The position numbers were made by a program, and so were the translations under genes. Positions 1 to 64,000 of a stretch of DNA of 64,000 nt are shown piece after piece (position 1 is the stretch's first letter; the number at the start of each line of letters is the position of its first letter). The notes beneath the pieces were generated by a model that was not told where the DNA came from, searched no databases, and saw nothing but the letters and a program-made list of their open reading frames with translations. The stretch is from Halorussus marinus (GTDB lineage Archaea; Halobacteriota; Halobacteria; Halobacteriales; Haladaptataceae): contig NZ_SBIV01000001.1 of assembly GCF_004765795.1 (NCBI RefSeq), positions 558,001 to 622,000 on the forward strand, given 5' to 3'.

Positions 1-27
1 ACCGTCGTCGCACCGATCACCGGCCGC

Positions 28-702
28 TTACTCCCGGCCCCGGAGTTCGTCGAGCACGCCCAGCGTCGCCTCGGAGTACGACTCCTCGACCACCACGTCG
101 GCCGCGCGCTTGGCTTTCGCGTCGGCGTTCGCGACCGCGTAGGAGTCGCCCGCGACGCCGAACGTCGAGACGTCGTTCTCCGAGTCGCCGATCGCGACGA
201 ACTCCGCGGGGTCGCGATCGAGCAGTCGCGCGACCGACTTGAGCCCGCGGCCCTTCTCGATCCCCGCGGACTTGACGTGGTACGCGAAGCCGGTGTCGAC
301 CACTTCGAGGCCGTGCTCGGCCGCGAGTTCTTCGAGGGGGCCCAGCGGCTGGTCGCGCGCGACCGCGATCTCGGTCTCGCGCCACCGGTTCGTGAGGTCG
401 GCCGGCCCCCACCCGAGGTCGTGGCCCGCCTCGACGTACGCCTCGGCGACCCGGCGCGGGGCCTCGCCGTCGCCGTTCAGCGTCACCTCCCCGCGGGCGA
501 GCACGACCCCGCCGTTCTCGGCGATGACGTTCTGTTCGAGGTACATGAAGTGACAGAGCGCGACGGGGTAGGGGAACGCCTTCCCGGTCGCGAGGACGAC
601 CGGAGCGTCCCACTCGGGGAGGACGTCGAAAAAGCGCGGATCGACCGAGTCGTCGGGGCGGGTCATCGTGCCGTCGATGTCGAGGACGAGCGGGCGCGCC
701 AT
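28..702 (-). CDS. pgp: Phosphoglycolate phosphatase, archaeal HAD type
   Basis: HAD-superfamily phosphatase of 224 aa, the usual length of the archaeal phosphoglycolate phosphatase group. Seen: the nucleophile motif DIDGT at residues 8-12, a Lys-containing stretch near 150 (GIEKGRGLK) and the metal-binding motif GDSENDVS at about 172-179. In this family 2-phosphoglycolate, or a related small phosphate ester, is hydrolysed in the cytoplasm. The ATG is 28 nt from a TATA-like element at 726-734, which fits a leaderless message. The gene stands apart from the glp genes that follow. The exact substrate is inferred from family similarity. Confidence 0.88.
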   Translation of the reverse strand: MARPLVLDIDGTMTRPDDSVDPRFFDVLPEWDAPVVLATGKAFPYPVALCHFMYLEQNVIAENGGVVLARGEVTLNGDGEAPRRVAEAYVEAGHDLGWGPADLTNRWRETEIAVARDQPLGPLEELAAEHGLEVVDTGFAYHVKSAGIEKGRGLKSVARLLDRDPAEFVAIGDSENDVSTFGVAGDSYAVANADAKAKRAADVVVEESYSEATLGVLDELRGRE

Positions 703-725
703 GTCCCATCGAAGGCGAGTTGTCC

Positions 726-734
726 ACTAAAAAC
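726..734 (-). promoter_or_regulatory. TATA-like box of pgp
   Basis: The reverse strand reads GTTTTTAGT, centred 28 nt upstream of the pgp ATG, the spacing expected for a leaderless haloarchaeal transcript. Confidence 0.5.
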
Positions 735-751
735 GGTCGTTCGGTCCGGGT

Positions 752-1879
752 TCAGCCGAGCGCCGGGACCCAGACGCTCTGGGGGAAGACCCCGAGGGCC
801 GCCAGCACCGAGACGAGCAGGGTCGCGATCACGATGGCGGCGGCCGGCGGGTCGAAGTGGGTGTCGGCGTGGGCGTAGAAGACTCGCTGGACGACTTCGC
901 CGGCGAGCGCGCTCACCACCCCGAACGCCGCCCCGACCGCGAGCGCCGACAGGAGCGGAATCGCGCTCGCGACCGCCGACGGCGGCGCCTGCGAGACCGC
1001 CATTCCGGCGGGCGCGAGCGCCAGCGCCGCCGTGCTCGCCGACAGGCTGATGTGGTGGGTGACCGGGGTCTGCTCGACGCCGAGATTCAGAAACAGCAGG
1101 CTCGCGGCGCTGATCCCGAACGCCAGAAACGGGCTCCCGGTCGAATACGCGACGTACGCCGCGAGGACGCCGACCACCAGCCCGAGGGTCGCGACCTCGA
1201 CCCACCGGTACTGGTGGGGGAGCCACGGCTCGACGACGAACCGGCCGGCGGGGGCCTCGGCGCCGGGGGCCGCGTCCGTGCCGCCGTCGGCCGCCGGGGC
1301 GTCACCGGCCACGCGCCGGTCGCCGTCCTCGAACGGCGCCATGTCGAGGAGCCCGCCCCTGACGTCGCCGACGAGGTCGTACCCGAACGCGAGCCGGTGG
1401 GCGACCGCCGACAGCACCACGCCCATCGCGATGGGGTCGTACGGGAGTCCGAGCGTCGACGAGCCGACGGTCAGCCAGTGGCCGAGCACGCCGAACGCGC
1501 CCCCGACCGCCAGCACGTCCGGGCGGCTCCCGTGTGCGATGGCGATGTTCTTGGCGTCGTGGTAGTCGAACGGCGCGTCGACGTACCCCCGCTCGGCGGC
1601 GTAGGCGGCCGCGGCCGCCCCGCCCGCGAAGCTGACCGCCGGCGAGAACGCGGGGCCGAACGCGACCGACCCGGTGAGACCGATCGCTCCGAGTTCGCCC
1701 GCCGCGGCGGGGTCGACGGCGCTCGCGACCGCCTTTCCGGCGAGGTTGGCCGTCTCGCCGGCGATTACGAGAAAGCCGGTGAACACGAACGCGGGGAGCG
1801 CCCCGAGGGCGGCGCCGAACGCGCCGCCCGCGAACGCCGCGAGCAGTATCTCGACCGTCCACAGCTCCGCCCACGCCAT
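752..1879 (-). CDS. Polytopic membrane protein linked to glpK (putative glycerol facilitator)
   Basis: A 375-aa integral membrane protein with many Ala/Gly/Val-rich hydrophobic segments from residue 8 to the C-terminus and a polar, acidic loop near 185-220. It starts directly at the glpK stop codon with no intergenic base, so the two are almost certainly cotranscribed. No NPA boxes are visible, so it is not an aquaglyceroporin of the GlpF type. In Haloferax volcanii a membrane protein gene called glpX, proposed as a glycerol facilitator, follows glpK; the position here suggests the same role. Transport of glycerol is inference from context. Neither the fold nor the substrate is shown by the sequence. 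Confidence 0.7.
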   Translation of the reverse strand: MAWAELWTVEILLAAFAGGAFGAALGALPAFVFTGFLVIAGETANLAGKAVASAVDPAAAGELGAIGLTGSVAFGPAFSPAVSFAGGAAAAAYAAERGYVDAPFDYHDAKNIAIAHGSRPDVLAVGGAFGVLGHWLTVGSSTLGLPYDPIAMGVVLSAVAHRLAFGYDLVGDVRGGLLDMAPFEDGDRRVAGDAPAADGGTDAAPGAEAPAGRFVVEPWLPHQYRWVEVATLGLVVGVLAAYVAYSTGSPFLAFGISAASLLFLNLGVEQTPVTHHISLSASTAALALAPAGMAVSQAPPSAVASAIPLLSALAVGAAFGVVSALAGEVVQRVFYAHADTHFDPPAAAIVIATLLVSVLAALGVFPQSVWVPALG

Positions 1880-3424
<1,545 letters not shown>

Positions 3425-3613
3425 TCTGGTCCCGTGGACGGTCGTCGGAGTCGAGCTCGCCGCCTCGATACGTCGCTCGGACGACCGCGTCTGTGTAGGG
3501 CACGGACCTCGATAGCATAAGTGTTGACGACGATCGGGATCCGTCGTCGGCCGACCGCCGGAGGGGTGCAACGAGCGATGGGCTCAAGTGGCTTCCAACC
3601 AACCTCTGACCGA
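3425..3613. promoter_or_regulatory. Divergent glpK/glpA promoter region with inverted repeat
   Basis: This 189-bp intergenic region separates glpK from glpABC. On the glpK strand a TATA-like CACTTATGCT lies at 3514-3523, implying a leader of roughly 65 nt. At 3526-3548 a seven-base inverted repeat GACGACG...CGTCGTC flanks a nine-base spacer; the match extends inward to GATC on both sides with one bulged base. Its place beside the TATA element makes it a candidate operator. No TATA element is obvious just before glpA. Confidence 0.4.
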
Positions 3614-5290
3614 ATGACCGATACCGAGGTGGTCGTCGTCGGCGGGGGGTCGACGGGGTGTGGGGTCGCCCGCGACCTCGCCATGCGCGGGCTCGACGTG
3701 ACCCTCGTCGAGAAAGGCAACCTCACCCACGGAACGACCGGCCGGATGCACGGACTGCTCCACAGCGGCGGGCGGTACGCCGTCTCCGACCAGTCGAGCG
3801 CCCGGGAGTGCATCGCGGAGAACCGTGTGCTCCGGGAGATCGCGGGCCACTGCGTCGAGATGACCGGCGGCCAGTTCGTCCAGCTCGAGGGCGACCCCGA
3901 CGAGTACTTCGAGGAGAAGCTCGCGGGCTGTCGGGAGTGTGGAATCCCCGCCGAGGTGCTGACCGGCCAGCAAGCCCGCGCCGAGGAGCCGTACCTCACC
4001 GACGACGTCAAGCGGTCGATCCGGGTGCCCGACGGCGCGGTCGACCCCTTCCGGCTCTGCGTGGCGAACGCCGCCAGCGCCGAGCGCCACGGCGCCCGAA
4101 TCGAGACCCACGCCGAGGTCGTCGACGTGCTCGCGGACGGCGACGACGTGTTCGGCGTCCAAGTGCGCCACGACTCGGGGCCGGGCAAGCGCGAGCACGC
4201 CAGAACCGGCGAGCGCGAGCGGATCACCGCCGAGTACGTCGTCAACGCGACCGGCGCGTGGGCCGGACAGATCGGCGAGCTCGCGGGCGTCGACGTCGCG
4301 GTCCGGCCCTCGAAGGGCGCGATGGTGGTGATGAACTGCCGGCAGGTCGACACCGTGGTCAACCGGTGTCGACCCAAAGGCGACGCCGACATCGTGGTGC
4401 CCCACGAGACGACCGCGATCCTCGGCACGACCGACGTGGAGGTCGAAGACCCCGAGGACTACTCCGAGGAGCGGTGGGAGGTCGACCTGATGATCGACGA
4501 GCTGAGCGCGCTCGTCCCGATCCTCCGGGAGGCCCGGACGGTGCGGTCGTTCTGGGGCGTCCGGCCCCTCTACGAGCCGCCCGGGACCGGGACCCGGGAC
4601 CCGACCGACATCACTCGCGACTACTTCCTACTCGACCACGCCGAGCGCGACGACCTCTCGGGGTTCGCGTCGATCGTCGGCGGGAAGTTCACGACCTACC
4701 GGCTGATGGCCGAGGAGATAGCCGACCACGTCTGTGCCGAGCTCGGGGTGTCGGCCTCGTGTCGGACCGCCGACGAGCCCCTGCCCGGCAGCGAGGACTT
4801 CACCGTCCTCAGAGAGTACATGGACGAGTTCGGCCTGCGCTCGCCGGTCGGCCGCCGGAGCGTCCAGCGGCTCGGCTCGCGGGCCGACGAGGTGCTCTCG
4901 ACCGACGGCCCCAATCCCGTACTCTGTGACTGCGAGGCGGTCACGCGAGCGGAGGTCCGGGACGCCATCGACCAGTCGGGCACCGACCTCAACGCGGTCC
5001 GCATCCGGACTCGGGCCTCGATGGGCAACTGTCAGGGCGGGTTGTGCTGTCACCGGATGGCGGCCGAACTCCACCCCGAGTACGGCGAGCCACAGGCCCG
5101 GGCGGCCCTCGACGAGCTCTTCGAGGAGCGCTGGAAAGGCGAGCGCCACGCCCTGTGGGGCGAACAGCTCTCGCAGGCCGCGCTCACCTACGCGCTCCAC
5201 GCGACGACGATGAACCGCGACCGCGACCCCGCCGACGGCGCGTCGGTCGAGTACGCGGCCTTCGACGCGGGGGGCGCCGATGGCGATTGA
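3614..5290 (+). CDS. glpA: Anaerobic glycerol-3-phosphate dehydrogenase, subunit A
   Basis: FAD-dependent catalytic subunit (558 aa) oxidising sn-glycerol 3-phosphate to dihydroxyacetone phosphate. Seen: the dinucleotide-binding motif GGGSTGCG at residues 10-17, a DAO-type FAD domain, and a C-terminal BFD-like [2Fe-2S] domain with the Cys pairs LCDCE and GNCQGGLCC. The ATG at 3614 was chosen because it starts directly at the first beta strand; an in-frame ATG at 3578 and the start at 3521 add unlikely N-terminal residues. The gene overlaps glpB by 11 nt, and the three genes form one operon. Electrons should pass through GlpC to the quinone pool. Confidence 0.95.
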
Positions 5291-6632
5291 AGACGACGTG
5301 GCGGTCGTCGGCGGCGGCATCGCCGGGATGACTGCGGCGCTCGCGGCCGCACGCGAGGGCGCGACCGTCCGGGTCATCTCCCACAAGGACTCGACGCTCC
5401 GGAGCGCGAGCGGGCTCGTGGACGTGCTCGGGTACCCACCGCGGTCCGGCGGGTCCTCGGGGGACAGTGACGCGAGCGAGTCCCCGGCCGGCGACGCCGG
5501 ACCGCTCGCCGATCCCTTCGAGGCGATTCCGGACCTCCCCGAGGACCACCCGTACACCGCGGTCGGCCTCGAGGGCGTCCGGGCGGCGCTCTCGCTGTTC
5601 GACGAGGCCGTCGACGGCTACCGCGGGGGCCACACCGACCGCAACGCCCTCGTCCCGACCCACGGCGGTACGGTCAAGCCGACCGCCAGATACCCGGCGA
5701 GCGTCGCGCCCGGACTCGCCAGCGACCCCCGCGAGACGCTGTTGGTTGGCTTCGAGACGGTCACGGACTTCGACGCCCCGCTCGCCGCCGACCACCTCCG
5801 GGCGGCCGGCGTCCCGTTCGAGGTTCGGGGCGTCACCGTCCGGTTCCCCGGGGCGTTCCGCGCCGACGCCCGAGTCACCCGGCTCGCGGACGCCCTCGAC
5901 GCCGACGAGCGACTCGAGGCCGGCGACGATCCGTCGGGGGTCTCGACCTCGCTCCCGGCCCGCGGCGCGCTCGCCGCGGTCGTGAAACCCCGACTCGGCG
6001 ACGCCGAGCGCGTCGGGTTCCCGGCGGTGCTCGGCCGCCACGAGACGCCCTCGATCCGGGCCGACCTCGAAGCCGAACTCGGCGCGGCGGTCTTCGAGGT
6101 GCCGACGGGGCCGCCGAGCCTGCCCGGGATGCGCCTCGAAGGCGCGCTCCGGGGGGCCTGCCGGGACGCGGGGGTCCGGTTCACGACCGGCGACCCGGTG
6201 GCGGGCTACGAGACGGGCGCCGACGGCGAGATCGCGGCGCTCCGGGTCGAGCGAAACGGCGCGGCGATCCCGTTTCACGCCGAGAGCGTCGTGCTGGCGA
6301 CCGGCGGTCTGGTGGGGAAAGGCGTCGACTCGGACCGCGAGTCGGTCCGCGAGCCGGTGTTCGACTGCCACGTCCCCCACCCGGCCGACCGCTACGAGTG
6401 GTTCGACGACGACGCGTTCGGCGACCACGCGTTCGCCCGGTTCGGGGTGGCGACCGACGGCGACCTCCGCCCGCTCGACGCGCGGGGCGACCCCGAACAC
6501 GCGAATCTCCGGGCCGCGGGCGGCGTGCTCGGAGGCTACGACTTCGCGGCCGAGAAGTCCGGCGCGGGCGTCTCGCTGGCGACCGGTCGAGCGGCCGGAC
6601 GCGCGGCGGCCCGACAGGTGAGTGATTCATGA
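5280..6632 (+). CDS. glpB: Anaerobic glycerol-3-phosphate dehydrogenase, subunit B
   Basis: A 450-aa flavoprotein with an N-terminal [14 protein letters not shown] nucleotide-binding motif at about residues 11-24 and a C-terminal FAD-contact region of the GlpB/reductase type. It overlaps glpA by 11 nt and glpC by 4 nt (ATGA), so translation is likely coupled. A stretch near residues 55-85 rich in Gly, Ser and acidic residues looks like a haloarchaeal insertion in the family fold. GlpB partners GlpA in the soluble catalytic dimer, which is held at the membrane by GlpC. Confidence 0.93.
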
Positions 6633-7966
6633 GCGACGCAGAGAACCCAGACGGCGCGAGCGAGTTCCGCGAGGACGAACCGACCGACTCCGCCGAGGAG
6701 TTCGAACCCATCGAGGTGTTCCCCGAGAGCGAGTCGATGGACCTGCGGCCGGGCAGCGACGACTGTTACAAGTGCTCGACGTGCGACACGTCGTGTCCGG
6801 TCGCCGCGGTCGACGACGAGTTCCCCGGCCCGAAGTTTCAGGGGCCCGAACAGTGGCGGCTCAAGCGGAAAGACGACCGCGACATCGACGAGTCGGTGAT
6901 GAGCTGTTCGAACTGCATGCGGTGTGACTCGGCGTGTCCCTCCGACGTGCCCCTCTCGCAGATGCACAACACCGCGCGGGGATCGTTCGTCGACGAGCAG
7001 ATGGACAAGCTCTCCCGGGAGTACGTCCGGAATCGCATCCTGTCGAACTATCGGACGCTGGCGGCGCTCGGAAGCAAGGTCCCGAGGCTCACCAACTTCG
7101 TGATGGGGCTGGGCGTGACGAAGCTGTTCAACGAGAAGGTCCTGGGCATCACCAGCGAGCGAGAGTTCCCCGAGTTCGCCACCGAGACGTTCCGGGAGTG
7201 GTGGGAGAAACGAGGCGGCCCGAACGTCGAACGCGACGACAAGCGCGTGGCGTACTTCCACGGCTGTTACTCGAACTACAACACCCCGGAGGTCGGCAAG
7301 GCGATGGTCCGGGTGTTCGAGGCGTTCGGCTACGAGGTGCTGGTCCCGCCCCAGAAGTGCTCGGGCACCCCGATGTTCGCGAACGGGATGCTCGACGACG
7401 CCGAGCGCGCCGCCGAGACCAACGTCGCCGAACTCGCGGCCGCGATCGAGGGGGGCGCGGACGTGATCGCCTCCTGTACGTCGTGTTCGCTGTCGCTCCG
7501 CCAGGAGTACCCCGAACTGTTCGACTTCGAGGGGACCGCGAGCGTCGCCGCCAACACTTACGAGGCGCTCGAATACCTCCGCGTCCACGAGGACCTCGAG
7601 GGGGCGCTCGCCGACGCCGAGGTCGACGACGCGGCCTTCGCCTACCACGCGCCCTGCCACGCCCGCAATCAGGGCCTCGACGGGCAGGCGGTCGAGTTGC
7701 TCGACGCCCTCGAGGGCGCGAACGCCGAGGACGTCGGGGACTCCTGCTCGGGCATCTCGGGCACCTACGGCTGGAAAGAGGAGAAGTACGACGTCTCGAT
7801 GGAGATCGGCGCCGAGATGTTCGACCACATGGAGGCGGCCGACGCCGAGACGGGCCTGACCGAGTGTCCGACCTGCGCGATGCAGATGGAACACGGGACG
7901 GGCTACGAGATCCGCCACCCGCTCCAGGTGATCGAGGAGGCGGTGGTCGGTGCCGACGCGGCGTAG
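6629..7966 (+). CDS. glpC: Anaerobic glycerol-3-phosphate dehydrogenase, subunit C (Fe-S)
   Basis: The iron-sulfur membrane-anchoring subunit (445 aa). Two ferredoxin-type [4Fe-4S] motifs are visible: C46-C49-C52-C56 (CYKCSTCDTSCP) and C93-C96-C99-C103 (CSNCMRCDSACP). The C-terminal two thirds carries CCG-like Cys clusters (CSGTP, SCTSCS, SCSGISG, CPTCAMQ), as in heterodisulfide-reductase-like and GlpC proteins. About 40 acidic residues precede the first cluster. It overlaps glpB by ATGA and is the last gene of the operon. Confidence 0.93.
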   Translation: MSDAENPDGASEFREDEPTDSAEEFEPIEVFPESESMDLRPGSDDCYKCSTCDTSCPVAAVDDEFPGPKFQGPEQWRLKRKDDRDIDESVMSCSNCMRCDSACPSDVPLSQMHNTARGSFVDEQMDKLSREYVRNRILSNYRTLAALGSKVPRLTNFVMGLGVTKLFNEKVLGITSEREFPEFATETFREWWEKRGGPNVERDDKRVAYFHGCYSNYNTPEVGKAMVRVFEAFGYEVLVPPQKCSGTPMFANGMLDDAERAAETNVAELAAAIEGGADVIASCTSCSLSLRQEYPELFDFEGTASVAANTYEALEYLRVHEDLEGALADAEVDDAAFAYHAPCHARNQGLDGQAVELLDALEGANAEDVGDSCSGISGTYGWKEEKYDVSMEIGAEMFDHMEAADAETGLTECPTCAMQMEHGTGYEIRHPLQVIEEAVVGADAA

Positions 7967-8008
7967 TCGGTCGCTCGGTGACGACGCCCCGTTCGGCGAA
8001 CTGTTCGG

Positions 8009-8983
8009 TTAATCGGTGCCGGGCGCCGGCGTCGGCTCCGCCGGGTCCTCGTCGACGTACTCCAGATCGTCGGTGTAGCGATCGATGAGCAACACCGCGA
8101 CCGCGCCCGCGACCCCGGCGAGGACGGTCGCGGCCACGCGCTCGACCGGCCACGCGCCCTCGGCGGTGAGGATGCGTGCGGCCGGAAGTCGGAGCGCGCC
8201 GACCATCAGCGCGACGAGGAAGGTCAGCGTCACCTGGCGGCGGGTCGCGAGCGCCCACTTCACGACGCGGGCGAACGTGAGGATTCCCACCGCCGCGCCA
8301 GCGACGAACGAGGCGACGGCGATCGCCGGCCCGAGCGCGGCCTCGAGCGCGCCGCCCCGAGCGATCGCGACGAGTTCGGCAATGAACTCGTGGAGCGCGT
8401 TGCTCATGTACACGTACTGGCCCATCAGGATGAGCAACAGCGACCCCGAGACGCCGGGCAGGATCATCGCGGAGATCGCGATCCCGCCCGCGACGAACAG
8501 CACCGGCGGCGCGTGGGGAACCGCGGCCCCCGCGGATTCGCCGGCCAGCAAGAACGCGCCGACCAGCCCCGCGATCGCGGCCGCCCGCTCGTCGCGGGTG
8601 TCGAGTCTGACCTCTCCCCAGAGGACGACCGCCGAGGCGGCGATGAGGCCGAAGAAGAACGCGAACAGCACGGCGGGCGAAGACTCCTCGACGCCGGCGA
8701 CGACGCCGGTGACGCCGACGATGGCGGTCAGGACCCCCGCGCCGAGCACCGCGAGGAAGGCGACGTCCATCGCCCGGACGGTCTCGGCGATCCGGGCGCG
8801 AGCCCGGGCGTCGTACGCGCGCGGGAGGTCGGCCAGCACCGCCGGATCGAACGCCGCGATCGCGCCGACCAGCCGCTCGTAGATTCCGGTTATCAGCGCG
8901 ATGGTGCCGCCCGAGACGCCGGGGACGGCGTCTGCGGCGCCCATGAACACGCCCTTCAGATAGACGGAGAGCCACGCTCGCAT
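8009..8983 (-). CDS. DUF368 family membrane protein, candidate polyprenyl-phosphate translocase
   Basis: A polytopic membrane protein of 324 aa. The family hallmark PGVSGGT is at residues 21-27, and a second, related PGVSGS motif occurs about halfway along, consistent with two homologous halves. In bacteria DUF368 proteins were recently implicated in moving undecaprenyl phosphate back across the membrane. Here the gene lies 58 nt downstream of aglB on the same strand, so the natural substrate would be dolichol phosphate released by AglB. That substrate is inference. A TATA-like element before its ATG suggests it can also be transcribed alone. Confidence 0.85.
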   Translation of the reverse strand: MRAWLSVYLKGVFMGAADAVPGVSGGTIALITGIYERLVGAIAAFDPAVLADLPRAYDARARARIAETVRAMDVAFLAVLGAGVLTAIVGVTGVVAGVEESSPAVLFAFFFGLIAASAVVLWGEVRLDTRDERAAAIAGLVGAFLLAGESAGAAVPHAPPVLFVAGGIAISAMILPGVSGSLLLILMGQYVYMSNALHEFIAELVAIARGGALEAALGPAIAVASFVAGAAVGILTFARVVKWALATRRQVTLTFLVALMVGALRLPAARILTAEGAWPVERVAATVLAGVAGAVAVLLIDRYTDDLEYVDEDPAEPTPAPGTD

Positions 8984-9007
8984 TGGGCCCGGATACGTCG
9001 ACCGCGG

Positions 9008-9016
9008 GGAAAACAG
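9008..9016 (-). promoter_or_regulatory. TATA-like box of the DUF368 gene
   Basis: CTGTTTTCC on the reverse strand, centred 29 nt before the ATG at 8983. It lies in the short gap after aglB, so the gene may have its own start site. Confidence 0.4.
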
Positions 9017-9041
9017 TTCGGCTTTCGACGGAACGAACCGC

Positions 9042-12000
9042 TCAGTCGCGCTTGCCGAAGAGGAGCGTCGCCGCGAACGCTCCGACGAGGCCGGCGCGGG
9101 CGGGCGCGGTCTCCTCGCGATCGGGGAGCGCGTCGGCCGGCGCGGGCCGGGATTCGGCGGCGGCCGCGCCCGGCGACGCGAGCGCGGAGGCGTTCGACTC
9201 GTTCGCGACCGTGTCGTTCTCGACGGTCTCGTTGGTCGCCGTCTCGTTCGTGACGGTTTCGTTCGTCACAGTTTCGTTCGTGGCGGTCTCGTTGGTTGCC
9301 GTCTCGTTTTGGTCCTGGCGGAGCTGGATCGACTCCTCGGTCAGCGCGACCTCGGTCGCCGAGTCGTTCTCGCCGATGACCTGCGCTTCGGTCACGTCGG
9401 CAGTGGCGTTCGAGAAGGTGATGTTGCCGTCCTCGAACGACTGGCCGGTCACGAACTCGTACGGACCGGTCGCCCGCACGCTCGTGTTGGTGTAGCCCTG
9501 CTCGGGGCCCCACTCGTCGTACCCGGTCGAGGAGTACGGCAGGGTCATCGTGAACTCGCCGTCAGCACCGGTCTGGGCCTGCTGGCGGTAGGTGAACGTC
9601 GAGTTGGCCTCGGTCGGCGACAGCTGGACTCGCGCGGTCACGGTGGCGTTCTCGGGGCCGGTGCCCTCGACGGTCGCGCCGGGGACGCGCTCGAACGTCT
9701 TGACCCACGACGGCGAGGTCCGGAGGATGCGGTTCGGGTTCACGCCGGCCTGCTGGAGCAGGCGCATCTCGCCGCGTAGCGTCTGGACGTACTGCTGGGA
9801 GCTGGTGGCCGAGGACTCGCTCTGTTTGACCAGCCGGTAGTGTTCGAGCGCGGAGACGCGCTCGCTCGGGAACGGCCCGATCCCGCCGATCTGGGCGGTG
9901 CCGTCCTCCTCGACGAACTCGCGGGCCTCCTGCATCGTGTCGAAGTTGCGAACGACCGTCGCGTTCTCGCCCGAGGGCGTACCGACGATCTGGTCGGAGG
10001 AGACCCCCGAGACCGCGTCGTAGTCGACGACCACCGGGCTGGGTTCGACCGCGCTACCCTGATAGAGGTAGAGTCGCGCGACCTGACTCTGATAGTAGCG
10101 CTGGTCTTTCATCCGGAAGGCGATCCGGGGCCGGGTCTGCTCGTCGTTCAGCCCGGAGTACACCCGCGTGTAGAAGTCGAACCGACTCACGTTCTCGTTG
10201 AACACGGTGGGTGCCGAGAACTTCGAGGTCGGCTCGGCCATCTTCCAGTCGGCCATCACGTAGCGGGTCTCCTCGCCGTCGTCGCCGAGCGTCTCGATGA
10301 CCTCGTTGGCCTCCTGTTCGCTGGGCGCGAGCAGGTAGTTCGCGGCGGTAGTCGCGCCCTCCTGGAACGGGTTGGCGTTCGGGATGCGCTCGCCCTGGAC
10401 GGTGATGATGTGGCCGTAGTCCCACCACGACATCACGCCGTACGCGCCGGCCGGGTAGTCGAAGTCACCGTCGTTCTGGTCGTAGGTGCCGTAGTAGTCC
10501 ATCTCGTTGTCGGCGCCGCCGAACGTCCCCTCCTCGGGCGTCTCGTTGGCGAGCCAGTCGAGCGAGCCGTCCCAGTCGGCGATCTCGCCGGGACCGGTGT
10601 TCGCGCCCGCCTGCATGGCGGTGTTGGTCTGGTCGATGTTGGCGACGCCCGTACTGCCGACGGTCGCCGGGAAGACGAGCACCGGCAACACCAGCAGGAC
10701 GACCATCACGACCGACAACACCTGGTAGCCGTCGACGTCGGTGAGCGACTCGCGGTCGGTGAAGTCCGCGATCGCGAGCACGCGACCGGCGAGGTAGGCG
10801 TTCAGCACGGCGACCGGCACCGCGAGGTAATAGTTGAACCTGACCTGCGTGAACGCCGCCGCGACGATGAACGCGGCCCAGACGAGCACGAGCAGTTTCT
10901 CGGCGCTGTGGTCGTCGGTGCGGTAGGTCCGCCACACCAGCCAGATCGCGGCCACGGCGGCCGTGAACAGCATCAGGCCGTACTCCTGCATGATGACGTC
11001 GAACTCGCTGATGCCGTACTGGGGCTGGACACCTCCGGGGCCTTCTGCGAGGAACGGCTGGGCCTCGCCGATAGTTCGGGTCCGGGCGTTCGTTCCCAGT
11101 CCGATCACGCGGAGGACGTTGTTCCGAACGAGGTTGAACAGGCCGGGCGCGCCGACCGCGACGGCGCCGACGACGGCGACGATGATCCCGCCGATCGCGG
11201 GCGGGTACAGCGTGGCGTTGAGGTCGCGGGCGTCCCACACTCGGGCGAGCCACGCCATGAAGACACAGCCGCCGGCGACCGCGAACGCGAGCAGCGGCTG
11301 GAGGGGCGAGAACTTCGTCGGACTGAAATCGAACGTGCCGAGCGGAACGAGCATCAGGAGCCCGGTGACGCTCATGCTGACCGCGCCGACGAACGCGAGG
11401 TGGTCGGGGCTGACCCCCCGGAGGTAGTCGGCCGCGAGCTTGAGCACGAAGAACGCGCCGAAGATACCGATCAGCAGGACGCCGGGCGGCCACGTCCAGA
11501 GGTAGAGCGCCGTCGCGATCCCCGCGAGTACGCTGTAGCCGAGTGGTCGGCGAAGCACCGCGAAATCACGGTCCGCAACGAGTTCGTACACCGGCTTCTC
11601 GCGCTCGGCGACGCTCAGCGCGACCATCATCGCCAGCACCGCGAACGCCTGAAACAGGGGTTCGGCGATGTTGTGATCCGAGAACCCGACCAGACTCCGC
11701 CGGAGGAACGTGCCCGGAAGGAGCGCGAGCACGACGACGCCGAACAGCGCACCGGGGCGGCCGGCGATGCGCTTGCCGAGCAGGTAGGTCGGAATCGCGA
11801 CGAGCGTCCCGAGCACCGCCGGAGCGACGAGGAGGGTCGTCGCCACCGTCTGCTCGGTGGGGCTACCGAGCCCCACGATCAGGGCGGCGGTCGCGACCAA
11901 CTGGTCGTAAAGCGTCCCGAACTGGCCGACGCTGGTGCCGAACGGGAAGTACGTCCAGGGGTCGAACGGCATCGTGCTCGGCCAGTTGGCAACCGTGTAG

Positions 12001-12209
12001 GTGACTTGTCGGAGGTGATACCACGCGTCCGCGCCGGTGAAAAAGACCTCGCCGTCGCGGAAGAAGTTCTCGTACGACTGGACACGCACCCAGAGCATGA
12101 AGGCGATCGCCGCGGCGAGCACGGGGACGTGATACCAGTCCTCGAACGCGTCGAGGATCGACTCGGCCGACTCGGCCGAGTCGTCGACCTGCTCAGTCTG
12201 CTGGCTCAT
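9042..12209 (-). CDS. aglB: Oligosaccharyltransferase AglB (STT3 family)
   Basis: Membrane enzyme (1055 aa) that transfers the dolichol-linked glycan to Asn in N-x-S/T sequons outside the cell. Seen: an N-terminal hydrophobic segment at about 28-42, the acidic motif GADAWYH at 59-65, the SDHNIAE loop, a TIGE motif near 378-381 that fits the archaeal TIXE signature, about a dozen membrane segments, and the catalytic WWDYG at about 595-599. The C-terminal domain is extracellular. Near 967-1007 the protein carries nine sequons in a row, followed by a short hydrophobic stretch and GKRD at the end. The ATG at 12209 was chosen; the longer frame to 12614 is Arg-rich shadow sequence. Confidence 0.97.
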   Translation of the reverse strand: MSQQTEQVDDSAESAESILDAFEDWYHVPVLAAAIAFMLWVRVQSYENFFRDGEVFFTGADAWYHLRQVTYTVANWPSTMPFDPWTYFPFGTSVGQFGTLYDQLVATAALIVGLGSPTEQTVATTLLVAPAVLGTLVAIPTYLLGKRIAGRPGALFGVVVLALLPGTFLRRSLVGFSDHNIAEPLFQAFAVLAMMVALSVAEREKPVYELVADRDFAVLRRPLGYSVLAGIATALYLWTWPPGVLLIGIFGAFFVLKLAADYLRGVSPDHLAFVGAVSMSVTGLLMLVPLGTFDFSPTKFSPLQPLLAFAVAGGCVFMAWLARVWDARDLNATLYPPAIGGIIVAVVGAVAVGAPGLFNLVRNNVLRVIGLGTNARTRTIGEAQPFLAEGPGGVQPQYGISEFDVIMQEYGLMLFTAAVAAIWLVWRTYRTDDHSAEKLLVLVWAAFIVAAAFTQVRFNYYLAVPVAVLNAYLAGRVLAIADFTDRESLTDVDGYQVLSVVMVVLLVLPVLVFPATVGSTGVANIDQTNTAMQAGANTGPGEIADWDGSLDWLANETPEEGTFGGADNEMDYYGTYDQNDGDFDYPAGAYGVMSWWDYGHIITVQGERIPNANPFQEGATTAANYLLAPSEQEANEVIETLGDDGEETRYVMADWKMAEPTSKFSAPTVFNENVSRFDFYTRVYSGLNDEQTRPRIAFRMKDQRYYQSQVARLYLYQGSAVEPSPVVVDYDAVSGVSSDQIVGTPSGENATVVRNFDTMQEAREFVEEDGTAQIGGIGPFPSERVSALEHYRLVKQSESSATSSQQYVQTLRGEMRLLQQAGVNPNRILRTSPSWVKTFERVPGATVEGTGPENATVTARVQLSPTEANSTFTYRQQAQTGADGEFTMTLPYSSTGYDEWGPEQGYTNTSVRATGPYEFVTGQSFEDGNITFSNATADVTEAQVIGENDSATEVALTEESIQLRQDQNETATNETATNETVTNETVTNETATNETVENDTVANESNASALASPGAAAAESRPAPADALPDREETAPARAGLVGAFAATLLFGKRD
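9190..9306 (-). repeat. Imperfect tandem repeat encoding N-E-T sequons in aglB
   Basis: The coding strand repeats a short unit that translates mainly as (A/V)-T-N-E-T. It gives six NET, one NDT, one NES and one NAS sequon over about 40 residues. Third-position differences between units show this is not a very recent duplication. Confidence 0.8.
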
Positions 12210-12234
12210 TGACTCGAAAGAACTGGCAAAACCC

Positions 12235-12243
12235 GCATAAGCC
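12235..12243 (-). promoter_or_regulatory. TATA-like box of aglB
   Basis: GGCTTATGC on the reverse strand, centred about 30 nt upstream of the chosen aglB ATG. It supports the start at 12209. Confidence 0.45.
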
Positions 12244-12301
12244 TTGTCATCTGGAGCCGGCACGGGTGTCGTTTTCCCGGTCCCCTCCGGTGCGACGAGG
12301 C

Positions 12302-13768
12302 TCACGAAAGCAGTTGACCCCTGAGGTCTCGAAGCACCGCGACCGCGTCGATCCGGATGCGTTCGCTCAGCCCGAGCAGGACGCCGAAGTATGTCAGCCC
12401 GCCGACCGCGAGCAACGCCGCGATCCGGACCGCTCCGGCCGCCCCGCCGAGCTGAAGCTTCAGCGCGTAGACGACGGCGGTCATGACCGCCATCGACGCC
12501 ACCTGATGGCCCACGTCGGTGTAGGTCGACGCCGGAACGGACTCGTCGAGGAAGACGAGCATGGTGGCGACGCTCGCGCCGAACGCGAGGACGGTCGCCC
12601 ACGCGACGCCCCACGCGCCGAACCAGATCGTGAGCGGGACCGCAGAGACGCCGTACACCCCGATGAGGAGCACGCCACTCGCGGCGTAGAGCCGGGGGCG
12701 CCCGGTCCCGAGGAAGAACTTCTCTAAGCCCTCTCGGTACCCGTTGATCAGGTTCGCGACCGCGAGCACCGGGACGAGCGCGTTCGCCAGTCCGACGGCC
12801 CCGAGCACGGGAAGCGTCGCAGTGCCGGCGCTCTCGCCGTAGATGGTCAACAGGAGCGCGTTCCCGATGACCGCGCCCCCGCCGACGATCGGAACCGCGA
12901 ACAGCCCGGCATAGGTGAACACCGCCGACAGGAGTCGACCCACCTCCTCGTCGTCGCCCGCCTCGTTCAGCGCCGAGAATTGCGGGAAGGCGACCTGCGC
13001 AAGCGCAGACGAGAACAGCATCGACGCCTCCGTGAGGGTGAAGACGTTCTTGTACACGCCGGTGGCGGCCGGACCGACGAACTGCTGGATCAGCAGGTAG
13101 TCGGCCTGCTTGAACAGTTGACTGGAGACGCTCCGGACGTAGGCGTACTTCGAGAAGCCGACGAACGACCGGAACAGCGCTACCGAGGGCCGGGCCGGAA
13201 CCACCCGTGCGAACCCGACGTAGGATACCAGAAAGGTGAGAAACTGTCCCGCGATGAGCCCCCAGACGAGTCCCCTGACGCCGTGGCCCTCGACGACCAG
13301 CGCGGCCTGGATCGGGACGATGAGAGCGTACCGGCCGTTCTCTATCGCGCCGACGAGCGCGACGCGTTGTTTGCCTTCGAGAAACGACCCGGAGAGCCGG
13401 AACAGTCCCCAGGTGAGCACGCCGAGCGGGACGAGCAGCGCGACGTCCACCCCCAGCAGGCCGTTGATCGTTCCCCGGAACGCGACCGACAGCGCCGCGA
13501 CCGCCGCCACGCCCGCGAGCAACACGAGCGCGCCGCTGGCGAACTCCCTCGCTTCGGTGTCACCGCCGCTGACCCGCTTGACCAAGACCGGGTAGAGTCC
13601 GAAGCTGAAGACGTTGGCCGCGATCATCTGGAGGCTGAAGTACGCCGCGTAGGTCCCGATGCCGCCGAACCCGAGTTCGCGCGTGAAAAAGACAGTGCCG
13701 AGAAAGCCGGCCACCGTCCCGAGGACGTTCGTGACGAACCGCTTCGAGACCTCCGCGCCGATCTTCAT
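12302..13768 (-). CDS. Polysaccharide/oligosaccharide flippase (MOP superfamily)
   Basis: A 488-aa membrane protein with about 12-14 hydrophobic segments beginning at residue 12 (RFVTNVLGTVAGFLGTVFFT), the pattern of Wzx/RfbX-type and AglR-like flippases. The likely job is moving dolichol-linked oligosaccharide to the outer face for AglB, encoded just downstream on the same strand. Its ATG overlaps the stop codon of the upstream AP-superfamily gene by 4 nt, so those two are coupled. Family membership is clear. The lipid-linked glycan as substrate is inferred from the aglB neighbourhood. Confidence 0.88.
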   Translation of the reverse strand: MKIGAEVSKRFVTNVLGTVAGFLGTVFFTRELGFGGIGTYAAYFSLQMIAANVFSFGLYPVLVKRVSGGDTEAREFASGALVLLAGVAAVAALSVAFRGTINGLLGVDVALLVPLGVLTWGLFRLSGSFLEGKQRVALVGAIENGRYALIVPIQAALVVEGHGVRGLVWGLIAGQFLTFLVSYVGFARVVPARPSVALFRSFVGFSKYAYVRSVSSQLFKQADYLLIQQFVGPAATGVYKNVFTLTEASMLFSSALAQVAFPQFSALNEAGDDEEVGRLLSAVFTYAGLFAVPIVGGGAVIGNALLLTIYGESAGTATLPVLGAVGLANALVPVLAVANLINGYREGLEKFFLGTGRPRLYAASGVLLIGVYGVSAVPLTIWFGAWGVAWATVLAFGASVATMLVFLDESVPASTYTDVGHQVASMAVMTAVVYALKLQLGGAAGAVRIAALLAVGGLTYFGVLLGLSERIRIDAVAVLRDLRGQLLS

Positions 13769-15324
13769 TCCAGATACCCGAGCTCTCGGAGTCGGTCTTT
13801 GACCTCGCCTTCTTTCTCCTCGTCGCCGGCGACGCCGTCGCCCGTCACGGCCGCGTCGCCGACGAAGTCGTAGCTTTCGGGGTCGCGGGTCGCGAGGTCG
13901 CTCCCCGACGCGAACACGTCGAGTACGTCGCCGGCCATCGATTCGGGGAGACGGTAGCCGAGCGCGTGGAGCACTGTCGGCGCGATGTCGGTGATGCGCG
14001 CGCCCTCGATCGTCCCGTCGCGGAACGACGGCCCCCGGGCGAGGAAGATCCCCTCGCGGGCGTGTCCGGAGGTGTCGACCTCGAAGCGGAGGTCGTCGAC
14101 GTCGAACCGCGAAGACGCGTGGACTTCGGGCGTCTCGATGACCATCGCGAGATCCGGGGTGTGGGGGCCGCCGCGGTCGAGGCGGTCGAACCGGACCGAG
14201 AGGCCCTCGCTTTCGGCCCCGTCCCGGAGCGCGGACTCGGCGCGCTCGCAGATCGCGTCGATCTCGTCCGGATCGTCCGCGAGCGCGTAGATTAGCGTCG
14301 TCTTCTGTCCGACGTCGGCTAACGCGGTCGTCTCCGCCCAGTCGATTCGACCCGTGCTCAACGCGTTGTCGAGGCCGAGCGCGTCGCCGGTCGGGACGCC
14401 GGTCAGTGCGCTCTCGGGGACCAGCTTACGGGCGAGCGTGAGCAGGCCGGCCTTCCCGAGCAGGTCGCTGGCGGCGTCTCGGGCGGTCCCCATCGCCGCC
14501 TTGGTCGCGTCGCCGGACTCGGTCAGCGAGACGAGCCCCGCTCGTTCGAGCACCACGTTGGGCGCGAACTTCGAGCGGACCTTCTCGAAGCCGTGGTCGC
14601 TCATCACGATGAGGTCCTTGTCGGCGTGGGCGTCGAGAAACTCCCCGAGGCGCTCGTCGACCCGCCGATAGACCTCGAAGAGTTCGTTGTCCGAGGCGGC
14701 CGGCGGCGTGCTTTCGGCGCCCCAGTAGTGGTGGGCCACCCGATCGGTCGCTCGGATCAGCCCGACCGCGAGCTCCGGGTCCTCGCGGTCGATGAAGTGT
14801 TCGAACGCCTCGAACCGCTTGTCGACCAGGTCGAGGCTCTCGTCGACGTACTCGCGAGACCCCGGCGGCTGGTCGTTCCGGAGCTTGTAGCCGTCGACGA
14901 GGTCGACGAGTTCGTCCCACCGCGCTGGCGGGTGGGCGTACTCGTCTTTGTACTCGGGGGCGGCCGCAATGATGGTGCCGTCGATCGCCTGCCAGGGGTA
15001 CGACCCCGGGATGTTGAACACGACGACCGACCCGTCCTGATCGTCGACGGCGTCCCACATCTTACCGGGGACGAACTCGTCGTGGCTCAGGTCGTTTTCG
15101 CGGGTCTCCCGGTTGAAGTGGGTGAACCCGTACATGTCGAGGTCGGTCGGCTCCCGACCGGTCGCGAACGCCGGCCACGCCGGGACGGTGATCTCGGGGA
15201 CCGTGCTCTCTAACTCCCCGCTGACGCTCTCGTCGAGCAGACGCTCGAAGTTCGGGAGGCGGCCGGACTCCACCCACGGCTCGATGACCGAGAGGGTCGC
15301 GCCGTCGAGTCCGAGGACTATCAT
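13765..15324 (-). CDS. Alkaline phosphatase superfamily enzyme 1 (NPP-like)
   Basis: A 519-aa cytoplasmic enzyme of the type I phosphodiesterase/nucleotide pyrophosphatase branch. The full metal site can be traced: Asp in VLGLDGATL (residue 6), nucleophile Thr in PEITVPAW (about residue 49), Asp and His in TDRVAHHYW, Asp-His in MSDHGFE, and a final His in SGHAREGIF. It has no signal peptide, because the first beta strand begins at residue 2. It ends in RELGYLE, like five neighbours. The ATG at 15324 was preferred to the frame start at 15351. It is coupled to the flippase by ATGA. The substrate is unknown; a phosphate diester or monoester on a glycan precursor is my inference. Confidence 0.85.
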   Translation of the reverse strand: MIVLGLDGATLSVIEPWVESGRLPNFERLLDESVSGELESTVPEITVPAWPAFATGREPTDLDMYGFTHFNRETRENDLSHDEFVPGKMWDAVDDQDGSVVVFNIPGSYPWQAIDGTIIAAAPEYKDEYAHPPARWDELVDLVDGYKLRNDQPPGSREYVDESLDLVDKRFEAFEHFIDREDPELAVGLIRATDRVAHHYWGAESTPPAASDNELFEVYRRVDERLGEFLDAHADKDLIVMSDHGFEKVRSKFAPNVVLERAGLVSLTESGDATKAAMGTARDAASDLLGKAGLLTLARKLVPESALTGVPTGDALGLDNALSTGRIDWAETTALADVGQKTTLIYALADDPDEIDAICERAESALRDGAESEGLSVRFDRLDRGGPHTPDLAMVIETPEVHASSRFDVDDLRFEVDTSGHAREGIFLARGPSFRDGTIEGARITDIAPTVLHALGYRLPESMAGDVLDVFASGSDLATRDPESYDFVGDAAVTGDGVAGDEEKEGEVKDRLRELGYLE

Positions 15325-15346
15325 GTGGGGGCGAACGCGGGGCCCG

Positions 15347-15356
15347 GCCAAAAGGA
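15347..15356 (-). promoter_or_regulatory. TATA-like box of AP-superfamily gene 1
   Basis: TCCTTTTGGC on the reverse strand, centred 27 nt before the ATG at 15324. It argues for that start and a leaderless transcript. Confidence 0.45.
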
Positions 15357-15364
15357 GTTTGGTC

Positions 15365-16969
15365 CTACTCCAGATACCCCAGATCGGAGAGGCGCTCGGC
15401 GACGTCGGCGTCCTCGGTGGCTGCCTGCGTGGCCGCTTCGTAGTCGGGGTAGGATCGCTCGTCGGGGGCGTCGACGGCGGCGAGCGGGTCCCCGTCCATC
15501 ACCGTGGCCGGCGCGACGTCGAGAGTCGCCAGCACCGTCGACGCGACGTCGAACAGGTGTGCGCCCGAGAGGTCCGCTCCGGAGTCGACGCCCTCGCCCG
15601 CCAGCGCGATCACGCCGTGTCGCTTGTGGTTCCACGGCTCGGGCTCGCCGAACTGCTCGCCGACGAGCGCCGAGAGGCCGTGCTGGAAGTCGGTCGGCAC
15701 CGCCAGCACGTCGACCGCTTCTTGGGCGTACGGGCCGTCGATGTACTTCTCCCGGGGCACGACTTCCTCGAACACCGGCGTCCCCGTCGGCGTGGTCGCG
15801 CTCGACAGGAGCGAGATCACCTCCTCGCGGACCCGATCGTACTCGTCTCGCGCCACGACGCCGTCGGGGTCTCGCCCCTCGACGTTCAGCCTGACGCCCA
15901 GTTCCGACGGCGACCGGAGGTACGCTCGCGACGCCGAGAAGTCGACCGCGTCGCTCGCGGCGAACACCGCTCCGACCGGGACGTGGCGACCGACGAACTC
16001 CGCGAGCCCGAGCCGTTCGAGCACCGCTTTCCCGCGCTGGTAGGTCAGCCCGACGGTCGCCGCCGTCGCCGCGAGCCGTTCGAGCACGGGATGGCCCGAC
16101 GCCCCCTGCTCGGCGCCCCCCGTCAAGCGCTCGTCTTTGATCTGGAACCACGAGGGGACGCCCTGACCGCCGGTGGTGGTCTCGACCACGCCCGCTTCCC
16201 GGAGGAACTCGTTGACGCGGAACTCGTAGCCGTCGTACTCGCCCATGCCATGGTCGCTGGCGACCACGACGGTGTCGGGGTCGCACTCGTCGAGGATCGC
16301 GCCGATCTGCTCGTCGACGGCCCGGTAGATGCGCCGGACCTTCCCGTGGTCGCCGGGGTAATCGTGGAACACCGCGTCGGTCTTCTGGAACTGGACGAAG
16401 CCGAACTCGGGACCGAACCGGTCGGCGAGATACCGGAACGCGGCCCCGCGCATCCGAGCGAGTTCGAGGTAGTCCTCGAACCGGTCGTCGCCAGCCGTCT
16501 CGTCGGTCTCGCGGCGGGCGTACACGCGGTAGTCGCCGACCGCCTCGCGCACGTCGTCCAGAATCCCGTCGGGGTGACAGTCCGGATCCTCGGCGGCGAG
16601 GTAGCCCGGGACGACCGCGCCGTCGACGTCGGGCGGCGGGCTCGTGACGGGGGCGTTGACGACCACGCTCGTCAGGCCCGCCGCGTCGGCGTACTCCCAG
16701 AGCGTTCGCTGTCGAACGTCGGTCGCGTTCACGATGTCCCAGTCGTAGCCGTCGAACCGCAGGAAGTCGAACACGCCGTGCTTGCCGGGGTTCGTTCCGG
16801 TGTACAGCGACGGCCACGCGCTCGCGGTCCACGGCGGAATCTGAGACTCCAGTCGCCCGGTCGCCCCGTCGTCGAACAGCGATTCGAGGTGCGGGAGGGC
16901 ACCGTCCTCGAACAGCGGTCGGAGTACGGGGAAGCAGGCGGCGTCGAGTCCGACCAGCAACGTCTGCAT
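15365..16969 (-). CDS. Alkaline phosphatase superfamily enzyme 2 (NPP-like)
   Basis: A 534-aa paralog of the previous gene, same branch. Metal and catalytic residues: Asp in LLVGLDAA (residue 9), Thr in PPWTASAWPS, Asp and His in KTDAVFHDY, Asp-His in ASDHGMGEYDG and a late His in KRHGVIAL. No signal peptide is present, so it acts in the cytoplasm. It ends in SDLGYLE. It has its own TATA-like box. The middle insertion, about residues 240-420, is longer than in enzyme 1 and may shape substrate choice. The specific reaction cannot be read from the sequence. Confidence 0.84.
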   Translation of the reverse strand: MQTLLVGLDAACFPVLRPLFEDGALPHLESLFDDGATGRLESQIPPWTASAWPSLYTGTNPGKHGVFDFLRFDGYDWDIVNATDVRQRTLWEYADAAGLTSVVVNAPVTSPPPDVDGAVVPGYLAAEDPDCHPDGILDDVREAVGDYRVYARRETDETAGDDRFEDYLELARMRGAAFRYLADRFGPEFGFVQFQKTDAVFHDYPGDHGKVRRIYRAVDEQIGAILDECDPDTVVVASDHGMGEYDGYEFRVNEFLREAGVVETTTGGQGVPSWFQIKDERLTGGAEQGASGHPVLERLAATAATVGLTYQRGKAVLERLGLAEFVGRHVPVGAVFAASDAVDFSASRAYLRSPSELGVRLNVEGRDPDGVVARDEYDRVREEVISLLSSATTPTGTPVFEEVVPREKYIDGPYAQEAVDVLAVPTDFQHGLSALVGEQFGEPEPWNHKRHGVIALAGEGVDSGADLSGAHLFDVASTVLATLDVAPATVMDGDPLAAVDAPDERSYPDYEAATQAATEDADVAERLSDLGYLE

Positions 16970-16992
16970 GTCTCGACCGACCGGACCCGCCG

Positions 16993-17001
16993 GCTTAAAA
17001 C
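16993..17001 (-). promoter_or_regulatory. TATA-like box of AP-superfamily gene 2
   Basis: GTTTTAAGC on the reverse strand, centred 28 nt before the ATG at 16969; leaderless spacing. Confidence 0.55.
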
Positions 17002-17016
17002 TGCTTTTCTCCGGCG

Positions 17017-18501
17017 CTACTCGATATACCCCAGCTCCCTGAGGTTGCGCTCGACGCCAGGACTGTAGTCGGCGTCGCTCTCGCTACCTGCTTTCTCGAA
17101 GCGCTCGCCGAGCGCTTCGGTGACTCGCGCCCGAAGGTCGGCGACGACCGACTCGTCGGGCTCGGCGACGACTGACTCGCCGGGCAGGTCGTAGAGGATC
17201 TCGGTGCCGTCCGACCGGAGTTCGAATCTGTACTCGTCGGTTCGGACCGACTTGCGACCGAGTTCGAACGCCCGGAGCGTCTCGGCCGAAACCTCGTCCA
17301 CGGCCTCGGTATCGGACAGATCCGAGGGCGCTTCGGCCGCGTAGACGGCGTCCCGAGCGTCGCCGCCGAACAGCGAGTCGCCCGCCGTCTCAGGAGCGTC
17401 CAGCCCGCAGAGCTCACAGAGCGTCGCGAACAGGTCGACGTGCGAGGCGAGCTTGTCGCGGGGATCGGCCTCCGGAACGCCGGGACCGGCGAACACGAGC
17501 GGGACGCGTGTCACCTCGTCGTAGAGGAAGTTGCCGTGGTACAGCGCACCGTGCTCGCCGAACAGTTCGCCGTGATCGGACGTGAGGACGACGACAGTGT
17601 CATCGGCGAGTCCCGCGCGTTCGAACCACTCCAGAAACGCGCCGAGACGGTCGTCGAGATACCGGAGGCTCGCGGCATACCACTCCCGAAGCACGTCGAG
17701 TTCGGCCTCCGTCAGCGACGAGGAATCGTCTCGATACCGCAACGCGATGCTCTGGGCGCCCGCCCCGTCGGCCGCGGCGAACAGTCTGTCGTCGTCGACC
17801 GCTGGGTCGTCGTACTGGCACGGCGAGTCGATCAACTCCTCGACTAGCCCGAACCGGGGCCGGGAAAGCGCTGGCGTCTGGTCGTGCTTGTACGGCCGCG
17901 GCGGGTCGTAGGGCGCGTGGACCGTCGTCAGGTTCGCCATGGCGAAGAACGGCTCTGGGGTGTCGGCGAGCCACTCCCGAAGCTTCTCGAACTTGATCTC
18001 GGTGTAGTAGTCGTTCCCCTGTGAGGCCAGCCTGAAGAAGTCTCGGCGGATCAGCGGATCGGTCACGAGCTGATAGAGATACGCGACCGACGGTCGCTCG
18101 GCCACTTCCTCGTAGACCTCGTAGTAGGCTTCGAACCCGCGGTCGAGCCCGGTCGCCGATCCCATCTTTGCGGGCCCCGGAATGCCGAAGGTTCGATACC
18201 CGCGGTCCGCGAACCACTCCGCCAACAGCGGAACCGACTCAGGCATCGTCGGCCACGCGCCGTCGAATCCGGTCTGGTTGGGATACTGCCCGGAGAAAAG
18301 CGCTCCGTGCGACGGCGGCGTCCACGGCCCGACTGCGAAAGCGTTCTCGAAGCTCGTCCCTCGCTCGGCCACGCCGTCGATGGTCGGCGTTTCGACCGGA
18401 AACGCGCCGTCGTCACAGGAGAGCGCATCGGCCCGGAGCGTGTCGAAAACTAGCAGGAGGACGTTCGGATACTCGGTTCTCGGAACTCTCACTGGCGCCA
18501 T
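17017..18501 (-). CDS. Alkaline phosphatase superfamily enzyme 3 (sulfatase-like fold, Thr nucleophile)
   Basis: A 494-aa protein of the sulfatase-like branch. Seen: LLLVFDTLRAD near the N-terminus, PWTPPSHGALFSGQYP at the nucleophile site, TSDHGELFGEHG and HGNFLYDEVTRVPLVF near the end. A formylglycine sulfatase would have C/S-x-P-x-R; here Cys is Thr and the Arg is His. A phosphohydrolase or phosphotransferase of the EptA/LtaS/OpgB type is therefore more likely than a sulfatase. It has no signal peptide and ends in RELGYIE. The ATG at 18501 is preferred over a TTG at 18537. It is divergent from the GT4 gene at 18579. Confidence 0.83.
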   Translation of the reverse strand: MAPVRVPRTEYPNVLLLVFDTLRADALSCDDGAFPVETPTIDGVAERGTSFENAFAVGPWTPPSHGALFSGQYPNQTGFDGAWPTMPESVPLLAEWFADRGYRTFGIPGPAKMGSATGLDRGFEAYYEVYEEVAERPSVAYLYQLVTDPLIRRDFFRLASQGNDYYTEIKFEKLREWLADTPEPFFAMANLTTVHAPYDPPRPYKHDQTPALSRPRFGLVEELIDSPCQYDDPAVDDDRLFAAADGAGAQSIALRYRDDSSSLTEAELDVLREWYAASLRYLDDRLGAFLEWFERAGLADDTVVVLTSDHGELFGEHGALYHGNFLYDEVTRVPLVFAGPGVPEADPRDKLASHVDLFATLCELCGLDAPETAGDSLFGGDARDAVYAAEAPSDLSDTEAVDEVSAETLRAFELGRKSVRTDEYRFELRSDGTEILYDLPGESVVAEPDESVVADLRARVTEALGERFEKAGSESDADYSPGVERNLRELGYIE

Positions 18502-18545
18502 CTCTCGACCCCCATGAACTACCGAGGAGGGGATCAACGAACGGG

Positions 18546-18554
18546 AACTTTAAC
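18546..18554 (+). promoter_or_regulatory. TATA-like box of the GT4 gene at 18579
   Basis: AACTTTAAC, centred 29 nt before the ATG at 18579. The same nonamer recurs before the gene at 19638. Confidence 0.6.
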
Positions 18555-18578
18555 CGTTCGGCCCGCCGCGTCCCGAAC

Positions 18579-19613
18579 ATGGACCCCGACGCCGCCCGCG
18601 TGGCGATGCTCCACCAGGACCCCCATCCCGCCCACCGCGGCTTCGCGGAGGCGATCGGCGCGGACCTCGTCGACTACCACCGGCGGTCGGCCGGCCCCCT
18701 CGACGGTACCCTCGCCGAGGACGCGCTGAACGGACTCACGTACCCCGATTACGACGTCTACATCGTGGAGGGGTCGCGACCCCTGTACGCCGGACTACTC
18801 TGCCGGTTCGCCCGCGGCGGCAAACTGGTCTATCTCTGTGCGGACCACGGGCTCTACCGGCTCGGTAGCGCCGACTTCGAGGGCGACTCGGCGCTCAAGT
18901 CGCTGATCGGGACGTTCGGTACGCCGGCGGTCCGGGCGGCCGGACGGCGCGGGATCGACGGCGTGATCGCGGTCTCGGCGTTCGCCGCGGAGTTCACCCG
19001 GCCCGTGGTCGGCCCGAAGACCCCGATCGAGGTCGCCCATCCGTTCGTCCAGCCGTCGACCTACGACGCGCTCGGTGACGTCGAACCGAGCCTCGGCTCG
19101 GAGGTCGCCGTGACCGTCGCGCGGCCTTGGGAGTACAAGGGCGTCGACCTGCTCGTCGACGCGTGGCCCCGGGTCCGCGAGTCGTTCCCCGACGCGGAAC
19201 TCCACGTCGTCGGCGGGGGACACCCGGAGTCGTACGCCGAGACTCCGGGCGTCCGGGTTCGGGGGTACGTCGAGGACCTCGCCGACGCGTTCGCGCCCGG
19301 TTCGCTGTTCGTCCAGCCGTCGCGGATGGACACCTTCCCGGTGAGCACGCTCGAAGCGATGCGTGCCGGCCTCCCGCCGCTGGTGACACGGACGACCGGC
19401 ACGCGATCGGAGGCCCGACGGATCGACGAGTCGCTCGTGGTCGAACCGAACGAGGACGCGCTCGCTCGCGGCGTCCGCAGGTACTTCGAACGCGACCTCG
19501 CCGACCGACGCTCGCTCTCGGAGACCGCCCGCGACCGGGGCGGCCGGTTCGATCGGGACTCGCGAACCGCCGCGTTCCGGGCGGCCTACCGCGACGTTCT
19601 CGAAGAACTTTAA
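18579..19613 (+). CDS. GT4-like glycosyltransferase
   Basis: A 344-aa GT-B-fold glycosyltransferase, short for family GT4 because the N-terminal acceptor domain is compact (about residues 1-155). The donor domain shows VTVARPWEYKGVDLLVDAW, a central Gly-rich strand (LHVVGGGHPE), and the C-terminal motif FVQPSRMDTFPVSTLEAMRAG, in which the usual E-x7-E pattern is only partly kept (the first Glu is replaced by Met-Asp). No membrane segment is seen, so it is cytosolic or membrane-associated. It probably adds a sugar to the dolichol-linked glycan made in this island; donor sugar and acceptor cannot be read. The start was chosen by the TATA spacing and the lack of similarity further upstream. Confidence 0.8.
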   Translation: MDPDAARVAMLHQDPHPAHRGFAEAIGADLVDYHRRSAGPLDGTLAEDALNGLTYPDYDVYIVEGSRPLYAGLLCRFARGGKLVYLCADHGLYRLGSADFEGDSALKSLIGTFGTPAVRAAGRRGIDGVIAVSAFAAEFTRPVVGPKTPIEVAHPFVQPSTYDALGDVEPSLGSEVAVTVARPWEYKGVDLLVDAWPRVRESFPDAELHVVGGGHPESYAETPGVRVRGYVEDLADAFAPGSLFVQPSRMDTFPVSTLEAMRAGLPPLVTRTTGTRSEARRIDESLVVEPNEDALARGVRRYFERDLADRRSLSETARDRGGRFDRDSRTAAFRAAYRDVLEEL

Positions 19614-19614
19614 C
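19606..19614 (+). promoter_or_regulatory. TATA-like box of AP-superfamily gene 4, inside the previous stop codon
   Basis: AACTTTAAC spans the TAA stop of the glycosyltransferase gene and is centred 28 nt before the ATG at 19638. It is identical to the box that drives that glycosyltransferase. Confidence 0.55.
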
Positions 19615-19637
19615 GCCGGACCGGCGATTGTCCGCCC

Positions 19638-21203
19638 ATGACCGTCTACGTCGTCGGACTCGACGGGGCCGACTGGTCGCTGCTCCGACCGTGGGCCGAG
19701 GCGGGCCACCTCCCGACGGTCGCCCGGATTCTCGACGAGGGCGTCGCGGGCGACCTCCAGAGCACGCTCCCGCCGGTCACGTTCCCGGCGTGGAAGTGTT
19801 ACTCGACGGGCAAGACTCCCGGGAAGCTCGGCGTCTACGAGTGGTTCGCGTACGACAGAACGACCCACGACATCTCGGCGAACGACGCCAGCGACTTCCG
19901 GTCGCGCGAGTACTGGGACGTGTTGGCCGACCGCGACCGGCGCGCGGGCGTGATCAACATGCCGACGACCCACCCTGCCGGCGCGGACGAGGGCGTGAAC
20001 GCGACGGACGACGGGCCCTTCATCATCGCGGGGAGCCCCGCAAGCGAGCGCAAGGCGTTCACCAGCCCCGCGTCGCTGAGGACGGAACTGCTCGAGGAGA
20101 TCCCCGACTACCGGGTCAAGCCCGACCTCGTCCTCGACGAGGCGTCGCCCGACGAGTTGGTCGCCGAGGCCCGCGATCTGTTCGAACAGCGCTTCGACGC
20201 CGCGACGTGGCTCGCCGACGAGAAAGACTGCGAGCTGGTCCACACCACGCTCTTTGCGACCGACACGCTCCAACACCGGCTCTGGGATCGCCCCGAGAAG
20301 CTCCGGGCGGCCTACGAGCGCGTCGACGACCTGCTCGCGGACCTGCTCGCACGCGAGGACGCCGAGGCCGTCGTGCTCATGAGCGACCACGGCTTCGCCG
20401 AGATCGACGAGATCTTTCTCGTGAATCAGTGGTTGGCCGAGCGGGGCGACCTCGTCGTCGAGGACTCGGAGGCCCGCGACCTGCTGGCGTCGGTCGGGCT
20501 CACCGAAGAACGGCTCAAGCGGTTGGTCGATCGGCTCGGACTCGTCAATCTCGCCCAGTCGCTCGTGCCCGAGTCCCTCCAGCGGTTCTTCCCGAGCGAG
20601 AGCGGTCGCGTGGCGATTCAGGACGCCGGAATCGACTGGACCGAGACGAAGGCCGTCTCGCTCGGCCGCGGACCGATCTACGTCAACCGCGACGCGTTCC
20701 CGGACGAGGAGGCGGCCGACGCCTACGCCGAGGCGCTGGCGGCCGACCTCGAAGCGCTCGAAACGCCGTCGGGCGATCCGGTCGCGGCCGCGGTCCGCGA
20801 TCCGGCGGACGTTTACACCGGCGAGCGACCGCGCGCTCCGGATCTGGTGGTGGAGTACGCGACCGGCGTCGACGCCCCCGAAGCGATCGGCGGCGGTGTC
20901 TTCGGCGAGACCACCGAGTGGCTGGCGACCCACCGCCGCACGGGGGTGTTTGCGGCGTGGGGCGAGGACGTCGCGACCGGGAGCGCCGACCTCGAACTGT
21001 ACGACCTCGCGCCGACTCTGCTCCACTATCTCGGTGCGCCCGTCCCCGAAGACGTCGACGGCGACGTTCGATTCGACGTGTTAGCCGGCGAGCCAGCCGA
21101 TCGATCGATCGAGACGGGGGCGCCGACAGCGGCCGACGCGGCCGGCGAGCGCGCGGGCGAGGAGGTCGAAGACACACTACGAGAGCTTGGGTATCTGGAA
21201 TGA
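19638..21203 (+). CDS. Alkaline phosphatase superfamily enzyme 4 (NPP-like)
   Basis: A 521-aa cytoplasmic enzyme close to enzymes 1 and 2. Seen: VVGLDGADWSLLRPW at the N-terminus, Thr nucleophile in PPVTFPAWKCYSTG, ATDTLQHRLW, MSDHGFAEID, and THRRTGVFAAWG carrying the last His. The metal site is therefore complete. It ends in RELGYLE and overlaps the next gene by ATGA, pairing one NPP-like with one sulfatase-like enzyme in an operon. It is not exported. The reaction is unknown; the location beside glycosyltransferases suggests a glycan precursor as substrate. Confidence 0.85.
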   Translation: MTVYVVGLDGADWSLLRPWAEAGHLPTVARILDEGVAGDLQSTLPPVTFPAWKCYSTGKTPGKLGVYEWFAYDRTTHDISANDASDFRSREYWDVLADRDRRAGVINMPTTHPAGADEGVNATDDGPFIIAGSPASERKAFTSPASLRTELLEEIPDYRVKPDLVLDEASPDELVAEARDLFEQRFDAATWLADEKDCELVHTTLFATDTLQHRLWDRPEKLRAAYERVDDLLADLLAREDAEAVVLMSDHGFAEIDEIFLVNQWLAERGDLVVEDSEARDLLASVGLTEERLKRLVDRLGLVNLAQSLVPESLQRFFPSESGRVAIQDAGIDWTETKAVSLGRGPIYVNRDAFPDEEAADAYAEALAADLEALETPSGDPVAAAVRDPADVYTGERPRAPDLVVEYATGVDAPEAIGGGVFGETTEWLATHRRTGVFAAWGEDVATGSADLELYDLAPTLLHYLGAPVPEDVDGDVRFDVLAGEPADRSIETGAPTAADAAGERAGEEVEDTLRELGYLE

Positions 21204-22552
21204 ATCCCCTGAAGCGGTTTCCCCGCGCGAACAACGCGTGGATGGACCTGAAACACCGCGTGCGCCACTGGCGAAAGCGACGCGACCGGGCCGTTCGGAC
21301 GGGCGTTTCGGTGGATGAGCCTCGTAACGTCCTCGTGGTCGTCGTCGACTGCCTGCGCGCAGACCACGTCTCGGGATTCGGCCACGACCGCGAGACGACG
21401 CCCACGCTCGATGCGTTTGCGGATGGCGCCGCCGCGTTCTCGAACGCGAAAGCGCCGAGCCCGTGGACGTTTCCCTCGGTTCCGTCGGTCCTGTCGGGAC
21501 GCTATCCTCACGAGCACGGGGGCCGACTCGAACCCGACCCGCGGAACCTCTCGGCCGAACAGTTTCCCCGTAGGCCGCGGACTGACGTCCCGATGCTCCC
21601 CGACCTGCTCGAAAGCGCCGGGTACGACACCGGGATGATAACCGCGATTCCCATGGCGGAGGAGGCGGTCGGCGACCGGTTTCAGCATGTGAGCGTCCGC
21701 TATACGGACGCGACCGAGCGAGTGTCGTCTGCTCGCGAGTGGTTCGCCGGGCGTGACAGGTGGTTCTGCCACCTCCACCTCGGCGACCCTCACGCGCCAC
21801 TCGACGTCCCGGACGAACACCGAGCGGAGTTCGGCGTACCGGACCTCGAGAATGTCGAGGACTGGCGATTCCGCGAATCGACCGGCGACGAGGGGTTCGA
21901 GCGGTACCGTGACGCCCGACGCCGAGCGTACGATGCGGCTGTTAGGGGGGCGGACGACGCGCTCGCGGGCCTACTCGCGGACCTCGACGACGACACCGTC
22001 GTCGTGGTGTGTGGCGATCACGGCGAGGCGTTCTGGGAGCACCCCGACCTCGAACGGCGGCTCAACGACGATCCCCGCGGCTACTACGGGACCGACCACG
22101 GCCACAGCGTCTTCGAGGAAGTCGCCCGAGTACCCCTCTGGGTACGCGCGCCCGGCGTCCATCCGGAGCGCTCGGATCGACCGGTCTCGCTCGTGGACGT
22201 GGCGCCGACGGTGCTCTCGACGCTCGGGGCGGACGTACCGGCCGGTATCAGCGGTCGATCGCTCGATACCGACCCCGACCGGGACCGACCGCTCCTCTGT
22301 GAGGAGACCGCCTACGGCTACAATCAACGCGCGGTCTGGCGAGACGGCCAGAAAGTGATCGCGGTGCCCGAAACGGCGACGAGACTGGCGTTCGATCTCG
22401 ACGGCGGCCTCGAAACAGACCCGCTCGAAACGGTCCCAGACCGTCTCGAATCAGGACTCTCCGGGTTCGGATCGGGCGTCGACGGCGGCCAGCAGATGTC
22501 TGTCGACGACGACACCCGCGACCGACTCGCGGAACTCGGCTACCTCGAATAG
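21200..22552 (+). CDS. Alkaline phosphatase superfamily enzyme 5 (sulfatase-like fold, Thr nucleophile)
   Basis: A 450-aa protein starting at the ATG that overlaps the previous stop (ATGA). About 45 basic and aromatic residues precede the first strand NVLVVVVDCLRADHVSG, a possible membrane-surface or partner contact. The nucleophile site reads SPWTFPSVPSVLSGRYP: Thr, with no CxPxR signature. Late metal ligands are in GDHGEAFWEHP and GTDHGHSVFEEVARVPLW. It ends in AELGYLE. Its stop codon abuts the stop of the convergent gene 6. A phosphatase or phosphotransferase role is inferred from the residues. Confidence 0.82.
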   Translation: MNPLKRFPRANNAWMDLKHRVRHWRKRRDRAVRTGVSVDEPRNVLVVVVDCLRADHVSGFGHDRETTPTLDAFADGAAAFSNAKAPSPWTFPSVPSVLSGRYPHEHGGRLEPDPRNLSAEQFPRRPRTDVPMLPDLLESAGYDTGMITAIPMAEEAVGDRFQHVSVRYTDATERVSSAREWFAGRDRWFCHLHLGDPHAPLDVPDEHRAEFGVPDLENVEDWRFRESTGDEGFERYRDARRRAYDAAVRGADDALAGLLADLDDDTVVVVCGDHGEAFWEHPDLERRLNDDPRGYYGTDHGHSVFEEVARVPLWVRAPGVHPERSDRPVSLVDVAPTVLSTLGADVPAGISGRSLDTDPDRDRPLLCEETAYGYNQRAVWRDGQKVIAVPETATRLAFDLDGGLETDPLETVPDRLESGLSGFGSGVDGGQQMSVDDDTRDRLAELGYLE

Positions 22553-23932
22553 CTACTCCATGTAGCCGAGGTCTTTGAGGTGCTGTTCGACCATCTCGTC
22601 GTCCTCGGCGACGGCGTCGGAGCCGCCCTCGCGCAACCGCTTCATCCGCGCCTGATGGTCGTCGAGCGCGCGCGCGAGGTCGCCGTACTCGGGGGCGTCG
22701 CCAGACCGGTCGTCCTCCGGGCGCTCCTCGGGGGTCGCGCTCACGTCGAAGCAGAGTTCGCCGTCGTCGGCGTGGCGAAGGAGCTTCCAGCCGTCGGCTC
22801 GCCGGGCGCAACACCGCGCGTACTCGATCTGGCGACCGACGTCGGCGAACCCGTACTCGCGGGGGTCGGCCTCGCCGTCGGCGACCGCGAGCGCGGACTC
22901 GCCCTCCCAGCCGGCGTGGGGATCGAGACCGAGCGCGTCCGCGATCGTCGGCGCGACGTCGAGGAGTCTGACCTGCCCCTCGACCGGCTCGGCGCGCTCG
23001 ACGTCGTTTCGCGCCGGGTGAGAGACGATCAGCGGGACCCGGAGGACGCCTTCCCAGAACTCCGGCGGGTGGCCCGCGTGACCGTGCTCGCCGACGAGTT
23101 CGCCGTGATCGGCCGTGAAGACGACGAGCGTCTCGTCGAGCTCGTTACGTTCGCGCAGGGCGTCCAGTAAGGCGTCGAACTGGTCGTCGACGTAGGCGCA
23201 CTCGGCGTCGTAGAGTTTCCGGATCAGCTCCCACTCGCGGTCGGTGACTGCCTCGGGATGGTGGGTCCCCTTCCGCGAGAGCCCGCGACAGGTCGCGAGG
23301 TCGAGCGGTTCGTCCAGAAACTGACGCTGGTACTCCTCGGGCGCCTCGTAGGGGTGGTGGGCGTCCATGTAGTGGAGCCAGGTGAACCACTCGCCCGTCT
23401 GGTCGCCGATCCACTCGATGGCGCGGTCGTTGAGCGATTCGGCGCGCTCGTACTCGCTGTCGTTGCCCGTCGCGGTCGCGAACAGCGCGTCGGCGCGGTT
23501 GTACACCGTCTCTATCGTCTTGAACACCGCGCCGTCCTTGTCGAGGTTCGACTGGACGAACTGCTTGAGCCGCCCCGCCTCGGTCGTGCCGCTGGCGTCG
23601 TACATCGACTCGAACCCCCGGTCGTAGCGGTACGAACCGCTCGCGAAGTGATTGTCGGTGTAGCCCGCGGTGGCGTACCCGGCGTCCCGGAGCGACTCGG
23701 CCAGCGTCCTGATGCCGTCGTCCGAGCCCGGTTCCGGGAGGCCCAGTCCCTCGATGCTGGCGAAGTATCGGCTCGCGAGGATGGCCGGGAACGACGCCGG
23801 CGTCGAGGGGCCGTTCGCGACGCACTCGGCGAACTCCAGCGCCTCGTCCGCGAACGACCGCGTCGCGGGCATCACATCCGGACTCACCCGGTCGGCGCGC
23901 AGGGAGTCGACCGTGACGAGGAGGACGTTCAT
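22553..23932 (-). CDS. Alkaline phosphatase superfamily enzyme 6 (sulfatase-like fold, Thr nucleophile)
   Basis: A 459-aa cytoplasmic enzyme. Seen: NVLLVTVDSLRADRVSPD at the N-terminus, GPSTPASFPAILASRYF at the nucleophile position (Thr in place of Cys, Phe in place of the sulfatase Arg), WLHYMDAHHPYEAPEEY, FTADHGELVGEHGHAGHPPE and VLRVPLIVSHPA. It ends in KDLGYME, the most divergent version of the shared tag. It has a clear TATA-like box and a short palindrome before its ATG. The substrate is unknown. Confidence 0.83.
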   Translation of the reverse strand: MNVLLVTVDSLRADRVSPDVMPATRSFADEALEFAECVANGPSTPASFPAILASRYFASIEGLGLPEPGSDDGIRTLAESLRDAGYATAGYTDNHFASGSYRYDRGFESMYDASGTTEAGRLKQFVQSNLDKDGAVFKTIETVYNRADALFATATGNDSEYERAESLNDRAIEWIGDQTGEWFTWLHYMDAHHPYEAPEEYQRQFLDEPLDLATCRGLSRKGTHHPEAVTDREWELIRKLYDAECAYVDDQFDALLDALRERNELDETLVVFTADHGELVGEHGHAGHPPEFWEGVLRVPLIVSHPARNDVERAEPVEGQVRLLDVAPTIADALGLDPHAGWEGESALAVADGEADPREYGFADVGRQIEYARCCARRADGWKLLRHADDGELCFDVSATPEERPEDDRSGDAPEYGDLARALDDHQARMKRLREGGSDAVAEDDEMVEQHLKDLGYME

Positions 23933-23936
23933 ACCT

Positions 23937-23962
23937 GCCCGAAGTCGGGCGACCGTTAAAAC
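23937..23962 (-). promoter_or_regulatory. TATA-like box and palindrome before AP-superfamily gene 6
   Basis: GTTTTAACG on the reverse strand (23954-23962) is centred 26 nt before the ATG. Between box and ATG, 23937-23950 is a GCCCGA-AG-TCGGGC inverted repeat, a possible operator over the start site. Confidence 0.45.
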
Positions 23963-24010
23963 GCTACTCGTACGGGCCGGCGGGCCGCGAGGGGCCGATC
24001 GCCGCCCGCC

Positions 24011-25051
24011 CTACGATTGGTAGACCGCGGCCACGCGCTCGCTCACGTCGTCCCACGACGGCAGTACGGCGGTGGGGGCGTCGCGCTCGGCGGCCTCACG
24101 AACGGCTTCGGAGACGGCCGTAGAGTCGACGTCCGCGACGCCGACGCAGTCATCGCGGTCGGTCCAGTCGACCAGCGCTCCGGCCTCCCGGACGACGCAC
24201 GGCGTCCCGGCCGCCAGCGCCTCGGCGACCGTCATGCCGTACGACTCGAACGACGAGAGCGCGAGGTAGGTCTCGGCGCCGGCGTACAGACCGGGCAGGC
24301 GCTCGTCGGCGACGTAACCCAGAAACGTCACGCGGTCGGCGACGCCGGCCTCTCGGGCGATCGCTTCGAGTTCCGGGCGGTAGTCGCCCGACCCGGCGAC
24401 CAGCAGGTCGTACTCCGGGAGGTCGGCGAGCGCCCGAATCGCGTGCTGGACGCCCTTGTACGCCTCCAGCCGGCCGACACAGAGCAAGTATGGGCGGTCG
24501 CGGCGTTCGGGCGATGCGTCGGCGAACCGCGCGACGTCGAGGCCGTTCGGGATCACGGTCGCCTCGGCTCCGAAGTCCGCGCGGAGCCGGCCGCGTTCCC
24601 AGTCGCTGACGGCGATCACGGCGTCGGCTCGGCCGAGCGCCCACCCGCCGACCGGTCGGTACAGCGAGAGCAGTCGGTCCCGAAGGTCGCCGGCGCTCGC
24701 GCCGTGATAGTGGGTCGTCACGACGAACCGTGCGTCGCCGGCGCCGAGCGCCGCGAACAGCACCGGTAGCGAGTGATAGTTGTGCGCGTGGATCACGTCG
24801 GGATCGACCCGCCGGACCGCGCGGGCGATCCCCGGCGCGACGTGGAAGGCGCCGCCGGGCGCGAACCCCCGGAAGCGCCGGACCGACACGCCGTTTCGCG
24901 TCTCCCGATCCGGAACGTCGGCGCCGGCGTCGGCGGCGAACACGGTCACGTCGTGGCCCCGAGCCGCGAGCCGCTCGCTGATCTCGGCGACGTGAGTCTC
25001 GACGCCGCCGGTGTGGGGCGGGTATCGCGGCGCGACCTGCAGGATCTCCAT
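24011..25051 (-). CDS. GT4 family glycosyltransferase
   Basis: A 346-aa GT-B glycosyltransferase. Seen: the N-terminal APRYPPHTGGVETHVAEI pattern typical of GT4 enzymes, VIHAHNYHSLP, the donor-binding VGRLEAYKGVQHAIRAL, and LALSSFESYGMTVAEALAAG near residue 270 with the E-x7-E pair. It starts 1 nt after the stop of the GT2 gene, so the two are cotranscribed. It probably extends the dolichol-linked N-glycan whose first sugar is added by AglJ. Sugar specificity cannot be read. Confidence 0.88.
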   Translation of the reverse strand: MEILQVAPRYPPHTGGVETHVAEISERLAARGHDVTVFAADAGADVPDRETRNGVSVRRFRGFAPGGAFHVAPGIARAVRRVDPDVIHAHNYHSLPVLFAALGAGDARFVVTTHYHGASAGDLRDRLLSLYRPVGGWALGRADAVIAVSDWERGRLRADFGAEATVIPNGLDVARFADASPERRDRPYLLCVGRLEAYKGVQHAIRALADLPEYDLLVAGSGDYRPELEAIAREAGVADRVTFLGYVADERLPGLYAGAETYLALSSFESYGMTVAEALAAGTPCVVREAGALVDWTDRDDCVGVADVDSTAVSEAVREAAERDAPTAVLPSWDDVSERVAAVYQS

Positions 25052-25052
25052 C

Positions 25053-26195
25053 TCAGTCGAACGCCTCGCGCAGTTCCTCGTCGACCTCCCACGTCCCGTC
25101 GCCCTTGCCCCGAAGCAACTCGACCGCGGCGTGGAGTAACGACACCTGCGAGTCGAAGACGGCGTAGATCGCCTGCAGTGGCCCGAGCAGGTCCTTCTGT
25201 CCGAGCCAGACGAACCCCGCGAGAGCGACCAGGACCGCGAGCCCCGCGGGGCCGACGACCGACACCGCGGCCGCGGTCACCGCGAGCGCGCCGAGCGCGA
25301 CCAGCCACGGCGAGACGACCATGAACCACCAGTTGAACGGGAGGACGAGTCGGCCGTAGTTGCCGTACTTGCCCAGCGCGTCCCGGTGCTGGACGAGCAG
25401 TCGGATCAGGCCCATCCCGCGGCGGTCCTTCTGGAGGCGGCGCTTGCCGAAGTCCGAGTGGGAGGCCTCCTCGTAGCGGACCGCGGGGTCGAAGACGACC
25501 CGGTCGCCGCCCCGTCGGATCTTCAGCGCGAGTTCGGTGTCGTCGGCCAGCGAGTTCGGGTCGATCGGGACGACCGCGTCGTTCTCGAACGCCGAGAAGG
25601 GTCCGTGGAAAATGAGCGTCGAGTCGAGGTGGGATTCGAGCGTCTGGACGTGGGCCTGTACGCCCCGGTAGCCCGCTTCGACCTCGCTCCCGCCGAGCAC
25701 CTCGGCGTTGCGCCCGGTGACCGCCGCCACCTCGGGGTCGGCGAGGTTCGCCGCGGCCACCCTGAGCGCGTCGTCGGCGACGTAGGAGTCGCAGTCGGTC
25801 TTGACGACCATCTCGTTTTCCGCGGCGGCGTACGCGTCGTTGAGCGCGGGCGCGAGTCCGCGGCGCTCGTCCTCGCGGATGAGGGTGAGTTCCGGGTACT
25901 CGCGGTCGGCGAGATACGACTCGATGCGCTCTGGGGTGTCGTCGTCGCTGGAGTCGACGACCACCAGTTCGACCTTCTCCATCGGGTAGTCGAGTTCGAG
26001 CAGGTCGTCGAGTTTCGTCTCGACGATGCCCGACTCGTTGTACGTCGGCAGGACGACGCTGACGGCGGGTTCGGCCTCGCGCTTGTCGGCGGGCGAGCCC
26101 TCGGGGCGGACCCACGCGTACAGCGCGAGGAAGGCGAGATACGGGAGGGCCGTCACCGCGACCAGCGCGCCGGCGACGGCGACGAGAGCGTTCAT
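25053..26195 (-). CDS. Membrane-bound GT2 family glycosyltransferase
   Basis: A 380-aa enzyme with an N-terminal membrane segment (about residues 4-28), a GT-A domain (VSVVLPTYNESG near 46, VVVDSSDDDTPE, KTDCDSY as the DxD-type metal site, and a late QKDRRGMG in the QxxRW position), then two or three membrane segments from about 275 to 330. This layout is shared with processive or dolichol-phosphate-using GT2 enzymes such as AglE/AglI-type proteins. It forms an operon with the GT4 gene downstream and is divergent from aglJ. The acceptor is inferred to be the lipid-linked glycan. Confidence 0.85.
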   Translation of the reverse strand: MNALVAVAGALVAVTALPYLAFLALYAWVRPEGSPADKREAEPAVSVVLPTYNESGIVETKLDDLLELDYPMEKVELVVVDSSDDDTPERIESYLADREYPELTLIREDERRGLAPALNDAYAAAENEMVVKTDCDSYVADDALRVAAANLADPEVAAVTGRNAEVLGGSEVEAGYRGVQAHVQTLESHLDSTLIFHGPFSAFENDAVVPIDPNSLADDTELALKIRRGGDRVVFDPAVRYEEASHSDFGKRRLQKDRRGMGLIRLLVQHRDALGKYGNYGRLVLPFNWWFMVVSPWLVALGALAVTAAAVSVVGPAGLAVLVALAGFVWLGQKDLLGPLQAIYAVFDSQVSLLHAAVELLRGKGDGTWEVDEELREAFD

Positions 26196-26213
26196 GCGCC
26201 CGACTACGAAATC

Positions 26214-26223
26214 GGATTATAAC
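26214..26223 (-). promoter_or_regulatory. TATA box of the GT2-GT4 operon
   Basis: GTTATAATCC on the reverse strand, centred 24 nt before the ATG at 26195. It is one of the best TATA elements in the window. Confidence 0.6.
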
Positions 26224-26310
26224 AGGCTGACGGTCGTCGCTCGGGCGGGTCGGCGGGTTCCGCCGTCGGCTGGGGTTCGAGGGTCGACCGCCGCGAGCGT
26301 GCGAGAAGTA

Positions 26311-26339
26311 AGCCTTTTGCGGGAGTGGTGACCACTCCC
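26311..26339 (+). promoter_or_regulatory. aglJ promoter with perfect palindromic operator candidate
   Basis: A TATA-like AGCCTTTTG lies at 26311-26319. It is followed at 26321-26339 by the perfect inverted repeat GGGAGTGGT-G-ACCACTCCC, ending 5 nt before the aglJ ATG. The palindrome covers the predicted transcription start, which suits a repressor site. Confidence 0.6.
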
Positions 26340-26344
26340 TGTCA

Positions 26345-27250
26345 ATGGCCGAACGCGAGGACGTGTGCGTGCTCATCCCCACGCTGAACGAGGCCGAGAC
26401 GATCGGCGAGGTCGTCGACGGCTTCACCGACCGCGGGTTCGAGAACGTCCTCGTCGTGGACGGCGACTCGACCGACCGGACACAAGAGATCGCTCGCGAG
26501 CACGGCGCGCGCGTGCTCCAGCAGTCCGGGTCGGGGAAGGGTCAGGCGATCCAGGAGGCGATCCGCCACATCGAGGCCGAGTACGTCCTGATGCTCGACG
26601 GCGACGGCACCTACCGGCCCGAGGACGCCGACGCGATGCTCGAACCCCTGCTGGAGGGCCGCTACGAGCACGTCATCGGCGACCGGTTCGCCGACATGGA
26701 GGAGGGTGCGATGACTCGGCTGAACAAGGCCGGCAACGGGATGTTCAACTGGGTGTTCCGGACGATCCACGGGGAGGACTTCGAGGACATCCTGAGCGGC
26801 TACCGGGCGTTCACCCGCGAGTCGGTCGAACGCTTCCACCTCGACGCCGACGGCTTCGGCGTCGAGACCGAGATGGCCGTCGAGTGCGTGAAACACGACG
26901 TGCCGACGACGGTCGTCCCCATCCGGTACGAGGCCCGCCCCGACGAGTCCGAGACCAACCTCCATCCCGTGCAGGACGGCGGGGTGATCTTGCTGACCCT
27001 CTACCAGCTCGCGAAGACCAACAACCCCCTGTTCTACTTCGGGAGCGTGGGCGTGCTGAGCGGGCTGTTCGGCGTCGCGGTCGCCGGCTACGTCGGCTAC
27101 GAGTGGTTCGTCGGCCCGCGGGTCTCCCACGAGGTGCTGGCGGTGGTCGCGGCGTTCGCCATCCTGTTCGGGGTCCAACTGCTGATGTTCGGGGTGCTGT
27201 CGGACCTCATCGTGACGCTCCACCGCGAGCAGATGCGCCGGCTCAAGTGA
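26345..27250 (+). CDS. aglJ: Dolichol-phosphate glycosyltransferase AglJ (first N-glycan sugar)
   Basis: A 301-aa GT2 enzyme matching AglJ, which adds the first hexose to dolichol phosphate in haloarchaeal S-layer N-glycosylation. Seen: CVLIPTLNEAETIGEV at residues 8-23, VVDGDSTDRT at 37-46, the metal site LDGDGTYRPED near 84-94, the ILSGYRAFTRESVERF segment, and two C-terminal membrane helices (about 228-250 and 258-285). With aglB, the flippase and the other glycosyltransferases it marks this as the N-glycosylation island. Confidence 0.92.
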   Translation: MAEREDVCVLIPTLNEAETIGEVVDGFTDRGFENVLVVDGDSTDRTQEIAREHGARVLQQSGSGKGQAIQEAIRHIEAEYVLMLDGDGTYRPEDADAMLEPLLEGRYEHVIGDRFADMEEGAMTRLNKAGNGMFNWVFRTIHGEDFEDILSGYRAFTRESVERFHLDADGFGVETEMAVECVKHDVPTTVVPIRYEARPDESETNLHPVQDGGVILLTLYQLAKTNNPLFYFGSVGVLSGLFGVAVAGYVGYEWFVGPRVSHEVLAVVAAFAILFGVQLLMFGVLSDLIVTLHREQMRRLK

Positions 27251-27292
27251 GGTCGCGGGCCTGTCGCTCCCCGTTCCGGACTCGCCGGTACA

Positions 27293-27301
27293 GTTATTTC
27301 A
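27293..27301 (+). promoter_or_regulatory. TATA-like box of the acyl-CoA ligase gene
   Basis: GTTATTTCA, centred 29 nt before the ATG at 27326; leaderless spacing. Confidence 0.5.
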
Positions 27302-27325
27302 CTGACGTGAGTAGCTTCCGAGCGC

Positions 27326-29011
27326 ATGGTGGACGGTCACAACCTACCCGATTACGACGACGCACGCGAGTCGTTCTCGTGGGACCAACTGTACGCCGAG
27401 GCCGACTGGGACGCTCCCGGCGAGCTCAACATCGGCCACGAGGTCTGCGACCGACACGCCGACGGCGGGGAGTCGGTCGCGCTCTATCAGGTGAGCGAGG
27501 ACGGCGAGATGACCGAGACGACGTTCGCCGAACTCGCCGACCGGTCGGGGCGGTTCGCGACCGTCCTCGAAGAACTGGGCGTCGAGCGCGGCGATCGGGT
27601 GTTCTCCTACATGCCCCGCATCCCCGAGCATTACGTCGCGCTGGTGGGCACGCTCAAGCGCGGCGCGGTGTTCGGCGGCGTCAACGAGCGGTTCGGCCCC
27701 GACGGCATCGCCTACCGGCTCGACGACTGTGACGCCTCGGTCGTCGTGACGACCTCTGACAACCGCGACACGGTCGCGGACGCCCTCGACGACGCGCCGT
27801 CGGTCGAGCACGTCCTGACGGTCGACCGCGGTGGGGTCGTCCCCGACGGCGACGTCCGGTTCGGCGACGCGCTCGAGGAGGCGAGTCCCGAGTACGAACC
27901 CGCCCGGACGGGCGGCGAGGACGACGCGCTCCTGTACTACACCAGCGGGACGACCGGGCCGGCGAAGGGCGTCCTCCACAAACACCGGTGGGTCGCGGGC
28001 GTCGGGGCCACCCAGCGGTACGCGGTCGACCTCCAGCCCGACGACGTCTACTGGTCGACCGCCGACCTCGGGTGGCTCACCGGCCCGATCAACACCCTCG
28101 GGGCGTGGTTCTGGGGCACGTCGCTTTTCACCTACGAGGGCGAGTTCGACGCGGCGACGTGGGCCGACCTGCTCGACGAGCATCCCATCGACGTGCTGTT
28201 CAGCGTCCCGACCGCCTACCGGATGCTCCGGGAGAACGAGGAACTCCTCGACGGCGCGGACCTCGATCTGCGCCACGCCCTCTCGATCGGCGAGCCCCTC
28301 TCTGCGGGCGTGGTCGACTGGGCCGAGGAGACGCTGGGCGTGACGGTCCACGACACCTACGGCCAGACCGAGACCGGGAACATGATCATCAACAACTACC
28401 CGACGATGGCGCTCAAGCCCGGGAGCATGGGCAAGCCCTTGCCCGGCGTCGAGGCCGCGGTCGTCGACCCCGACACCGGCGAGGTGCTCCCGCCGGGCGA
28501 GACGGGCGAGATCGCCCAGCGGGGCGAGTACCCGTGTTTCTTCGCGGGCTACTGGGAGAAGCCCGAGAAGACCGCCGACTGCTTCGTCGACGGGCCGGAC
28601 GGCGAATGGTACCTCTCGGATGACCTCGCCAGACTGGACGAAGACGGCTACTTCTGGTTCGAGGGGCGGGCCGACGACGTCATCATCTCGTCGGGCTACC
28701 GGATCGGTCCATTCGAGGTCGAGAGCTCGCTGGGCGAGCATCCGGCGGTCGCGGAGGCCGCGGTCGTGCCCAAACCCGACCGCGAGCGCGGCAACATCGT
28801 GAAAGCCTACGTCGTGGCGAGCGACGACGCCGACCCCGACGACGAGCTGAAAGACGACGTACGGACCCACGTCCGCGAGGAGCTGTCGGCCCACGAGTAC
28901 CCCCGCGAGATCGAGTTCGTCGACGAGCTTCCCAAGACCGTGACCGGGAAGATCAGACGGACCGAGCTCCAGGACGACGCCCAGCGGGAGGCCGACGTCC
29001 AGCGAGAGTGA
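27326..29011 (+). CDS. Acyl-CoA synthetase (AMP-forming, acetyl/medium-chain type)
   Basis: ANL-superfamily ligase of 561 aa that activates a carboxylic acid to its CoA thioester through an acyl-AMP. Seen: P-loop YYTSGTTGPAKGVLH at about 206-220, YGQTETGN at about 345, the hinge region SDDLARLDEDGYFWFEGRAD, and the C-terminal catalytic Lys in PKTVTGKIRRTEL. It is shorter than classical acetyl-CoA synthetase (about 650 aa) and resembles medium-chain ligases. It lies upstream of a thiolase and DUF35 pair but is separated from them by an opposing small gene. The acid used is not determined. Confidence 0.88.
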   Translation: MVDGHNLPDYDDARESFSWDQLYAEADWDAPGELNIGHEVCDRHADGGESVALYQVSEDGEMTETTFAELADRSGRFATVLEELGVERGDRVFSYMPRIPEHYVALVGTLKRGAVFGGVNERFGPDGIAYRLDDCDASVVVTTSDNRDTVADALDDAPSVEHVLTVDRGGVVPDGDVRFGDALEEASPEYEPARTGGEDDALLYYTSGTTGPAKGVLHKHRWVAGVGATQRYAVDLQPDDVYWSTADLGWLTGPINTLGAWFWGTSLFTYEGEFDAATWADLLDEHPIDVLFSVPTAYRMLRENEELLDGADLDLRHALSIGEPLSAGVVDWAEETLGVTVHDTYGQTETGNMIINNYPTMALKPGSMGKPLPGVEAAVVDPDTGEVLPPGETGEIAQRGEYPCFFAGYWEKPEKTADCFVDGPDGEWYLSDDLARLDEDGYFWFEGRADDVIISSGYRIGPFEVESSLGEHPAVAEAAVVPKPDRERGNIVKAYVVASDDADPDDELKDDVRTHVREELSAHEYPREIEFVDELPKTVTGKIRRTELQDDAQREADVQRE

Positions 29012-29029
29012 GCCGCCCGTGGCGCCGAC

Positions 29030-29359
29030 TCAGAGCGGGAGCGCGGCCCGAAATCGCTCGAAGACGCCCGGCGTCCGGGAGTTTCGGTAGCGTTCGAACA
29101 CCGGGTGGAGCGCGTTCAGAAACTCCTGTTTGTTCTCGAAGCGGTCGCGGTCGACGTCGCCGACAGCCTCCGAGAGGGGCACCTCGTGGCCCTTCGCGTT
29201 GTAGTCGATCTCCGGATCCGACAGCGCCCTGACGACCTCCTCGCCGGTGGCCGGAAACGTCACGTCTCCGTCGTCGAGCGCGGCCGCCACTTCGGCGATG
29301 CCGAACTCGATGACGTCCGGGCCGTCGTCGGAGTTCGACGGTGGTGGCCTCATTCCCAT
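29030..29359 (-). CDS. Conserved haloarchaeal small protein
   Basis: A 109-aa soluble acidic protein with no recognised catalytic motif. It has a Pro-rich start, DVIEFGIAEVAAALDD, TFPATGEEVVRAL, and an amphipathic C-terminus (FLNALHPVFERYR). It resembles small haloarchaeal proteins of the DUF5789 kind, from memory only. The predicted structure would be mostly helical. A TATA-like element 28 nt upstream supports the ATG at 29359 over the one at 29353. Function unknown. Confidence 0.75.
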   Translation of the reverse strand: MGMRPPPSNSDDGPDVIEFGIAEVAAALDDGDVTFPATGEEVVRALSDPEIDYNAKGHEVPLSEAVGDVDRDRFENKQEFLNALHPVFERYRNSRTPGVFERFRAALPL

Positions 29360-29382
29360 GGTCGAAGGTACTCACTCGCGGT

Positions 29383-29391
29383 ACGAAAAGC
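29383..29391 (-). promoter_or_regulatory. TATA-like box of the conserved small gene at 29359
   Basis: GCTTTTCGT on the reverse strand, centred 28 nt before the ATG at 29359. Confidence 0.4.
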
Positions 29392-29467
29392 TACCTCCTC
29401 GGTCTCGCGGTCGGCGCCGACCGGCCGTCCGGGCGAACCGACCCGACCGCGCGCCGAGACCAACGGT

Positions 29468-29476
29468 TTTCTTAAC
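29468..29476 (+). promoter_or_regulatory. TATA-like box of the thiolase operon
   Basis: TTTCTTAAC, centred 27 nt before the ATG at 29499. It decides that start over the longer reading frame from 29247. Confidence 0.55.
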
Positions 29477-29498
29477 CGTCGGCGTCGTACGTGACGGT

Positions 29499-30662
29499 AT
29501 GACAGGCGTACGAGTCGCTGGGGTCGGCCTCACCCACTTCGGGAAACACCCCGAGCGGACGGGTCGGGACCTCTTCGGGGAGGCGGCCGATCGCGCGTTC
29601 GCCGACGCGGGCGTCGACCGGTCGGCGGTCGAGGGACTGAACTACGGCAACTTCATGGGCGAACTCGCCGAACACCAGGGCCATCAGGGCCCGCTGATGG
29701 CCGAGGCCGCGGGCGTGACCGCGCCCGCGACCCGCTACGAGAGCGCCTGCGCCTCCAGCGGCACCGCGCTCCGGGAGGCGGTCAAGGACGTGCGCAACGG
29801 CGAGGCCGACGTGGTGCTCGTCGGCGGGGCCGAGCGGATGAACAACCTCGGAACCGCGGGCACGACCGAGGCGCTCGCTATCGCGGCCGACGACCTCTAC
29901 GAGGTCCGAGCCGGGATGACGTTCCCCGCGGCGTACGCGCTGATGGCCCGCGCGTACTTCGAGGCGTACGGCGGCTCCCGGGAGGACCTCGCGGAGATCG
30001 CGGTCAAGAACCACGACAACGCCCTCGAAAACGAGTATGCGCAGTTCCAGCGCGCCATCTCGGTCGAGGAGGCCCTCGACGCCCCGATGGTCGCCGACCC
30101 CCTCGGGCTGTACGACGCCTGCCCGATCACCGACGGCGCGAGCGCGGTCGTGCTCGTCAGCGACGAGTACGCCGACGACCACGGGCTAGAGGCGCCGGTC
30201 GCGGTCACCGGGACGGGACAGGGCGGCGACAAGATGGCGCTCCAGGACCGCCAGTACCTCGCTCGGACGCCCGCGGCCGAACGCGCGGCCGCGGAGGCCT
30301 ACGACGACGCCGGCGTCGGGCCGGCGGACGTGGCGGCCGCGGAGGTCCACGACTGTTTCACCATCGCGGAGGTGCTCGCGCTCGAAGCCCTCGACTTCTA
30401 CGCGCCCGGCGAGGCGATCGGCGCGGCGGCCCGCGGCGAGACCACCCGGGACGGCGACCGACCGGTGAACCTCTCGGGCGGCCTGAAGGCCAAGGGCCAC
30501 CCGGTCGGGGCCACCGGCACGAGTCAGGTGGTCGAGATGACCCGACTGCTACGGGGCGACCACCCCAACAGCGACGCCGTGGACGGCGACGTCGGGGTCA
30601 CGCACAACGCCGGCGGGACGGTCGCGAGCACCACCGTCCACGTTCTGGAGGTGACAGAATGA
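29499..30662 (+). CDS. Thiolase-domain protein (acyl-CoA C-acyltransferase, SCP2-like)
   Basis: A 387-aa thiolase-fold enzyme. Seen: nucleophile Cys in YESACASSGTAL (C84), the HDCFTIAEVLALE segment, GGLKAKGHPVGATGTSQ with its His, and VTHNAGGTV at the end. The canonical second catalytic Cys of the C-terminal CxG motif is not visible, as in SCP2-type archaeal thiolases. It overlaps the DUF35 gene by ATGA. In archaea thiolase and DUF35 proteins form complexes that pass acetoacetyl-CoA to HMG-CoA synthase. No HMG-CoA synthase gene is adjacent here, so a role in fatty acid or mevalonate precursor metabolism stays open. Confidence 0.87.
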   Translation: MTGVRVAGVGLTHFGKHPERTGRDLFGEAADRAFADAGVDRSAVEGLNYGNFMGELAEHQGHQGPLMAEAAGVTAPATRYESACASSGTALREAVKDVRNGEADVVLVGGAERMNNLGTAGTTEALAIAADDLYEVRAGMTFPAAYALMARAYFEAYGGSREDLAEIAVKNHDNALENEYAQFQRAISVEEALDAPMVADPLGLYDACPITDGASAVVLVSDEYADDHGLEAPVAVTGTGQGGDKMALQDRQYLARTPAAERAAAEAYDDAGVGPADVAAAEVHDCFTIAEVLALEALDFYAPGEAIGAAARGETTRDGDRPVNLSGGLKAKGHPVGATGTSQVVEMTRLLRGDHPNSDAVDGDVGVTHNAGGTVASTTVHVLEVTE

Positions 30663-31045
30663 CCGACGATACGCGCGTCCGCGACGAGGGGTTCGACGAC
30701 TTCCTCGACGCGGTCGAGGCCGGCGAGGGCTTCTACCTCGAGTGTCCGGACGGCCACGGTTCGTTGCCGCCCCGGCAGGTCTGTCCCCACTGCGGGGCGG
30801 GCGACCTCGGAGAGACGCCGCTCGCCGAGACCGGCGAGATCGAGACCTACACGACGGTCCACGTCGCCGCCCCGGAGTTCGACGACGACACCCCGTACGT
30901 GACCGCGGTGGTCGACTTCGGCGGCGTCCGGCTGACCGGCCAGCTCCGGGACGCCGCGCCCGAGGACGTGGCGGTCGGCGCCGAGGTGACTCCGGACGTC
31001 GCCCGGACGGAGACGACCGGCGAGCGAATCCTCGTCTTCCGGTAG
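30659..31045 (+). CDS. DUF35 zinc-ribbon/OB-fold acyl-CoA-associated protein
   Basis: A 128-aa partner protein of thiolases. An N-terminal rubredoxin-like zinc ribbon (C29, C42, C45, with one usual Cys missing and His33 nearby) is followed by an OB fold (about 55-125). DUF35 proteins bridge thiolase and HMG-CoA synthase and bind CoA in archaea. It overlaps the thiolase gene by ATGA, so the two are cotranslated and probably form a complex. Its stop codon abuts the convergent hydrolase gene. Confidence 0.87.
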   Translation: MTDDTRVRDEGFDDFLDAVEAGEGFYLECPDGHGSLPPRQVCPHCGAGDLGETPLAETGEIETYTTVHVAAPEFDDDTPYVTAVVDFGGVRLTGQLRDAAPEDVAVGAEVTPDVARTETTGERILVFR

Positions 31046-32020
31046 CTACGTCTCGACGCCCTCCTCGACGGGCTCGTCGCGTTCTTCGATCGACTCCTCG
31101 GTGAGCTCGTCCAACAGCACGTCGAGGAACGGACCCGGGTGCTCGGCGTGGGGGAGGAGTCGGGCGTCGTCGAAGACGACGAGCTTTGCGTCCGCACGTT
31201 CGGCCAGCGCCTCGCCCTCTTCGAGGGGCGTCACGGTCGCGTTCCGGCCCCAGACGAGCGTGACCGGCACGTCGACCGCCGCCAGCTCGGCCCCGAGGTC
31301 GGCGTCGGGGTCGAGAAAGCCCGAGACGAACGAGGCGGGCGCGAAGCGGGCGCCGGGCTGGTGGGCGGTCTCCCACTGGTACTCGACGTCCTGTTCGGTG
31401 TAGCTCGCCTCGGTCGAGTAGGCGTCGCGGTTGTCGAACCAGTCGAGCGAGCCCTTGCTCACCAGCGCGTTGAAAAGCGCCTGTCCGACGAGCGGCGACC
31501 GGAACAGCGACCGGACCCACGTCCGGCGCGGGCCGGTCTCACCGGTCGGACACACCAGCAACAGCCGGTTGAACGGCGCGGCCTGTCGCTGTGCGAGCGT
31601 GGCGTAGGCCCCGGTCAGCGACGACGCCACGCAGGCGGCGTCGTCGGTCACGTCCTCGGCGAAGTCGGCGACGAACGCGGTGTAGAGCGCCGCCGAGTAG
31701 GTCAGGGGCGGTCGGTCCGAGCGGCCGAACCCGGGGAGGTCGGGCGCGATGACGTGGTGGGTCTGTGCGAGCTGGCTCCAGATCTGGTCGAACTCCTTGT
31801 TCGACGCGGCGGCGTGGACACCGTGCAACAACAGCACGTCCGGGTCGTCGGGGTCGCCGGCCTCGGTGTACGCGACGTCGAACCCCCGCCAGCGGTAGGT
31901 CTCCTGACGGCCCTCCAGCGCGGGGTCGAGGTCGCCGGCCTTCCAGGCGAGCAGTCTGTTTGCGAGCGCGGCGGAGCCGAGTCCGCCCGCGAGGGCGGCG
32001 GCGGTTCTCGTGAGCTTCAT
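31046..32020 (-). CDS. Alpha/beta hydrolase with atypical active site
   Basis: A 324-aa alpha/beta-fold protein. A short hydrophobic N-terminus (residues 8-25) may act as signal or membrane anchor. Seen: LLLHGVHAAASN oxyanion loop, DLPGFGRSDRPP, nucleophile elbow VASSLTGAYA (Ser in a non-Gly elbow), and a C-terminal His in LPHAEHPGPF. The usual Asp after the sixth strand is absent; the segment reads WGRNATVTPLEEG. It may use another acid or be a weak hydrolase. The C-terminus is Glu-rich. Substrate unknown. Confidence 0.8.
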   Translation of the reverse strand: MKLTRTAAALAGGLGSAALANRLLAWKAGDLDPALEGRQETYRWRGFDVAYTEAGDPDDPDVLLLHGVHAAASNKEFDQIWSQLAQTHHVIAPDLPGFGRSDRPPLTYSAALYTAFVADFAEDVTDDAACVASSLTGAYATLAQRQAAPFNRLLLVCPTGETGPRRTWVRSLFRSPLVGQALFNALVSKGSLDWFDNRDAYSTEASYTEQDVEYQWETAHQPGARFAPASFVSGFLDPDADLGAELAAVDVPVTLVWGRNATVTPLEEGEALAERADAKLVVFDDARLLPHAEHPGPFLDVLLDELTEESIEERDEPVEEGVET

Positions 32021-32040
32021 ATCGGATACGTCACTGCGAG

Positions 32041-32049
32041 GAAAGTTAG
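32041..32049 (-). promoter_or_regulatory. TATA-like box of the alpha/beta hydrolase gene
   Basis: CTAACTTTC on the reverse strand, centred 25 nt before the ATG at 32020. Confidence 0.45.
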
Positions 32050-32090
32050 CCGTTGCGCCGCGACGGCGGTCGCGGCTCGCGTCCGGGCGA

Positions 32091-34106
32091 CTACCGCTGG
32101 ACGCCCAACTGGTCGTAGAGGAACGTCCAGCGGTCGAGGTTCTCGCGGACGACCATCGAGGTTGGCTTGCCGGCGCCGTGGCCGGTCTCGGTCTCGGTCC
32201 GGAGCAGGATCGGGTCGTCGCCGGTGGTCGCGTGTTGCATCCGGGCGGTCATCTTCCGGGCGTGGCCCGGGTGGACCCGGCTGTCGCCCTCGGCGGTCTT
32301 GAACAGCACCGACGGGTAGGCTCGCTCCTCGACGTTGTGGTACGGCGAGTACTCCCGGAGGTACGCGAACGCCTCCGGATCGTCGGGATCGCCGTACTCG
32401 GTGGTCCACGACGCGCCGAGCAGGAACTCGTGGAACCGGAGCATGTCGAGCAACGGGACCGCACACACCGCCGCGCCGAACAGGTCGGGACGCTGGGTGA
32501 TCGCCGCGCCGACGAGGAGTCCGCCGTTCGAACCGCCCATCGCGGCGAGCCGGTCCGGGCTGGTGTAGTCGGCCTCGATCAGCCCCTCCGCGACGGCGTG
32601 GAAGTCGTCGAAGACGTTCTGCTTGTTCTCGTACATCCCCGCGCGGTGCCAGTCCTCGCCGTACTCGGCGCCGCCGCGGAGGTTCGCCTGAACGTAGACG
32701 CCGCCGTCCTCGAAGAACGGGGTCCGGAACCGGTCGTAGCTCGGCGTGAGCGAGACCCGGAAGCCGCCGTAGCCGTAGAGGACGGTCGGGTTGTCGCCGT
32801 CGCGGTCGAGCCCCTCGCGGTGGACTACGAACGCCGGGATCTCGGTCCCGTCGGCCGACTCGAAGAACCGCTGGTCGACCGCGAGGTCGATTTCCTCGTC
32901 GGTCGTCTCGCGCTCGCTGACCACCTCGGTCTCGCCGGTCTCGGCGTCGAGCCGCGAGACTCGCGGCGCGCGGTCGAACCACTGGGCGCGGAAGAACGCT
33001 TCGGGGGCGTCGGGTCGGCCCCGGAGCGCGCCCCGGCCGATTGCGGCGTACCCCGGCAGGTCGACCTCCCGGCGACCGCCGCCGTCGAGGTCGTACACCG
33101 ACAGCGACGAGTGGGCGTCGCGCTGGTCGTGGACGACGAGCGAGTCGCCGGCCAGCACCGCGTCGGTCAGGATGGCCTCCCGTTCGGGCACCACTTCCCG
33201 GAGGTCGTCGGGGTCGACCTCGACGGCGTCGACGTCACACGCGAGGATCCGGGCGTTCGGCGCCTCGTAGTCGGTCCGGAGATAGACCACGCCGTCCCGG
33301 ACCAGCGGTCGGAACGAGGCGTCGGCGTCCGCGACGACGTCGACGAGTTCGCCGTCGGTCGGCGACCCCTCCCAGCGGTGGACGGTCGAGGTCGTCCACC
33401 CCTGGTGGAAGGCGACGACGAGCCGCCCGTCCTCGGTCTCCAGTTGGGGCCAGACGTGCTCGCCGACCTCGTCGGTCAACACCGGGTCGTCGGCGTCGGT
33501 GCCGAGTTCGTGGTATCGTAGCTCCTTGTCGAGTTGCTCGCCGTCGGCGGCCGACCCGGTCGCGACGTAGTAAAAGCCCTCGTCGGTCCACGCCAGCCCG
33601 TCGGGGCCGGTCCGACCCCGGTCGGGGAGCACGTCGCGGACCTCGCCCGACGAGACGTCGAGGACCGTCACGTCGTACTGCTCGTCGCCGCCCTCCGCGA
33701 CGCCGTACGCGACCAGCGACCCGTCCGGCGAGGGGGCGAACCAGTCGAGCGACTCCTCGTCGGCCCACTCGTTGGGGTCGGCGAGCACGTCGGGCTCGGC
33801 GTCGAGACGCGGCCGAAAGAGGAGTCTGGCGCGGTCCTCGTCGGGCGCTTCGACCCGCTGGAAGTACCCCCGCTCGCGGGCGACCACCACGCCGTAGTCG
33901 GCGACCTCGGCGCGGGCCTCCATCCGGGGCGCGAGGTCTTCGCGGGCGTCGCCGTCGAGGTGGCGGTCGGTGTGGTCGTTCTGCCGATCGACCCACTCGT
34001 GTACCGCCTCGTCGTCGCCCTCCAGCCATCGGTACGGATCGCGGACCTCCTCGCCGTGGACGGTCTCGACGACGTCCCGGCGCTCGGTTTCGGGTGGGGT
34101 TGTCAC
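32091..34106 (-). CDS. Prolyl oligopeptidase family protease (S9)
   Basis: A 671-aa cytoplasmic S9A peptidase that cuts short peptides after Pro. The N-terminal beta-propeller spans about residues 1-420. The C-terminal alpha/beta domain holds the triad: Ser in MGGSNGGLLVGA, Asp in EGDSRVHPGHARK and His in TGHGAGKP. A GTG start at 34106 is preferred because a TATA-like GATTTATGG lies about 30 nt upstream. The in-frame ATG at 34133 overlaps that box and would give 680 aa. The gene is divergent from mvk. Confidence 0.88.
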   Translation of the reverse strand: MTTPPETERRDVVETVHGEEVRDPYRWLEGDDEAVHEWVDRQNDHTDRHLDGDAREDLAPRMEARAEVADYGVVVARERGYFQRVEAPDEDRARLLFRPRLDAEPDVLADPNEWADEESLDWFAPSPDGSLVAYGVAEGGDEQYDVTVLDVSSGEVRDVLPDRGRTGPDGLAWTDEGFYYVATGSAADGEQLDKELRYHELGTDADDPVLTDEVGEHVWPQLETEDGRLVVAFHQGWTTSTVHRWEGSPTDGELVDVVADADASFRPLVRDGVVYLRTDYEAPNARILACDVDAVEVDPDDLREVVPEREAILTDAVLAGDSLVVHDQRDAHSSLSVYDLDGGGRREVDLPGYAAIGRGALRGRPDAPEAFFRAQWFDRAPRVSRLDAETGETEVVSERETTDEEIDLAVDQRFFESADGTEIPAFVVHREGLDRDGDNPTVLYGYGGFRVSLTPSYDRFRTPFFEDGGVYVQANLRGGAEYGEDWHRAGMYENKQNVFDDFHAVAEGLIEADYTSPDRLAAMGGSNGGLLVGAAITQRPDLFGAAVCAVPLLDMLRFHEFLLGASWTTEYGDPDDPEAFAYLREYSPYHNVEERAYPSVLFKTAEGDSRVHPGHARKMTARMQHATTGDDPILLRTETETGHGAGKPTSMVVRENLDRWTFLYDQLGVQR

Positions 34107-34167
34107 ACGCGGACCGTACCGCGTGGCGACCATAAATCGGTCGAATCGGCCGACGCGGTCCGCAAAC

Positions 34168-34177
34168 GTGTTAATCC
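34168..34177 (+). promoter_or_regulatory. TATA-like box of the mvk-ipk operon
   Basis: GTGTTAATCC, centred about 26 nt before the mvk ATG. Confidence 0.5.
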
Positions 34178-34197
34178 CCGGCCCGAAACCCACGCGC

Positions 34198-35187
34198 ATG
34201 GTCGTTTCGAGTGCTCCGGGCAAAGTGTATCTGTTCGGAGAACACGCGGTCGTCTACGGCGAGCCCGCGGTGCCCTGCGCCATCGAGCGCCGCGCGCAGG
34301 TCACCGCCGAGGAGCGCGACGACGATCGCATCCGGGTCCGGGCGGAGGATCTGAGCCTCGACGGGTTCACCGTGGAGTACGGCTCGGCGAGCGACGCCGC
34401 CCCGGACGTAGACGTCGCGGAATCGCTGGTCGAGGCCGGGATGGGCTACGTCGACGCCGCGGTCGAGCAGGCACGCGACGCGGCCGACGCGCCGGAGGCC
34501 GGCTTCGACATCACCGTCGAGAGCGAGATCCCGCTCGGCGGGGGGCTGGGCTCGTCGGCCGCGGTCGCGGTCGCGGGCATCGACGCCGGCGCCCGCGAAC
34601 TGGGCGTCGAGCTCTCGACCGAGGAGATCGCCGAGCGCGCCTATCGCGCCGAACTCGCCGTCCAGGACGGCGAGGCCTCGCGGGCCGACACCTTCTGCTC
34701 GGCGACCGGCGGCGCGGTCCGGGTGGAGGGCGACGACTGCCGGGCCATCGAGGCGCCGGCGCTCCCGCTGGTGATCGGGTTCGACGGCGGCGCGGGCGAC
34801 ACCGGCGAGCTCGTGGCGGGCGTACGGGCGCTCCGCGAGGAGTACGACTTCGCGGCCGACACCGTCTCGGGCATCGGCGATCTGGTCCGTCGGGGCGAGC
34901 GGGCGCTGGCCGACGGCGACCTCGAGGAGCTCGGCCGGCTCATGGACTTCAACCACGGCCTGCTCGAAGCGCTCGGAGTCTCCTCGCGGTCGCTCGACAA
35001 CATGGTGTGGGCCGCCCGCGACGCCGACGCCCTCGGCGCGAAGCTCACCGGCGCGGGCGGGGGCGGCTGTATCGTGGCGCTCGATCCGAGCGACGGCACC
35101 GAGACCGCGCTCAAGTTCACGCCCGGGTGCGAGGACGCCTTTCGGGCCGAACTCGACACCGAGGGCGTGCGCGTGGAGGACCGATGA
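34198..35187 (+). CDS. mvk: Mevalonate kinase
   Basis: GHMP kinase of 329 aa that makes 5-phosphomevalonate for archaeal lipid, and so dolichol, synthesis. Seen: APGKVYLFGEHAVVYG at residues 6-21, the phosphate loop PLGGGLGSSAAVAVAG near 111-126, and KLTGAGGGGC near the C-terminus. It overlaps ipk by ATGA. The pairing with isopentenyl phosphate kinase marks the archaeal alternative mevalonate route, in which phosphomevalonate is decarboxylated before the second phosphorylation. Confidence 0.95.
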   Translation: MVVSSAPGKVYLFGEHAVVYGEPAVPCAIERRAQVTAEERDDDRIRVRAEDLSLDGFTVEYGSASDAAPDVDVAESLVEAGMGYVDAAVEQARDAADAPEAGFDITVESEIPLGGGLGSSAAVAVAGIDAGARELGVELSTEEIAERAYRAELAVQDGEASRADTFCSATGGAVRVEGDDCRAIEAPALPLVIGFDGGAGDTGELVAGVRALREEYDFAADTVSGIGDLVRRGERALADGDLEELGRLMDFNHGLLEALGVSSRSLDNMVWAARDADALGAKLTGAGGGGCIVALDPSDGTETALKFTPGCEDAFRAELDTEGVRVEDR

Positions 35188-35933
35188 CGACGGTCCTCAA
35201 GCTCGGCGGGAGCGTCATCACCGACAAGGACCGCCCGGAGGCCCTCGACGGCCCTGCGCTCGACGCGGCGGCCGACGCGGTCGCCGACGCGCTGGCCGCG
35301 GGCGACGTCGCCGACCTCGTGGTAGTCCACGGCGGCGGGAGCTTCGGCCACCACCACGCCAGCGAACACGGCGTCTCGAAGACCGACGGGTCGGCCGACG
35401 CGACCGCCGCGGTCGAGATCCACGCCGCCATGAAGACGCTCAACGAGTTCGTCCTCTCGCGACTCCACGACCGGGGCGTGCCCGCGGTGCCGGTCCACCC
35501 CTTCTCGGCGGCGAGCCGCGACGAGACGGCGGCGCTCGACCTCCCGACCCGACAGGTCGAGACCATGCTCGGTGAGGGGTTCGTGCCGGTGCTCCACGGC
35601 GACGTGGTCGCCCACGCGGGCGAGGGCGTGACGATCCTGAGCGGCGACGAGGCTGTCGGCGCCGTCGCCGAGGGCGTCGGCGCCGACCGGGTGGGCTTTT
35701 GCTCGACGGTGCCGGGCGTGCTCGACGACGCCGGGGACGTCGTCCCGGAGATCCGGTCGTACGAGGCGGTGGCGTCGTCGCTGGGCGGGAGCGACGCCAC
35801 GGACGTGACCGGCGGGATGGCCGGGAAGGTCCGGGCGTTGTTGGAACTGGACGCGCCGGCCGCGATCTTCGGCACCGAGGCCCTCGAGGCGTTCCTCGCC
35901 GGCGAGGACCCCGGGACGCTCGTCCGGGGCTGA
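35184..35933 (+). CDS. ipk: Isopentenyl phosphate kinase
   Basis: Amino-acid-kinase-fold enzyme of 249 aa that turns isopentenyl phosphate into isopentenyl diphosphate. Seen: LKLGGSVITDK at residues 5-15, VVHGGGSFGHHHASEHG at 47-63 containing the conserved His of this family, LHGDVV, and DVTGGMAGKV near 212-221. It starts inside the mvk stop (ATGA) and is the second gene of the operon. Together the two enzymes cover the first and last kinase steps of the archaeal mevalonate pathway. Confidence 0.94.
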   Translation: MTTVLKLGGSVITDKDRPEALDGPALDAAADAVADALAAGDVADLVVVHGGGSFGHHHASEHGVSKTDGSADATAAVEIHAAMKTLNEFVLSRLHDRGVPAVPVHPFSAASRDETAALDLPTRQVETMLGEGFVPVLHGDVVAHAGEGVTILSGDEAVGAVAEGVGADRVGFCSTVPGVLDDAGDVVPEIRSYEAVASSLGGSDATDVTGGMAGKVRALLELDAPAAIFGTEALEAFLAGEDPGTLVRG

Positions 35934-36015
35934 CCCTGCTCTCGGAACCGCGGGCGGGGGCGTCCAGCGTGCCGGAACCGGGAGGAATAATTGTCCGGCG
36001 ACACTTCGACACGGC

Positions 36016-36939
36016 GTGAACCACCGCTTTGCCACCGCCGGTCTCTTCGTCCTCCTCGCGACCCTGTGGGGGTTCTCGTTTCTGGCGATCTCGGTCGGGT
36101 TAGAGACGCTTGAGCCGATCCTGTTCGCGGCGTTCCGGTACGACATCGCCGCCGTGTTGTTGCTCGGGTACGCCGTCTTCGGCGGCGCGACGTGGCGGCC
36201 CACCGACCGAGCGAACCTCGGCGCGGTCCTCGCCGGCGGCGTGTTTCTGGTCGGCGCGAACGCGTTCCTGTTCGTCGGCCAGCAGACGGTCCCCAGCGGG
36301 GTCGCCGCCATCATGCAGAGTCTCGTCCCGATCGTGACGTCGCTGTGGGCGCTGGGCCTCCTCCCCGAAGAGCGAGTTTCGGCGAGGGGCGCGGTCGGCA
36401 TCCTGCTCGGGTTCGCCGGCGTCGCGCTCATCGTGCGCCCGGACCCCGCGAACCTGACCGGCGGGCTCGTCGGTCGGCTCTTCATCCTCCTCCAGGTCGC
36501 GGGCGTGGCGCTCGGCGGCGTGCTCGTTCAGCGCGCCAGCCCGACGCTCGACAACGCCGCCCTGTCGGGGTGGTCGATGTTCGTCGGGGGCGTCTTGCTC
36601 CACGCGGTCAGCGCCGGCGTGGGCGAACCGTTCGCGCTCCCGTCGACCCCGGCGGCGGGCGCCGCGGTCGGGTACCTCGGCGTGTTCGCGACCGCGATCG
36701 CCTTCCTCATCTACTTCACGCTGCTTGAGGTCCGGGGCGCGCTCGAAACCTCGCTGGTCTCGTATCTCGTTCCGGTCGTGGCGACCATCGCGGGCGTCGT
36801 CGTGCTCGGCGAGTCGATCACGCCGCTGACGATCGTCGGGTTCGGCGTCGTGTTCGCCGGGTTCGTCGTGCTCAAGCGCCGGGCCATCGCCGACCTCGTC
36901 GACGGCGCGCGACGGGCCGGCGGGACCGCCGGCGATTGA
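36016..36939 (+). CDS. EamA/DMT family transporter
   Basis: A 307-aa membrane protein with ten hydrophobic segments arranged as two EamA repeats (about residues 8-140 and 155-290), the drug/metabolite transporter pattern. Typical segments are FVLLATLWGFSFLAI, QQTVPSGVAAIMQSLVPI and the late VPVVATIAGVVVLGESIT. The start is GTG at 36016. The substrate is unknown; DMT proteins carry amino acids, nucleotide sugars or small metabolites. It stands downstream of ipk with an 82-bp gap and is probably an independent gene. Confidence 0.87.
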   Translation: MNHRFATAGLFVLLATLWGFSFLAISVGLETLEPILFAAFRYDIAAVLLLGYAVFGGATWRPTDRANLGAVLAGGVFLVGANAFLFVGQQTVPSGVAAIMQSLVPIVTSLWALGLLPEERVSARGAVGILLGFAGVALIVRPDPANLTGGLVGRLFILLQVAGVALGGVLVQRASPTLDNAALSGWSMFVGGVLLHAVSAGVGEPFALPSTPAAGAAVGYLGVFATAIAFLIYFTLLEVRGALETSLVSYLVPVVATIAGVVVLGESITPLTIVGFGVVFAGFVVLKRRAIADLVDGARRAGGTAGD

Positions 36940-36985
36940 CCCGCGGGCCGTCAGAGATCGGCCCCGTATCTCGCCGGTATCAGCC

Positions 36986-36994
36986 GCCTTTTGG
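36986..36994 (+). promoter_or_regulatory. TATA-like box of the LLM oxidoreductase gene
   Basis: GCCTTTTGG, centred 29 nt before the ATG at 37019. Confidence 0.45.
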
Positions 36995-37018
36995 ACGATC
37001 CGGCCGAGTGATCCGGTA

Positions 37019-38380
37019 ATGGCCGCCGACTACATCCATCTGAACCTGTTCACGATGAACTCCGTCGAGCACGTCACGACGGGCAACTGGCGGACTCCGG
37101 GCGATCAGTCCCACCGTTACACCGACCTCGACTACTGGCTCGACGTGGCCCGAACCGCCGAACGGGGCGGCTTCGACGGCGTCTTCTTCGCGGACGTCCG
37201 CGGCATCTACGACGTGTACGGCGGCGATCGGGAGACCGCCGTCGAGAACGCGATCCAGACGCCCTCGAACGACCCCGCGTATCTGGTGCCCGCGATGGCG
37301 TCTGTGACCGACCACCTCGGGTTCGCGGTCACGAAGTCGACCTCGTACAACCACCCCTACCAGCTCGCCCGCGAGCTGTCGACGCTCGACCACGTCACCG
37401 ACGGTCGGGTGGCGTTCAACATCGTCACCTCGTATCTGGAGAGCGCCGCGGCCAACCTCGGGGTCGACGACCGGATGGACCACGACGAACGCTACGACCG
37501 GGCCGACGAGTTCATGGACGTCTGTTACGCCCTCTGGGAAGACAGCTGGGACGACGACGCCGTGGTCCGGGATCGCGAGACCGGGGTGTACACGGCCCCC
37601 GACGGGGTCGAGGCCATCGACTTCGAGGGCGAGTACTTCGACGTTCCCGGCCCCCACGGCTGTGAGCCATCCCCTCAGCGCACGCCCGTGCTGTATCAGG
37701 CCGGCTCCTCGGAGCGGGGCCGGGCGTTCGCCGCCGACAACGCCGAGGCGGTCTTCGTGAGCCAGCCCACCGAACGGGGCGTCCGAGACTACATCGAGGA
37801 CATGCGCGAGCGGGCGGCCGAGCGCGGCCGGGACCCCGACGACCTCCGGTTTTTCCCGGGCATCGTCCCCGTGGTCGGCGAGACCGAGGAGATCGCACGC
37901 AAGAAGTACGAGACCTACGCCGAGAACGTCGACACCGAAGCGACGCTCGCGCTGTTGGCGGGGTTCATCGACCTCGACTTCTCGGAGCTCGACCCCGACC
38001 AGCAGGTCGAGCACATCGAGACCGAGGCGATCCAGGGCGCGATCAACGCCTTCACCAAGAACGATCCCGACCGCGACTGGACGGTCGGCGAGGTCGCGGA
38101 GTTCGCGGGGCTCGGGACCACCTCGCCGGTCGTGGTCGGCGACCCCGAACAGGTCGCCGACCGGCTCGAGTACTGGCACGAGGAGGTGGGGGTCGACGGC
38201 TTCAACCTCAAGGAGATCGTCCGACCGGGGACCTTAGAGGACTTCGTCGACATGGTGGTGCCCGAGCTTCGGGACCGCGGACTCGTCCGCGAGGCCTACG
38301 AGGGCCAGACCCTGCGCGAGAACCTCTTCGAGGAGGCGGGCCGGACGGCGCTGGCCGAGGACCACCCGGCACGGCGGTGA
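37019..38380 (+). CDS. LLM-class flavin-dependent monooxygenase (NtaA/SnaA/DszA group)
   Basis: A 453-aa bacterial-luciferase-like TIM-barrel enzyme. Seen: WRTPGDQSHRYTDLDYWLDVA, GGFDGVFFADV, the TPSNDPAYLVPAMA segment, TDGRVAFNIVTSYLESAAANLG and PVLYQAGSSERGRAFAA, all characteristic of the nitrilotriacetate/desulfurisation monooxygenase group. Such enzymes use FMNH2 supplied by a separate reductase to oxidise C-N or C-S bonds. No flavin reductase gene is nearby. The substrate is unknown. Confidence 0.9.
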   Translation: MAADYIHLNLFTMNSVEHVTTGNWRTPGDQSHRYTDLDYWLDVARTAERGGFDGVFFADVRGIYDVYGGDRETAVENAIQTPSNDPAYLVPAMASVTDHLGFAVTKSTSYNHPYQLARELSTLDHVTDGRVAFNIVTSYLESAAANLGVDDRMDHDERYDRADEFMDVCYALWEDSWDDDAVVRDRETGVYTAPDGVEAIDFEGEYFDVPGPHGCEPSPQRTPVLYQAGSSERGRAFAADNAEAVFVSQPTERGVRDYIEDMRERAAERGRDPDDLRFFPGIVPVVGETEEIARKKYETYAENVDTEATLALLAGFIDLDFSELDPDQQVEHIETEAIQGAINAFTKNDPDRDWTVGEVAEFAGLGTTSPVVVGDPEQVADRLEYWHEEVGVDGFNLKEIVRPGTLEDFVDMVVPELRDRGLVREAYEGQTLRENLFEEAGRTALAEDHPARR

Positions 38381-38443
38381 GACCGGCGACCCGTCGGGCG
38401 ATCCGCCACCTCGCTTAAGTCTCTGAGGCGGGTAGATCCGAGC

Positions 38444-39162
38444 GTGAGGACGCGTTCGGTCGCGGTCGTGCTCGCGGTGGCGCTGATCTCGGTCGTCGGG
38501 GCCGCGTCGGGCGTCGGCGCCGACGGGACCGACCGCCCCGAGTGTACGTACGACGAGTCGGCGCTGAAGGCCTACCAGCCGACGACCGCGATCGGACACC
38601 TCGACGTCGAGCCGACCGCGAGCTACGGCGGCGTCTACTCCTCGCCCGACCGCGAGACGAGGCGTACGTCTACTTCCTGTGGTACCCCAGACAGAGGGGG
38701 ACGCTGACCGTCGACAGCCACGCCGAGGACCGCGAACCCGTCTACGTGCTGGTCGACGACGACACCGGGGAGGTACGGCGGATCATCTACTCGGCGTACC
38801 ACTACATCAAGGGCACCGAGACGCCGTCGGACCTGCCGATGAACGGCTCGCACGTCCGGCTTCGGGTCGTCGAACCCTGGCACCAGTACGCGCCCGCCGA
38901 CGAGCCCGGGACCCGGGTCCGGTTGCGGAACTACTGCGAGGCGGTCGAGGACTGGCACGCCGACGGCTGGCGGGCGTCGAGGGCGGCCACCGAGAACCCG
39001 TGGACGATGACCGACCGGGACAGCTGGTGGCGACGCGGCTCGCTCGACTACTCGCTGTCCGAGCGCTACTGGGAGTCGCGGCGGGCGTTCGAGGACGCGG
39101 TCCCGCCGATCAACGTCAGCGTCCCGTCGCTGACGGGGCGACCCGAGCCCACACCCCCGTGA
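38444..39162 (+). pseudogene. Secreted protein gene interrupted by a frameshift
   Basis: Two frames join into one protein of about 239 aa. The first, from a GTG at 38444, gives a signal peptide (SVAVVLAVALISVVGAAS) and runs to about 38655. The second continues from about 38660 with EAYVYFLWYPRQRGTLTVDS to the stop at 39162. The switch fits a two-base GA duplication (or a one-base loss) in CGCGAGACGAGG at about 38650-38661. Both halves show normal haloarchaeal codon use. The lack of decay elsewhere suggests a recent mutation or a sequencing error. The mature part has Tyr/Trp-rich segments and no recognised domain. Confidence 0.75.
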
Positions 39163-39201
39163 GACGGCGTCCGACGCCGCGGTCGGAACGTCCCGGTCGA
39201 C

Positions 39202-39588
39202 TCAGTACCGATAGAGGGTCGTCACGTACGGCAGGCGGTTGTACAGCCAGACGGCGACCGGGAGCCCGACCACGGTCAGCGAGACCACGTACGCCAGCCC
39301 CATCCAGGCGAGGCTGGCCCACCATCCGACCAGCAGGAAGTAGACGGCCCGAACAGCCAGATTCGGCTGTTCGCGCGCTCCCGAGCCCGCGACCAGCGAC
39401 CCCGACCGCTCTTTGAGCGTCAGCACTTTCGGGACGGCGTTTATCATCTTGATGCCGACCGGGAGCCCGACGATCGTCACCGTGAGCACCCACGCGGCCG
39501 TGAGCCACAGCCCGGTGGCCCACCAGCCGACGAATAGGTACCAGAGCGCCCGGACCACCAGCGAGTGCTGTTTCCGTCGAGTCGACAT
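39202..39588 (-). CDS. YccF-domain inner membrane protein
   Basis: A 128-aa membrane protein made of two similar halves: RALWYLFVGWWATGLWLTAA...VGLPVGIKMIN and RAVYFLLVGWWASLAWMGLA...VGLPVAVWLYN. The duplicated GWWA and GLP motifs define the YccF family. Function unknown in any organism. The ATG at 39588 follows the divergent surE promoter region; the longer frame to 39750 overlaps surE and was rejected. Confidence 0.85.
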   Translation of the reverse strand: MSTRRKQHSLVVRALWYLFVGWWATGLWLTAAWVLTVTIVGLPVGIKMINAVPKVLTLKERSGSLVAGSGAREQPNLAVRAVYFLLVGWWASLAWMGLAYVVSLTVVGLPVAVWLYNRLPYVTTLYRY

Positions 39589-39660
39589 GCGTCCTCGGGG
39601 AACTATCGCTTCGGGACATATGCCTTCCGGTGGCACGACCGCCGGGTTCGGGAACCGAGC

Positions 39661-39669
39661 GCTTTTGAC
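39661..39669 (+). promoter_or_regulatory. TATA-like box of surE
   Basis: GCTTTTGAC, centred 27 nt before the surE ATG; it supports that start. Confidence 0.45.
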
Positions 39670-39691
39670 CCGGCGCTCCGACACCACGCAC

Positions 39692-40465
39692 ATGACCGAC
39701 TCCCTCGAGATCCTGCTGACCAACGACGACGGGATCGACAGCCCCGGCATCCGCGCCCTCTACGACGAACTCGCGGCGGTCGGGAACGTCACCACCGTCG
39801 CGCCCGCCGACGACCAGAGCGCGGTCGGCCGGGCGATGTCCTACGAGGTGGCCGTCGAGGACCACGAACTCGGCCACGCGGTCCACGGCACGCCCTCGGA
39901 CTGCGTCGTGGCCGGCCTCGCCGAGATCGGGCCGTACCCCGACGTGGTGGTCTCGGGCTGTAACAAGGGCGCGAACCTCGGAGCCCACATCCTCGGCCGG
40001 TCGGGCACCGTCAGCGCCGCGGTCGAAGCCGCGTTCTTCGGCGTGCCCGCGATCGCCGCCTCGCTCCACGTCCCCAACGACGAGTGGCCCCGCGAGACCG
40101 CGGTCGACGAGTACGCCGAGGTGGCCGAGTCGGTGCGGTATCTCGTCGAGGAAGCTCCCGACGCGGGCGTGTTCGAGCACGCCGAGTACCTCAACGTCAA
40201 CGCGCCCCTCCCGACCGAGGAGCACACGCCGATGGTGGTGACCCGGCCCTCCCACGTCTACGACATGGACGCGACCCGAGACGGCGACGGCGTGGTCTCG
40301 CTCCACGACAACACCTGGTCGCAGATGGAGTCGGACACGCTCCCGGACCCCGAGGGGACCGACCGGCGAGCGGTCTACGAGGGCAAGATCAGCGTCTCGC
40401 CGCTGACCGCGCCCCACACCACCGAGCGCCACGAGGCGCTCGACGACCTCGCCGAACGCTACTGA
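39692..40465 (+). CDS. surE: 5'/3'-nucleotidase SurE
   Basis: A 257-aa metal-dependent nucleoside monophosphate phosphatase. Seen: LLTNDDGIDSPGI at residues 8-20 with the two metal Asp, APADDQSAVGRAMSY, GTPSDCVVAGL, and VSGCNKGANLGAHILGRSGTV with the conserved Asn and Ser/Gly residues. Length and motif order match the family well. It acts in the cytoplasm on nucleotides or short polyphosphates. It is a monocistronic gene. Confidence 0.95.
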   Translation: MTDSLEILLTNDDGIDSPGIRALYDELAAVGNVTTVAPADDQSAVGRAMSYEVAVEDHELGHAVHGTPSDCVVAGLAEIGPYPDVVVSGCNKGANLGAHILGRSGTVSAAVEAAFFGVPAIAASLHVPNDEWPRETAVDEYAEVAESVRYLVEEAPDAGVFEHAEYLNVNAPLPTEEHTPMVVTRPSHVYDMDATRDGDGVVSLHDNTWSQMESDTLPDPEGTDRRAVYEGKISVSPLTAPHTTERHEALDDLAERY

Positions 40466-40495
40466 TCACGCGAGGAGCGGTCGACCGAGAGAACA

Positions 40496-40504
40496 AACAT
40501 ATAG
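40496..40504 (+). promoter_or_regulatory. TATA box of the carbonic anhydrase gene
   Basis: AACATATAG, centred 29 nt before the ATG at 40529. It overlaps the alternative GTG at 40505, which is therefore unlikely to be used. Confidence 0.55.
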
Positions 40505-40528
40505 GTGCCCGAGCGCGTCTGCAGAACC

Positions 40529-41209
40529 ATGTCGCGAACGCTCCGCGAACTGCTCGACGGGAACGCGGCCCACGCCGCCGACTTCGAGACCAGATTCGAC
40601 GCGGTTCAGGACGCCCAGCACCCCGAGGCGGTCACGGTCTGTTGTTCCGATTCGCGAGTCCTCCAGGACCACGTCTGGGGCAACGACGAGCCCGGCCGGC
40701 TGTTCACCTGCGGTAACATCGGCAACCGGGTCGTCCAGCAGACCGCCGACGGCGAGGTCGTCTCGGGCGACGTCCTCTATCCGATCGAACACACCGGCAC
40801 CGACACCGTCGTCGTGATGGGCCACACCGGATGCGGCGCGGTGACGGCGACGTACGACGCGCTGACCGACGGCGTCTCCGAACCCCCGGGGATCGACCAC
40901 TGCCTCGATCTGCTCGCGCCCCACCTCGAACCCGGCGTCGAGGCGCTCCCGGCGGACCTCGACAGGGCGGCGGCGATCAACCGGCTCGTCGAGTACAACG
41001 TCGACCGGCAGGTGGCGTTCCTCCGCGAGAGCGACGAGGTCCCCGACGGGACCGACGTGTTCGGCGTCGTCTACGACTTTCAGGACGTCTACTCCGGGCG
41101 GCGCGGGGAGGTCCACGTCGTCAACGTCGACGGCGAGCGAGACGTCGAGACGCTTCGGGACGCACACCCCGAGGTGGCAGACCGGATCGAACGCCGCTGG
41201 GAGTACTGA
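40529..41209 (+). CDS. Beta-class carbonic anhydrase
   Basis: A 226-aa enzyme interconverting CO2 and bicarbonate. Zinc ligands and catalytic dyad are visible: C39, D41 and R43 in CSDSR, H99 and C102 in HTGC. The start at 40529 was chosen by its TATA spacing; the GTG at 40505 adds eight residues. Beta carbonic anhydrases of this length act as dimers or larger in the cytoplasm. The gene is alone, with no transporter or carboxylase beside it. Confidence 0.93.
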   Translation: MSRTLRELLDGNAAHAADFETRFDAVQDAQHPEAVTVCCSDSRVLQDHVWGNDEPGRLFTCGNIGNRVVQQTADGEVVSGDVLYPIEHTGTDTVVVMGHTGCGAVTATYDALTDGVSEPPGIDHCLDLLAPHLEPGVEALPADLDRAAAINRLVEYNVDRQVAFLRESDEVPDGTDVFGVVYDFQDVYSGRRGEVHVVNVDGERDVETLRDAHPEVADRIERRWEY

Positions 41210-41261
41210 CTCGGACGACGCGAGAGAAGTCGGGGACGACGGCGACGTGCCTCATCCGAAC

Positions 41262-41270
41262 GTTTTTGAA
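41262..41270 (+). promoter_or_regulatory. TATA-like box of the membrane protein gene at 41294
   Basis: GTTTTTGAA, centred 28 nt before the ATG at 41294. Confidence 0.45.
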
Positions 41271-41293
41271 ACACCCTCCCCGAGGACGGTGTA

Positions 41294-41749
41294 ATGCACC
41301 GACCCTCGTCCGATCCTTCGAACGGGGAGTCGTCACTGTTTCATCTCGTTTTCGTCTGGTTGCTCGTCGGGCCCTCGGTTTTCGGTCTCGGATGGGACGT
41401 AGCCGATGCAGTCCCGGTCTCGGGTCCGCTCTCTTCGATGGGAGCCGGCTTGGTCTTCGGAACTGTCGTCGTCGCCGTACTCTGGATCGCGGGGTTCCGC
41501 CCCTCGCTTTCGGCCGGTGGCGGCTACTTCATCGCCGAACTGGCTTCGCACGCTCTACTGACTCTTGGCGGGAGCCTGTTCGTCGTCTCCGAAGGGACGC
41601 TCTCACCGTGGGTCGAAGTTTCGGTTCGGAGCCTCTCGATAACACTCGCGGCCGCGCTCGTCTTCACCAGTTCGGGAAGACGGATTCGTGCCGACATCTG
41701 GAAGCGGGGACGGAACCTCGTCAAGACGCCGCCCGACGTCGACTCGTAG
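41294..41749 (+). CDS. Hypothetical membrane protein
   Basis: A 151-aa protein not recognised. It has about four hydrophobic segments (near 17-35, 48-66, 78-97 and 107-126) and a basic C-terminal tail (GRRIRADIWKRGRNL), so the C-terminus is probably cytoplasmic. Base composition is slightly less GC-rich than neighbouring genes. A TATA-like box supports the start. No operon partner is obvious; two possible short hydrophobic peptides follow. Confidence 0.6.
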   Translation: MHRPSSDPSNGESSLFHLVFVWLLVGPSVFGLGWDVADAVPVSGPLSSMGAGLVFGTVVVAVLWIAGFRPSLSAGGGYFIAELASHALLTLGGSLFVVSEGTLSPWVEVSVRSLSITLAAALVFTSSGRRIRADIWKRGRNLVKTPPDVDS

Positions 41750-41811
41750 ACGGCCGCTCTGACTATCCTGGGTCCCGTTAGCGACGCTTCCGGTGTTCCG
41801 GCTTGAGGCCC

Positions 41812-41820
41812 GATTATGTA
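41812..41820 (+). promoter_or_regulatory. TATA-like box of the small peptide gene at 41842
   Basis: GATTATGTA, centred 26 nt before the ATG at 41842 and only 14 nt before the in-frame ATG at 41830. It favours the shorter peptide. Confidence 0.4.
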
Positions 41821-41841
41821 ATATGACCGATGAAAGGCGGC

Positions 41842-41946
41842 ATGCGTCTCGTCGACCTCGCGCAACTGGTCGGTGCAGTTCTGCTCGCACTGCTCGTCGT
41901 CCCACCGGTCGTGTACGTCGCGTTTCACCGGATCGTGAACTTCTGA
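41842..41946 (+). CDS. Small single-pass membrane peptide
   Basis: A 34-aa frame with one strong hydrophobic helix (GAVLLALLVVPPVVYVAF) and a short basic end. It is too short for standard gene callers. Evidence for a gene is the TATA-like box at leaderless distance, the clean single-helix composition and a stop codon followed at once by another possible hydrophobic frame. An alternative ATG at 41830 gives 38 aa. No function is assigned. Confidence 0.45.
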   Translation: MRLVDLAQLVGAVLLALLVVPPVVYVAFHRIVNF

Positions 41947-41960
41947 CCGGCGCCGCTGGC

Positions 41961-42041
41961 GTGTGGACGCGAGTGCCGCTGTCCGTCGCCGGCGTGATTT
42001 TCGCCACCGCCCTCTGGGGAGCCCTCCGGGTGGTCGAGTGA
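41961..42041 (+). CDS. Possible second small hydrophobic peptide
   Basis: A GTG-started frame of 26 aa lies 14 nt after the preceding peptide gene and encodes one hydrophobic stretch (VPLSVAGVIFATALWGAL). Such a short frame can arise by chance in GC-rich DNA. The only support is its spacing and its membrane-like composition. Confidence 0.25.
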   Translation: MWTRVPLSVAGVIFATALWGALRVVE

Positions 42042-42084
42042 GACTACGCACGAACAGCACGAGTCGACGGCGCCGCGCTCGGTG

Positions 42085-42390
42085 TTACCTGCTCTCGCGT
42101 TGCTCGACCTTGTTCAGCTCGATCAACAGCCGAAAGATCGCCTTCACGAGGTTGTCGTCGACGTCGAACTTCTGGGCGTTCGCGCCCGCCCGGTCCATCA
42201 CGCGCTGTTCTTGGTCCTCGTCGGTCGTCGGCATGTCCCGCTGGTCTTTGACCTCCGCGACCGTCTCGGCCACGTAGGTCCGGCGCGCGATCAGTTCCAC
42301 GATCTCCCGATCGATCGTCTCTATCTCTTCGCGGAGCTCCGCGAGGCTCATCTCGTCCGGCCGCCGTCGTTGCGTGTTGTCGTCAACCAT
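42085..42390 (-). CDS. Chorismate mutase, AroQ class
   Basis: A 101-aa helical enzyme converting chorismate to prephenate for Phe and Tyr synthesis. Seen: LREEIETIDREIVELIARR (first helix with its conserved Arg), TVAEVK, and the C-terminal AIFRLLIELNKVEQR helix. The ATG at 42390 overlaps the shikimate kinase gene by 43 nt. An internal ATG at 42351 would give 88 aa with an ATGA-type overlap and is a real alternative. The two genes form a shikimate-pathway operon. Confidence 0.88.
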   Translation of the reverse strand: MVDDNTQRRRPDEMSLAELREEIETIDREIVELIARRTYVAETVAEVKDQRDMPTTDEDQEQRVMDRAGANAQKFDVDDNLVKAIFRLLIELNKVEQRESR

Positions 42391-43205
42391 GTCGTACCCT
42401 CCAGTTCGTTCCATCGGTCGCGGACCCCGGCGAGCGCCTCGCGTTCGCCGACCGCGACGAAGCTCGGTCCGGTCCCCGACAGCGAGACGCCGGCCGCGTC
42501 GGGGAGCGCCGACAGCATCGGGTCGGCGGGGAACTCCAGCGCCGCACAGAACGCGAAGCCGTTGACCGTCATCGCCTCGGCGTACCGGCCCTCGAGCGCG
42601 AGGTCCGCGACTAACTCCGCGACCGGCGCGATGCGTTCGCACCGCGAGACGTCGGCGTCGGCGCTGTAGGCGGTCTCGGGCGGCGTCCACACGAGCACGT
42701 CCCACGAGACGTCCTCGTGGGCGAGCAGTTCGTCGGTCCGGTTGTCGGTGACCGTGACGCCACCGAGCATGCTCGCGCTCGCGTCGTCGAACGCACCGGT
42801 CACCGTCACGCCGGCGTCGCGGGCCGCCTCGACCCCGAGCCGACAGGCCGCCTCCCGTGGCACCTCCTCGGCGATCCCGAGCGCGTCGAGAGTCGCCAGC
42901 ACCGTCGCGTTCGCCGCCGCGCTCGAACTCTTGAGCCCGGCGGCCATCGGCACCTCGCTGTCGGTCCGAACCGACCCGCCCGAGAGATCGCCGTCGCCGT
43001 ATTCCGCGAGCGCGCGCTCGACGCACCGTTCGATCAGCTCCGTGTCGGCGTCGGGCGCGTCCGCGATCTCGCCGGCGACCGTCCCCGAGTCGTCGAGTTC
43101 GACCGTCGCGGTCGTCTCGGCGTCGATGGCGAACGCCGACCCCTTGCCGCAGGCGAGGGCGTTCAGCACTGTTCCCGCCGCGGGCGCCGAGGCTCGACCG
43201 TCCAT
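42348..43205 (-). CDS. aroK: Shikimate kinase, archaeal GHMP type
   Basis: A 285-aa GHMP-family enzyme that phosphorylates shikimate; it is unrelated to bacterial AroK. Seen: the N-terminal AAGTVLNALACGKGSAFAID, the phosphate loop VPMAAGLKSSSAAANA, and the late GTGPSFVAVG motif. The ATG at 43205 was chosen; the longer frame to 43403 overlaps the divergent gene's promoter and start. It is cotranscribed with chorismate mutase. Confidence 0.92.
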   Translation of the reverse strand: MDGRASAPAAGTVLNALACGKGSAFAIDAETTATVELDDSGTVAGEIADAPDADTELIERCVERALAEYGDGDLSGGSVRTDSEVPMAAGLKSSSAAANATVLATLDALGIAEEVPREAACRLGVEAARDAGVTVTGAFDDASASMLGGVTVTDNRTDELLAHEDVSWDVLVWTPPETAYSADADVSRCERIAPVAELVADLALEGRYAEAMTVNGFAFCAALEFPADPMLSALPDAAGVSLSGTGPSFVAVGEREALAGVRDRWNELEGTTWLTTTRNDGGRTR

Positions 43206-43294
43206 GTGTGTCCGTCTCTCGCGGGGGGTATTGACGCTGGTGGTTGGCGCAAGACCGACTCCGGAGCCGACGAGCGCCGCCGTCCGAAGCGCGT

Positions 43295-43303
43295 CCCTTT
43301 TCC
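43295..43303 (+). promoter_or_regulatory. TATA-like box of the conserved gene at 43327
   Basis: CCCTTTTCC, centred 28 nt before the ATG at 43327. Confidence 0.45.
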
Positions 43304-43326
43304 CGATACCTCGCCAATTCCCGGCC

Positions 43327-43752
43327 ATGAGCGCGCGCAACGACGTGGCGCCCGACACGCTCGGCGTCGAGCTGACCGAGGACGGCATCGTCGTCGAGTA
43401 CACCGACGGCCGGGAGACGTTCTACCACGGGGTGCCGACGAAGGTCGACGGCACGCTCCGGACCCAACCGGGCAAGCTCGTGCAGGTGCTGGTCACCGAT
43501 CCGACCGAGACCGAGGGCGTGCTGATGTACGTCAACGACCGCAACACCCACGACGAGATCCTCGAAGAGACCGGCGTCGGGCGCGTGATGCTCGACCCCG
43601 GCGAGGCGGAGTCGCTGTTCCCCGGCGTCGACGTGCGGATGGACGGCTACGCCATCGAGATCGAGGCCGACCCGGAAGTCGCCCGGGGTCGGGTGTTCGT
43701 CTTCGAGGAGGACCAGCTCGGCGAGTCCTCCTACGAGTTCGTCGACGAATGA
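43327..43752 (+). CDS. Conserved haloarchaeal protein (DUF5796-like)
   Basis: A 141-aa acidic beta-rich protein. Landmarks are DGIVVEYTDGRETFYHGVP, VLVTDPTETEGVLMYVNDR, ILEETGVGRVMLDPGEAE and GRVFVFEEDQLGESSYEF. I recognise it as a widely kept haloarchaeal protein, probably DUF5796, with no known function. It overlaps the next small gene by ATGA, so both are coexpressed. It is divergent from aroK. Confidence 0.8.
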   Translation: MSARNDVAPDTLGVELTEDGIVVEYTDGRETFYHGVPTKVDGTLRTQPGKLVQVLVTDPTETEGVLMYVNDRNTHDEILEETGVGRVMLDPGEAESLFPGVDVRMDGYAIEIEADPEVARGRVFVFEEDQLGESSYEFVDE

Positions 43753-43997
43753 GCCTCCCGAAACGCTGGCGCGAACTCTCGCGTACGACGGTCGGGTCGG
43801 TCCCCGAACGGTACGGCGTGTACGAACTCGGCGACGCCGACGGCGAGGTTCTGTCCGTCGAGTGGGGCGTCCTGCGGGACGAACTCAAGGACGCGCTGGC
43901 GTACGCCGACGCCGAACAGGTCCGGTGGGAGGCGTGTGAATCCGAGCGCCACGCGCAGGAACTGGCGGCCGAACACCGCGAACGCGCCGGCCTCTGA
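43749..43997 (+). CDS. Small protein with GIY-YIG-like pattern
   Basis: An 82-aa protein starting in the ATGA overlap with the gene before. The order VPERYGVYELGDADGEVLSVEWG, then VLRDELKDAL, then a short helix rich in Ala/Glu, recalls the start of GIY-YIG-like domains, but the catalytic Tyr-Ile-Gly second half and the usual Arg/Glu are not clearly present. Not known to be a nuclease. Probably a conserved haloarchaeal protein of unknown function. Confidence 0.7.
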   Translation: MSLPKRWRELSRTTVGSVPERYGVYELGDADGEVLSVEWGVLRDELKDALAYADAEQVRWEACESERHAQELAAEHRERAGL

Positions 43998-44051
43998 GCC
44001 GTCCGGAGAGTCGAGCCGACCCGGATCGAGTGTGGCGGGCCGGCGCGGCCG

Positions 44052-44186
44052 TCACTGGATGTACGAGGGGTCCTCGTGGTCGCAGTTTTCTTCGTGCTGC
44101 TCGGCGTCGCCCTCGTCGTCGAACATCATGCCGCAACCCTCGCATTTGTACCACGTCATGTCGTCGCGCTCGGTTTCGACCACCAT
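44052..44186 (-). CDS. Very small zinc-finger protein
   Basis: A 44-aa protein with one C2HC finger: C15, C18, H31 and C35 (C-x2-C-x12-H-x3-C). The rest is acidic. Haloarchaea encode many such one-finger proteins, with likely roles in nucleic acid or protein contact. The ATG at 44186 was chosen over a longer frame because a TATA-like box lies 25 nt upstream and similarity to the pattern begins there. Partner unknown. Confidence 0.75.
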   Translation of the reverse strand: MVVETERDDMTWYKCEGCGMMFDDEGDAEQHEENCDHEDPSYIQ

Positions 44187-44205
44187 GTTCGATGGTACAG
44201 CACAC

Positions 44206-44215
44206 GAAAGTAAAT
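44206..44215 (-). promoter_or_regulatory. TATA-like box of the zinc-finger gene
   Basis: ATTTACTTTC on the reverse strand, centred about 25 nt before the ATG at 44186. Confidence 0.45.
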
Positions 44216-44315
44216 CGTTTGCCCCGAGACGCGGGCCGGTCGCGGTGTCGGTCCGGAGATTCACGTCCCGCCCGACAGGGGAATCCTCAAGGCGGTAGAG
44301 CTATCAGAGGTTGAC

Positions 44316-46490
44316 ATGAACGCGAAGGGATCGGCCGCGGTCGAACTCACCGTGCAGGGCGCCGAAAAGCGGGACGCCGGCCGGGGGATCGCCCGCATCC
44401 CCGAGTCGGCCCGCGCGACGCTGGGGGTCCTGAGCGGCGACACCGTGGTCATCGAAGGCGAGCGCGACACCGTCGTCAAGGTGTGGCCCGCGGGCACCGG
44501 CGTCAGGTCCGGCGTCGTCCAGATCGACGGCGAGACCCGGACGAACGCGGGGGTCAGCATCGGCGACGGCGTCACCGTCCGGAAGATCTCGGTCGAGGAC
44601 GCCGACGCCGTCAGGCTGTCGCCGACCGCGCAGTTCTCGGCCGACGATCGGGAGACCTTAGAGACCGCACTCAAGCGCGCGCTTCGGGACCGCCCCGTCA
44701 AGGAGGGCGAGCGCGTCCGACTCGAACGCCTCGGCGACGCCGGCACCTTCCACGTCGCCGCGACCGATCCGGACGGCGTCGTCCGGGTCTCGGCCGAGAC
44801 GGACGTGTCGGTGTCGCTTGGCGACGATTCGACGCCGACCTCGATCCCGGTTCTGAGCGGCGACGACGACGCGCCCAACGAGCCGACGGGCGCGACCTAC
44901 GAGGACATCGGGGGCCTCGAAGAGGAGCTCCGGCGGGTCCGCGAGATGGTCGAGCTCCCGCTGTCGAACCCCGCGCTGTTCCGGCGGCTCGGCATCGACG
45001 CCCCGAAGGGCGTCTTGCTGTACGGCCCGCCGGGGACCGGCAAGACCATGATCGCGAAGGCGGTCGCCAACGAGGTCAACGCCCACTTCATCACCGTCTC
45101 GGGGCCGGAGGTCATGCGCAAGTACAAGGGCGAGAGCGAAGAGCGGATCCGCGACATCTTCCAGGAGGCCCGCGAGGAGGCGCCCACGATCGTGTTCTTC
45201 GACGAACTCGACGCCATCGCGAGCGAGCGCGACGAGGAGAGCGACGTCGAGAACCGCGTGGTCGCCCAGCTCCTGTCGCTGATGGACGGGCTCGAATCCC
45301 GCGGGCAGGTCATCGTGATCGGCGCGACCAACCGCGTCGACGCAATCGACCCCGCGCTCCGGCGGGGCGGACGGTTCGATCGGGAGATCGAGATCGGGGT
45401 CCCCGGCGAAGCGGGGCGTCGCGAGATTCTCGACGTTCACACCCGCGGGATGCCCCTCGCCGACGACGTCGACGTCGACCGGCTCGCGGCCGGCACCCAC
45501 GGCTTCGTCGGCGCGGACCTCCACGCGCTGGCGACCGAGGCCGCGATGGCCGCGCTCCGGCGGGCCCGGGACGCCGGGGCCGACGACGAGGAGTTGATGG
45601 ACGTCGAGGTGACCCGACGGGACTTCGAGACCGCGATGGCGTCGGTCGACCCCTCGGCGATGCGGGAGTTCGTCGCCGAGTCGCCCGACACCACCTACGA
45701 CGACGTCGGCAACCTCGAAACGGCCAAACAGACGCTCACCGAGGCCGTCGAGTGGCCCCTGGCGTACCGCAACCTCTTCGAGGCGACCCGGACCGAGCCG
45801 CCGACCGGGATCCTCCTCCACGGCCCGCCGGGGACCGGCAAGACGCTTCTGGCCCGGGCGCTGGCGGGCGAGACCGACGTGAACTTCATCCACGTCGACG
45901 GCCCGGAACTGCTCGACCGCTACGTCGGCGAGAGCGAGAAGACGGTCCGGGAGATATTCGACCGCGCCCGGCAGGCCTCCCCCGCCATCGTCTTCTTCGA
46001 CGAGATCGACTCGATCGCTGGCCAGCGCGGCGCCGGGATGGGCGGCGGCGCGGAGGTCAGCGAGCGGGTGGTCTCCCAGTTGCTCACCGAGATGGACGGC
46101 CTCGCGGAGAACCCCAATCTGATCGTGCTCGCGGCGACGAACCGCCGGGACGCGCTCGACTCGGCGCTGTTGCGGCCCGGTCGCCTCGAAGAACACGTCG
46201 AGGTCCCGGCGCCCGACGAGACCGGCCGGCGCCAGATCCTCGACGTTCACGCCGGCGACAAGCCGATCGGCGACGACGTGGATCTGGACGAACTCGCGGC
46301 CGACCTCGCGGGGTACACCGGCGCGGACCTCGAAGCGGTGGTCAGAGACGCCTCGATGCGGGCGATTCGGGAGGCCGCCGACGCGTGGGGCGTCGAGCAG
46401 GCCGACGCGAACGCCCACGAGATCGAGATTCAACACAAGCACTTCGAGGCCGCGATCGAGAAAGTCCGGCCGACGCTGACCGACGAGTGA
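44316..46490 (+). CDS. cdc48: Cdc48/VAT-type AAA ATPase
   Basis: A 724-aa double-ring unfoldase. The N-domain (about 1-190) begins with [22 protein letters not shown] module 1 has Walker A GPPGTGKT near 236-243 and Walker [16 protein letters not shown]. Module 2 has Walker A GPPGTGKT near 503-510 and Walker [16 protein letters not shown]. Arg-finger segments follow both. It extracts and unfolds proteins for the archaeal proteasome. Haloarchaea have several Cdc48 paralogs, so which one this is cannot be decided here. No clear TATA box was seen upstream. Confidence 0.95.
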
Positions 46491-46503
46491 CGCGGTCGCG
46501 ACC

Positions 46504-46512
46504 GTTTATGTC
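46504..46512 (+). promoter_or_regulatory. TATA-like box of the membrane protein gene at 46534
   Basis: GTTTATGTC, centred 26 nt before a GTG start; it supports that start codon. Confidence 0.45.
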
Positions 46513-46533
46513 GATCGGCGCCCATCTCCGGTC

Positions 46534-47115
46534 GTGAGCCTCCCCGAAGCGGTCCGACCGCGCCGACCGCACGCGCTCGCGCTCGTGACGGCGCTGTTCC
46601 CGGCGCTGTACGTCGTCTACAGGGATGCGAACGGGGCGTGTCCGGCGGACGCCGACTGTCTCGGCGCGACCCACGTCGGCTACGCGCTCGCCGGACTGGC
46701 CGGGAGCTACCTCTTTGCCGTGCTCGCCGTCGCCGTCGTCGACGCCGAGTCGCTCGCGGCCGACTCGCCGCTCGCGCGCCTTGCGCTGTTCCCGTCGGAC
46801 CTGACGCTCGGAGTCCTCGGGGCGATCGTCGCGGGGCTCGGGGCCTACGCGGTCGCGTCGCTCGCCGGGGCGGTTCCGACGGCGGTCGACGCCGCGCTTG
46901 CCCCGGTCGGCCTCCTCGTCGGACTCCCGTTCGCCGCGACGGCGGCCGCGCTCGTGCTCGTCGGGAGCGCGGTCTCGGCGACGCCGCCGTTGGCGTTCCG
47001 GTACGCCGTCGTCGCGGGATCGCTCGCGCTCACCGGCGGGTGGGTGTTCGCGCTGGCGACCGGGGCCGCGGCGCTCGTCCGGCGAGCCTCCGCGGTCGGG
47101 CCGAATCGGGAGTGA
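46534..47115 (+). CDS. Hypothetical membrane protein
   Basis: A 193-aa protein with about five or six hydrophobic segments, beginning at a GTG. A loop near residues 30-45 has two Cys (ACPADADC) that could form a disulfide or bind metal on the outer face. Ala, Val and Leu dominate. No domain recognised. It follows cdc48 by 43 nt on the same strand but has its own TATA-like box. Confidence 0.65.
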   Translation: MSLPEAVRPRRPHALALVTALFPALYVVYRDANGACPADADCLGATHVGYALAGLAGSYLFAVLAVAVVDAESLAADSPLARLALFPSDLTLGVLGAIVAGLGAYAVASLAGAVPTAVDAALAPVGLLVGLPFAATAAALVLVGSAVSATPPLAFRYAVVAGSLALTGGWVFALATGAAALVRRASAVGPNRE

Positions 47116-47267
47116 GAGCGACGGCTCCGCCCCGCGAAGTCGCGTCCCGGGAGCGAGGGTCTCGGTCATCGCCGCCCACCGGACCGCGCTCGACCGACCG
47201 GACGCGCCGGATCGGCTCCGAACGCTCGACTGATCGCGCCGGGGCGCTGAATTCGTGTCTACTCCGT

Positions 47268-47277
47268 AACGTATATC
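47268..47277 (+). promoter_or_regulatory. TATA box of the small membrane protein gene at 47301
   Basis: AACGTATATC, centred 28 nt before the ATG at 47301; it supports the short frame. Confidence 0.5.
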
Positions 47278-47300
47278 GGCGCGGTGCTCGTCCCGTCAGT

Positions 47301-47519
47301 ATGATTGGTGGGAGGCGGCTTTACGAACGCGCTGACGGGTGGCTAACGGGGCTCTCTCGGGTGCCGTACGCGGTCGTCTTGGGGTCGGCGGCGGGCGTCG
47401 GCGTTCTCGGAGTCGGTCTCGTATCGGGCGGTGGGCTTCCGGTGCTTCGGGCCCTCACTATGGCGCTGGTCATGTTCGGGTTAGAGTGCGCGTTCGGAGT
47501 TCACCAGACCGACGGCTGA
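47301..47519 (+). CDS. Small two-helix membrane protein
   Basis: A 72-aa protein with two hydrophobic helices (about 22-42 and 48-65) and a short acidic tail. The start is set by the TATA box. The 185-bp gap before it holds only this promoter as far as I can see. Not recognised; similar short haloarchaeal proteins are common and unstudied. Confidence 0.55.
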   Translation: MIGGRRLYERADGWLTGLSRVPYAVVLGSAAGVGVLGVGLVSGGGLPVLRALTMALVMFGLECAFGVHQTDG

Positions 47520-47602
47520 TTGTGCCGGCGATCTCTCGCGGCTTTCGGAGCCACGTCGGGGGCGAGGCTCGTAACTCCCGACGACTGACCGGGCGCAGTC
47601 CC

Positions 47603-48289
47603 CTACGGATCTGCGGTCGCGGTTTCCGGTGGCTCGGCGACCGCGACCGTCATCTTCGAGACGCTGTCGCACTTGGTCACCGAGTCGACGCGGTACCACT
47701 CGCCGAGGCGTATCTCGGGCAGTGGCGTCGGTTCGGTGTCGGTGGCCGACTCGGTATCACCTGCGGTCGTGGTCTCGCTCGTCTTCTCGGTCGTCGTCGC
47801 GTCCTGTAACGCGGCTTCAGTTGCAGTCTCCGGCCCGGCGGTCGTCTCTCCGACGGCGGTCTCCGGCGTAGTCGTCGTCTCAGCGGTGTCGTTCACCGCG
47901 GTCGTCTCCGGCGTAGTCGTCGTTTCGTCAGTGGTGGCGATCGCTTCCGGGGAGACCAACAGCCCCTCGTACCCGAGGTCGATGTCGCCTCTGTACGCCC
48001 TGACGATGAGCACCCGCAACTCCGAGGGATCGCCGGCGTCGCGACAGCTCGCGGGGACGGACTCGGTCGCGGGGTCGCCCTCCGGGGTACGTAGGGGCGA
48101 CTGGACCTGAAACCGGTCGCCGGTCTGGAGCCCGTAGCTGAAAGCGTAGCTCGACTCCCCGCCGTCGTTCTGCGTGACCGTCCCGTCCAGCGCGGAGACG
48201 CCGCTCGCCGCCAACCCGAGTCCCGCCAGTCCCGCGGCCGCCCCCGCCCGGAGGATATCGCGCCGTCGCGGTGGTTCGCCGTCTGGCAT
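47603..48289 (-). CDS. Tat-exported protein with Thr/Glu-rich linker
   Basis: A 228-aa secreted protein. The N-terminus has a twin-arginine signal (PPRRRDILRAGAAAGLAGLG) and export is through Tat. Residues about 35-105 form a small folded part with one Cys. Residues 115-190 are a Thr/Glu/Ala-rich disordered linker typical of cell-surface stalks. A short C-terminal segment (GEWYRVDSVTKCDSVSKMTV) has a second Cys. No anchor motif is visible. Function unknown. The ATG at 48289 was chosen by the signal peptide and a TATA-like box. Confidence 0.72.
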   Translation of the reverse strand: MPDGEPPRRRDILRAGAAAGLAGLGLAASGVSALDGTVTQNDGGESSYAFSYGLQTGDRFQVQSPLRTPEGDPATESVPASCRDAGDPSELRVLIVRAYRGDIDLGYEGLLVSPEAIATTDETTTTPETTAVNDTAETTTTPETAVGETTAGPETATEAALQDATTTEKTSETTTAGDTESATDTEPTPLPEIRLGEWYRVDSVTKCDSVSKMTVAVAEPPETATADP

Positions 48290-48312
48290 GCGGTCTTCTC
48301 CCGCGGGTAGGG

Positions 48313-48321
48313 AGTTATACC
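48313..48321 (-). promoter_or_regulatory. TATA-like box of the Tat protein gene at 48289
   Basis: GGTATAACT on the reverse strand, centred 28 nt before the ATG. Confidence 0.5.
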
Positions 48322-48399
48322 GGCGGGGCTGTTCACACTGTTCACACCAACTGGGACCGCGCAACCGACGTTACACCCGCGAAAGGGGCCGTTTCGGCC

Positions 48400-51246
48400 T
48401 CAGTCCCAGAACGACTGGGTCCGGGCGTACTGACGCTCCTGTGCGAGGATGTCCCGGTAGAAGTCGTCTTCGTCCTCGCGGAGCTTGGCGATGATGCGGG
48501 CGGCGTTGCGCGGGCCGACGCCCCGGGCCGCCAGCGCGATGACGGCTCGCTTACCGTGGCTCTGGACCAAATTCGCGGCCTTGTACGCACGCTCGGTCAT
48601 CTTCTCCTGTTCGTCGTCTTTCTCTCTGGCCCGGACGGCCTTCACGACCTCGTCGGCCCACGGGTTCAGCGCCGCGATGCGGGTCGACCCGCACTCGGGA
48701 CACTCGGGCTGGTCGCGGACCCGCCGGACCGGCTTCTTGCGCTTCCAGTCGGTGCAGTGGAGACACACCAGGATGACCTCGTCGTCCCGGATGCGCTCTT
48801 TGACGGTCTGGATGACGCTCGCGTCGGCGTTCTCTGGCGCGAGCAGTTCCCGGCCCGACGACCGGCCGCCGGTCCCGATCGGGGTGTGGCCGCCGGTCGT
48901 CACGACCTCGATCTCGCCGGTCCGAATCCGGGCGAGCACCTCGCTCGCGCGCTCGACCGCCAGATCGTCGTGAAACACCTCTCGGACCGCCTCGTCGTAC
49001 ATCGGCGTGTCTTCGAGCGCCCCGAGCAGTCGGGAGACGTTCGGGGTCGACCCCTGCCAGCTCCGGAGCGCGCCGAACTTCGCGGCGACCTGCGAGAGCT
49101 TGAACTTCAGCGAGTCGGAGTGTTTGAGGCTGAGCTCGATGATCGCCTCGACGTGGTCGGGATCGGTGTCCTCGAGCACCGCCGCGACCTCCCGGCCCGA
49201 CGTTTTCGACGGCACGTCCAGTTCGATCCGGTAGGGGTCGACCTCCAGGCCGACCGACGAGCCGGTCCGCTGTCCGACCAGCGACGACAGCACCCGCCCG
49301 AGCGTCTCGTTGGTCTTGTGGCCCAAGCAGGCGTTCACCACGACGCTTCCGGCGGCGTGTTCGACCACGATGCGGTCGGCAGTCGGCAACGGTGCGTCGG
49401 CCTCGGCCTGTCTGTCGAGCTGGTCGAGCGCCTCGCGTGCGGTGTGCTCGTCGGTCGGGTAGCGGTTCGTGAACTCCCGGGCGACCCCCTCGCGGGGTGC
49501 CCCGCGCTCGAACTGCGGGCCGGCGACCGCCCGCATCTCGCCTACCTCTCGGGCGACTTCGTAGGGGACGGGGATCTCCTCGCCGACCCACGACGGGATC
49601 TCGCCGCCGGGGTCCTCGATCGGCGAGACCTGCACCGTCTCCTCCTCGTCGTCGATCTCGGAGATGCGCCACATCTCCCCGCGCTGGATGAAGACCTCGC
49701 CGGGCGCCGCGAAGTTGACGACGAACCGCTCGTCGAGGGTCCCGACCTGCGAGCCGCTGGCGATGTCCTCGACCGCGTAGGTCTGCTCGTCGGGGATCAT
49801 CGAGAGGTTGGCGTAGAAGTACTGCCACGTCTGGGAGGACTTCTCGATCGTGTCCTCGTCCTCGTCGACCCAGACGAGTCGGTTGCCCTTGAGCTCCCGC
49901 AACACCTCCTTGAATCGAGACTCCGGGAGGTCCCGGAACGGGTAGGCCCGCGTCACGATGTCGTAGGCTTTCATCGCCGACAGGTCCCCGAAGTCCATCA
50001 CGAGCCCGACGACCTGATTGGCGACGGTGTCGAGGCTCCCGTCGTGGATCCGGGCCGGCTCCACGTCGCCGTCTTTCGCCCGGCGGGCGATGGCGAGCGC
50101 TTCGAGGGTGTCGTCGGGGCGCTTCGTGACGATGGTGCCCCGCGAGACCTCGTCGCTCCGGTGGCCCGCGCGCCCGACGCGCTGGAGCAGTCGGGCGACC
50201 TCCCGCGGGCTGGTGTACTGGACGACGTGGTCGATCCGACCCACGTCGATGCCGAGTTCCATCGAGGACGTACAGAGCAGGCCGTCGAGCTCGCCCGCCT
50301 TGAACCGGTCTTCGACGTCGATCCGGACTTCTTTCGACAGCGAGCCGTGGTGGACGCCCACGTTGGCGTCGAGGGCCTTGAACCGCGAACCGAGCGCCTC
50401 GGCGGTCTGGCGGGTGTTGACGAAGATCAGCGTCGAGTCGTGGTCGTCGACGATGTCGAGGATCGCCCGGACGTGGCTGGCGTACTCGACCTCGGTCGCC
50501 AGTTCGCCCGCGAGCGTCTCGTCGGCGTCGGTGACCTCGGGCTCGCGGACCTCGAACTCGACTTTGCTCCCCACGTCGACCTCGACGATCTCACACCCCC
50601 GGTCGCCGGTCAGAAACCGACCGACCTCCTCGGGGTCGCCGACGGTCGCCGACAGGCCGATCCGCTGGAACTCCCCGGCGAGCTCGACCAGCCGCTCCAG
50701 CCCGACGGTGAGCTGGGCGCCTCGCTTCGCGCTCGCGAGCTCGTGGACCTCGTCGACGACGACGTGGTGGACGTCTTCGAGGGCGGTTCGGAGCTTCGAG
50801 CCGGTGAGCATCGCCTGCAGGGTCTCGGGGGTCGTCACCAGCACGTCCGGCGGGTCGTTCGCCTGCTTTTGGCGCTGGTAGTCGGTGGTGTCGCCGTGGC
50901 GCACGTCGACGTCGAGGTCCAACTCCTCGCCCCACCACTCCAGGCGCTCGCGCATGTCGCGGTTGAGCGCGCGGAGCGGCGTGACGTAGAGCGCCGAGAT
51001 GCCGAACCGGGGGCCCTTCTCGGCCTGATTCTCCGCGATGGCGTCCAGCACCGGCAACATCGCGGTCTCGGTCTTGCCGGTGCCGGTCGGCGCGACGACG
51101 AGGCCGTTCTCGCCCCGGGCCAGCGGCGGGATCGCCCGGCGCTGTGGCTCGGTCGGCGTCGAGAACCCCCGCTCGGAGAGCGCCGCCCGGACCTGATCGC
51201 CGAGGTGCGCGAAGGCCCCAAAACCCGCGGCCGACGTCTCAGTCAT
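48400..51246 (-). CDS. lhr: Lhr-family superfamily 2 DNA helicase
   Basis: A 948-aa helicase. Seen: the Q-like motif TPTEPQRRAIPPL, Walker A APTGTGKTETA near 52-62, DEVHELAS as motif II, motif III SATVGDPEE, and motif VI QRVGRAGHR. A winged-helix and Lhr-core region follows, then a C-terminal zinc-binding pattern CLHC...CPEC. Lhr proteins unwind DNA or RNA-DNA hybrids in repair. It lies one gene away from the rpa1-rpap1-rpe operon on the same strand. The ATG at 51246 was chosen with a TATA-like box 29 nt upstream. Confidence 0.93.
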   Translation of the reverse strand: MTETSAAGFGAFAHLGDQVRAALSERGFSTPTEPQRRAIPPLARGENGLVVAPTGTGKTETAMLPVLDAIAENQAEKGPRFGISALYVTPLRALNRDMRERLEWWGEELDLDVDVRHGDTTDYQRQKQANDPPDVLVTTPETLQAMLTGSKLRTALEDVHHVVVDEVHELASAKRGAQLTVGLERLVELAGEFQRIGLSATVGDPEEVGRFLTGDRGCEIVEVDVGSKVEFEVREPEVTDADETLAGELATEVEYASHVRAILDIVDDHDSTLIFVNTRQTAEALGSRFKALDANVGVHHGSLSKEVRIDVEDRFKAGELDGLLCTSSMELGIDVGRIDHVVQYTSPREVARLLQRVGRAGHRSDEVSRGTIVTKRPDDTLEALAIARRAKDGDVEPARIHDGSLDTVANQVVGLVMDFGDLSAMKAYDIVTRAYPFRDLPESRFKEVLRELKGNRLVWVDEDEDTIEKSSQTWQYFYANLSMIPDEQTYAVEDIASGSQVGTLDERFVVNFAAPGEVFIQRGEMWRISEIDDEEETVQVSPIEDPGGEIPSWVGEEIPVPYEVAREVGEMRAVAGPQFERGAPREGVAREFTNRYPTDEHTAREALDQLDRQAEADAPLPTADRIVVEHAAGSVVVNACLGHKTNETLGRVLSSLVGQRTGSSVGLEVDPYRIELDVPSKTSGREVAAVLEDTDPDHVEAIIELSLKHSDSLKFKLSQVAAKFGALRSWQGSTPNVSRLLGALEDTPMYDEAVREVFHDDLAVERASEVLARIRTGEIEVVTTGGHTPIGTGGRSSGRELLAPENADASVIQTVKERIRDDEVILVCLHCTDWKRKKPVRRVRDQPECPECGSTRIAALNPWADEVVKAVRAREKDDEQEKMTERAYKAANLVQSHGKRAVIALAARGVGPRNAARIIAKLREDEDDFYRDILAQERQYARTQSFWD

Positions 51247-51270
51247 CGCTTCGGAGTTGGGACGCGAGGG

Positions 51271-51279
51271 GATTAAGCC
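51271..51279 (-). promoter_or_regulatory. TATA-like box of lhr
   Basis: GGCTTAATC on the reverse strand, centred 29 nt before the ATG at 51246. Confidence 0.5.
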
Positions 51280-51353
51280 CAACGCTAGTCACGGGTGGAC
51301 GTACCACGATCGGCGGCGACAACTGTCTTTGGGACGCCGGACGAACCCCCCGC

Positions 51354-51827
51354 ATGGGCACCGAAGTCCGATTCCGAGAGGTCCAACGATTCCGCCGACC
51401 GTGGGCCCGGGCGACCCTACTCGTACAGGCGATCCTCGCGCTCGCGGGAGTCGTCCGGGGTCGGCGGTCGGGGCGGGCCGCCCTGAAACGGCTGGTCGGC
51501 CTCGGGGCGGTCGCGCTGGTACTCCGATCGGTTCGGCTCTACACCGAGGTACGGCCCGACGGCGTGTACGTCAAGTTCGCGCCGCTCCACCGGACGTTCC
51601 GCCGAATCCCGCTCGCGGATATCGAAGACGTGCAGGCGACGGGGTACAGTCCGCTCCGGTACGGCGGCTGGGGTATTCGGTGGCGTCCGCGCGCGTTGGC
51701 TTACACCGCCAGCAACGCCAGCGGCGTCCGACTGGAGCGGTCGTCCGGCGGGTCGGTGTTCGTCGGCTCGGATCGCCCCGACGAACTCCTCGCGGCGATC
51801 CAGACCGCCACCGACCGGGAGGTCTGA
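51354..51827 (+). CDS. Two-helix membrane protein with PH-like C-terminal domain
   Basis: A 157-aa protein. The N-terminal FREVQRFRRPW leads into two hydrophobic segments (about 20-36 and 46-60), then a beta-rich domain (DGVYVKFAPLHRTFRRIPL ... GGWGIRWRP ... VRLERSSGG) with the look of a bacterial PH-like fold and an ending RPDELLAAIQTA. It resembles small haloarchaeal proteins of the DUF6141 kind, from memory. It sits opposite in direction between lhr and rpe and meets rpe stop to stop. Confidence 0.72.
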   Translation: MGTEVRFREVQRFRRPWARATLLVQAILALAGVVRGRRSGRAALKRLVGLGAVALVLRSVRLYTEVRPDGVYVKFAPLHRTFRRIPLADIEDVQATGYSPLRYGGWGIRWRPRALAYTASNASGVRLERSSGGSVFVGSDRPDELLAAIQTATDREV

Positions 51828-52571
51828 TCACACCGTCCGGTACGGGCCGAGTCGCGTCCCGTCGAGCAGGTACGCCTCCGCGCCGGGCGCGGCCGCCGGG
51901 AGAAACGGCGAGAGGAACTCCTGGCCCTCGACGTTGACCCACGTCCCGCCCGCGAGGTCGTTGAACGCCGGGAACACGGTCAGTTCGGCGTCTCCCGTGG
52001 CCCCGCCCTCGCGGTCGGCGAACGCCGCCGGATCGAGTCCGCCCCGGAGCCACGCCCGTTCGACCCGGCTCCCGCCCACCGCGTCCGCTAATCTGACCGC
52101 GGGGTGTTCGTGGCCGACGCAGACGGCGCCGCCGCCGAGCACCGCAGGCGCGGGCCATGTGTGGCCGTGCGCGAACCCGACGTCGCCGCGTCTGAGCCCG
52201 CCGCCGTCGGTCACCTCGCAGTCGATCCACGACTCGATGTCGCCGTCGTGGTTTCCCTTCACGAGCGTGGCCGCGACCCCGCGGTCGTCGAGTCGTTCGA
52301 GTAAGATTTCGACCTCGCCGCGCTCGGCGCCGCCCGGAGCGCCGATGGCGTGCATCAGATCGCCCAGAAAGACCACGCTGTCGGGGTCGGTGCGCTCGAC
52401 CAGCGAGAGGAGTCGGCCGCGGCGCTCGCCGGCCCGGCTGTCGAGCGAGACGCCCTCCGCGCGGAGCGCCTGCTCGATGCCGGCGTGGAAGTCGGCCACG
52501 ACCAGCGCGCGCTCGGTCCCGAGGTCGGCGACCGCCGCCGGGCTGTCGGGGACCGGCTCCACGAGCGCCAT
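51828..52571 (-). CDS. rpe: ICC-like metallophosphoesterase of the rpa1 operon (COG1407 type)
   Basis: A 247-aa calcineurin-like phosphoesterase. Metal motifs are visible: VVADFHAGIE, FLGDLMH, KGNHDGDIE, FAHGHTWP and VGHEHP. This is the COG1407 phosphoesterase pattern. In Haloferax volcanii a phosphoesterase called rpe is cotranscribed with rpa1 and rpap1; the order here is the same. A related bacterial protein (PdeM) sits with Lhr helicase in ligase-associated repair clusters, and lhr is nearby here too. The start overlaps the rpap1 stop by one base (TGATG). Here rpe does not mean ribulose-phosphate epimerase. Confidence 0.9.
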   Translation of the reverse strand: MALVEPVPDSPAAVADLGTERALVVADFHAGIEQALRAEGVSLDSRAGERRGRLLSLVERTDPDSVVFLGDLMHAIGAPGGAERGEVEILLERLDDRGVAATLVKGNHDGDIESWIDCEVTDGGGLRRGDVGFAHGHTWPAPAVLGGGAVCVGHEHPAVRLADAVGGSRVERAWLRGGLDPAAFADREGGATGDAELTVFPAFNDLAGGTWVNVEGQEFLSPFLPAAAPGAEAYLLDGTRLGPYRTV

Positions 52572-54289
52572 CAGATCGGCTTGAGCGTGTCCTCGCCCGA
52601 CTCGTAGCACCGTCCGCCCATCAGCGCGGATTCGAGGGCGTCCTCCACGTCGGCGGGGGTCACGTCGTACTCCTGGACGACCGCCGCCAGCAGGGTCTCG
52701 CGGGCGACGCCGTCGCCCTCGTTGCGCTCGCGCATCGTCTCCATCACGACCTCTTCGAGGTTCTCGGGCTCGGCGTCGTCCTCGTCTTCGGCGTCGCTCG
52801 CGCCGGCCGCGTCTTCGGCGTCGCCCTCGTCGCTCTCCGCCGCCGGGCTCGGTTCGTCGGGCTCCGCGGCGCCCTCGGCGTCGTCCGGTGCGGGCTCACC
52901 GTCTCGGGGCGTCTCGGCGGCGACGTCCTCGGCGGTCGGCTGGGCGGGCTCGCTTTCGTCGGCGTCCGGTGGGGCCTCCTGCTCGGCGTCGGGGGTCTCG
53001 ATGTCGGCCTCGCCGGGGTCGTCGACCTCCGTCCCCGAGGAGAACTCGAGACCGTACTCCGCTTCGACCTCCTCGCGCTCCTCGTCGTCGAACTCGTACA
53101 TCTCGTCGCCCGCGCCCGCGGTGCCGATGTCCGGCCCCTCGTCGTCCGGGTCGGGTTCGTCGACCTCGTCGGTCGGGGCGTCGACCTCGTCTTCGACTGT
53201 CGGCGGCTCGTCGGTCCCGATTTCGTCCTGAAGGGCCGCGGCGTCGTCGGCGTCCTCGACGCTCGGTTGCTCTCCGTCCGAGCCGGCGTCCCCGACGGTG
53301 CTGGTCGGCGCTTCCCCGAGGTCGGGCGTCTCTGTTTCGCTCGTCTCGGTCTCGGCCATTTCGGCCTCACCCGTCTCGGCCTGAGCGGGCTCGGACGCCG
53401 CGGTCGTCTCGGTCGCCTTCGGCGCCGTTGCCCCGTCGCCGGCGGGTTCGCCTTCGGCGGCTTCGCTCGGTTCGCCGTCCGCCGACGGCGCCTCTGCCGC
53501 CGTGCTCGGCTCGTCGATCGAGTCCGCGTCGGACGAGTCCAGTTCGGCGACCGAGTAGTCGAGATCGAGGTCGGCGTCGCCGCCCTCGTCGGGCGCGAGG
53601 TCGAGCGGCCCCACGTCGTCGGCGTCGATGTCGCCGGCGACCACGCGGGCGGCGTCGAGCGAGAGATCGCGGACCGCCGCGAGGTACGTCTCGGCCGTCC
53701 CGTAGTGGTCGAGCGCGAGCGGGATCCCCGCCGCGAGGCCGGCGTCGACGCCGGCCGATTCGAGCGACTCGCCGAGCGCGTCGCCGGTCGCGCCCGATTC
53801 GAGCGCGTCGGCGACCGTCGAGACCCGTCCGAGCGTCTGCTCGGCGGTCTGGACCACCCATCGGTCGCGGGTGTCGGCGTCGACCGCGTTGATGGATTCG
53901 GGTCTGACCGAGGTGAACACCCGATCGCTGTCCTCGGGCTGGAAGGTCCGGGCCTTGCCCGTCACCGCGACGAACATCGGCGGCTCGGCGCCCTCGAGGA
54001 ACGCCATCTCGTCGGGCTGGTACTGGCCGGCGTAGACGACGAACGCGCCGGTCGGGTCGACGATGCGGGCCCGGAGCACGTCGTCGCTGACCTGCTCGAC
54101 CTGCGTGAGCACGCCGACCGCGAACAGTCGGTTCACGCGCGCGCCAGTGGGCGTGACGACGTAGTTGGGCGCGCGCTCCTCGTCGCTCTCGGAGTGTTCG
54201 AAGTCGGCGTCGTCGAACTCCGCGGCGAAGAGTCGCCACGCGACCTCGCGGCGGCCCGCGCCGCCCTGCCCGTTCTCTGGGTCGCTCAT
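52571..54289 (-). CDS. rpap1: RPA-associated protein
   Basis: A 572-aa protein. The N-terminal OB-fold region (about 10-115) has VAWRLFAAEFDDADFEH, RVNRLFAVGVLTQVEQ and AFVVYAGQYQPDE. A helical part follows (about 130-210). Residues about 225-490 are very acidic, rich in Glu, Asp, Ala and Pro, and probably disordered. A winged-helix-like C-terminus ends the protein (ETLLAAVVQEYDVTPADVED). RPAP proteins bind their cognate RPA and act in DNA repair and replication. It overlaps rpa1 by 4 nt. The acidic region is unusually long even for a haloarchaeon. Confidence 0.88.
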   Translation of the reverse strand: MSDPENGQGGAGRREVAWRLFAAEFDDADFEHSESDEERAPNYVVTPTGARVNRLFAVGVLTQVEQVSDDVLRARIVDPTGAFVVYAGQYQPDEMAFLEGAEPPMFVAVTGKARTFQPEDSDRVFTSVRPESINAVDADTRDRWVVQTAEQTLGRVSTVADALESGATGDALGESLESAGVDAGLAAGIPLALDHYGTAETYLAAVRDLSLDAARVVAGDIDADDVGPLDLAPDEGGDADLDLDYSVAELDSSDADSIDEPSTAAEAPSADGEPSEAAEGEPAGDGATAPKATETTAASEPAQAETGEAEMAETETSETETPDLGEAPTSTVGDAGSDGEQPSVEDADDAAALQDEIGTDEPPTVEDEVDAPTDEVDEPDPDDEGPDIGTAGAGDEMYEFDDEEREEVEAEYGLEFSSGTEVDDPGEADIETPDAEQEAPPDADESEPAQPTAEDVAAETPRDGEPAPDDAEGAAEPDEPSPAAESDEGDAEDAAGASDAEDEDDAEPENLEEVVMETMRERNEGDGVARETLLAAVVQEYDVTPADVEDALESALMGGRCYESGEDTLKPI

Positions 54290-55554
54290 TCTGCCACCTC
54301 CGCGAGCAGGCGCTCGGCCCGCTCGACCGGCGAGTCCTCGCAGGCCTCGAACTCGGTCACTTCGAGGTTCGCGCCGTAATCGTCGACCGAGAGGTTCCCC
54401 CGGACGCGGAACTCCCGACCCACGATCTCCTCGCGGATGTCGTCGGCCACGACCTCCTTGTCCATCGCCTCGCGGGCCTGGGCCTTGGCGTCCTCGACGT
54501 CGCCGCCGTACACCTCCTCGGTGCGCTCGGCGTCGAGCACCGCGGTGACCGTGCCCGTGCCGTCGTCGAGGATGGCCTTCACCCGGAGGTCGTCTTGCCC
54601 GTCGACGTCGCCGTGGCTCCGGCACTGACCGTTCTGGGTCACCCGGCCACACTCGGGACACCGCTCGATGAGGCCCGAGCCGTCACGGACCGCAACGATG
54701 CTACCGAGGATCTCGACGTCGTACGCGCCGCCGGTGTCGACGGCCTCCCGGACCGTCATCCGGGTGCCGGTGTCGCTCACGTCGAGTTCGCGGTCGAGCC
54801 CCGCGACCGTCGTGAACTCCGAGAGGTTCACCGACGGGACGCCGCGAAACTCCCTGACGTAGACGTCTTCGAGCCGGAGCTGTGCGCCCTCCGCGACCTC
54901 GGGGCGGGCCTCCCAGTCGGTGAACGGGAGCCGCGCGCTCTCGTCGGCGAGCACGCCGCTTTTGATCTCGGTCTCGCCGTCGCGGCCGTCGATGGTCTTG
55001 GTCTCCGAGTCGACCGCCGACACGTCGAGGTTGATCCCGCGGTCGCCGGGTTCGAGGTCGGCGAGGTCGGCGTCCCCGCCCACCTCGTAGGGCACCTCGA
55101 TGTCGTCTTCCATCGCGACGCTCGTGCTCTCGCCGAGGTTGAGTTCGGGGCGGCCCTCCCACTCGCGGACGCCGGCGTTGCCCGCGGTGATGGTGTCGCC
55201 CGCAGAAAGCCCGAAGTCCTCCCACGCGGTGTAGGAGATCGTCCCAGTCTCGTCGGCGAGTTCGCCCTCGAAGATGACCTGGGTGTCGCCCTGATACCGA
55301 ATCGAGCGCTTCCCGACGGTCAACACTTTCCCGGTGACGGTGACGTTGGCGTCGTCGGTCGTCACGTCGGCGACGTCGGCCCGGGCGGGTTCGCTCGATC
55401 CCCCGCCGCCGTCGCCGTACTTCCGGCGGAGGCTCTGTTTGGCCTCATCGACCGGGACGCTGTACTCTACGAGGTTCTGCAAGTCGGCTTTGACCTCCTC
55501 CTTGTCGACGCCGAGGTCGGAGGCGAGGTCCTCGGCATGGTCGTCGAGACTCAT
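54286..55554 (-). CDS. rpa1: Replication protein A, single-stranded DNA-binding
   Basis: A 422-aa single-stranded DNA-binding protein. A short helical N-terminus (1-46) is followed by three OB folds (about 60-150, 165-265, 270-400). The last holds a zinc finger, C-x2-C-x8-C-x2-H (CPECGRVTQNGQCRSHG). The layout fits Haloferax RPA1. It is the first gene of the operon with rpap1 and rpe and has a TATA-like box at leaderless distance. The ATG at 55554 is preferred to a GTG three codons upstream. Confidence 0.93.
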   Translation of the reverse strand: MSLDDHAEDLASDLGVDKEEVKADLQNLVEYSVPVDEAKQSLRRKYGDGGGGSSEPARADVADVTTDDANVTVTGKVLTVGKRSIRYQGDTQVIFEGELADETGTISYTAWEDFGLSAGDTITAGNAGVREWEGRPELNLGESTSVAMEDDIEVPYEVGGDADLADLEPGDRGINLDVSAVDSETKTIDGRDGETEIKSGVLADESARLPFTDWEARPEVAEGAQLRLEDVYVREFRGVPSVNLSEFTTVAGLDRELDVSDTGTRMTVREAVDTGGAYDVEILGSIVAVRDGSGLIERCPECGRVTQNGQCRSHGDVDGQDDLRVKAILDDGTGTVTAVLDAERTEEVYGGDVEDAKAQAREAMDKEVVADDIREEIVGREFRVRGNLSVDDYGANLEVTEFEACEDSPVERAERLLAEVAE

Positions 55555-55577
55555 CGTCCACACCTTGCTCGGGGCGG

Positions 55578-55586
55578 ACTAAAAGT
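55578..55586 (-). promoter_or_regulatory. TATA-like box of the rpa1-rpap1-rpe operon
   Basis: ACTTTTAGT on the reverse strand, centred 28 nt before the rpa1 ATG at 55554. Confidence 0.5.
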
Positions 55587-55591
55587 GTTCG

Positions 55592-56962
55592 TCACCGGAA
55601 CCGAACCGGCCACCGGAGCGACACCGACACCGACGACGCCCGGAGTTCGGCGACCAGCCACGCCAGCGCGGTGACCGCGCCGACGAGCGCCGCCGCGGCG
55701 TGGCCGAACCCCATCCACACCGGGAGGACGAACGAGACGCTGTTTATCGCCTTTCGGGGGGTGATCCCGGCGACTTCGAGCGGGTCGTCGCCGATCTCCT
55801 CGCGCTCGCGGCTGGTGAGTTCGGCCGCCGAGGCCGCGGGGCCTCCCGCGCTCTCGTCGCCGGTGGCGAGCCGCTCGACGTCGTACGGCGAGTACGTCTC
55901 GATCTCCCAGACGATCTCCCCGTCCGGGTCGACTTCGACCACGCGGTGGTTGTTGGTGTCGGCGATCAGGGTGTTGCCGTTCGGGAGTCGGTCGGCGTCG
56001 CGGGGCCACAGCATCTCCTCGTCCGACCAGACCCACGACTGCTCCCACGCGCCGTCGGACGAGTCCGACGAGGCTCGCGAACCGTTCGTTCGCTCACCCC
56101 CGTCCTCGCGCTGGTACTCGATCACCCGGTCGTTGAGCGAGTCGGCCACGACGACGGCGGGACCGCCCCGCGCCTCCGGGACGTAGTCGGGGTTGTGCTG
56201 TTCGTAGAGGACGCCGTACTCGCCGTCGGCGCCGAGCGTCCAGTTGGACTGGAGCCCGGTTTCGGGGTCGACGAACGCCACCAGATCCTGGTTCCGGAGG
56301 CTCGTCATGTACCGGCCGTCGGGCAGGCGTTCGACGTCGTTCAGGTGCGACCAGTCGGCGGGGTACTCGCCGCCGCCCGACAGCGGGAAGTCGGTCTGGG
56401 CCGACCACTCCCACGTCTTCAGGCCGGTCTCAGTGTCGACGACGTACAGCCCGTCGCGGTGGATGTCCCCGACCAGCAGTTCGTGGTCGCTCAGCCGGTC
56501 GACGTCGTGCCAGTTTGCGCCCCGGTCCTGCGGGACGACCCGCGAGTAGCGGCGGGTGACCTCGCCGGTCGTGAGGTTGACCCGCTCGACCAGCGACTGG
56601 GTGCACTTGGCGTTGCAGTGCGGGCTGTCGTACGATCGCTCGGCGACGTACTCGACGGTTGCCCGGCCGGCGTCGACCGGGTCCACGTCGAAGTAGCCGT
56701 CGTGGGTGTCGTTGCGGTAGACCACCGTCCCGTCGGGGCCGAACGCGGTCAGAGCCGCCGACCTGCCGTCTTGACCGTGGCCGGCGACCACGGTGACGTC
56801 CTCGCGGGGTTCGACGACCGGCGTGCGCTCGGCCGGGGCGAGCGAGGCTTGGGTCTCGTACGTCTCGATGGCGGCGTGGGCTGGCCCGGTGGCGTACCCG
56901 TGGCCGAGCACGGCGAGACAGACGAGGAGGACCGCGATCGCGGTTGCTCGGAGGCGTCGCAT
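55592..56962 (-). CDS. Arylsulfotransferase-like (ASST) membrane-anchored protein
   Basis: A 456-aa protein with an N-terminal signal or anchor (AIAVLLVCLAVLGHGYA) and two hydrophobic segments near the C-terminus (about 405-440). Between them lies a six-bladed beta-propeller-like part with repeated NWHDVDRL, WSHLNDVERLPDGRYM, WPRDADRLPNGNTLIADTNNHRVVEVD blades. This is the arylsulfotransferase (ASST) family pattern. The propeller would be outside the cell. Two Cys in HCNAKCTQ may form a disulfide. Whether it transfers sulfate, or is a non-enzymatic propeller, is not shown by sequence. Confidence 0.8.
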   Translation of the reverse strand: MRRLRATAIAVLLVCLAVLGHGYATGPAHAAIETYETQASLAPAERTPVVEPREDVTVVAGHGQDGRSAALTAFGPDGTVVYRNDTHDGYFDVDPVDAGRATVEYVAERSYDSPHCNAKCTQSLVERVNLTTGEVTRRYSRVVPQDRGANWHDVDRLSDHELLVGDIHRDGLYVVDTETGLKTWEWSAQTDFPLSGGGEYPADWSHLNDVERLPDGRYMTSLRNQDLVAFVDPETGLQSNWTLGADGEYGVLYEQHNPDYVPEARGGPAVVVADSLNDRVIEYQREDGGERTNGSRASSDSSDGAWEQSWVWSDEEMLWPRDADRLPNGNTLIADTNNHRVVEVDPDGEIVWEIETYSPYDVERLATGDESAGGPAASAAELTSREREEIGDDPLEVAGITPRKAINSVSFVLPVWMGFGHAAAALVGAVTALAWLVAELRASSVSVSLRWPVRFR

Positions 56963-56986
56963 CTATCCCAACGTCCGCGACTGGAA

Positions 56987-57013
56987 GCATAAAACGACCG
57001 AAAGCTGTTTTCG
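56987..57013. promoter_or_regulatory. Divergent TATA-like boxes of the ASST-like and RibD-like genes
   Basis: GTTTTATGC on the reverse strand (56987-56995) is 29 nt before the ASST-like ATG. CTGTTTTCG on the forward strand (57005-57013) is 27 nt before the ATG at 57036. The 73-bp gap contains little else. Confidence 0.5.
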
Positions 57014-57035
57014 CGGCGGGCGAGTAGCCCCGCGC

Positions 57036-57683
57036 ATGCACGTCGTCGTCAACGCCGCGACGAGCGCCGACGGCAAGCTCTCCTCGCGCCGGCGCGAACA
57101 GATCGCCATCTCAGGCCCCGAGGACTTCGACCGGGTCGACGCGCTCCGATCGGACAGCGACGCGGTCGCGGTCGGGGTCGGCACGGTGCTCGCCGACGAC
57201 CCGAACCTCACCGTCGACGACCCCGACAGCGACCGGGGGGAGTCCGACCAGCCCGCGCGAGTCGTCGCCGACTCGCGGGCCCGGACGCCGACCGACGCGC
57301 GGGTGCTCGACGAGCGGGCGAGTACCTACCTCCTCGTCTCGACTGCGGCCCCCGACGAGCGGGTCGCCGCGCTCCGGGAGGCGGGCGCGCACATCGTCAC
57401 GGCGGGCGACGATCGAGTCGACCTGACCGCGGCGTTCGCCCAACTGGAGCGGGCGGGCGTCGAGCGCGTGATGGTCGAGGGCGGCGGCGAACTCATCTTC
57501 TCGCTGTTCGAGGCCGAACTGGTCGACGAACTCCGGCTGTTCGTCGGGTCGACGATCATCGGCGGCCGCGAAGCCCCGACGCTGGCCGACGGCGAGGGGT
57601 TCGTCGAGTCGTTCCCGGCGCTGTCGCTGACCGGCGTCGAGCGCCTCGACGACGGCGTCCTGTTGGAGTACGTCGTCGACTAA
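57036..57683 (+). CDS. 2,5-diamino-6-ribosylamino-pyrimidinone 5'-phosphate reductase (RibD-C fold)
   Basis: A 215-aa reductase of archaeal riboflavin synthesis. It reduces the ribosyl side chain to ribityl before deamination. Seen: VVNAATSADGKLSSRR near the N-terminus, VGVGTVLADDPNLTV at about 47-61, RVVADSRARTP, and VMVEGGGELIFSLFE near 147-161, all typical of the archaeal enzyme. NADPH is the usual donor. The start is supported by the TATA spacing. It is monocistronic. Confidence 0.92.
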   Translation: MHVVVNAATSADGKLSSRRREQIAISGPEDFDRVDALRSDSDAVAVGVGTVLADDPNLTVDDPDSDRGESDQPARVVADSRARTPTDARVLDERASTYLLVSTAAPDERVAALREAGAHIVTAGDDRVDLTAAFAQLERAGVERVMVEGGGELIFSLFEAELVDELRLFVGSTIIGGREAPTLADGEGFVESFPALSLTGVERLDDGVLLEYVVD

Positions 57684-57711
57684 CGGGTTCGAAAAACTGT
57701 CGGCGTCCGGT

Positions 57712-58011
57712 TCAGTGGTCGTGGCCGGTCATCTCGCCGAACGTGGTCCCGAACCGCTCCTCGAAGAGGTCCATCGTCGCTTCCTCGTAGGCCTCTACTT
57801 CCTCGTCGACCTCGCCCTGCGCGTGGTGGACGACCGCGTGGCCCTGCTGGGCCAGCGAGAGCATCGCGAGGTCGCCGAGCACTTCGGTGCGGGTGTCCTC
57901 GCCCTCGCGGAGCATGTCGACGAGGCCGTTCGGGACGGTGAGTTCGTCGGTTTCGCCGTCGGGCGCTTCGATAGTGTACGTCGCGGTCTCGACGTCGTCT
58001 GGGTCGGTCAT
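57712..58011 (-). CDS. Conserved haloarchaeal small acidic protein
   Basis: A 99-aa very acidic soluble protein with VETATYTIEAPDGETDELTV at the start and a helical centre (LAMLSLAQQGHAVVHHAQGE). The His-rich centre and the terminal MTGHDH are noticeable. No domain recognised; probably one of the small haloarchaeal DUF proteins. A TATA-like box lies 25 nt before its ATG. Confidence 0.72.
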   Translation of the reverse strand: MTDPDDVETATYTIEAPDGETDELTVPNGLVDMLREGEDTRTEVLGDLAMLSLAQQGHAVVHHAQGEVDEEVEAYEEATMDLFEERFGTTFGEMTGHDH

Positions 58012-58031
58012 ACGCTCACTTTCGCCGGCGG

Positions 58032-58040
58032 ACGTAAAGA
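58032..58040 (-). promoter_or_regulatory. TATA-like box of the small acidic gene at 58011
   Basis: TCTTTACGT on the reverse strand, centred about 25 nt before the ATG at 58011. Confidence 0.4.
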
Positions 58041-58104
58041 AGTGCGGGTACGCGCCCGGCGGCGCGGTCGCGGCCGCGTTCGAACACGACGCCGGCGGGT
58101 CGAC

Positions 58105-58776
58105 TCACCCGGAGTCGCCGGTCTCGGTGGCGTTCACGATGACGTCTTGGACCGTCGTGGTCTCTTCGGTCGTGGCGTTCCCGTCGACCGTCGTCGCGGT
58201 CGTTTCCTCGGTGGTCGTCTCTCCGGTTGTCGTTTCCGTCGTCGTTTGTTCGGTCGTCGTCTCTGTGGTCGTTTCCTCGGTGGTCGTCTCTCCGGTTGTC
58301 GTTTCCGTCGTCGTTTGTTCGGTCGTCGTCTCTGTGGTCGTTTCCGTCGTTGTTTCCTCTGTGGTCGTCTCCGTTTCGGTCTCTGTTTGCTCTGTCTCCT
58401 CGGCCTGCTGGGTTTGGTCTTCGGCCTGTGCTCGGTCCCCGCCGCCCGTCTCCAACTGGGCTTCGAGGAGCTGGAGCGTGTCGCTGAAATAAATGGCGCT
58501 GGTGGTGAACGAGTAAGTTTGGCCCTGTTCGAGCACGCCCTCGCGCAGGAAGACGAGGTTGTACTCGCCGGGGCTACACCCGGTGTAGTTGACGATGTAG
58601 CCGTTCCAGTCGGTCGGGTCGACGACGGCGCCGTCTCCCGCGTCGGGATCGGACGGATCCACGTACCCGAGGATCTGATTGACCGTCGGCTGTTGAACTC
58701 TGCTCACCGTCTGGAAGTCGACGTTCGGGACGTAGTCGTCCACGAACACCAGCGCCGTGGTCTGTAGTTGTTGCAT
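58105..58776 (-). CDS. Paralog of the Tat-exported protein at 58923, lacking a signal peptide
   Basis: A 223-aa protein nearly collinear with the Tat protein encoded just upstream. Shared segments are LVFVDDY, VSRVQQPTVNQILGYVDPS, VVDPTDWNGYI, NYTGC, YNLVFLREG and YSFTTSA. It lacks a signal. From the ATG at 58776 it begins MQQLQTTALVFVDDY. An upstream in-frame ATG at 58899 adds 41 charged residues with no hydrophobic segment. The tail is Thr/Glu-rich with a 23-residue exact repeat. The most likely history is tandem duplication with loss of export. Function unknown. Confidence 0.65.
   Translation of the reverse strand: MQQLQTTALVFVDDYVPNVDFQTVSRVQQPTVNQILGYVDPSDPDAGDGAVVDPTDWNGYIVNYTGCSPGEYNLVFLREGVLEQGQTYSFTTSAIYFSDTLQLLEAQLETGGGDRAQAEDQTQQAEETEQTETETETTTEETTTETTTETTTEQTTTETTTGETTTEETTTETTTEQTTTETTTGETTTEETTATTVDGNATTEETTTVQDVIVNATETGDSG
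58198..58345 (-). repeat. Exact 69-bp tandem duplication in a Thr-rich tail
   Basis: Positions 58201-58269 and 58270-58338 are identical, with a few matching bases on each side. The unit is 23 codons, so the frame is kept. The protein gains one more Thr/Glu/Gln block. The lack of differences points to a recent slippage or recombination event. Confidence 0.9.
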
Positions 58777-58922
58777 GGGTTCACTGACGCGTCGTCTCTC
58801 AGGAGGGAGCGGTCCGGGGTCGGCTGTCTCACCCCGGCGGTCCCGTTGGCGCGACGAGCGCGGATCGTCCGGTTCGTCGCTCGTGACCGGAGTGGTCACT
58901 GTGCGAGTTAGAGGGGGTTTGT

Positions 58923-59504
58923 CTATCCGCCTCCACCCTCCTCGTTGTCGCCGTCGCCGCCGTTCTCACCGCCGCCGTCCCCGCCGTCCCCGCCGCCGTC
59001 ACCGCCACCGCCGCCACCCGATTGGATCTGGGATTCGAGCAACTGGACCTCGTTGTCGAAGAAGACGGCGCTCGTAGTGAACGAATAGGTTTCACCTTCG
59101 GCGAGCGCGCCCTCGCGCAGGAAGACGAGATTGTAGTTTCCGGGGCCACATCCGGTGTAATTGAAGATGTAGCCGTTCCAGTCGGTCGGGTCGACGACCG
59201 CTTGGCTTTGCTGTTGGTTTCCGTCCTCGCCCTGCTGAGACGGGTCGACGTAGCCGAGAATCTGATTGACAGTCGGCTGCTGAACACGGCTCACGGCCTC
59301 GAACTCGACGCCGGGTTTGTAGTCGTCGACGAACACCAGTCCGGTGCTCGCCTGCTGGACTCCGTCCTGCTGTTTCAGCGTGTCGCCCGCCACGCTCCCG
59401 CTACTAGCGAGTCCGAGTGCGGCCGCGCTCGATGCGAGCGCACCCTTTTTCATAAACGAGCGCCGCGAATCGTCGACGTCCTCTGTCGTATCCTCTCGTG
59501 CCAT
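58923..59504 (-). CDS. Tat-exported protein with Gly/Asp-rich tail
   Basis: A 193-aa secreted protein. Tat signal SRRSFMKKGALASSAAALGL lies at residues 13-32. The mature part has the segments shared with its downstream paralog (LVFVDDYKPG, VQQPTVNQILGYVDPS, PTDWNGYIFNYTGC, LVFLREGALAEG, YSFTTSAVFF). The last 35 residues are almost all Gly, Asp, Glu and Asn, very different from the paralog's Thr/Glu tail. The start is supported by the signal. Transcription probably begins after the AT-rich element at 59557-59567, with a leader near 30 nt. Confidence 0.7.
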   Translation of the reverse strand: MAREDTTEDVDDSRRSFMKKGALASSAAALGLASSGSVAGDTLKQQDGVQQASTGLVFVDDYKPGVEFEAVSRVQQPTVNQILGYVDPSQQGEDGNQQQSQAVVDPTDWNGYIFNYTGCGPGNYNLVFLREGALAEGETYSFTTSAVFFDNEVQLLESQIQSGGGGGGDGGGDGGDGGGENGGDGDNEEGGGG

Positions 59505-59556
59505 AGTTCTCTCCCCTCACCCCGTCTGGGGCGATTCGTACGTGCCACGGTGAGGT

Positions 59557-59567
59557 TCATAAAAAAC
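59557..59567 (-). promoter_or_regulatory. TATA-like box of the Tat paralog pair
   Basis: The reverse strand reads a T-run ending in TTTTTTATG here, about 58 nt before the ATG at 59504, so a short 5' leader is implied instead of a leaderless start. Confidence 0.4.
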
Positions 59568-59819
59568 GACGACTGTTCTGACTCGTAACGCCTGTTGGCG
59601 CGTTCGGCCGAAGATATTACATCGGCTTTCCAGACTGTATTATTCGTTACCTATCGACACGTCGCCGTTTATAGTCCGAGCCTTCGACCGGCGGAATCAC
59701 CTTACCGACCCCGCTCTGGCGGAACTCTGAGTCGACCGAGATCCCGTCGGTCCATGACTGCCTACAAGCGACTCCACCGTCGATTAGGAGCGACCTAACG
59801 GAGAGTCGGGGTTCCGAAA

Positions 59820-59967
59820 TCAGTCGTCCGAACTCAGTTCTGCGACGGTTTCGACGCCACGACTGGCGACGAAGCTCCCGGTTCCCTCGGCGGTGTCGAT
59901 GCCCGTCGCTAGTATGACAATTATCCGTTGAACGGTCGGCGGCCTATATTCGCTGGAATCGAGTTAA
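59820..59967 (-). pseudogene. Possible decayed 3' gene fragment
   Basis: An open minus-strand frame of about 48 codons ends in TGA at 59820-59822 and has no good start codon. It has strong G/C third positions and an acidic haloarchaeal-style end (SRGVETVAELSSDD). The segment PPTVQRIIVI weakly recalls PTVNQILGY of the Tat paralogs. Chance cannot be excluded. Confidence 0.25.
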
Positions 59968-60019
59968 TACACACTCCCATGGATCAGAGGGAACCAAAAC
60001 ACACTGGGGTGGGACAGCG

Positions 60020-60967
60020 ATGGCCGTGAGGAGCCAGATCGGAGCGGTCGCCGTCGCCGTGTTCGTCGTCACCGCGATGGGTGCCGTCGTATCGGCACGG
60101 ACGGGCGCCGGAGACGCGACTGACGCTCCGGGCGTCGCGGACGCTCAGGAGACGACGACTGCGCAGAACGAGACGGCGGTGATGCTCCGGAATCTGAGCG
60201 CGCCCGCCGAGGTAGAAGTCGGCTCGGCGTTCACCGTCCGGGCCGATCTGGTGAATCGCGGCGACGCCGAGGACGTCAGGCGGGTCAGATACCGGATCGC
60301 AGGCAACGTCATCCAGTCGACGGTCGTCCAGCTCTCGCCGGGCGACGCCGAAACGGTGACGTTCAACGTCACGGACGCCAACACGTCCGGCTTCCCGACG
60401 GGGACGTTCACGCAGGGCGTGTTCACCGACGGTGCGAACGTCACGACCAATCTGACGCTCACCGCCCCCGGCGAGACCGCCACGCCGGGCGACGAGGCGA
60501 CCAACGAGACGACCGCCGAATCGGCCAACGAGACGACCGAGGCGCCACCCGATCAGACGACCACGCAAGCGACGGCCGACGAGACGGCGAGTCTCGACTT
60601 CGAGGACCAGCGCTCGAACGGGAGCGCGGTCACCGTCCGTTCGGTCGCCGTTCCGGAGGGCGGCTTCGTCGTGATCCACGACAACGGCGTCGTGGAAGGC
60701 GACGTGGTAGACAGCATCCTCGGCACGTCGGAGTATCTGGACGCCGGCACGACCGAGAACCTCACCGTCCCGCTCGATCGACCCCTGAACCAGTCTCAGG
60801 AGGTCGTCGTGGTGGTGTACCGTGACACGAACGACAACCGCACGTTCGACTTCGTCACGTCGAACCGGACGGCCGACGGCCCGTACACGAAAGTCGACTC
60901 GAACGAGGCGGTAAACGGGATCGCCGTGGTCGACGTGACCGACGGCGCGACGAACGAGACGGCCTGA
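60020..60967 (+). CDS. Secreted protein with CARDB-like and DUF7282-like domains
   Basis: A 315-aa exported protein with a Sec-type signal or anchor (IGAVAVAVFVVTAMGAVVSA). Residues about 45-145 look like a CARDB beta-sandwich (LSAPAEVEVGSAFTVRADLVNRGDAEDV). A Thr/Glu linker follows (about 150-190). The C-terminal domain (VTVRSVAVPEGGFVVIHDNG to the end) resembles the haloarchaeal DUF7282 repeat. Many N-x-T/S sequons are present, so it is a likely AglB substrate. No cell-wall anchor is visible. It may be an adhesin or structural surface protein. Confidence 0.75.
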   Translation: MAVRSQIGAVAVAVFVVTAMGAVVSARTGAGDATDAPGVADAQETTTAQNETAVMLRNLSAPAEVEVGSAFTVRADLVNRGDAEDVRRVRYRIAGNVIQSTVVQLSPGDAETVTFNVTDANTSGFPTGTFTQGVFTDGANVTTNLTLTAPGETATPGDEATNETTAESANETTEAPPDQTTTQATADETASLDFEDQRSNGSAVTVRSVAVPEGGFVVIHDNGVVEGDVVDSILGTSEYLDAGTTENLTVPLDRPLNQSQEVVVVVYRDTNDNRTFDFVTSNRTADGPYTKVDSNEAVNGIAVVDVTDGATNETA

Positions 60968-60971
60968 CCGC

Positions 60972-62294
60972 TCAGTCGTCGCCCGCCGCGGCTTCGGCCG
61001 CGGGCTCCTCGGCTTCGAGCTCCGCGGTTTCGAGGTAGTCGTCGACGTCGAGCGCGGCTTTCGAGCCCATTCCCGCGGCGGTCACCGCCTGCTGGTAGTG
61101 GAAGTCGACCACGTCGCCGGCGCCGAAGAGGCCGGGCACGCCGGTCGCGGTCTGGCCGCCGCCGGTCCCGCCTTCGGTCTGCAGGTAGCCGGCGTCGTCC
61201 ATCTCGACGCCGGTCCCTTCGAGGTACTCCGTGTTGGGGGTGTGGCCGATGGCGAGGAACACCGCGCCGACGTCGAACTCGATCTCCTCGGTCTCGGGGT
61301 CCTCGAGCTTCTGGGAGGGGTAGCCCTCGGGATTGCGGACGAGCGTCGCGTAGTCGACGCCATCCTCGACCGAGCCGTGGATCTCGGTGACCTCGGTGTT
61401 TTTCATGATCTCGATCTCGCCCTCCTCGACTTTCTCCTGGATGCGGTCGATCCAGTAGTCCTCGGCGCGGAACTCCTCGCGCCGGTGGGCGATGTACACC
61501 TTCTCGGCGAACTTCGTGAGGAAGTTGGCCTCCTCCATCGCGGCGTCGCCGCCGCCGACCACGAGCATCTCCTCGTCGCGGAAGAACGCGCCGTCGCAGG
61601 TCGCGCAGGTCGAGACGCCGTAGCCCATCAGCTCGTCTTCGCCCGGGATGCCCAGCGTCCGGGCGCTGGCGCCCGAGGCCGCGATGAACGCGTCGGCGGT
61701 GTAGACGTCGCCGTTGGTCAGTTCGACGCGGAACGGCCGTCGGGAGTCGTCGACCGACTCGATGACGCCGTTGCGGATCTCGGTGCCGAACCGCTCGGCC
61801 TGCTCTTTCATCCGGTTGATGAGGTCGGGACCGCTGAGTCCCTCGGGGAATCCGGGGTAGTTCTCGACTTCGGTCGTCAGGGTGAGCTGGCCGCCCGGCT
61901 CGTCGCCTTCGAGCACCAGCGGGTCGTTGTTCGACCGCGCGGCGTAGATGGCGGCGCTCAGCCCGGCGATCCCGCTCCCGGCGATGATCAGCCGGCGGTG
62001 TTCGACTGCGCCGTCGGCGACGCCGGTCTCGACGCCGAGCTTCTCGTCGAGTTCGCCCGTCTCGTCGAGCGCACTGGTGTCGTCCCAGCCGCCGATCAGT
62101 TCGTCGTCGATGAACACTTCCGGCGCGGTCTTGCGGCCGTCGGCGCGCTCGACCATCTCCTCGAACAGTTCGTCGTCGCCGGTCACGTTGTACGTCTCGT
62201 ACTCGACTCCCTTCTGATCGAAGAGGTCCATCGCTTTCTCGCAGTACGAGCAGTCGTCCTTCGTGTAGATTTCGACCCGCGGGTGTTCGATCAT
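60972..62294 (-). CDS. trxB: Glutaredoxin-thioredoxin reductase fusion
   Basis: A 440-aa two-domain flavoenzyme. Residues 1-85 are a glutaredoxin domain with C15-S-Y-C18. Residues about 98-425 are a thioredoxin reductase: FAD site GSGIAGLSAA at 106-115, redox pair C230-A-T-C233, NADPH site VVGGGDAAMEEANF, and HRREEFRAE, the usual NADPH-type arginines. The C-terminal GDVVDFHYQQAVTAAGMGSKAA closes the FAD domain. The tail is acidic. A fused glutaredoxin could be the reductase's own substrate. The ATG has a TATA-like box 28 nt upstream. Confidence 0.92.
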   Translation of the reverse strand: MIEHPRVEIYTKDDCSYCEKAMDLFDQKGVEYETYNVTGDDELFEEMVERADGRKTAPEVFIDDELIGGWDDTSALDETGELDEKLGVETGVADGAVEHRRLIIAGSGIAGLSAAIYAARSNNDPLVLEGDEPGGQLTLTTEVENYPGFPEGLSGPDLINRMKEQAERFGTEIRNGVIESVDDSRRPFRVELTNGDVYTADAFIAASGASARTLGIPGEDELMGYGVSTCATCDGAFFRDEEMLVVGGGDAAMEEANFLTKFAEKVYIAHRREEFRAEDYWIDRIQEKVEEGEIEIMKNTEVTEIHGSVEDGVDYATLVRNPEGYPSQKLEDPETEEIEFDVGAVFLAIGHTPNTEYLEGTGVEMDDAGYLQTEGGTGGGQTATGVPGLFGAGDVVDFHYQQAVTAAGMGSKAALDVDDYLETAELEAEEPAAEAAAGDD

Positions 62295-62317
62295 GGTGCA
62301 ATATTGACGTGCGGTGG

Positions 62318-62326
62318 GTATTTAGC
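62318..62326 (-). promoter_or_regulatory. TATA box of the Grx-TrxR gene
   Basis: GCTAAATAC on the reverse strand, centred 28 nt before the ATG at 62294. Confidence 0.5.
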
Positions 62327-62443
62327 TTGTGTTGTGTCGTCGTCTTTCCGGTAGTTCAGACGGGGGTCGCGACCGCCTCGGCCCCCAACGCGGCCGCCAC
62401 CGCTCTCGAAGGGCTTACGGTTCGGCCGGGCGTGGGTTCGGCC

Positions 62444-62728
62444 ATGGCCGCCGATCTGGGTGAGAAGACCGACCGCTACGAGGGCCTGCTCGCCGAGGCG
62501 CTCGACGCCGCCGAGATCGCTCCGCCGCCGGACTCGCCGATGGGCGAGGCCGCGGCGGAGTGTCTGGAGATGGCGAGTTCGTACCTCGAAGACGGTCGTC
62601 ACTTCCGGACGAACGACGACCTCGTAAACGCCCTCGCGTCTTTTTCGTACGGCCACGCGTGGCTGGACGCGGGCGCTCGGGTCGGACTGTTCGACGTCCC
62701 CCGGGACGGCCACCTATTTACGGTGTGA
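62444..62728 (+). CDS. DUF357 family protein
   Basis: A 94-aa soluble helical protein. Seen: EKTDRYEGLLAEAL, MGEAAAECLEMASSYLEDG and NALASFSYGHAWLDAGARVG, the conserved DUF357 pattern of archaea. Function unknown; it has been considered part of RNA or translation neighbourhoods in other archaea. A TATA-like GCTTACGG at 62413-62420 lies 27 nt before the ATG and sets the start. Confidence 0.88.
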   Translation: MAADLGEKTDRYEGLLAEALDAAEIAPPPDSPMGEAAAECLEMASSYLEDGRHFRTNDDLVNALASFSYGHAWLDAGARVGLFDVPRDGHLFTV

Positions 62729-62801
62729 CGTAGCGCCGAGGTCGCCGTTCCCGGCGACTACAAGAAACCTCGTCAAGTGCGACGGGGCCGGGGCTCGCGC
62801 G

Positions 62802-63428
62802 TCAGCGGCGACTGCCGTAACGTCGGTCGCTGTCCCCGTCGGTTTGGTTCCGTCGGTCGCCGTCGTCGTGCTGGCCGCCCTCCGGGCCGCCCGCGCCCCG
62901 CTGGCGTCGACGGCGGCCGTACCGGCGGTCGGACTGCCGGTCGTCGTTCTCCCGGCCGTAGTCGATGGTCCCGCCGGTCTCCCGACTCGTTGGAATGATG
63001 TCATCGCGTGCGCGCTCGCGTCGGCTCGGTCCGTGGCCGCCCTCCTCGACGTACGATCCCCGACCCTGTTTTGGCTCGCCGCCGCGCGAGCGGGCGTCTC
63101 CCTCCGGGCGGTGGTCCTCGCGGTCGGCGTTCGACTCTCGGCCTCCAGAAGCGGGGTCGCCGTGTCGGCCCTCGTCGCCGCTGTGGCGCCGGCTTGACTC
63201 GCCCGAATGCGGGCTTTGGGACGCGTCGGCGTCGGTTTCACGCCCACCGGCGTACCGGCTCGTGCGGTCCTCGTCGTCGCGCTGGCGTGCCCGTCTGGCC
63301 CGGTCGCGGTCGGCGGCGTCGCCGTACCGGTTGGCGTGGCGCGCATCGGATGGGTCTCGGTCGGTCCGGTCGTCGTCCCGTCGGTCGTCGGTCTCGTCGC
63401 GCCGCTGGTCGTGGTGCGGATTCGCCAT
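62802..63428 (-). CDS. Arg/Asp-rich disordered protein
   Basis: A 208-aa low-complexity protein made mostly of Arg, Asp, Gly, Glu and Ser, without hydrophobic core segments. Repeated short units such as DDRTDRD, RDRARRARQRDD and DRRYGRRRRQ are scattered through it. It is therefore predicted to be fully disordered. The many Arg are unusual in a halophile, whose proteins are mostly acidic. A Shine-Dalgarno-like GGAGGAG lies 7 nt before the ATG at 63428 and decides this start. Possible roles are nucleic acid binding or a condensate; neither is shown. Confidence 0.6.
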   Translation of the reverse strand: MANPHHDQRRDETDDRRDDDRTDRDPSDARHANRYGDAADRDRARRARQRDDEDRTSRYAGGRETDADASQSPHSGESSRRHSGDEGRHGDPASGGRESNADREDHRPEGDARSRGGEPKQGRGSYVEEGGHGPSRRERARDDIIPTSRETGGTIDYGRENDDRQSDRRYGRRRRQRGAGGPEGGQHDDGDRRNQTDGDSDRRYGSRR

Positions 63429-63435
63429 GGTGTAC

Positions 63436-63442
63436 TCCTCCA
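63436..63442 (-). promoter_or_regulatory. Shine-Dalgarno-like site of the Arg/Asp-rich gene
   Basis: GGAGGAG on the reverse strand with a 7-nt spacer to the ATG at 63428. Such sites are uncommon in this window, where most messages look leaderless. Confidence 0.5.
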
Positions 63443-63512
63443 GATAGACTTCCCCGAGCGTTTCCTTAGGCGTGCCGGCCCGGTCGGTCCCGCGGGGTCG
63501 TAACCGCGGCAA

Positions 63513-63521
63513 GTTTTTTCT
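63513..63521 (+). promoter_or_regulatory. TATA-like box of the zinc-ribbon gene at 63547
   Basis: GTTTTTTCT, centred 30 nt before the ATG at 63547. Confidence 0.45.
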
Positions 63522-63546
63522 ATCAGCCTCGCACACGTATCCACGT

Positions 63547-63726
63547 ATGAACGAAACGTACGTCCGGCTGCTCTGCCCAGAGTGTGCCAAAGATTGGCAA
63601 GAAGGCCCAGACGAGCTCCCGGCGCCCGAGGAGATGTTTCACTGCCCGAACTGCCACGCGACCCGCCGGACGTCGGAGTTCACTCGCACCGAACGCGACC
63701 TCGAAACGCTGAAACAGTTCCAGTAG
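63547..63726 (+). CDS. Small zinc-ribbon protein
   Basis: A 59-aa protein with one zinc ribbon: C10, C13, C33 and C36 (C-x2-C-x19-C-x2-C). A short helical, charged tail follows. It looks like a haloarchaeal DUF zinc-binding protein. A role in nucleic acid or protein binding is likely for the fold but not shown. Its stop codon abuts the convergent aIF2-beta gene. Confidence 0.75.
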   Translation: MNETYVRLLCPECAKDWQEGPDELPAPEEMFHCPNCHATRRTSEFTRTERDLETLKQFQ

Positions 63727-64000
63727 TCACTCCCCGGTCGCCGACCGGGCGCCACACGCCTCACACCGGAGTAACACCGCTCCCTGTTCGCGTTCGAGCC
63801 GCGTGTCCGGTAGTCCACACTCCGAACAGAGGACGAACTCCTCGCTGTACTCGGCGATCGCGTCCTCGATGCGATCCTGTCGAAACTCGCCGGTCAGGCG
63901 CGCACGCCCGCTCTCGTCGATGTGGGCGCTCGTTCCGAGTTCGTCCTGCAGGAACTTCAGGACGTGTTCGCCGTCGCGGTCGAGTCGGTCGAGCGTCTCC
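63727..64000 (-). CDS. Translation initiation factor aIF2 beta subunit, C-terminal part
   Basis: The gene runs off the window edge, so only the last 90 codons are visible. The translation shows HVLKFLQDELGTSAHIDESG, LTGEFRQDRIEDAI and the C-terminal zinc ribbon CSEC...CEAC, which is the aIF2-beta pattern. The factor helps aIF2 deliver initiator tRNA to the small ribosomal subunit. The N-terminal part is missing, so paralogy with other aIF2-beta-like proteins cannot be judged. Confidence 0.88.
   Translation of the reverse strand, partial: ETLDRLDRDGEHVLKFLQDELGTSAHIDESGRARLTGEFRQDRIEDAIAEYSEEFVLCSECGLPDTRLEREQGAVLLRCEACGARSATGE

Follow-up and report, generated by a model that had tools for sequence, protein, structure and literature searches.

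DUF368 proteins encoded behind aglB in haloarchaea are candidates for the dolichol-phosphate return step of N-glycosylation

In the order Halobacteriales, the gene for a DUF368 membrane protein is generally found directly behind aglB, the gene for the archaeal oligosaccharyltransferase. The pair was encountered in a Halorussus marinus window (the whole stretch of DNA analysed, 64,000 nucleotides, G+C content 69.6%). The DUF368 protein is probably a polyprenyl-phosphate translocase that works in the return arm of the AglB-dependent N-glycosylation cycle. Specifically, we infer that it acts on dolichol phosphate as its natural substrate, with net transport inward, and that most of the lipid to be returned comes from AglB. 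Linked DUF368 proteins are the best candidates for this step in archaea. The family and its activity are already known; the linkage to aglB is apparently unreported, with priority uncertain, as no paper treating DUF368 together with AglB was found in the searchable open literature. If the assignment is correct, bacterial carrier-recycling families extend to dolichol, the carrier common to archaea and eukaryotes.

The aglB-DUF368 pair and its locus in Halorussus marinus

The pair is part of a wider agl locus with the following features, given in window positions:

8009-8983, minus strand: DUF368/PF04018 polyprenyl-phosphate translocase-family protein, 324 amino acids (PF04018, 205.8 bits against a cut-off of 26, profile positions 1-226 of 246)
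8984-9041, no strand: 58-nucleotide gap from the aglB stop to the DUF368 start (direct sequence reading)
9042-12209, minus strand: aglB, archaeal oligosaccharyltransferase, 1055 amino acids, ATG at 12209 (TIGR04154, 949.6 bits against a cut-off of 450; PF02516, PF22627, PF18079)
12302-13768, minus strand: MOP-superfamily polysaccharide flippase (PF13440, 59.2 bits; PF01943, 40 bits)
24011-25051, minus strand: GT4 glycosyltransferase (PF13439, PF00534)
25053-26195, minus strand: GT2 glycosyltransferase (PF00535)
26345-27250, plus strand: aglJ, loading of the first sugar onto dolichol phosphate (TIGR04182, 468.9 bits, cut-off 325)

The first of these is a DUF368 gene and the only copy in the genome. 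Its 58-nucleotide distance from aglB on the same strand, already given in a preliminary description of the window, is exact on direct reading of the sequence. The oligosaccharyltransferase contains the AglB core and L1 domains and the catalytic WWDYG motif, and both its score and this WWDxG-type motif identify it as AglB. Directly upstream of aglB and on the same strand lies the MOP-type flippase gene, a candidate for the outward flippase of the lipid-linked glycan; a flippase homologue also precedes aglB in three other loci (L100, L101 and L103). The locus further carries several other glycosyltransferase genes as well as sulfatase/phosphodiesterase-like genes. Taken together, the genes for loading, export, transfer and candidate return span about 20 kb of the window, and the earlier picture of an N-glycan cycle contained within one locus holds, aglJ being part of the same locus.

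Six alkaline-phosphatase-superfamily genes are located inside the agl locus at 13765-23932, three of them phosphodiesterase-like (PF01663) and three sulfatase-like (PF00884). Five of the six encoded proteins share a C-terminal tail reading ...LGYLE or ...LGYIE, and the group may be involved in the modification of sulfated or phosphorylated glycans. At 752-1879, a 375-residue membrane-protein-like frame beside a glycerol-kinase-like gene gave no match in a Pfam search.

Conservation of the gene pair in Halobacteriales

Conservation was analysed in 145 whole Halobacteriales genomes evenly drawn from the order, 144 of which encode DUF368 and 144 an AglB L1 domain. Linkage was scored when the two genes share a strand, with DUF368 behind aglB and the domains less than 3 kb apart. 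Of the 139 genomes where both genes could be placed, 107 have DUF368 directly after aglB in the same orientation, with a median domain spacing of 321 bases. The sample comprised 11 families, 9 of which include linked genomes; examples are found in Haladaptatus, Halorhabdus, Haloglomus, Halostagnicola, Halolamina and Halorubrum. Order and strand being kept at this frequency, adjacency by chance is ruled out. At least one more linked case is hidden by an assembly break: the aglB stop of genome G035 lies 127 bases from a contig end and its DUF368 gene starts about 215 bases into another contig. An additional sample from a single family (f2) yielded 39 linked genomes out of 47, the unlinked ones being confined to few genera.

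The two genes are closely packed. The DUF368 signature motif lies less than 200 nucleotides from the aglB stop in 52 of 54 linked haloarchaeal loci, a set that counts one genome twice, and at 13 of these 54 loci the distance is 44 nucleotides, with the DUF368 start overlapping the aglB stop. Stop and start overlap by 1-4 nucleotides or abut in many families and the pair is therefore probably translationally coupled. When loci are compared two by two, the gene next to the pair is homologous in 14% of cases on the upstream side and in 2.5% on the downstream side; as the loci compared had been chosen as linked, these values gauge the instability of the flanks, while the rate at which the pair itself breaks is gauged by the 107/139 figure. 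Since the flanking genes are not conserved, the pair has outlasted repeated reshuffling of its surroundings, and DUF368 is kept beside agl genes in Halobacteriales as a member of the AglB gene cluster would be.

Unlinked copies and aglM neighbours

All haloarchaeal DUF368 copies form one clade in a tree of 94 DUF368 proteins. Within it, 14 unlinked copies (L043, L045, L047, L049, L053, L055, L060, L061, L063, L065, L067, L069, L070 and L071) constitute a supported subclade (bootstrap 100, SH-aLRT 96) that is carried by some members of two families, with scattered occurrences elsewhere. Many of the genomes without linkage have a copy of this type. In four genomes (G130, G092, G042 and G142) such a copy coexists with a linked one, and in several genera it is the only copy. 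This distribution suggests replacement by a paralogue, not random drift of the linked copy. The neighbourhoods of the unlinked clade contain no agl gene and nothing that recurs across families.

A different situation was found in Halobellus rufus and one further genus (g23), where DUF368 is separated from aglB and adjoins aglM, the gene for the UDP-glucose dehydrogenase of N-glycosylation (NF041297, 746 and 729 bits, cut-off 670). Haloferax volcanii appears to be similar. Its aglB is HVO_RS12050 (PMC7749143, PMC5131992) and its DUF368 gene HVO_RS12060 (PMC9876793), which places DUF368 two locus tags after aglB, judging from the tag numbers. The encoded protein is a haloarchaeal family member like that of Halorussus marinus, but its gene is set one tag apart from aglB. 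Based on tag order and on the published agl cluster, which extends from aglJ to aglM (PMC5867893), the intervening tag is probably aglM, in which case the published cluster boundary falls just short of DUF368.

Many Halobacteriales also encode a second, shorter frame of about 800-850 residues with a weaker AglB L1 match, located away from DUF368 (for example G051:C1:2261449 and G014:C1:947807), which is possibly a second oligosaccharyltransferase.

Signature loops, internal repeat and predicted fold of DUF368

The DUF368 protein carries two signature loops:

8903-8944, minus strand: first signature loop MGAADAVPGVSGGT, residues 14-27, mostly invariant residues
8444-8467, minus strand: second signature loop MILPGVSG, residues 173-180, an internal repeat of the first

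Most residues of the first loop are invariant in 34 archaeal sequences and likewise in 19 of 19 bacterial members. The PG[VI]SG motifs, at residues 21-25 and 176-180, are both retained throughout the same two sets (34/34 and 19/19). Two further residues, R37 and D73, never vary among the archaeal sequences, whereas only 9 of the 19 bacterial members have them. When the N- and C-terminal halves were compared by hhalign, they matched with 97.7% probability (E 2e-12) and a score of 74.8 versus at most 22.9 in 30 column-shuffled controls; by this comparison the halves are related and form a two-fold repeat. An AlphaFold2 model built from the 34-sequence alignment (mean pLDDT 91.2) is all-helical, each half containing a broken helix that bears its PG[VI]SG loop, and the modelled architecture is typical for a two-fold pseudo-symmetric transporter. 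Score, paired loops and the predicted two-half multi-helix membrane fold all agree with membership in PF04018. A search for solved structures related by sequence found none, and the best Foldseek match of the model reached only E 0.28. A likeness to the BbZIP fold (VIA-align Z 9.3, 134 residues) is within the range common for helical proteins and was dropped.

The bacterial relatives are known as the PopT/VCA0040 family (DUF368, PF04018, COG2035), the name PopT reportedly going back to Roney and Rudner in 2022, and Pfam already calls PF04018 'undecaprenyl phosphate translocase-like'. The Halorussus marinus protein shares with them the Pfam family and both PG[VI]SG loops, and differs in that its gene is tied to aglB and that haloarchaea, unlike those bacteria, are not known to have murein. 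The VCA0040-type NCBIfam model NF052564 matches residues 4-265 (E 2.5e-53), however, the score of 181.4 bits is below the cut-off of 400 set for this V. cholerae-type equivalog and the protein is not filed as such. The undecaprenyl phosphate of V. cholerae and S. aureus is brought back to the inner leaflet by members of this family (PMC9876793; review PMC12826051), and the link between bacterial DUF368 and undecaprenyl-phosphate translocation on which the preliminary description drew is thus published (PMC9876793). In the same work, the H. volcanii DUF368 protein, the only archaeal member assayed so far, at least partly complemented a V. cholerae vca0040 mutant, and dolichol phosphate was named in 2022 as a possible substrate class of the family (PMC9876793). 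With these two points in print, the return step is less unassigned in archaea than had been claimed, although the searchable open literature assigns it to no archaeal protein. Nor was an assay of an archaeal DUF368 protein with dolichol phosphate found there, or any report on what the protein does in H. volcanii itself.

Proposed role in dolichol-phosphate return and alternative explanations

The N-glycan carrier of H. volcanii is C55-C60 dolichol monophosphate (PMC3871713, PMC5131992). Use of both mono- and diphosphate carriers has been reported for Halobacterium salinarum. It had been proposed that AglB leaves either dolichol phosphate or diphosphate behind; considering the H. volcanii carrier, the first product can be retained and the second is less likely here. 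With a monophosphate carrier, transfer by AglB should leave dolichol phosphate, the direct counterpart of the known DUF368-family substrate, making a phosphatase step unnecessary. The phosphatase BacA/UppP (PF02673) has a patchy distribution in haloarchaea despite their lack of murein, being encoded in 63 of 97 genomes (in Halorussus marinus at G000:C4:245562-246344) and mostly absent in family f10, in which aglB-DUF368 linkage is complete although most genomes are without BacA. BacA is thereby ruled out as a required linkage partner, and its absence from fully linked genomes is consistent with no phosphatase step being needed.

In the proposed cycle, AglJ and other transferases would assemble the glycan intracellularly, with dolichol phosphate as its carrier, the MOP-type flippase (12302-13768) would carry the glycan-charged lipid outward, and AglB would hand the glycan to protein, leaving dolichol phosphate on the outer leaflet. 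DUF368 would then return the lipid to the inner leaflet for reloading. As a further proposal, the linked haloarchaeal proteins could be dedicated dolichol-phosphate return translocases that are co-translated and possibly form a physical unit with AglB, completing the N-glycan lipid cycle; we regard this as evenly balanced between true and false. Given the aglB-DUF368 unit and an H. volcanii homologue only two tags from aglB, the question is open to simple deletion in a model archaeon.

DUF368 could also be a translocase of polyprenyl phosphate that serves surface glycans of every kind, exopolysaccharide included, and is co-expressed with aglB only because no other enzyme releases as much free carrier as AglB. 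This is a tenable though less probable account, favoured by the presence of just one DUF368 copy in Halorussus marinus although haloarchaea make other glycoconjugates, by the unlinked copies of other genera that have no recurrent agl neighbours, and by bacterial members, which work for peptidoglycan (PMC9876793). However, the partner kept through genomic scrambling is aglB, or aglM once the two are separated, both of which are N-glycosylation genes.

The undecaprenyl-phosphate translocases UptA/DedA (PF09335) have the same proposed task as DUF368 and belong to a different protein family. None of the haloarchaea in the phylum sample lacks DedA proteins; the Halorussus marinus genome has three matches, the best of which is on contig C4, outside the agl locus. 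Two matches were found in G008, the sole sampled haloarchaeon without DUF368, and V. cholerae needs its DUF368 protein only at alkaline pH (PMC9876793). The DedA distribution and the pH dependence would fit a scheme in which DedA proteins are the main haloarchaeal dolichol-phosphate translocases, with DUF368 stepping in only at high salt or in an alkaline medium, but the gene fixed beside aglB is DUF368, not DedA, and all but one of the 145 genomes encode DUF368, making this scheme unlikely. DedA paralogues may nevertheless share, or serve as a back-up for, dolichol-phosphate return.

Two membrane proteins of the same pathway, AglR and Agl15 of H. volcanii, have been proposed to move dolichol-linked sugars and differ from DUF368 in that they are thought to act outward on the charged carrier (PMC3871713). 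Their counterpart in the window is likely the MOP-type gene, separate from DUF368. Outward flipping of glycan-charged dolichol phosphate by DUF368 itself could be considered since its gene adjoins aglB, whose substrate must be delivered outward, and since the H. volcanii assignment is only tentative (PMC3871713); it is very improbable, however, as the bacterial family acts on uncharged monophosphate lipid and a MOP-type flippase, the class of known glycan flippases, is encoded directly upstream of aglB. Least credible is an inherited neighbourhood without a common pathway, for although all directly linked loci are of common ancestry within one order, the pair stayed unbroken through many reshufflings that left its outer neighbours largely non-homologous, the coding ends of the two genes overlap, and aglM or aglB neighbours of DUF368 recur elsewhere.

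DUF368 outside haloarchaea

The wider archaeal comparison covered other Halobacteriota, Methanobacteriota and Thermoplasmatota. The expectation that aglB-DUF368 linkage would extend across archaea was borne out strongly in Halobacteriales and weakly, with two genes in between, in one Thermoplasmatota lineage, but not elsewhere: aglB was near DUF368 in none of 28 loci of other Halobacteriota and in none of 20 Methanobacteriota loci. The pairing is therefore not general across archaea. DUF368 itself is encoded in 105 of 120 Methanobacteriota genomes, and the pseudomurein of this phylum represents another possible use for it.

In the Thermoplasmatota lineage (L142, L195, L196 and L198-L200), aglB precedes DUF368 in the same orientation, and AMMECR1 and amidohydrolase (dihydroorotase-like) genes lie between the two where the intervening stretch was read. 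Downstream, the run continues with inositol-monophosphatase-like, PcrB/geranylgeranylglyceryl-phosphate (GGGP) synthase-family and UbiX-type flavoprotein genes. This arrangement is a separate, looser association of DUF368 with genes for N-glycosylation and isoprenoid lipids.

Many methanogens that share the phylum of the haloarchaea (L077, L080, L083, L087-L090 and L093-L096) have DUF368 near a nucleotide-sugar epimerase-like gene. The same loci contain an archaeal phosphoglycerate mutase-like gene near DUF368, which was recognised by eye only.

Follow-up and report, generated by a model that had tools for sequence, protein, structure and literature searches.

Organization of the aglB–aglJ locus

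The window, a stretch of 64 000 nucleotides from Halorussus marinus, contains six complete open reading frames of the alkaline phosphatase (AP) superfamily, termed P1 to P6, all of which lie between aglB on the minus strand and aglJ on the plus strand (Table 1). Pfam and TIGR matches confirm the gene content given in an earlier note on this DNA, namely three NPP-like and three sulfatase-like AP genes among a flippase, three glycosyltransferases, aglB and aglJ. Gene order and spacing indicate three apparent operons: P3–P2–P1–flippase–aglB on the minus strand, GT4–P4–P5 on the plus strand, with a 4-base overlap between P4 and P5, and GT2–GT4–P6 on the minus strand. A transporter-like gene of the PopT/DUF368 type adjoins aglB, as it does by synteny in most Halobacteria examined. 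The host genome of 3.76 Mb carries about 17 AP-superfamily genes, six of them at this locus. Identity within each group (NPP-like and sulfatase-like) is 26–32%, and by their sequences P1–P6 are old paralogues.

Table 1. Genes of the aglB–aglJ locus (window coordinates) and the CysD-like gene found elsewhere in the host genome
Feature	Position	Strand	Evidence and remarks
Polyprenyl-phosphate transporter-like (PopT/DUF368 type)	8009..8983	-	NF052564 181 bits, under cut-off; synteny
aglB, oligosaccharyltransferase (archaeosortase-A-system STT3)	9042..12209	-	TIGR04154 949.6 bits
Polysaccharide flippase (Wzx type)	12302..13768	-	PF13440, PF01943; 4-base overlap with P1 end
P1, NPP-like AP	13765..15324	-	Start ATG 15324 or TTG 15351; PF01663 119 bits; Thr in PEITVP; tail LRELGYLE
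P2, NPP-like AP	15365..16969	-	PF01663 118 bits; Thr in PPWTAS; tail LSDLGYLE
P3, sulfatase-like AP	17017..18501	-	PF00884 149 bits; Thr in PWTPPSHG; no CxPxR; tail LRELGYIE
GT4 glycosyltransferase	18579..19613	+	PF13692, PF00534; first gene of apparent GT4–P4–P5 operon
P4, NPP-like AP	19638..21203	+	PF01663 136 bits; Thr in PPVTFP; tail LRELGYLE
P5, sulfatase-like AP	21200..22552	+	PF00884 129 bits; Thr in PWTFPSV; tail LAELGYLE; start overlaps P4 stop
P6, sulfatase-like AP	22553..23932	-	PF00884 133 bits; Thr in PSTPASF; tail LKDLGYME
GT4 glycosyltransferase	24011..25051	-	PF13439, PF00534
GT2 glycosyltransferase	25053..26195	-	PF00535
aglJ, first glycosyltransferase of N-glycan pathway	26345..27250	+	TIGR04182 468.9 bits
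CysD-like protein, host genome	C1:205786-206760 (approximately); L118:1045-2013		Tail LMERLRDLGYM; no Cys

Fold, active site and location of P1–P6

The proteins fall into two Pfam families, with P1, P2 and P4 matching PF01663 (118–136 bits) and P3, P5 and P6 matching PF00884 (129–149 bits). The AF2 model of P3 (pLDDT 88) superposes on S1 sulfatases with VIA Z values of 33–36, and BT1596 and FA22070 are among the structures that match it best. The model of P4 (pLDDT 84) retrieves the NPP structures 7n1s (E 2e-17) and 2gsn in Foldseek, with 4gtw also matched, and its nearest folds are phosphodiesterases. Membership of the AP superfamily, in terms of core fold and metal ligands, is given by Pfam for all six and is borne out for P3 and P4 by their models and the structures matched. 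The P-loop sulfotransferase fold (PF13469) is absent from P1–P6, which match other folds.

In alignments, the nucleophile column is occupied by Thr in all six proteins (EITVP, PWTAS, PWTPP, PVTFP, PWTFP and PSTPA), as the earlier note had read from the sequence, and the Thr of P3 is aligned to position 84 of the sulfatase PsS1_NC (entry 6pt6, C84S). The C/S-x-P-x-R signature is not found in P1–P6; in the sulfatase-like P3, P5 and P6, for which its absence had been noted, Thr stands at that column with no Arg at +4. The two-metal ligand set of P4 is complete (D9, T48, D209, H213, D250, H251 and H432), and the metal ligands together with Thr (D, Thr, D, H, D, H, H) are present in P1, P2 and P4. 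Across the NPP-like set of 31 sequences, D9, D209, H213, D250, H251 and H432 (P4 numbering) are invariant. Regarding the sulfatase-like set of 49 sequences, H195, D309 and H310 (P3 numbering) are invariant, and the metal ligand D20 is retained in 47 and replaced by Glu in two. No signal peptide is apparent in P1–P6 and hydropathy gives no membrane segment (maximum 19-residue mean 1.41), which supports the predicted cytoplasmic location that had been proposed before.

A C-terminal LGY tail

All six proteins end in the motif LxxLGYxE, which the earlier note had missed. In the host genome, [LM]xx[LM]GY followed by one or two residues forms the exact C-terminus of 13 AP-superfamily proteins of both branches; the tail is absent from an arylsulfatase-type enzyme, a phosphoglycerate-mutase-like protein and three other AP enzymes. 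The DNA pattern for LGY[LIMVF]E-stop matched seven times in this genome, always in AP genes, and the reversed control gave no match. When the genomes of about 85,000 species were searched with a degenerate pattern for HLED[L/F]GYL-stop, 16 matches were returned: 13 long ORFs, all matching AP profiles, two chance micro-ORFs and a fragment from an AP tail family already known. The long ORFs come from Halobacteria, apart from three bacterial ones (two Armatimonadota-type and one on an Actinomycetota contig). Among the loci examined, 123 of 135 AP ORFs carry the tail; five of the other 12 are cut by the locus end or broken, and the remainder are AP enzymes of other kinds. The tail likewise closes the proteins of a third AP-like class, which are short (about 320 residues; DWDxLxxLDACRxD ... 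SDHGN ... VPW).

Rows of the alignments A1 and A2 were picked for tail presence, so that tail conservation in them is partly selection, and the P1 row of A1 is short at the C-terminus and leaves a single gap in the tail columns. The unbiased counts are those from the host-genome pattern, the search of about 85,000 genomes, the 135 AP ORFs, the aglB and control intervals, and the annotated plasmid loci. We have so far rejected the tail as a general feature of many proteins, since both DNA pattern searches return AP genes apart from micro-ORFs. Tail-like ends also occur on one ribbon-helix-helix ORF (L027) and one membrane protein (L155), apparently by chance, and a scan of viral contigs gave one match, a 15-codon chance ORF. 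No description of the LGY tail was found in the literature searched. AlphaFold models the tail as a short helix following a low-confidence linker, with pLDDT values of about 40 for P4 and 65 for P3, whereas most of the core exceeds 90. Such a flexibly linked helix would fit a docking motif, although pLDDT values of this order are weak evidence.

The tail also separates the sulfatase-like proteins by nucleophile. Tail-bearing sulfatase-like ORFs have Thr (51) or Ser (28) at this position and never Cys, and all five Cys-type sulfatases checked (one host-genome enzyme and four from Halomontanus) are without the tail. Four annotated plasmid loci were chosen independently of tails. In one of these, a Halomontanus cluster with a GH97 gene, none of the four CxPxR sulfatases is tailed; in the others, the glycosyltransferase loci of Haloarcula hispanica pHH400, Halobaculum salinum and Natrinema sp., all eight AP-like proteins are tailed and lack CxPxR. 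From these sequences, the tail and the formylglycine (FGly) cysteine appear to exclude each other.

Linkage to N-glycosylation loci

aglB was found in all 116 Halobacteria sampled. We compared 60 intervals of 20 kb around aglB, from 46 genera, with 40 control intervals elsewhere in the same genomes, and tailed AP genes occur in 29/60 of the former versus 2/40 of the latter (odds ratio 18, Fisher p = 2e-6); three further aglB intervals hold the short AP-like class only. The gene order aglB–flippase–P1–P2–P3–GT4 is kept in a genus of another family (L022, L023), and most or all of the six-gene set is kept in 4/7 genomes of the host's own genus (L094, L095, L096 and L098). Two other congeners (L092 and L097) carry different genes in the interval from aglB to GT4/GT2/aglJ or next to the flippase, a pattern that cassette exchange of the glycan locus would produce. 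Chance clustering is rejected by the interval counts, and also because six of the AP genes of the genome are gathered here in an arrangement that largely recurs in congeners. These results support the earlier proposal that the six are dedicated to the glycosylation island.

Relation to Agl30 and Agl31

The study of Halobacterium salinarum by Zaretsky et al. (mBio 2025, PMC11980604), in which three genes for AP-like proteins of its aglB cluster were deleted, identified Agl30 (VNG1056C) and Agl31 (VNG1057C) as N-glycan sulfotransferases in vivo. The di-sulfated tetrasaccharide was reduced 250-fold by loss of VNG1056C, >50-fold by loss of VNG1057C and >300-fold by loss of both, and either protein expressed in Hfx. 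volcanii led to sulfate on the glycan of that species. Agl30 and Agl31 were active with Strep/His tags at the C-terminus, which makes a requirement for a free carboxyl end improbable. Deletion of VNG1063H left sulfation unaffected. The sulfation target is given as the completed tetrasaccharide, and the closest structures to Agl30 and Agl31 are again BT1596 and FA22070. In the sections available, the two are reported as sulfotransferases despite their sulfatase look, the mechanism is left unexplained, and neither the nucleophile nor the tail is mentioned. The cloning primers listed there, when reverse-complemented, give the C-termini HLEDLGYL (Agl30), LEELGYT (Agl31) and KELGYIE (VNG1063H); the tail is thus common to P1–P6 and the tested sulfotransferases.

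Link to sulfate activation

The tail is also found on enzymes of sulfate activation. In Salinibaculum litoreum (L083), Sat (463 bits) and APS kinase (176 bits), both above cut-off, lie with a tailed AP gene on either side; the APS kinase has the C-terminus EITDRLESLGYLDE. apsK is above cut-off in 27 of 391 Halobacteria. Haloarchaeal APS kinases that adjoin Sat are tailed in nine of ten cases (L083, L159–L167), compared with never in the other CysC-like class, the scanned member of which is a fusion with an adenylyltransferase-like domain (Fisher p = 2e-6 versus Sat-linked). APS kinases of the Sat-linked class also lie near aglB, at about 5 kb in G094 and at about 10 kb in G021, the latter 2–3 kb from a tailed AP gene.

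ATP sulfurylase (PF01747), apsK and Sulfotransfer_3 were not found in the host genome, and a weak apsK match there (L072) proved to be FtsY-like. The genome does encode a tailed CysD-like protein (Table 1), whose nearest solved structure is CysD (1zun) and whose score is far under the CysD cut-offs; the lack of any cysteine makes a PAPS reductase function unlikely. Its full-length homologues are tailed on all plasmids examined (three haloarchaeal and two from Desulfolutivibrio), and on Halopiger pHALXA01 the homologue stands beside a PiT-type transporter, glycosyltransferases and two tailed AP genes. Since the host has neither ATP sulfurylase nor apsK, the donor would be supplied via the CysD-like protein, as a candidate, or by another route.

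Proposed function

Taken together, our analysis indicates that the most likely role of P1–P6 is that of cytoplasmic sulfotransferases for glycans, similar in kind to Agl30/Agl31 and based on the AP fold, and not that of phosphatases; we assign this reading a probability of roughly 0.6, and the case is weaker for the NPP-like P1, P2 and P4. The distribution of the tail suggests that it marks a sulfation module. In the proposed reaction, the metal-activated Thr would attack APS or PAPS, as the activated donor, at the sulfur and form a sulfo-Thr intermediate, and the sulfuryl group would then pass to a sugar hydroxyl of the dolichyl-phosphate-linked glycan, ahead of the flippase and AglB steps. 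The paralogues are divergent, and each would serve its own sugar and position. The formylglycine of sulfatases allows sulfate to be shed by elimination, which a plain Thr or Ser ester cannot undergo; such an ester therefore suits transfer to an acceptor over hydrolysis. The LxxLGY(x) tail, since it is found on unrelated enzymes of one pathway, could be a docking tag shared with the Sat-linked APS kinase and the CysD-like protein, uniting donor synthesis and transfer.

Several observations stand against the sulfotransferase reading. VNG1063H is tailed, yet sulfation did not change when it was deleted; the host is without Sat and apsK; and the P4 model lies nearest to phosphodiesterases. Sulfate and phosphate are only 9.5 mDa apart, so the mass values given for Hfx. 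volcanii are by themselves compatible with phosphate.

The strongest alternative is the conclusion of the earlier note, that the six are phosphatases, phosphodiesterases or phosphotransferases of the cytoplasm whose substrates are lipid-linked glycans or nucleotide sugars. On this view they might, for instance, install phosphodiester-linked substituents on the glycan. AP enzymes that transfer phosphoryl groups typically use Thr as nucleophile, and P4 joins an NPP-like fold to a full two-metal ligand set; however, the tail-bearing relatives Agl30 and Agl31, the only proteins of this type with a function assigned by experiment, move sulfate onto N-glycans in vivo (PMC11980604), and the tail recurs on sulfate-activating enzymes. 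We consider this alternative unlikely, although some of P1–P6 may have such a role. The earlier interpretation thus holds for the Thr nucleophile, the cytoplasmic location, the dedication to the island and the risk of mislabelling, and gives way on phosphoryl chemistry.

A division of labour seems less probable again, with the sulfatase-like three as sulfotransferases and the NPP-like three on the donor side, for example clearing the PAP/AMP by-product or excess APS. The NPP fold does bind nucleotides (7n1s and 4gtw matches), and same-tailed NPP-like and sulfatase-like genes are apparently co-operonic here and in congeners; but tailed NPP-like genes also occur without a close sulfatase-like partner, such as three in tandem on an Actinomycetota contig (L085), and three divergent donor-recycling paralogues at one locus seem excessive. 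That P1–P6 are sulfatases without formylglycine, removing glycan sulfate in an editing role, is highly improbable despite the PF00884 assignment and S1-sulfatase fold, as C/S-x-P-x-R is missing, Thr replaces FGly, haloarchaeal Cys-type sulfatases are untailed and relatives add sulfate (PMC11980604). An EptA/LtaS-type transferase is rejected, P1–P6 having no membrane domain.

Returning to the sulfotransferase reading, we tentatively extend it to a wider proposal, held at somewhat below even odds: the LGY tail would be a portable docking tag that assembles a cytoplasmic sulfation complex from the Sat-linked APS kinase, the CysD-like protein and AP-fold transferases of three branches (NPP-like, sulfatase-like and the short form), the AP-fold enzymes being sulfotransferases that work via covalent sulfo-Thr, unrelated to P-loop sulfotransferases and present also in bacteria. 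The tail itself suggests that biological sulfotransfer has a second enzyme fold and that donor synthesis may be coupled to transfer, and it predicts multiply sulfated N-glycans in the host genus. In practical terms, the tail offers a sequence rule that would separate AP-fold enzymes of biosynthesis, which have Thr or Ser and the LGY tail, from catabolic sulfatases, which have Cys and are untailed, and would tie the former to sulfate activation. Homologues are annotated as 'sulfatase', 'sulfatase-like hydrolase/transferase' or 'alkaline phosphatase family protein', bearing out the mislabelling that had been anticipated, and the rule would correct many such annotations.

Comparison with known systems

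The nearest characterized counterparts are Agl30 and Agl31, which share with the six an AP-like domain, a place in an aglB cluster and the primer-derived LGY tail, and with the sulfatase-like branch the same nearest sulfatase structures. The window differs in having six genes, of which half encode NPP-like and not sulfatase-like proteins, and Agl30 is membrane-associated, whereas P1–P6 have no membrane segment. Type I (S1) sulfatases, represented by BT1596, FA22070 and PsS1_NC, have the fold of P3 (VIA Z 33–36) and the same nucleophile position; in contrast, P3 has Thr for the FGly Cys, no CxPxR, an LGY tail and a biosynthetic context. The Xac NPP (2gsn), the ENPP family and phosphonoacetate hydrolase resemble the NPP-like three in fold (P4 model) and in the full bimetal site with Thr (P1, P2 and P4), but P1, P2 and P4 are about 16% identical to them, are predicted to be cytoplasmic, and carry the LGY tail in a glycosylation context. 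Finally, EptA, LtaS and OpgB are AP-superfamily enzymes with a Thr nucleophile that modify glycans or lipids; these have membrane domains and act outside the cytoplasm, unlike P1–P6, which have no membrane domain.

The aglB region

The segment that separates aglB from the GT4, GT2 and aglJ genes is exchanged as a cassette within the genus (L092 and L097 versus L094-L096 and L098), which suggests strain-specific N-glycans. Near the C-terminus of AglB, a run of N-E-T repeats (NETATNETATNETVTNETVTNETATNET...) precedes the hydrophobic end and gives the oligosaccharyltransferase its own array of potential N-glycosylation sequons. A short, divergent AP/PglZ-like class close to aglB is recognized only marginally by Pfam, and its C-terminal end is also LGY.

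The LGY tail elsewhere

The LGY tail at the C-terminus of the AP enzymes recurs on Sat-linked APS kinases of haloarchaea. The tail likewise ends a CysD-like protein of the PAPS-reductase family, whose haloarchaeal copies have no cysteine and whose homologues on Desulfolutivibrio plasmids retain the tail. On an Actinomycetota contig, all three tandem NPP-like genes are tailed and adjoin nucleotide-sugar genes (rmlD, epimerase). Genes for PiT-family-looking transporters have a tailed AP gene nearby or a CysD-like gene adjoining; these transporters may import sulfate, because the PiT family includes sulfate permeases (CysP).

Table. Locations of the features (C1, own contig; L, fetched loci)
Feature	Own genome	Fetched loci
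AglB	window 9042-12209	
AP/PglZ-like class, ~320 aa		L098:17073-18020; L030:14647-15591; L060:4476-5453; further loci
APS kinases		L083:5072-5692; L159-L166
CysD-like protein	C1 ~205786-206760 (= L118:1045-2013)	L193-L197
NPP-like tandem		L085:582-5655
PiT-family-looking transporters	C1:386342-390574 (L006)	L193:6783-7904
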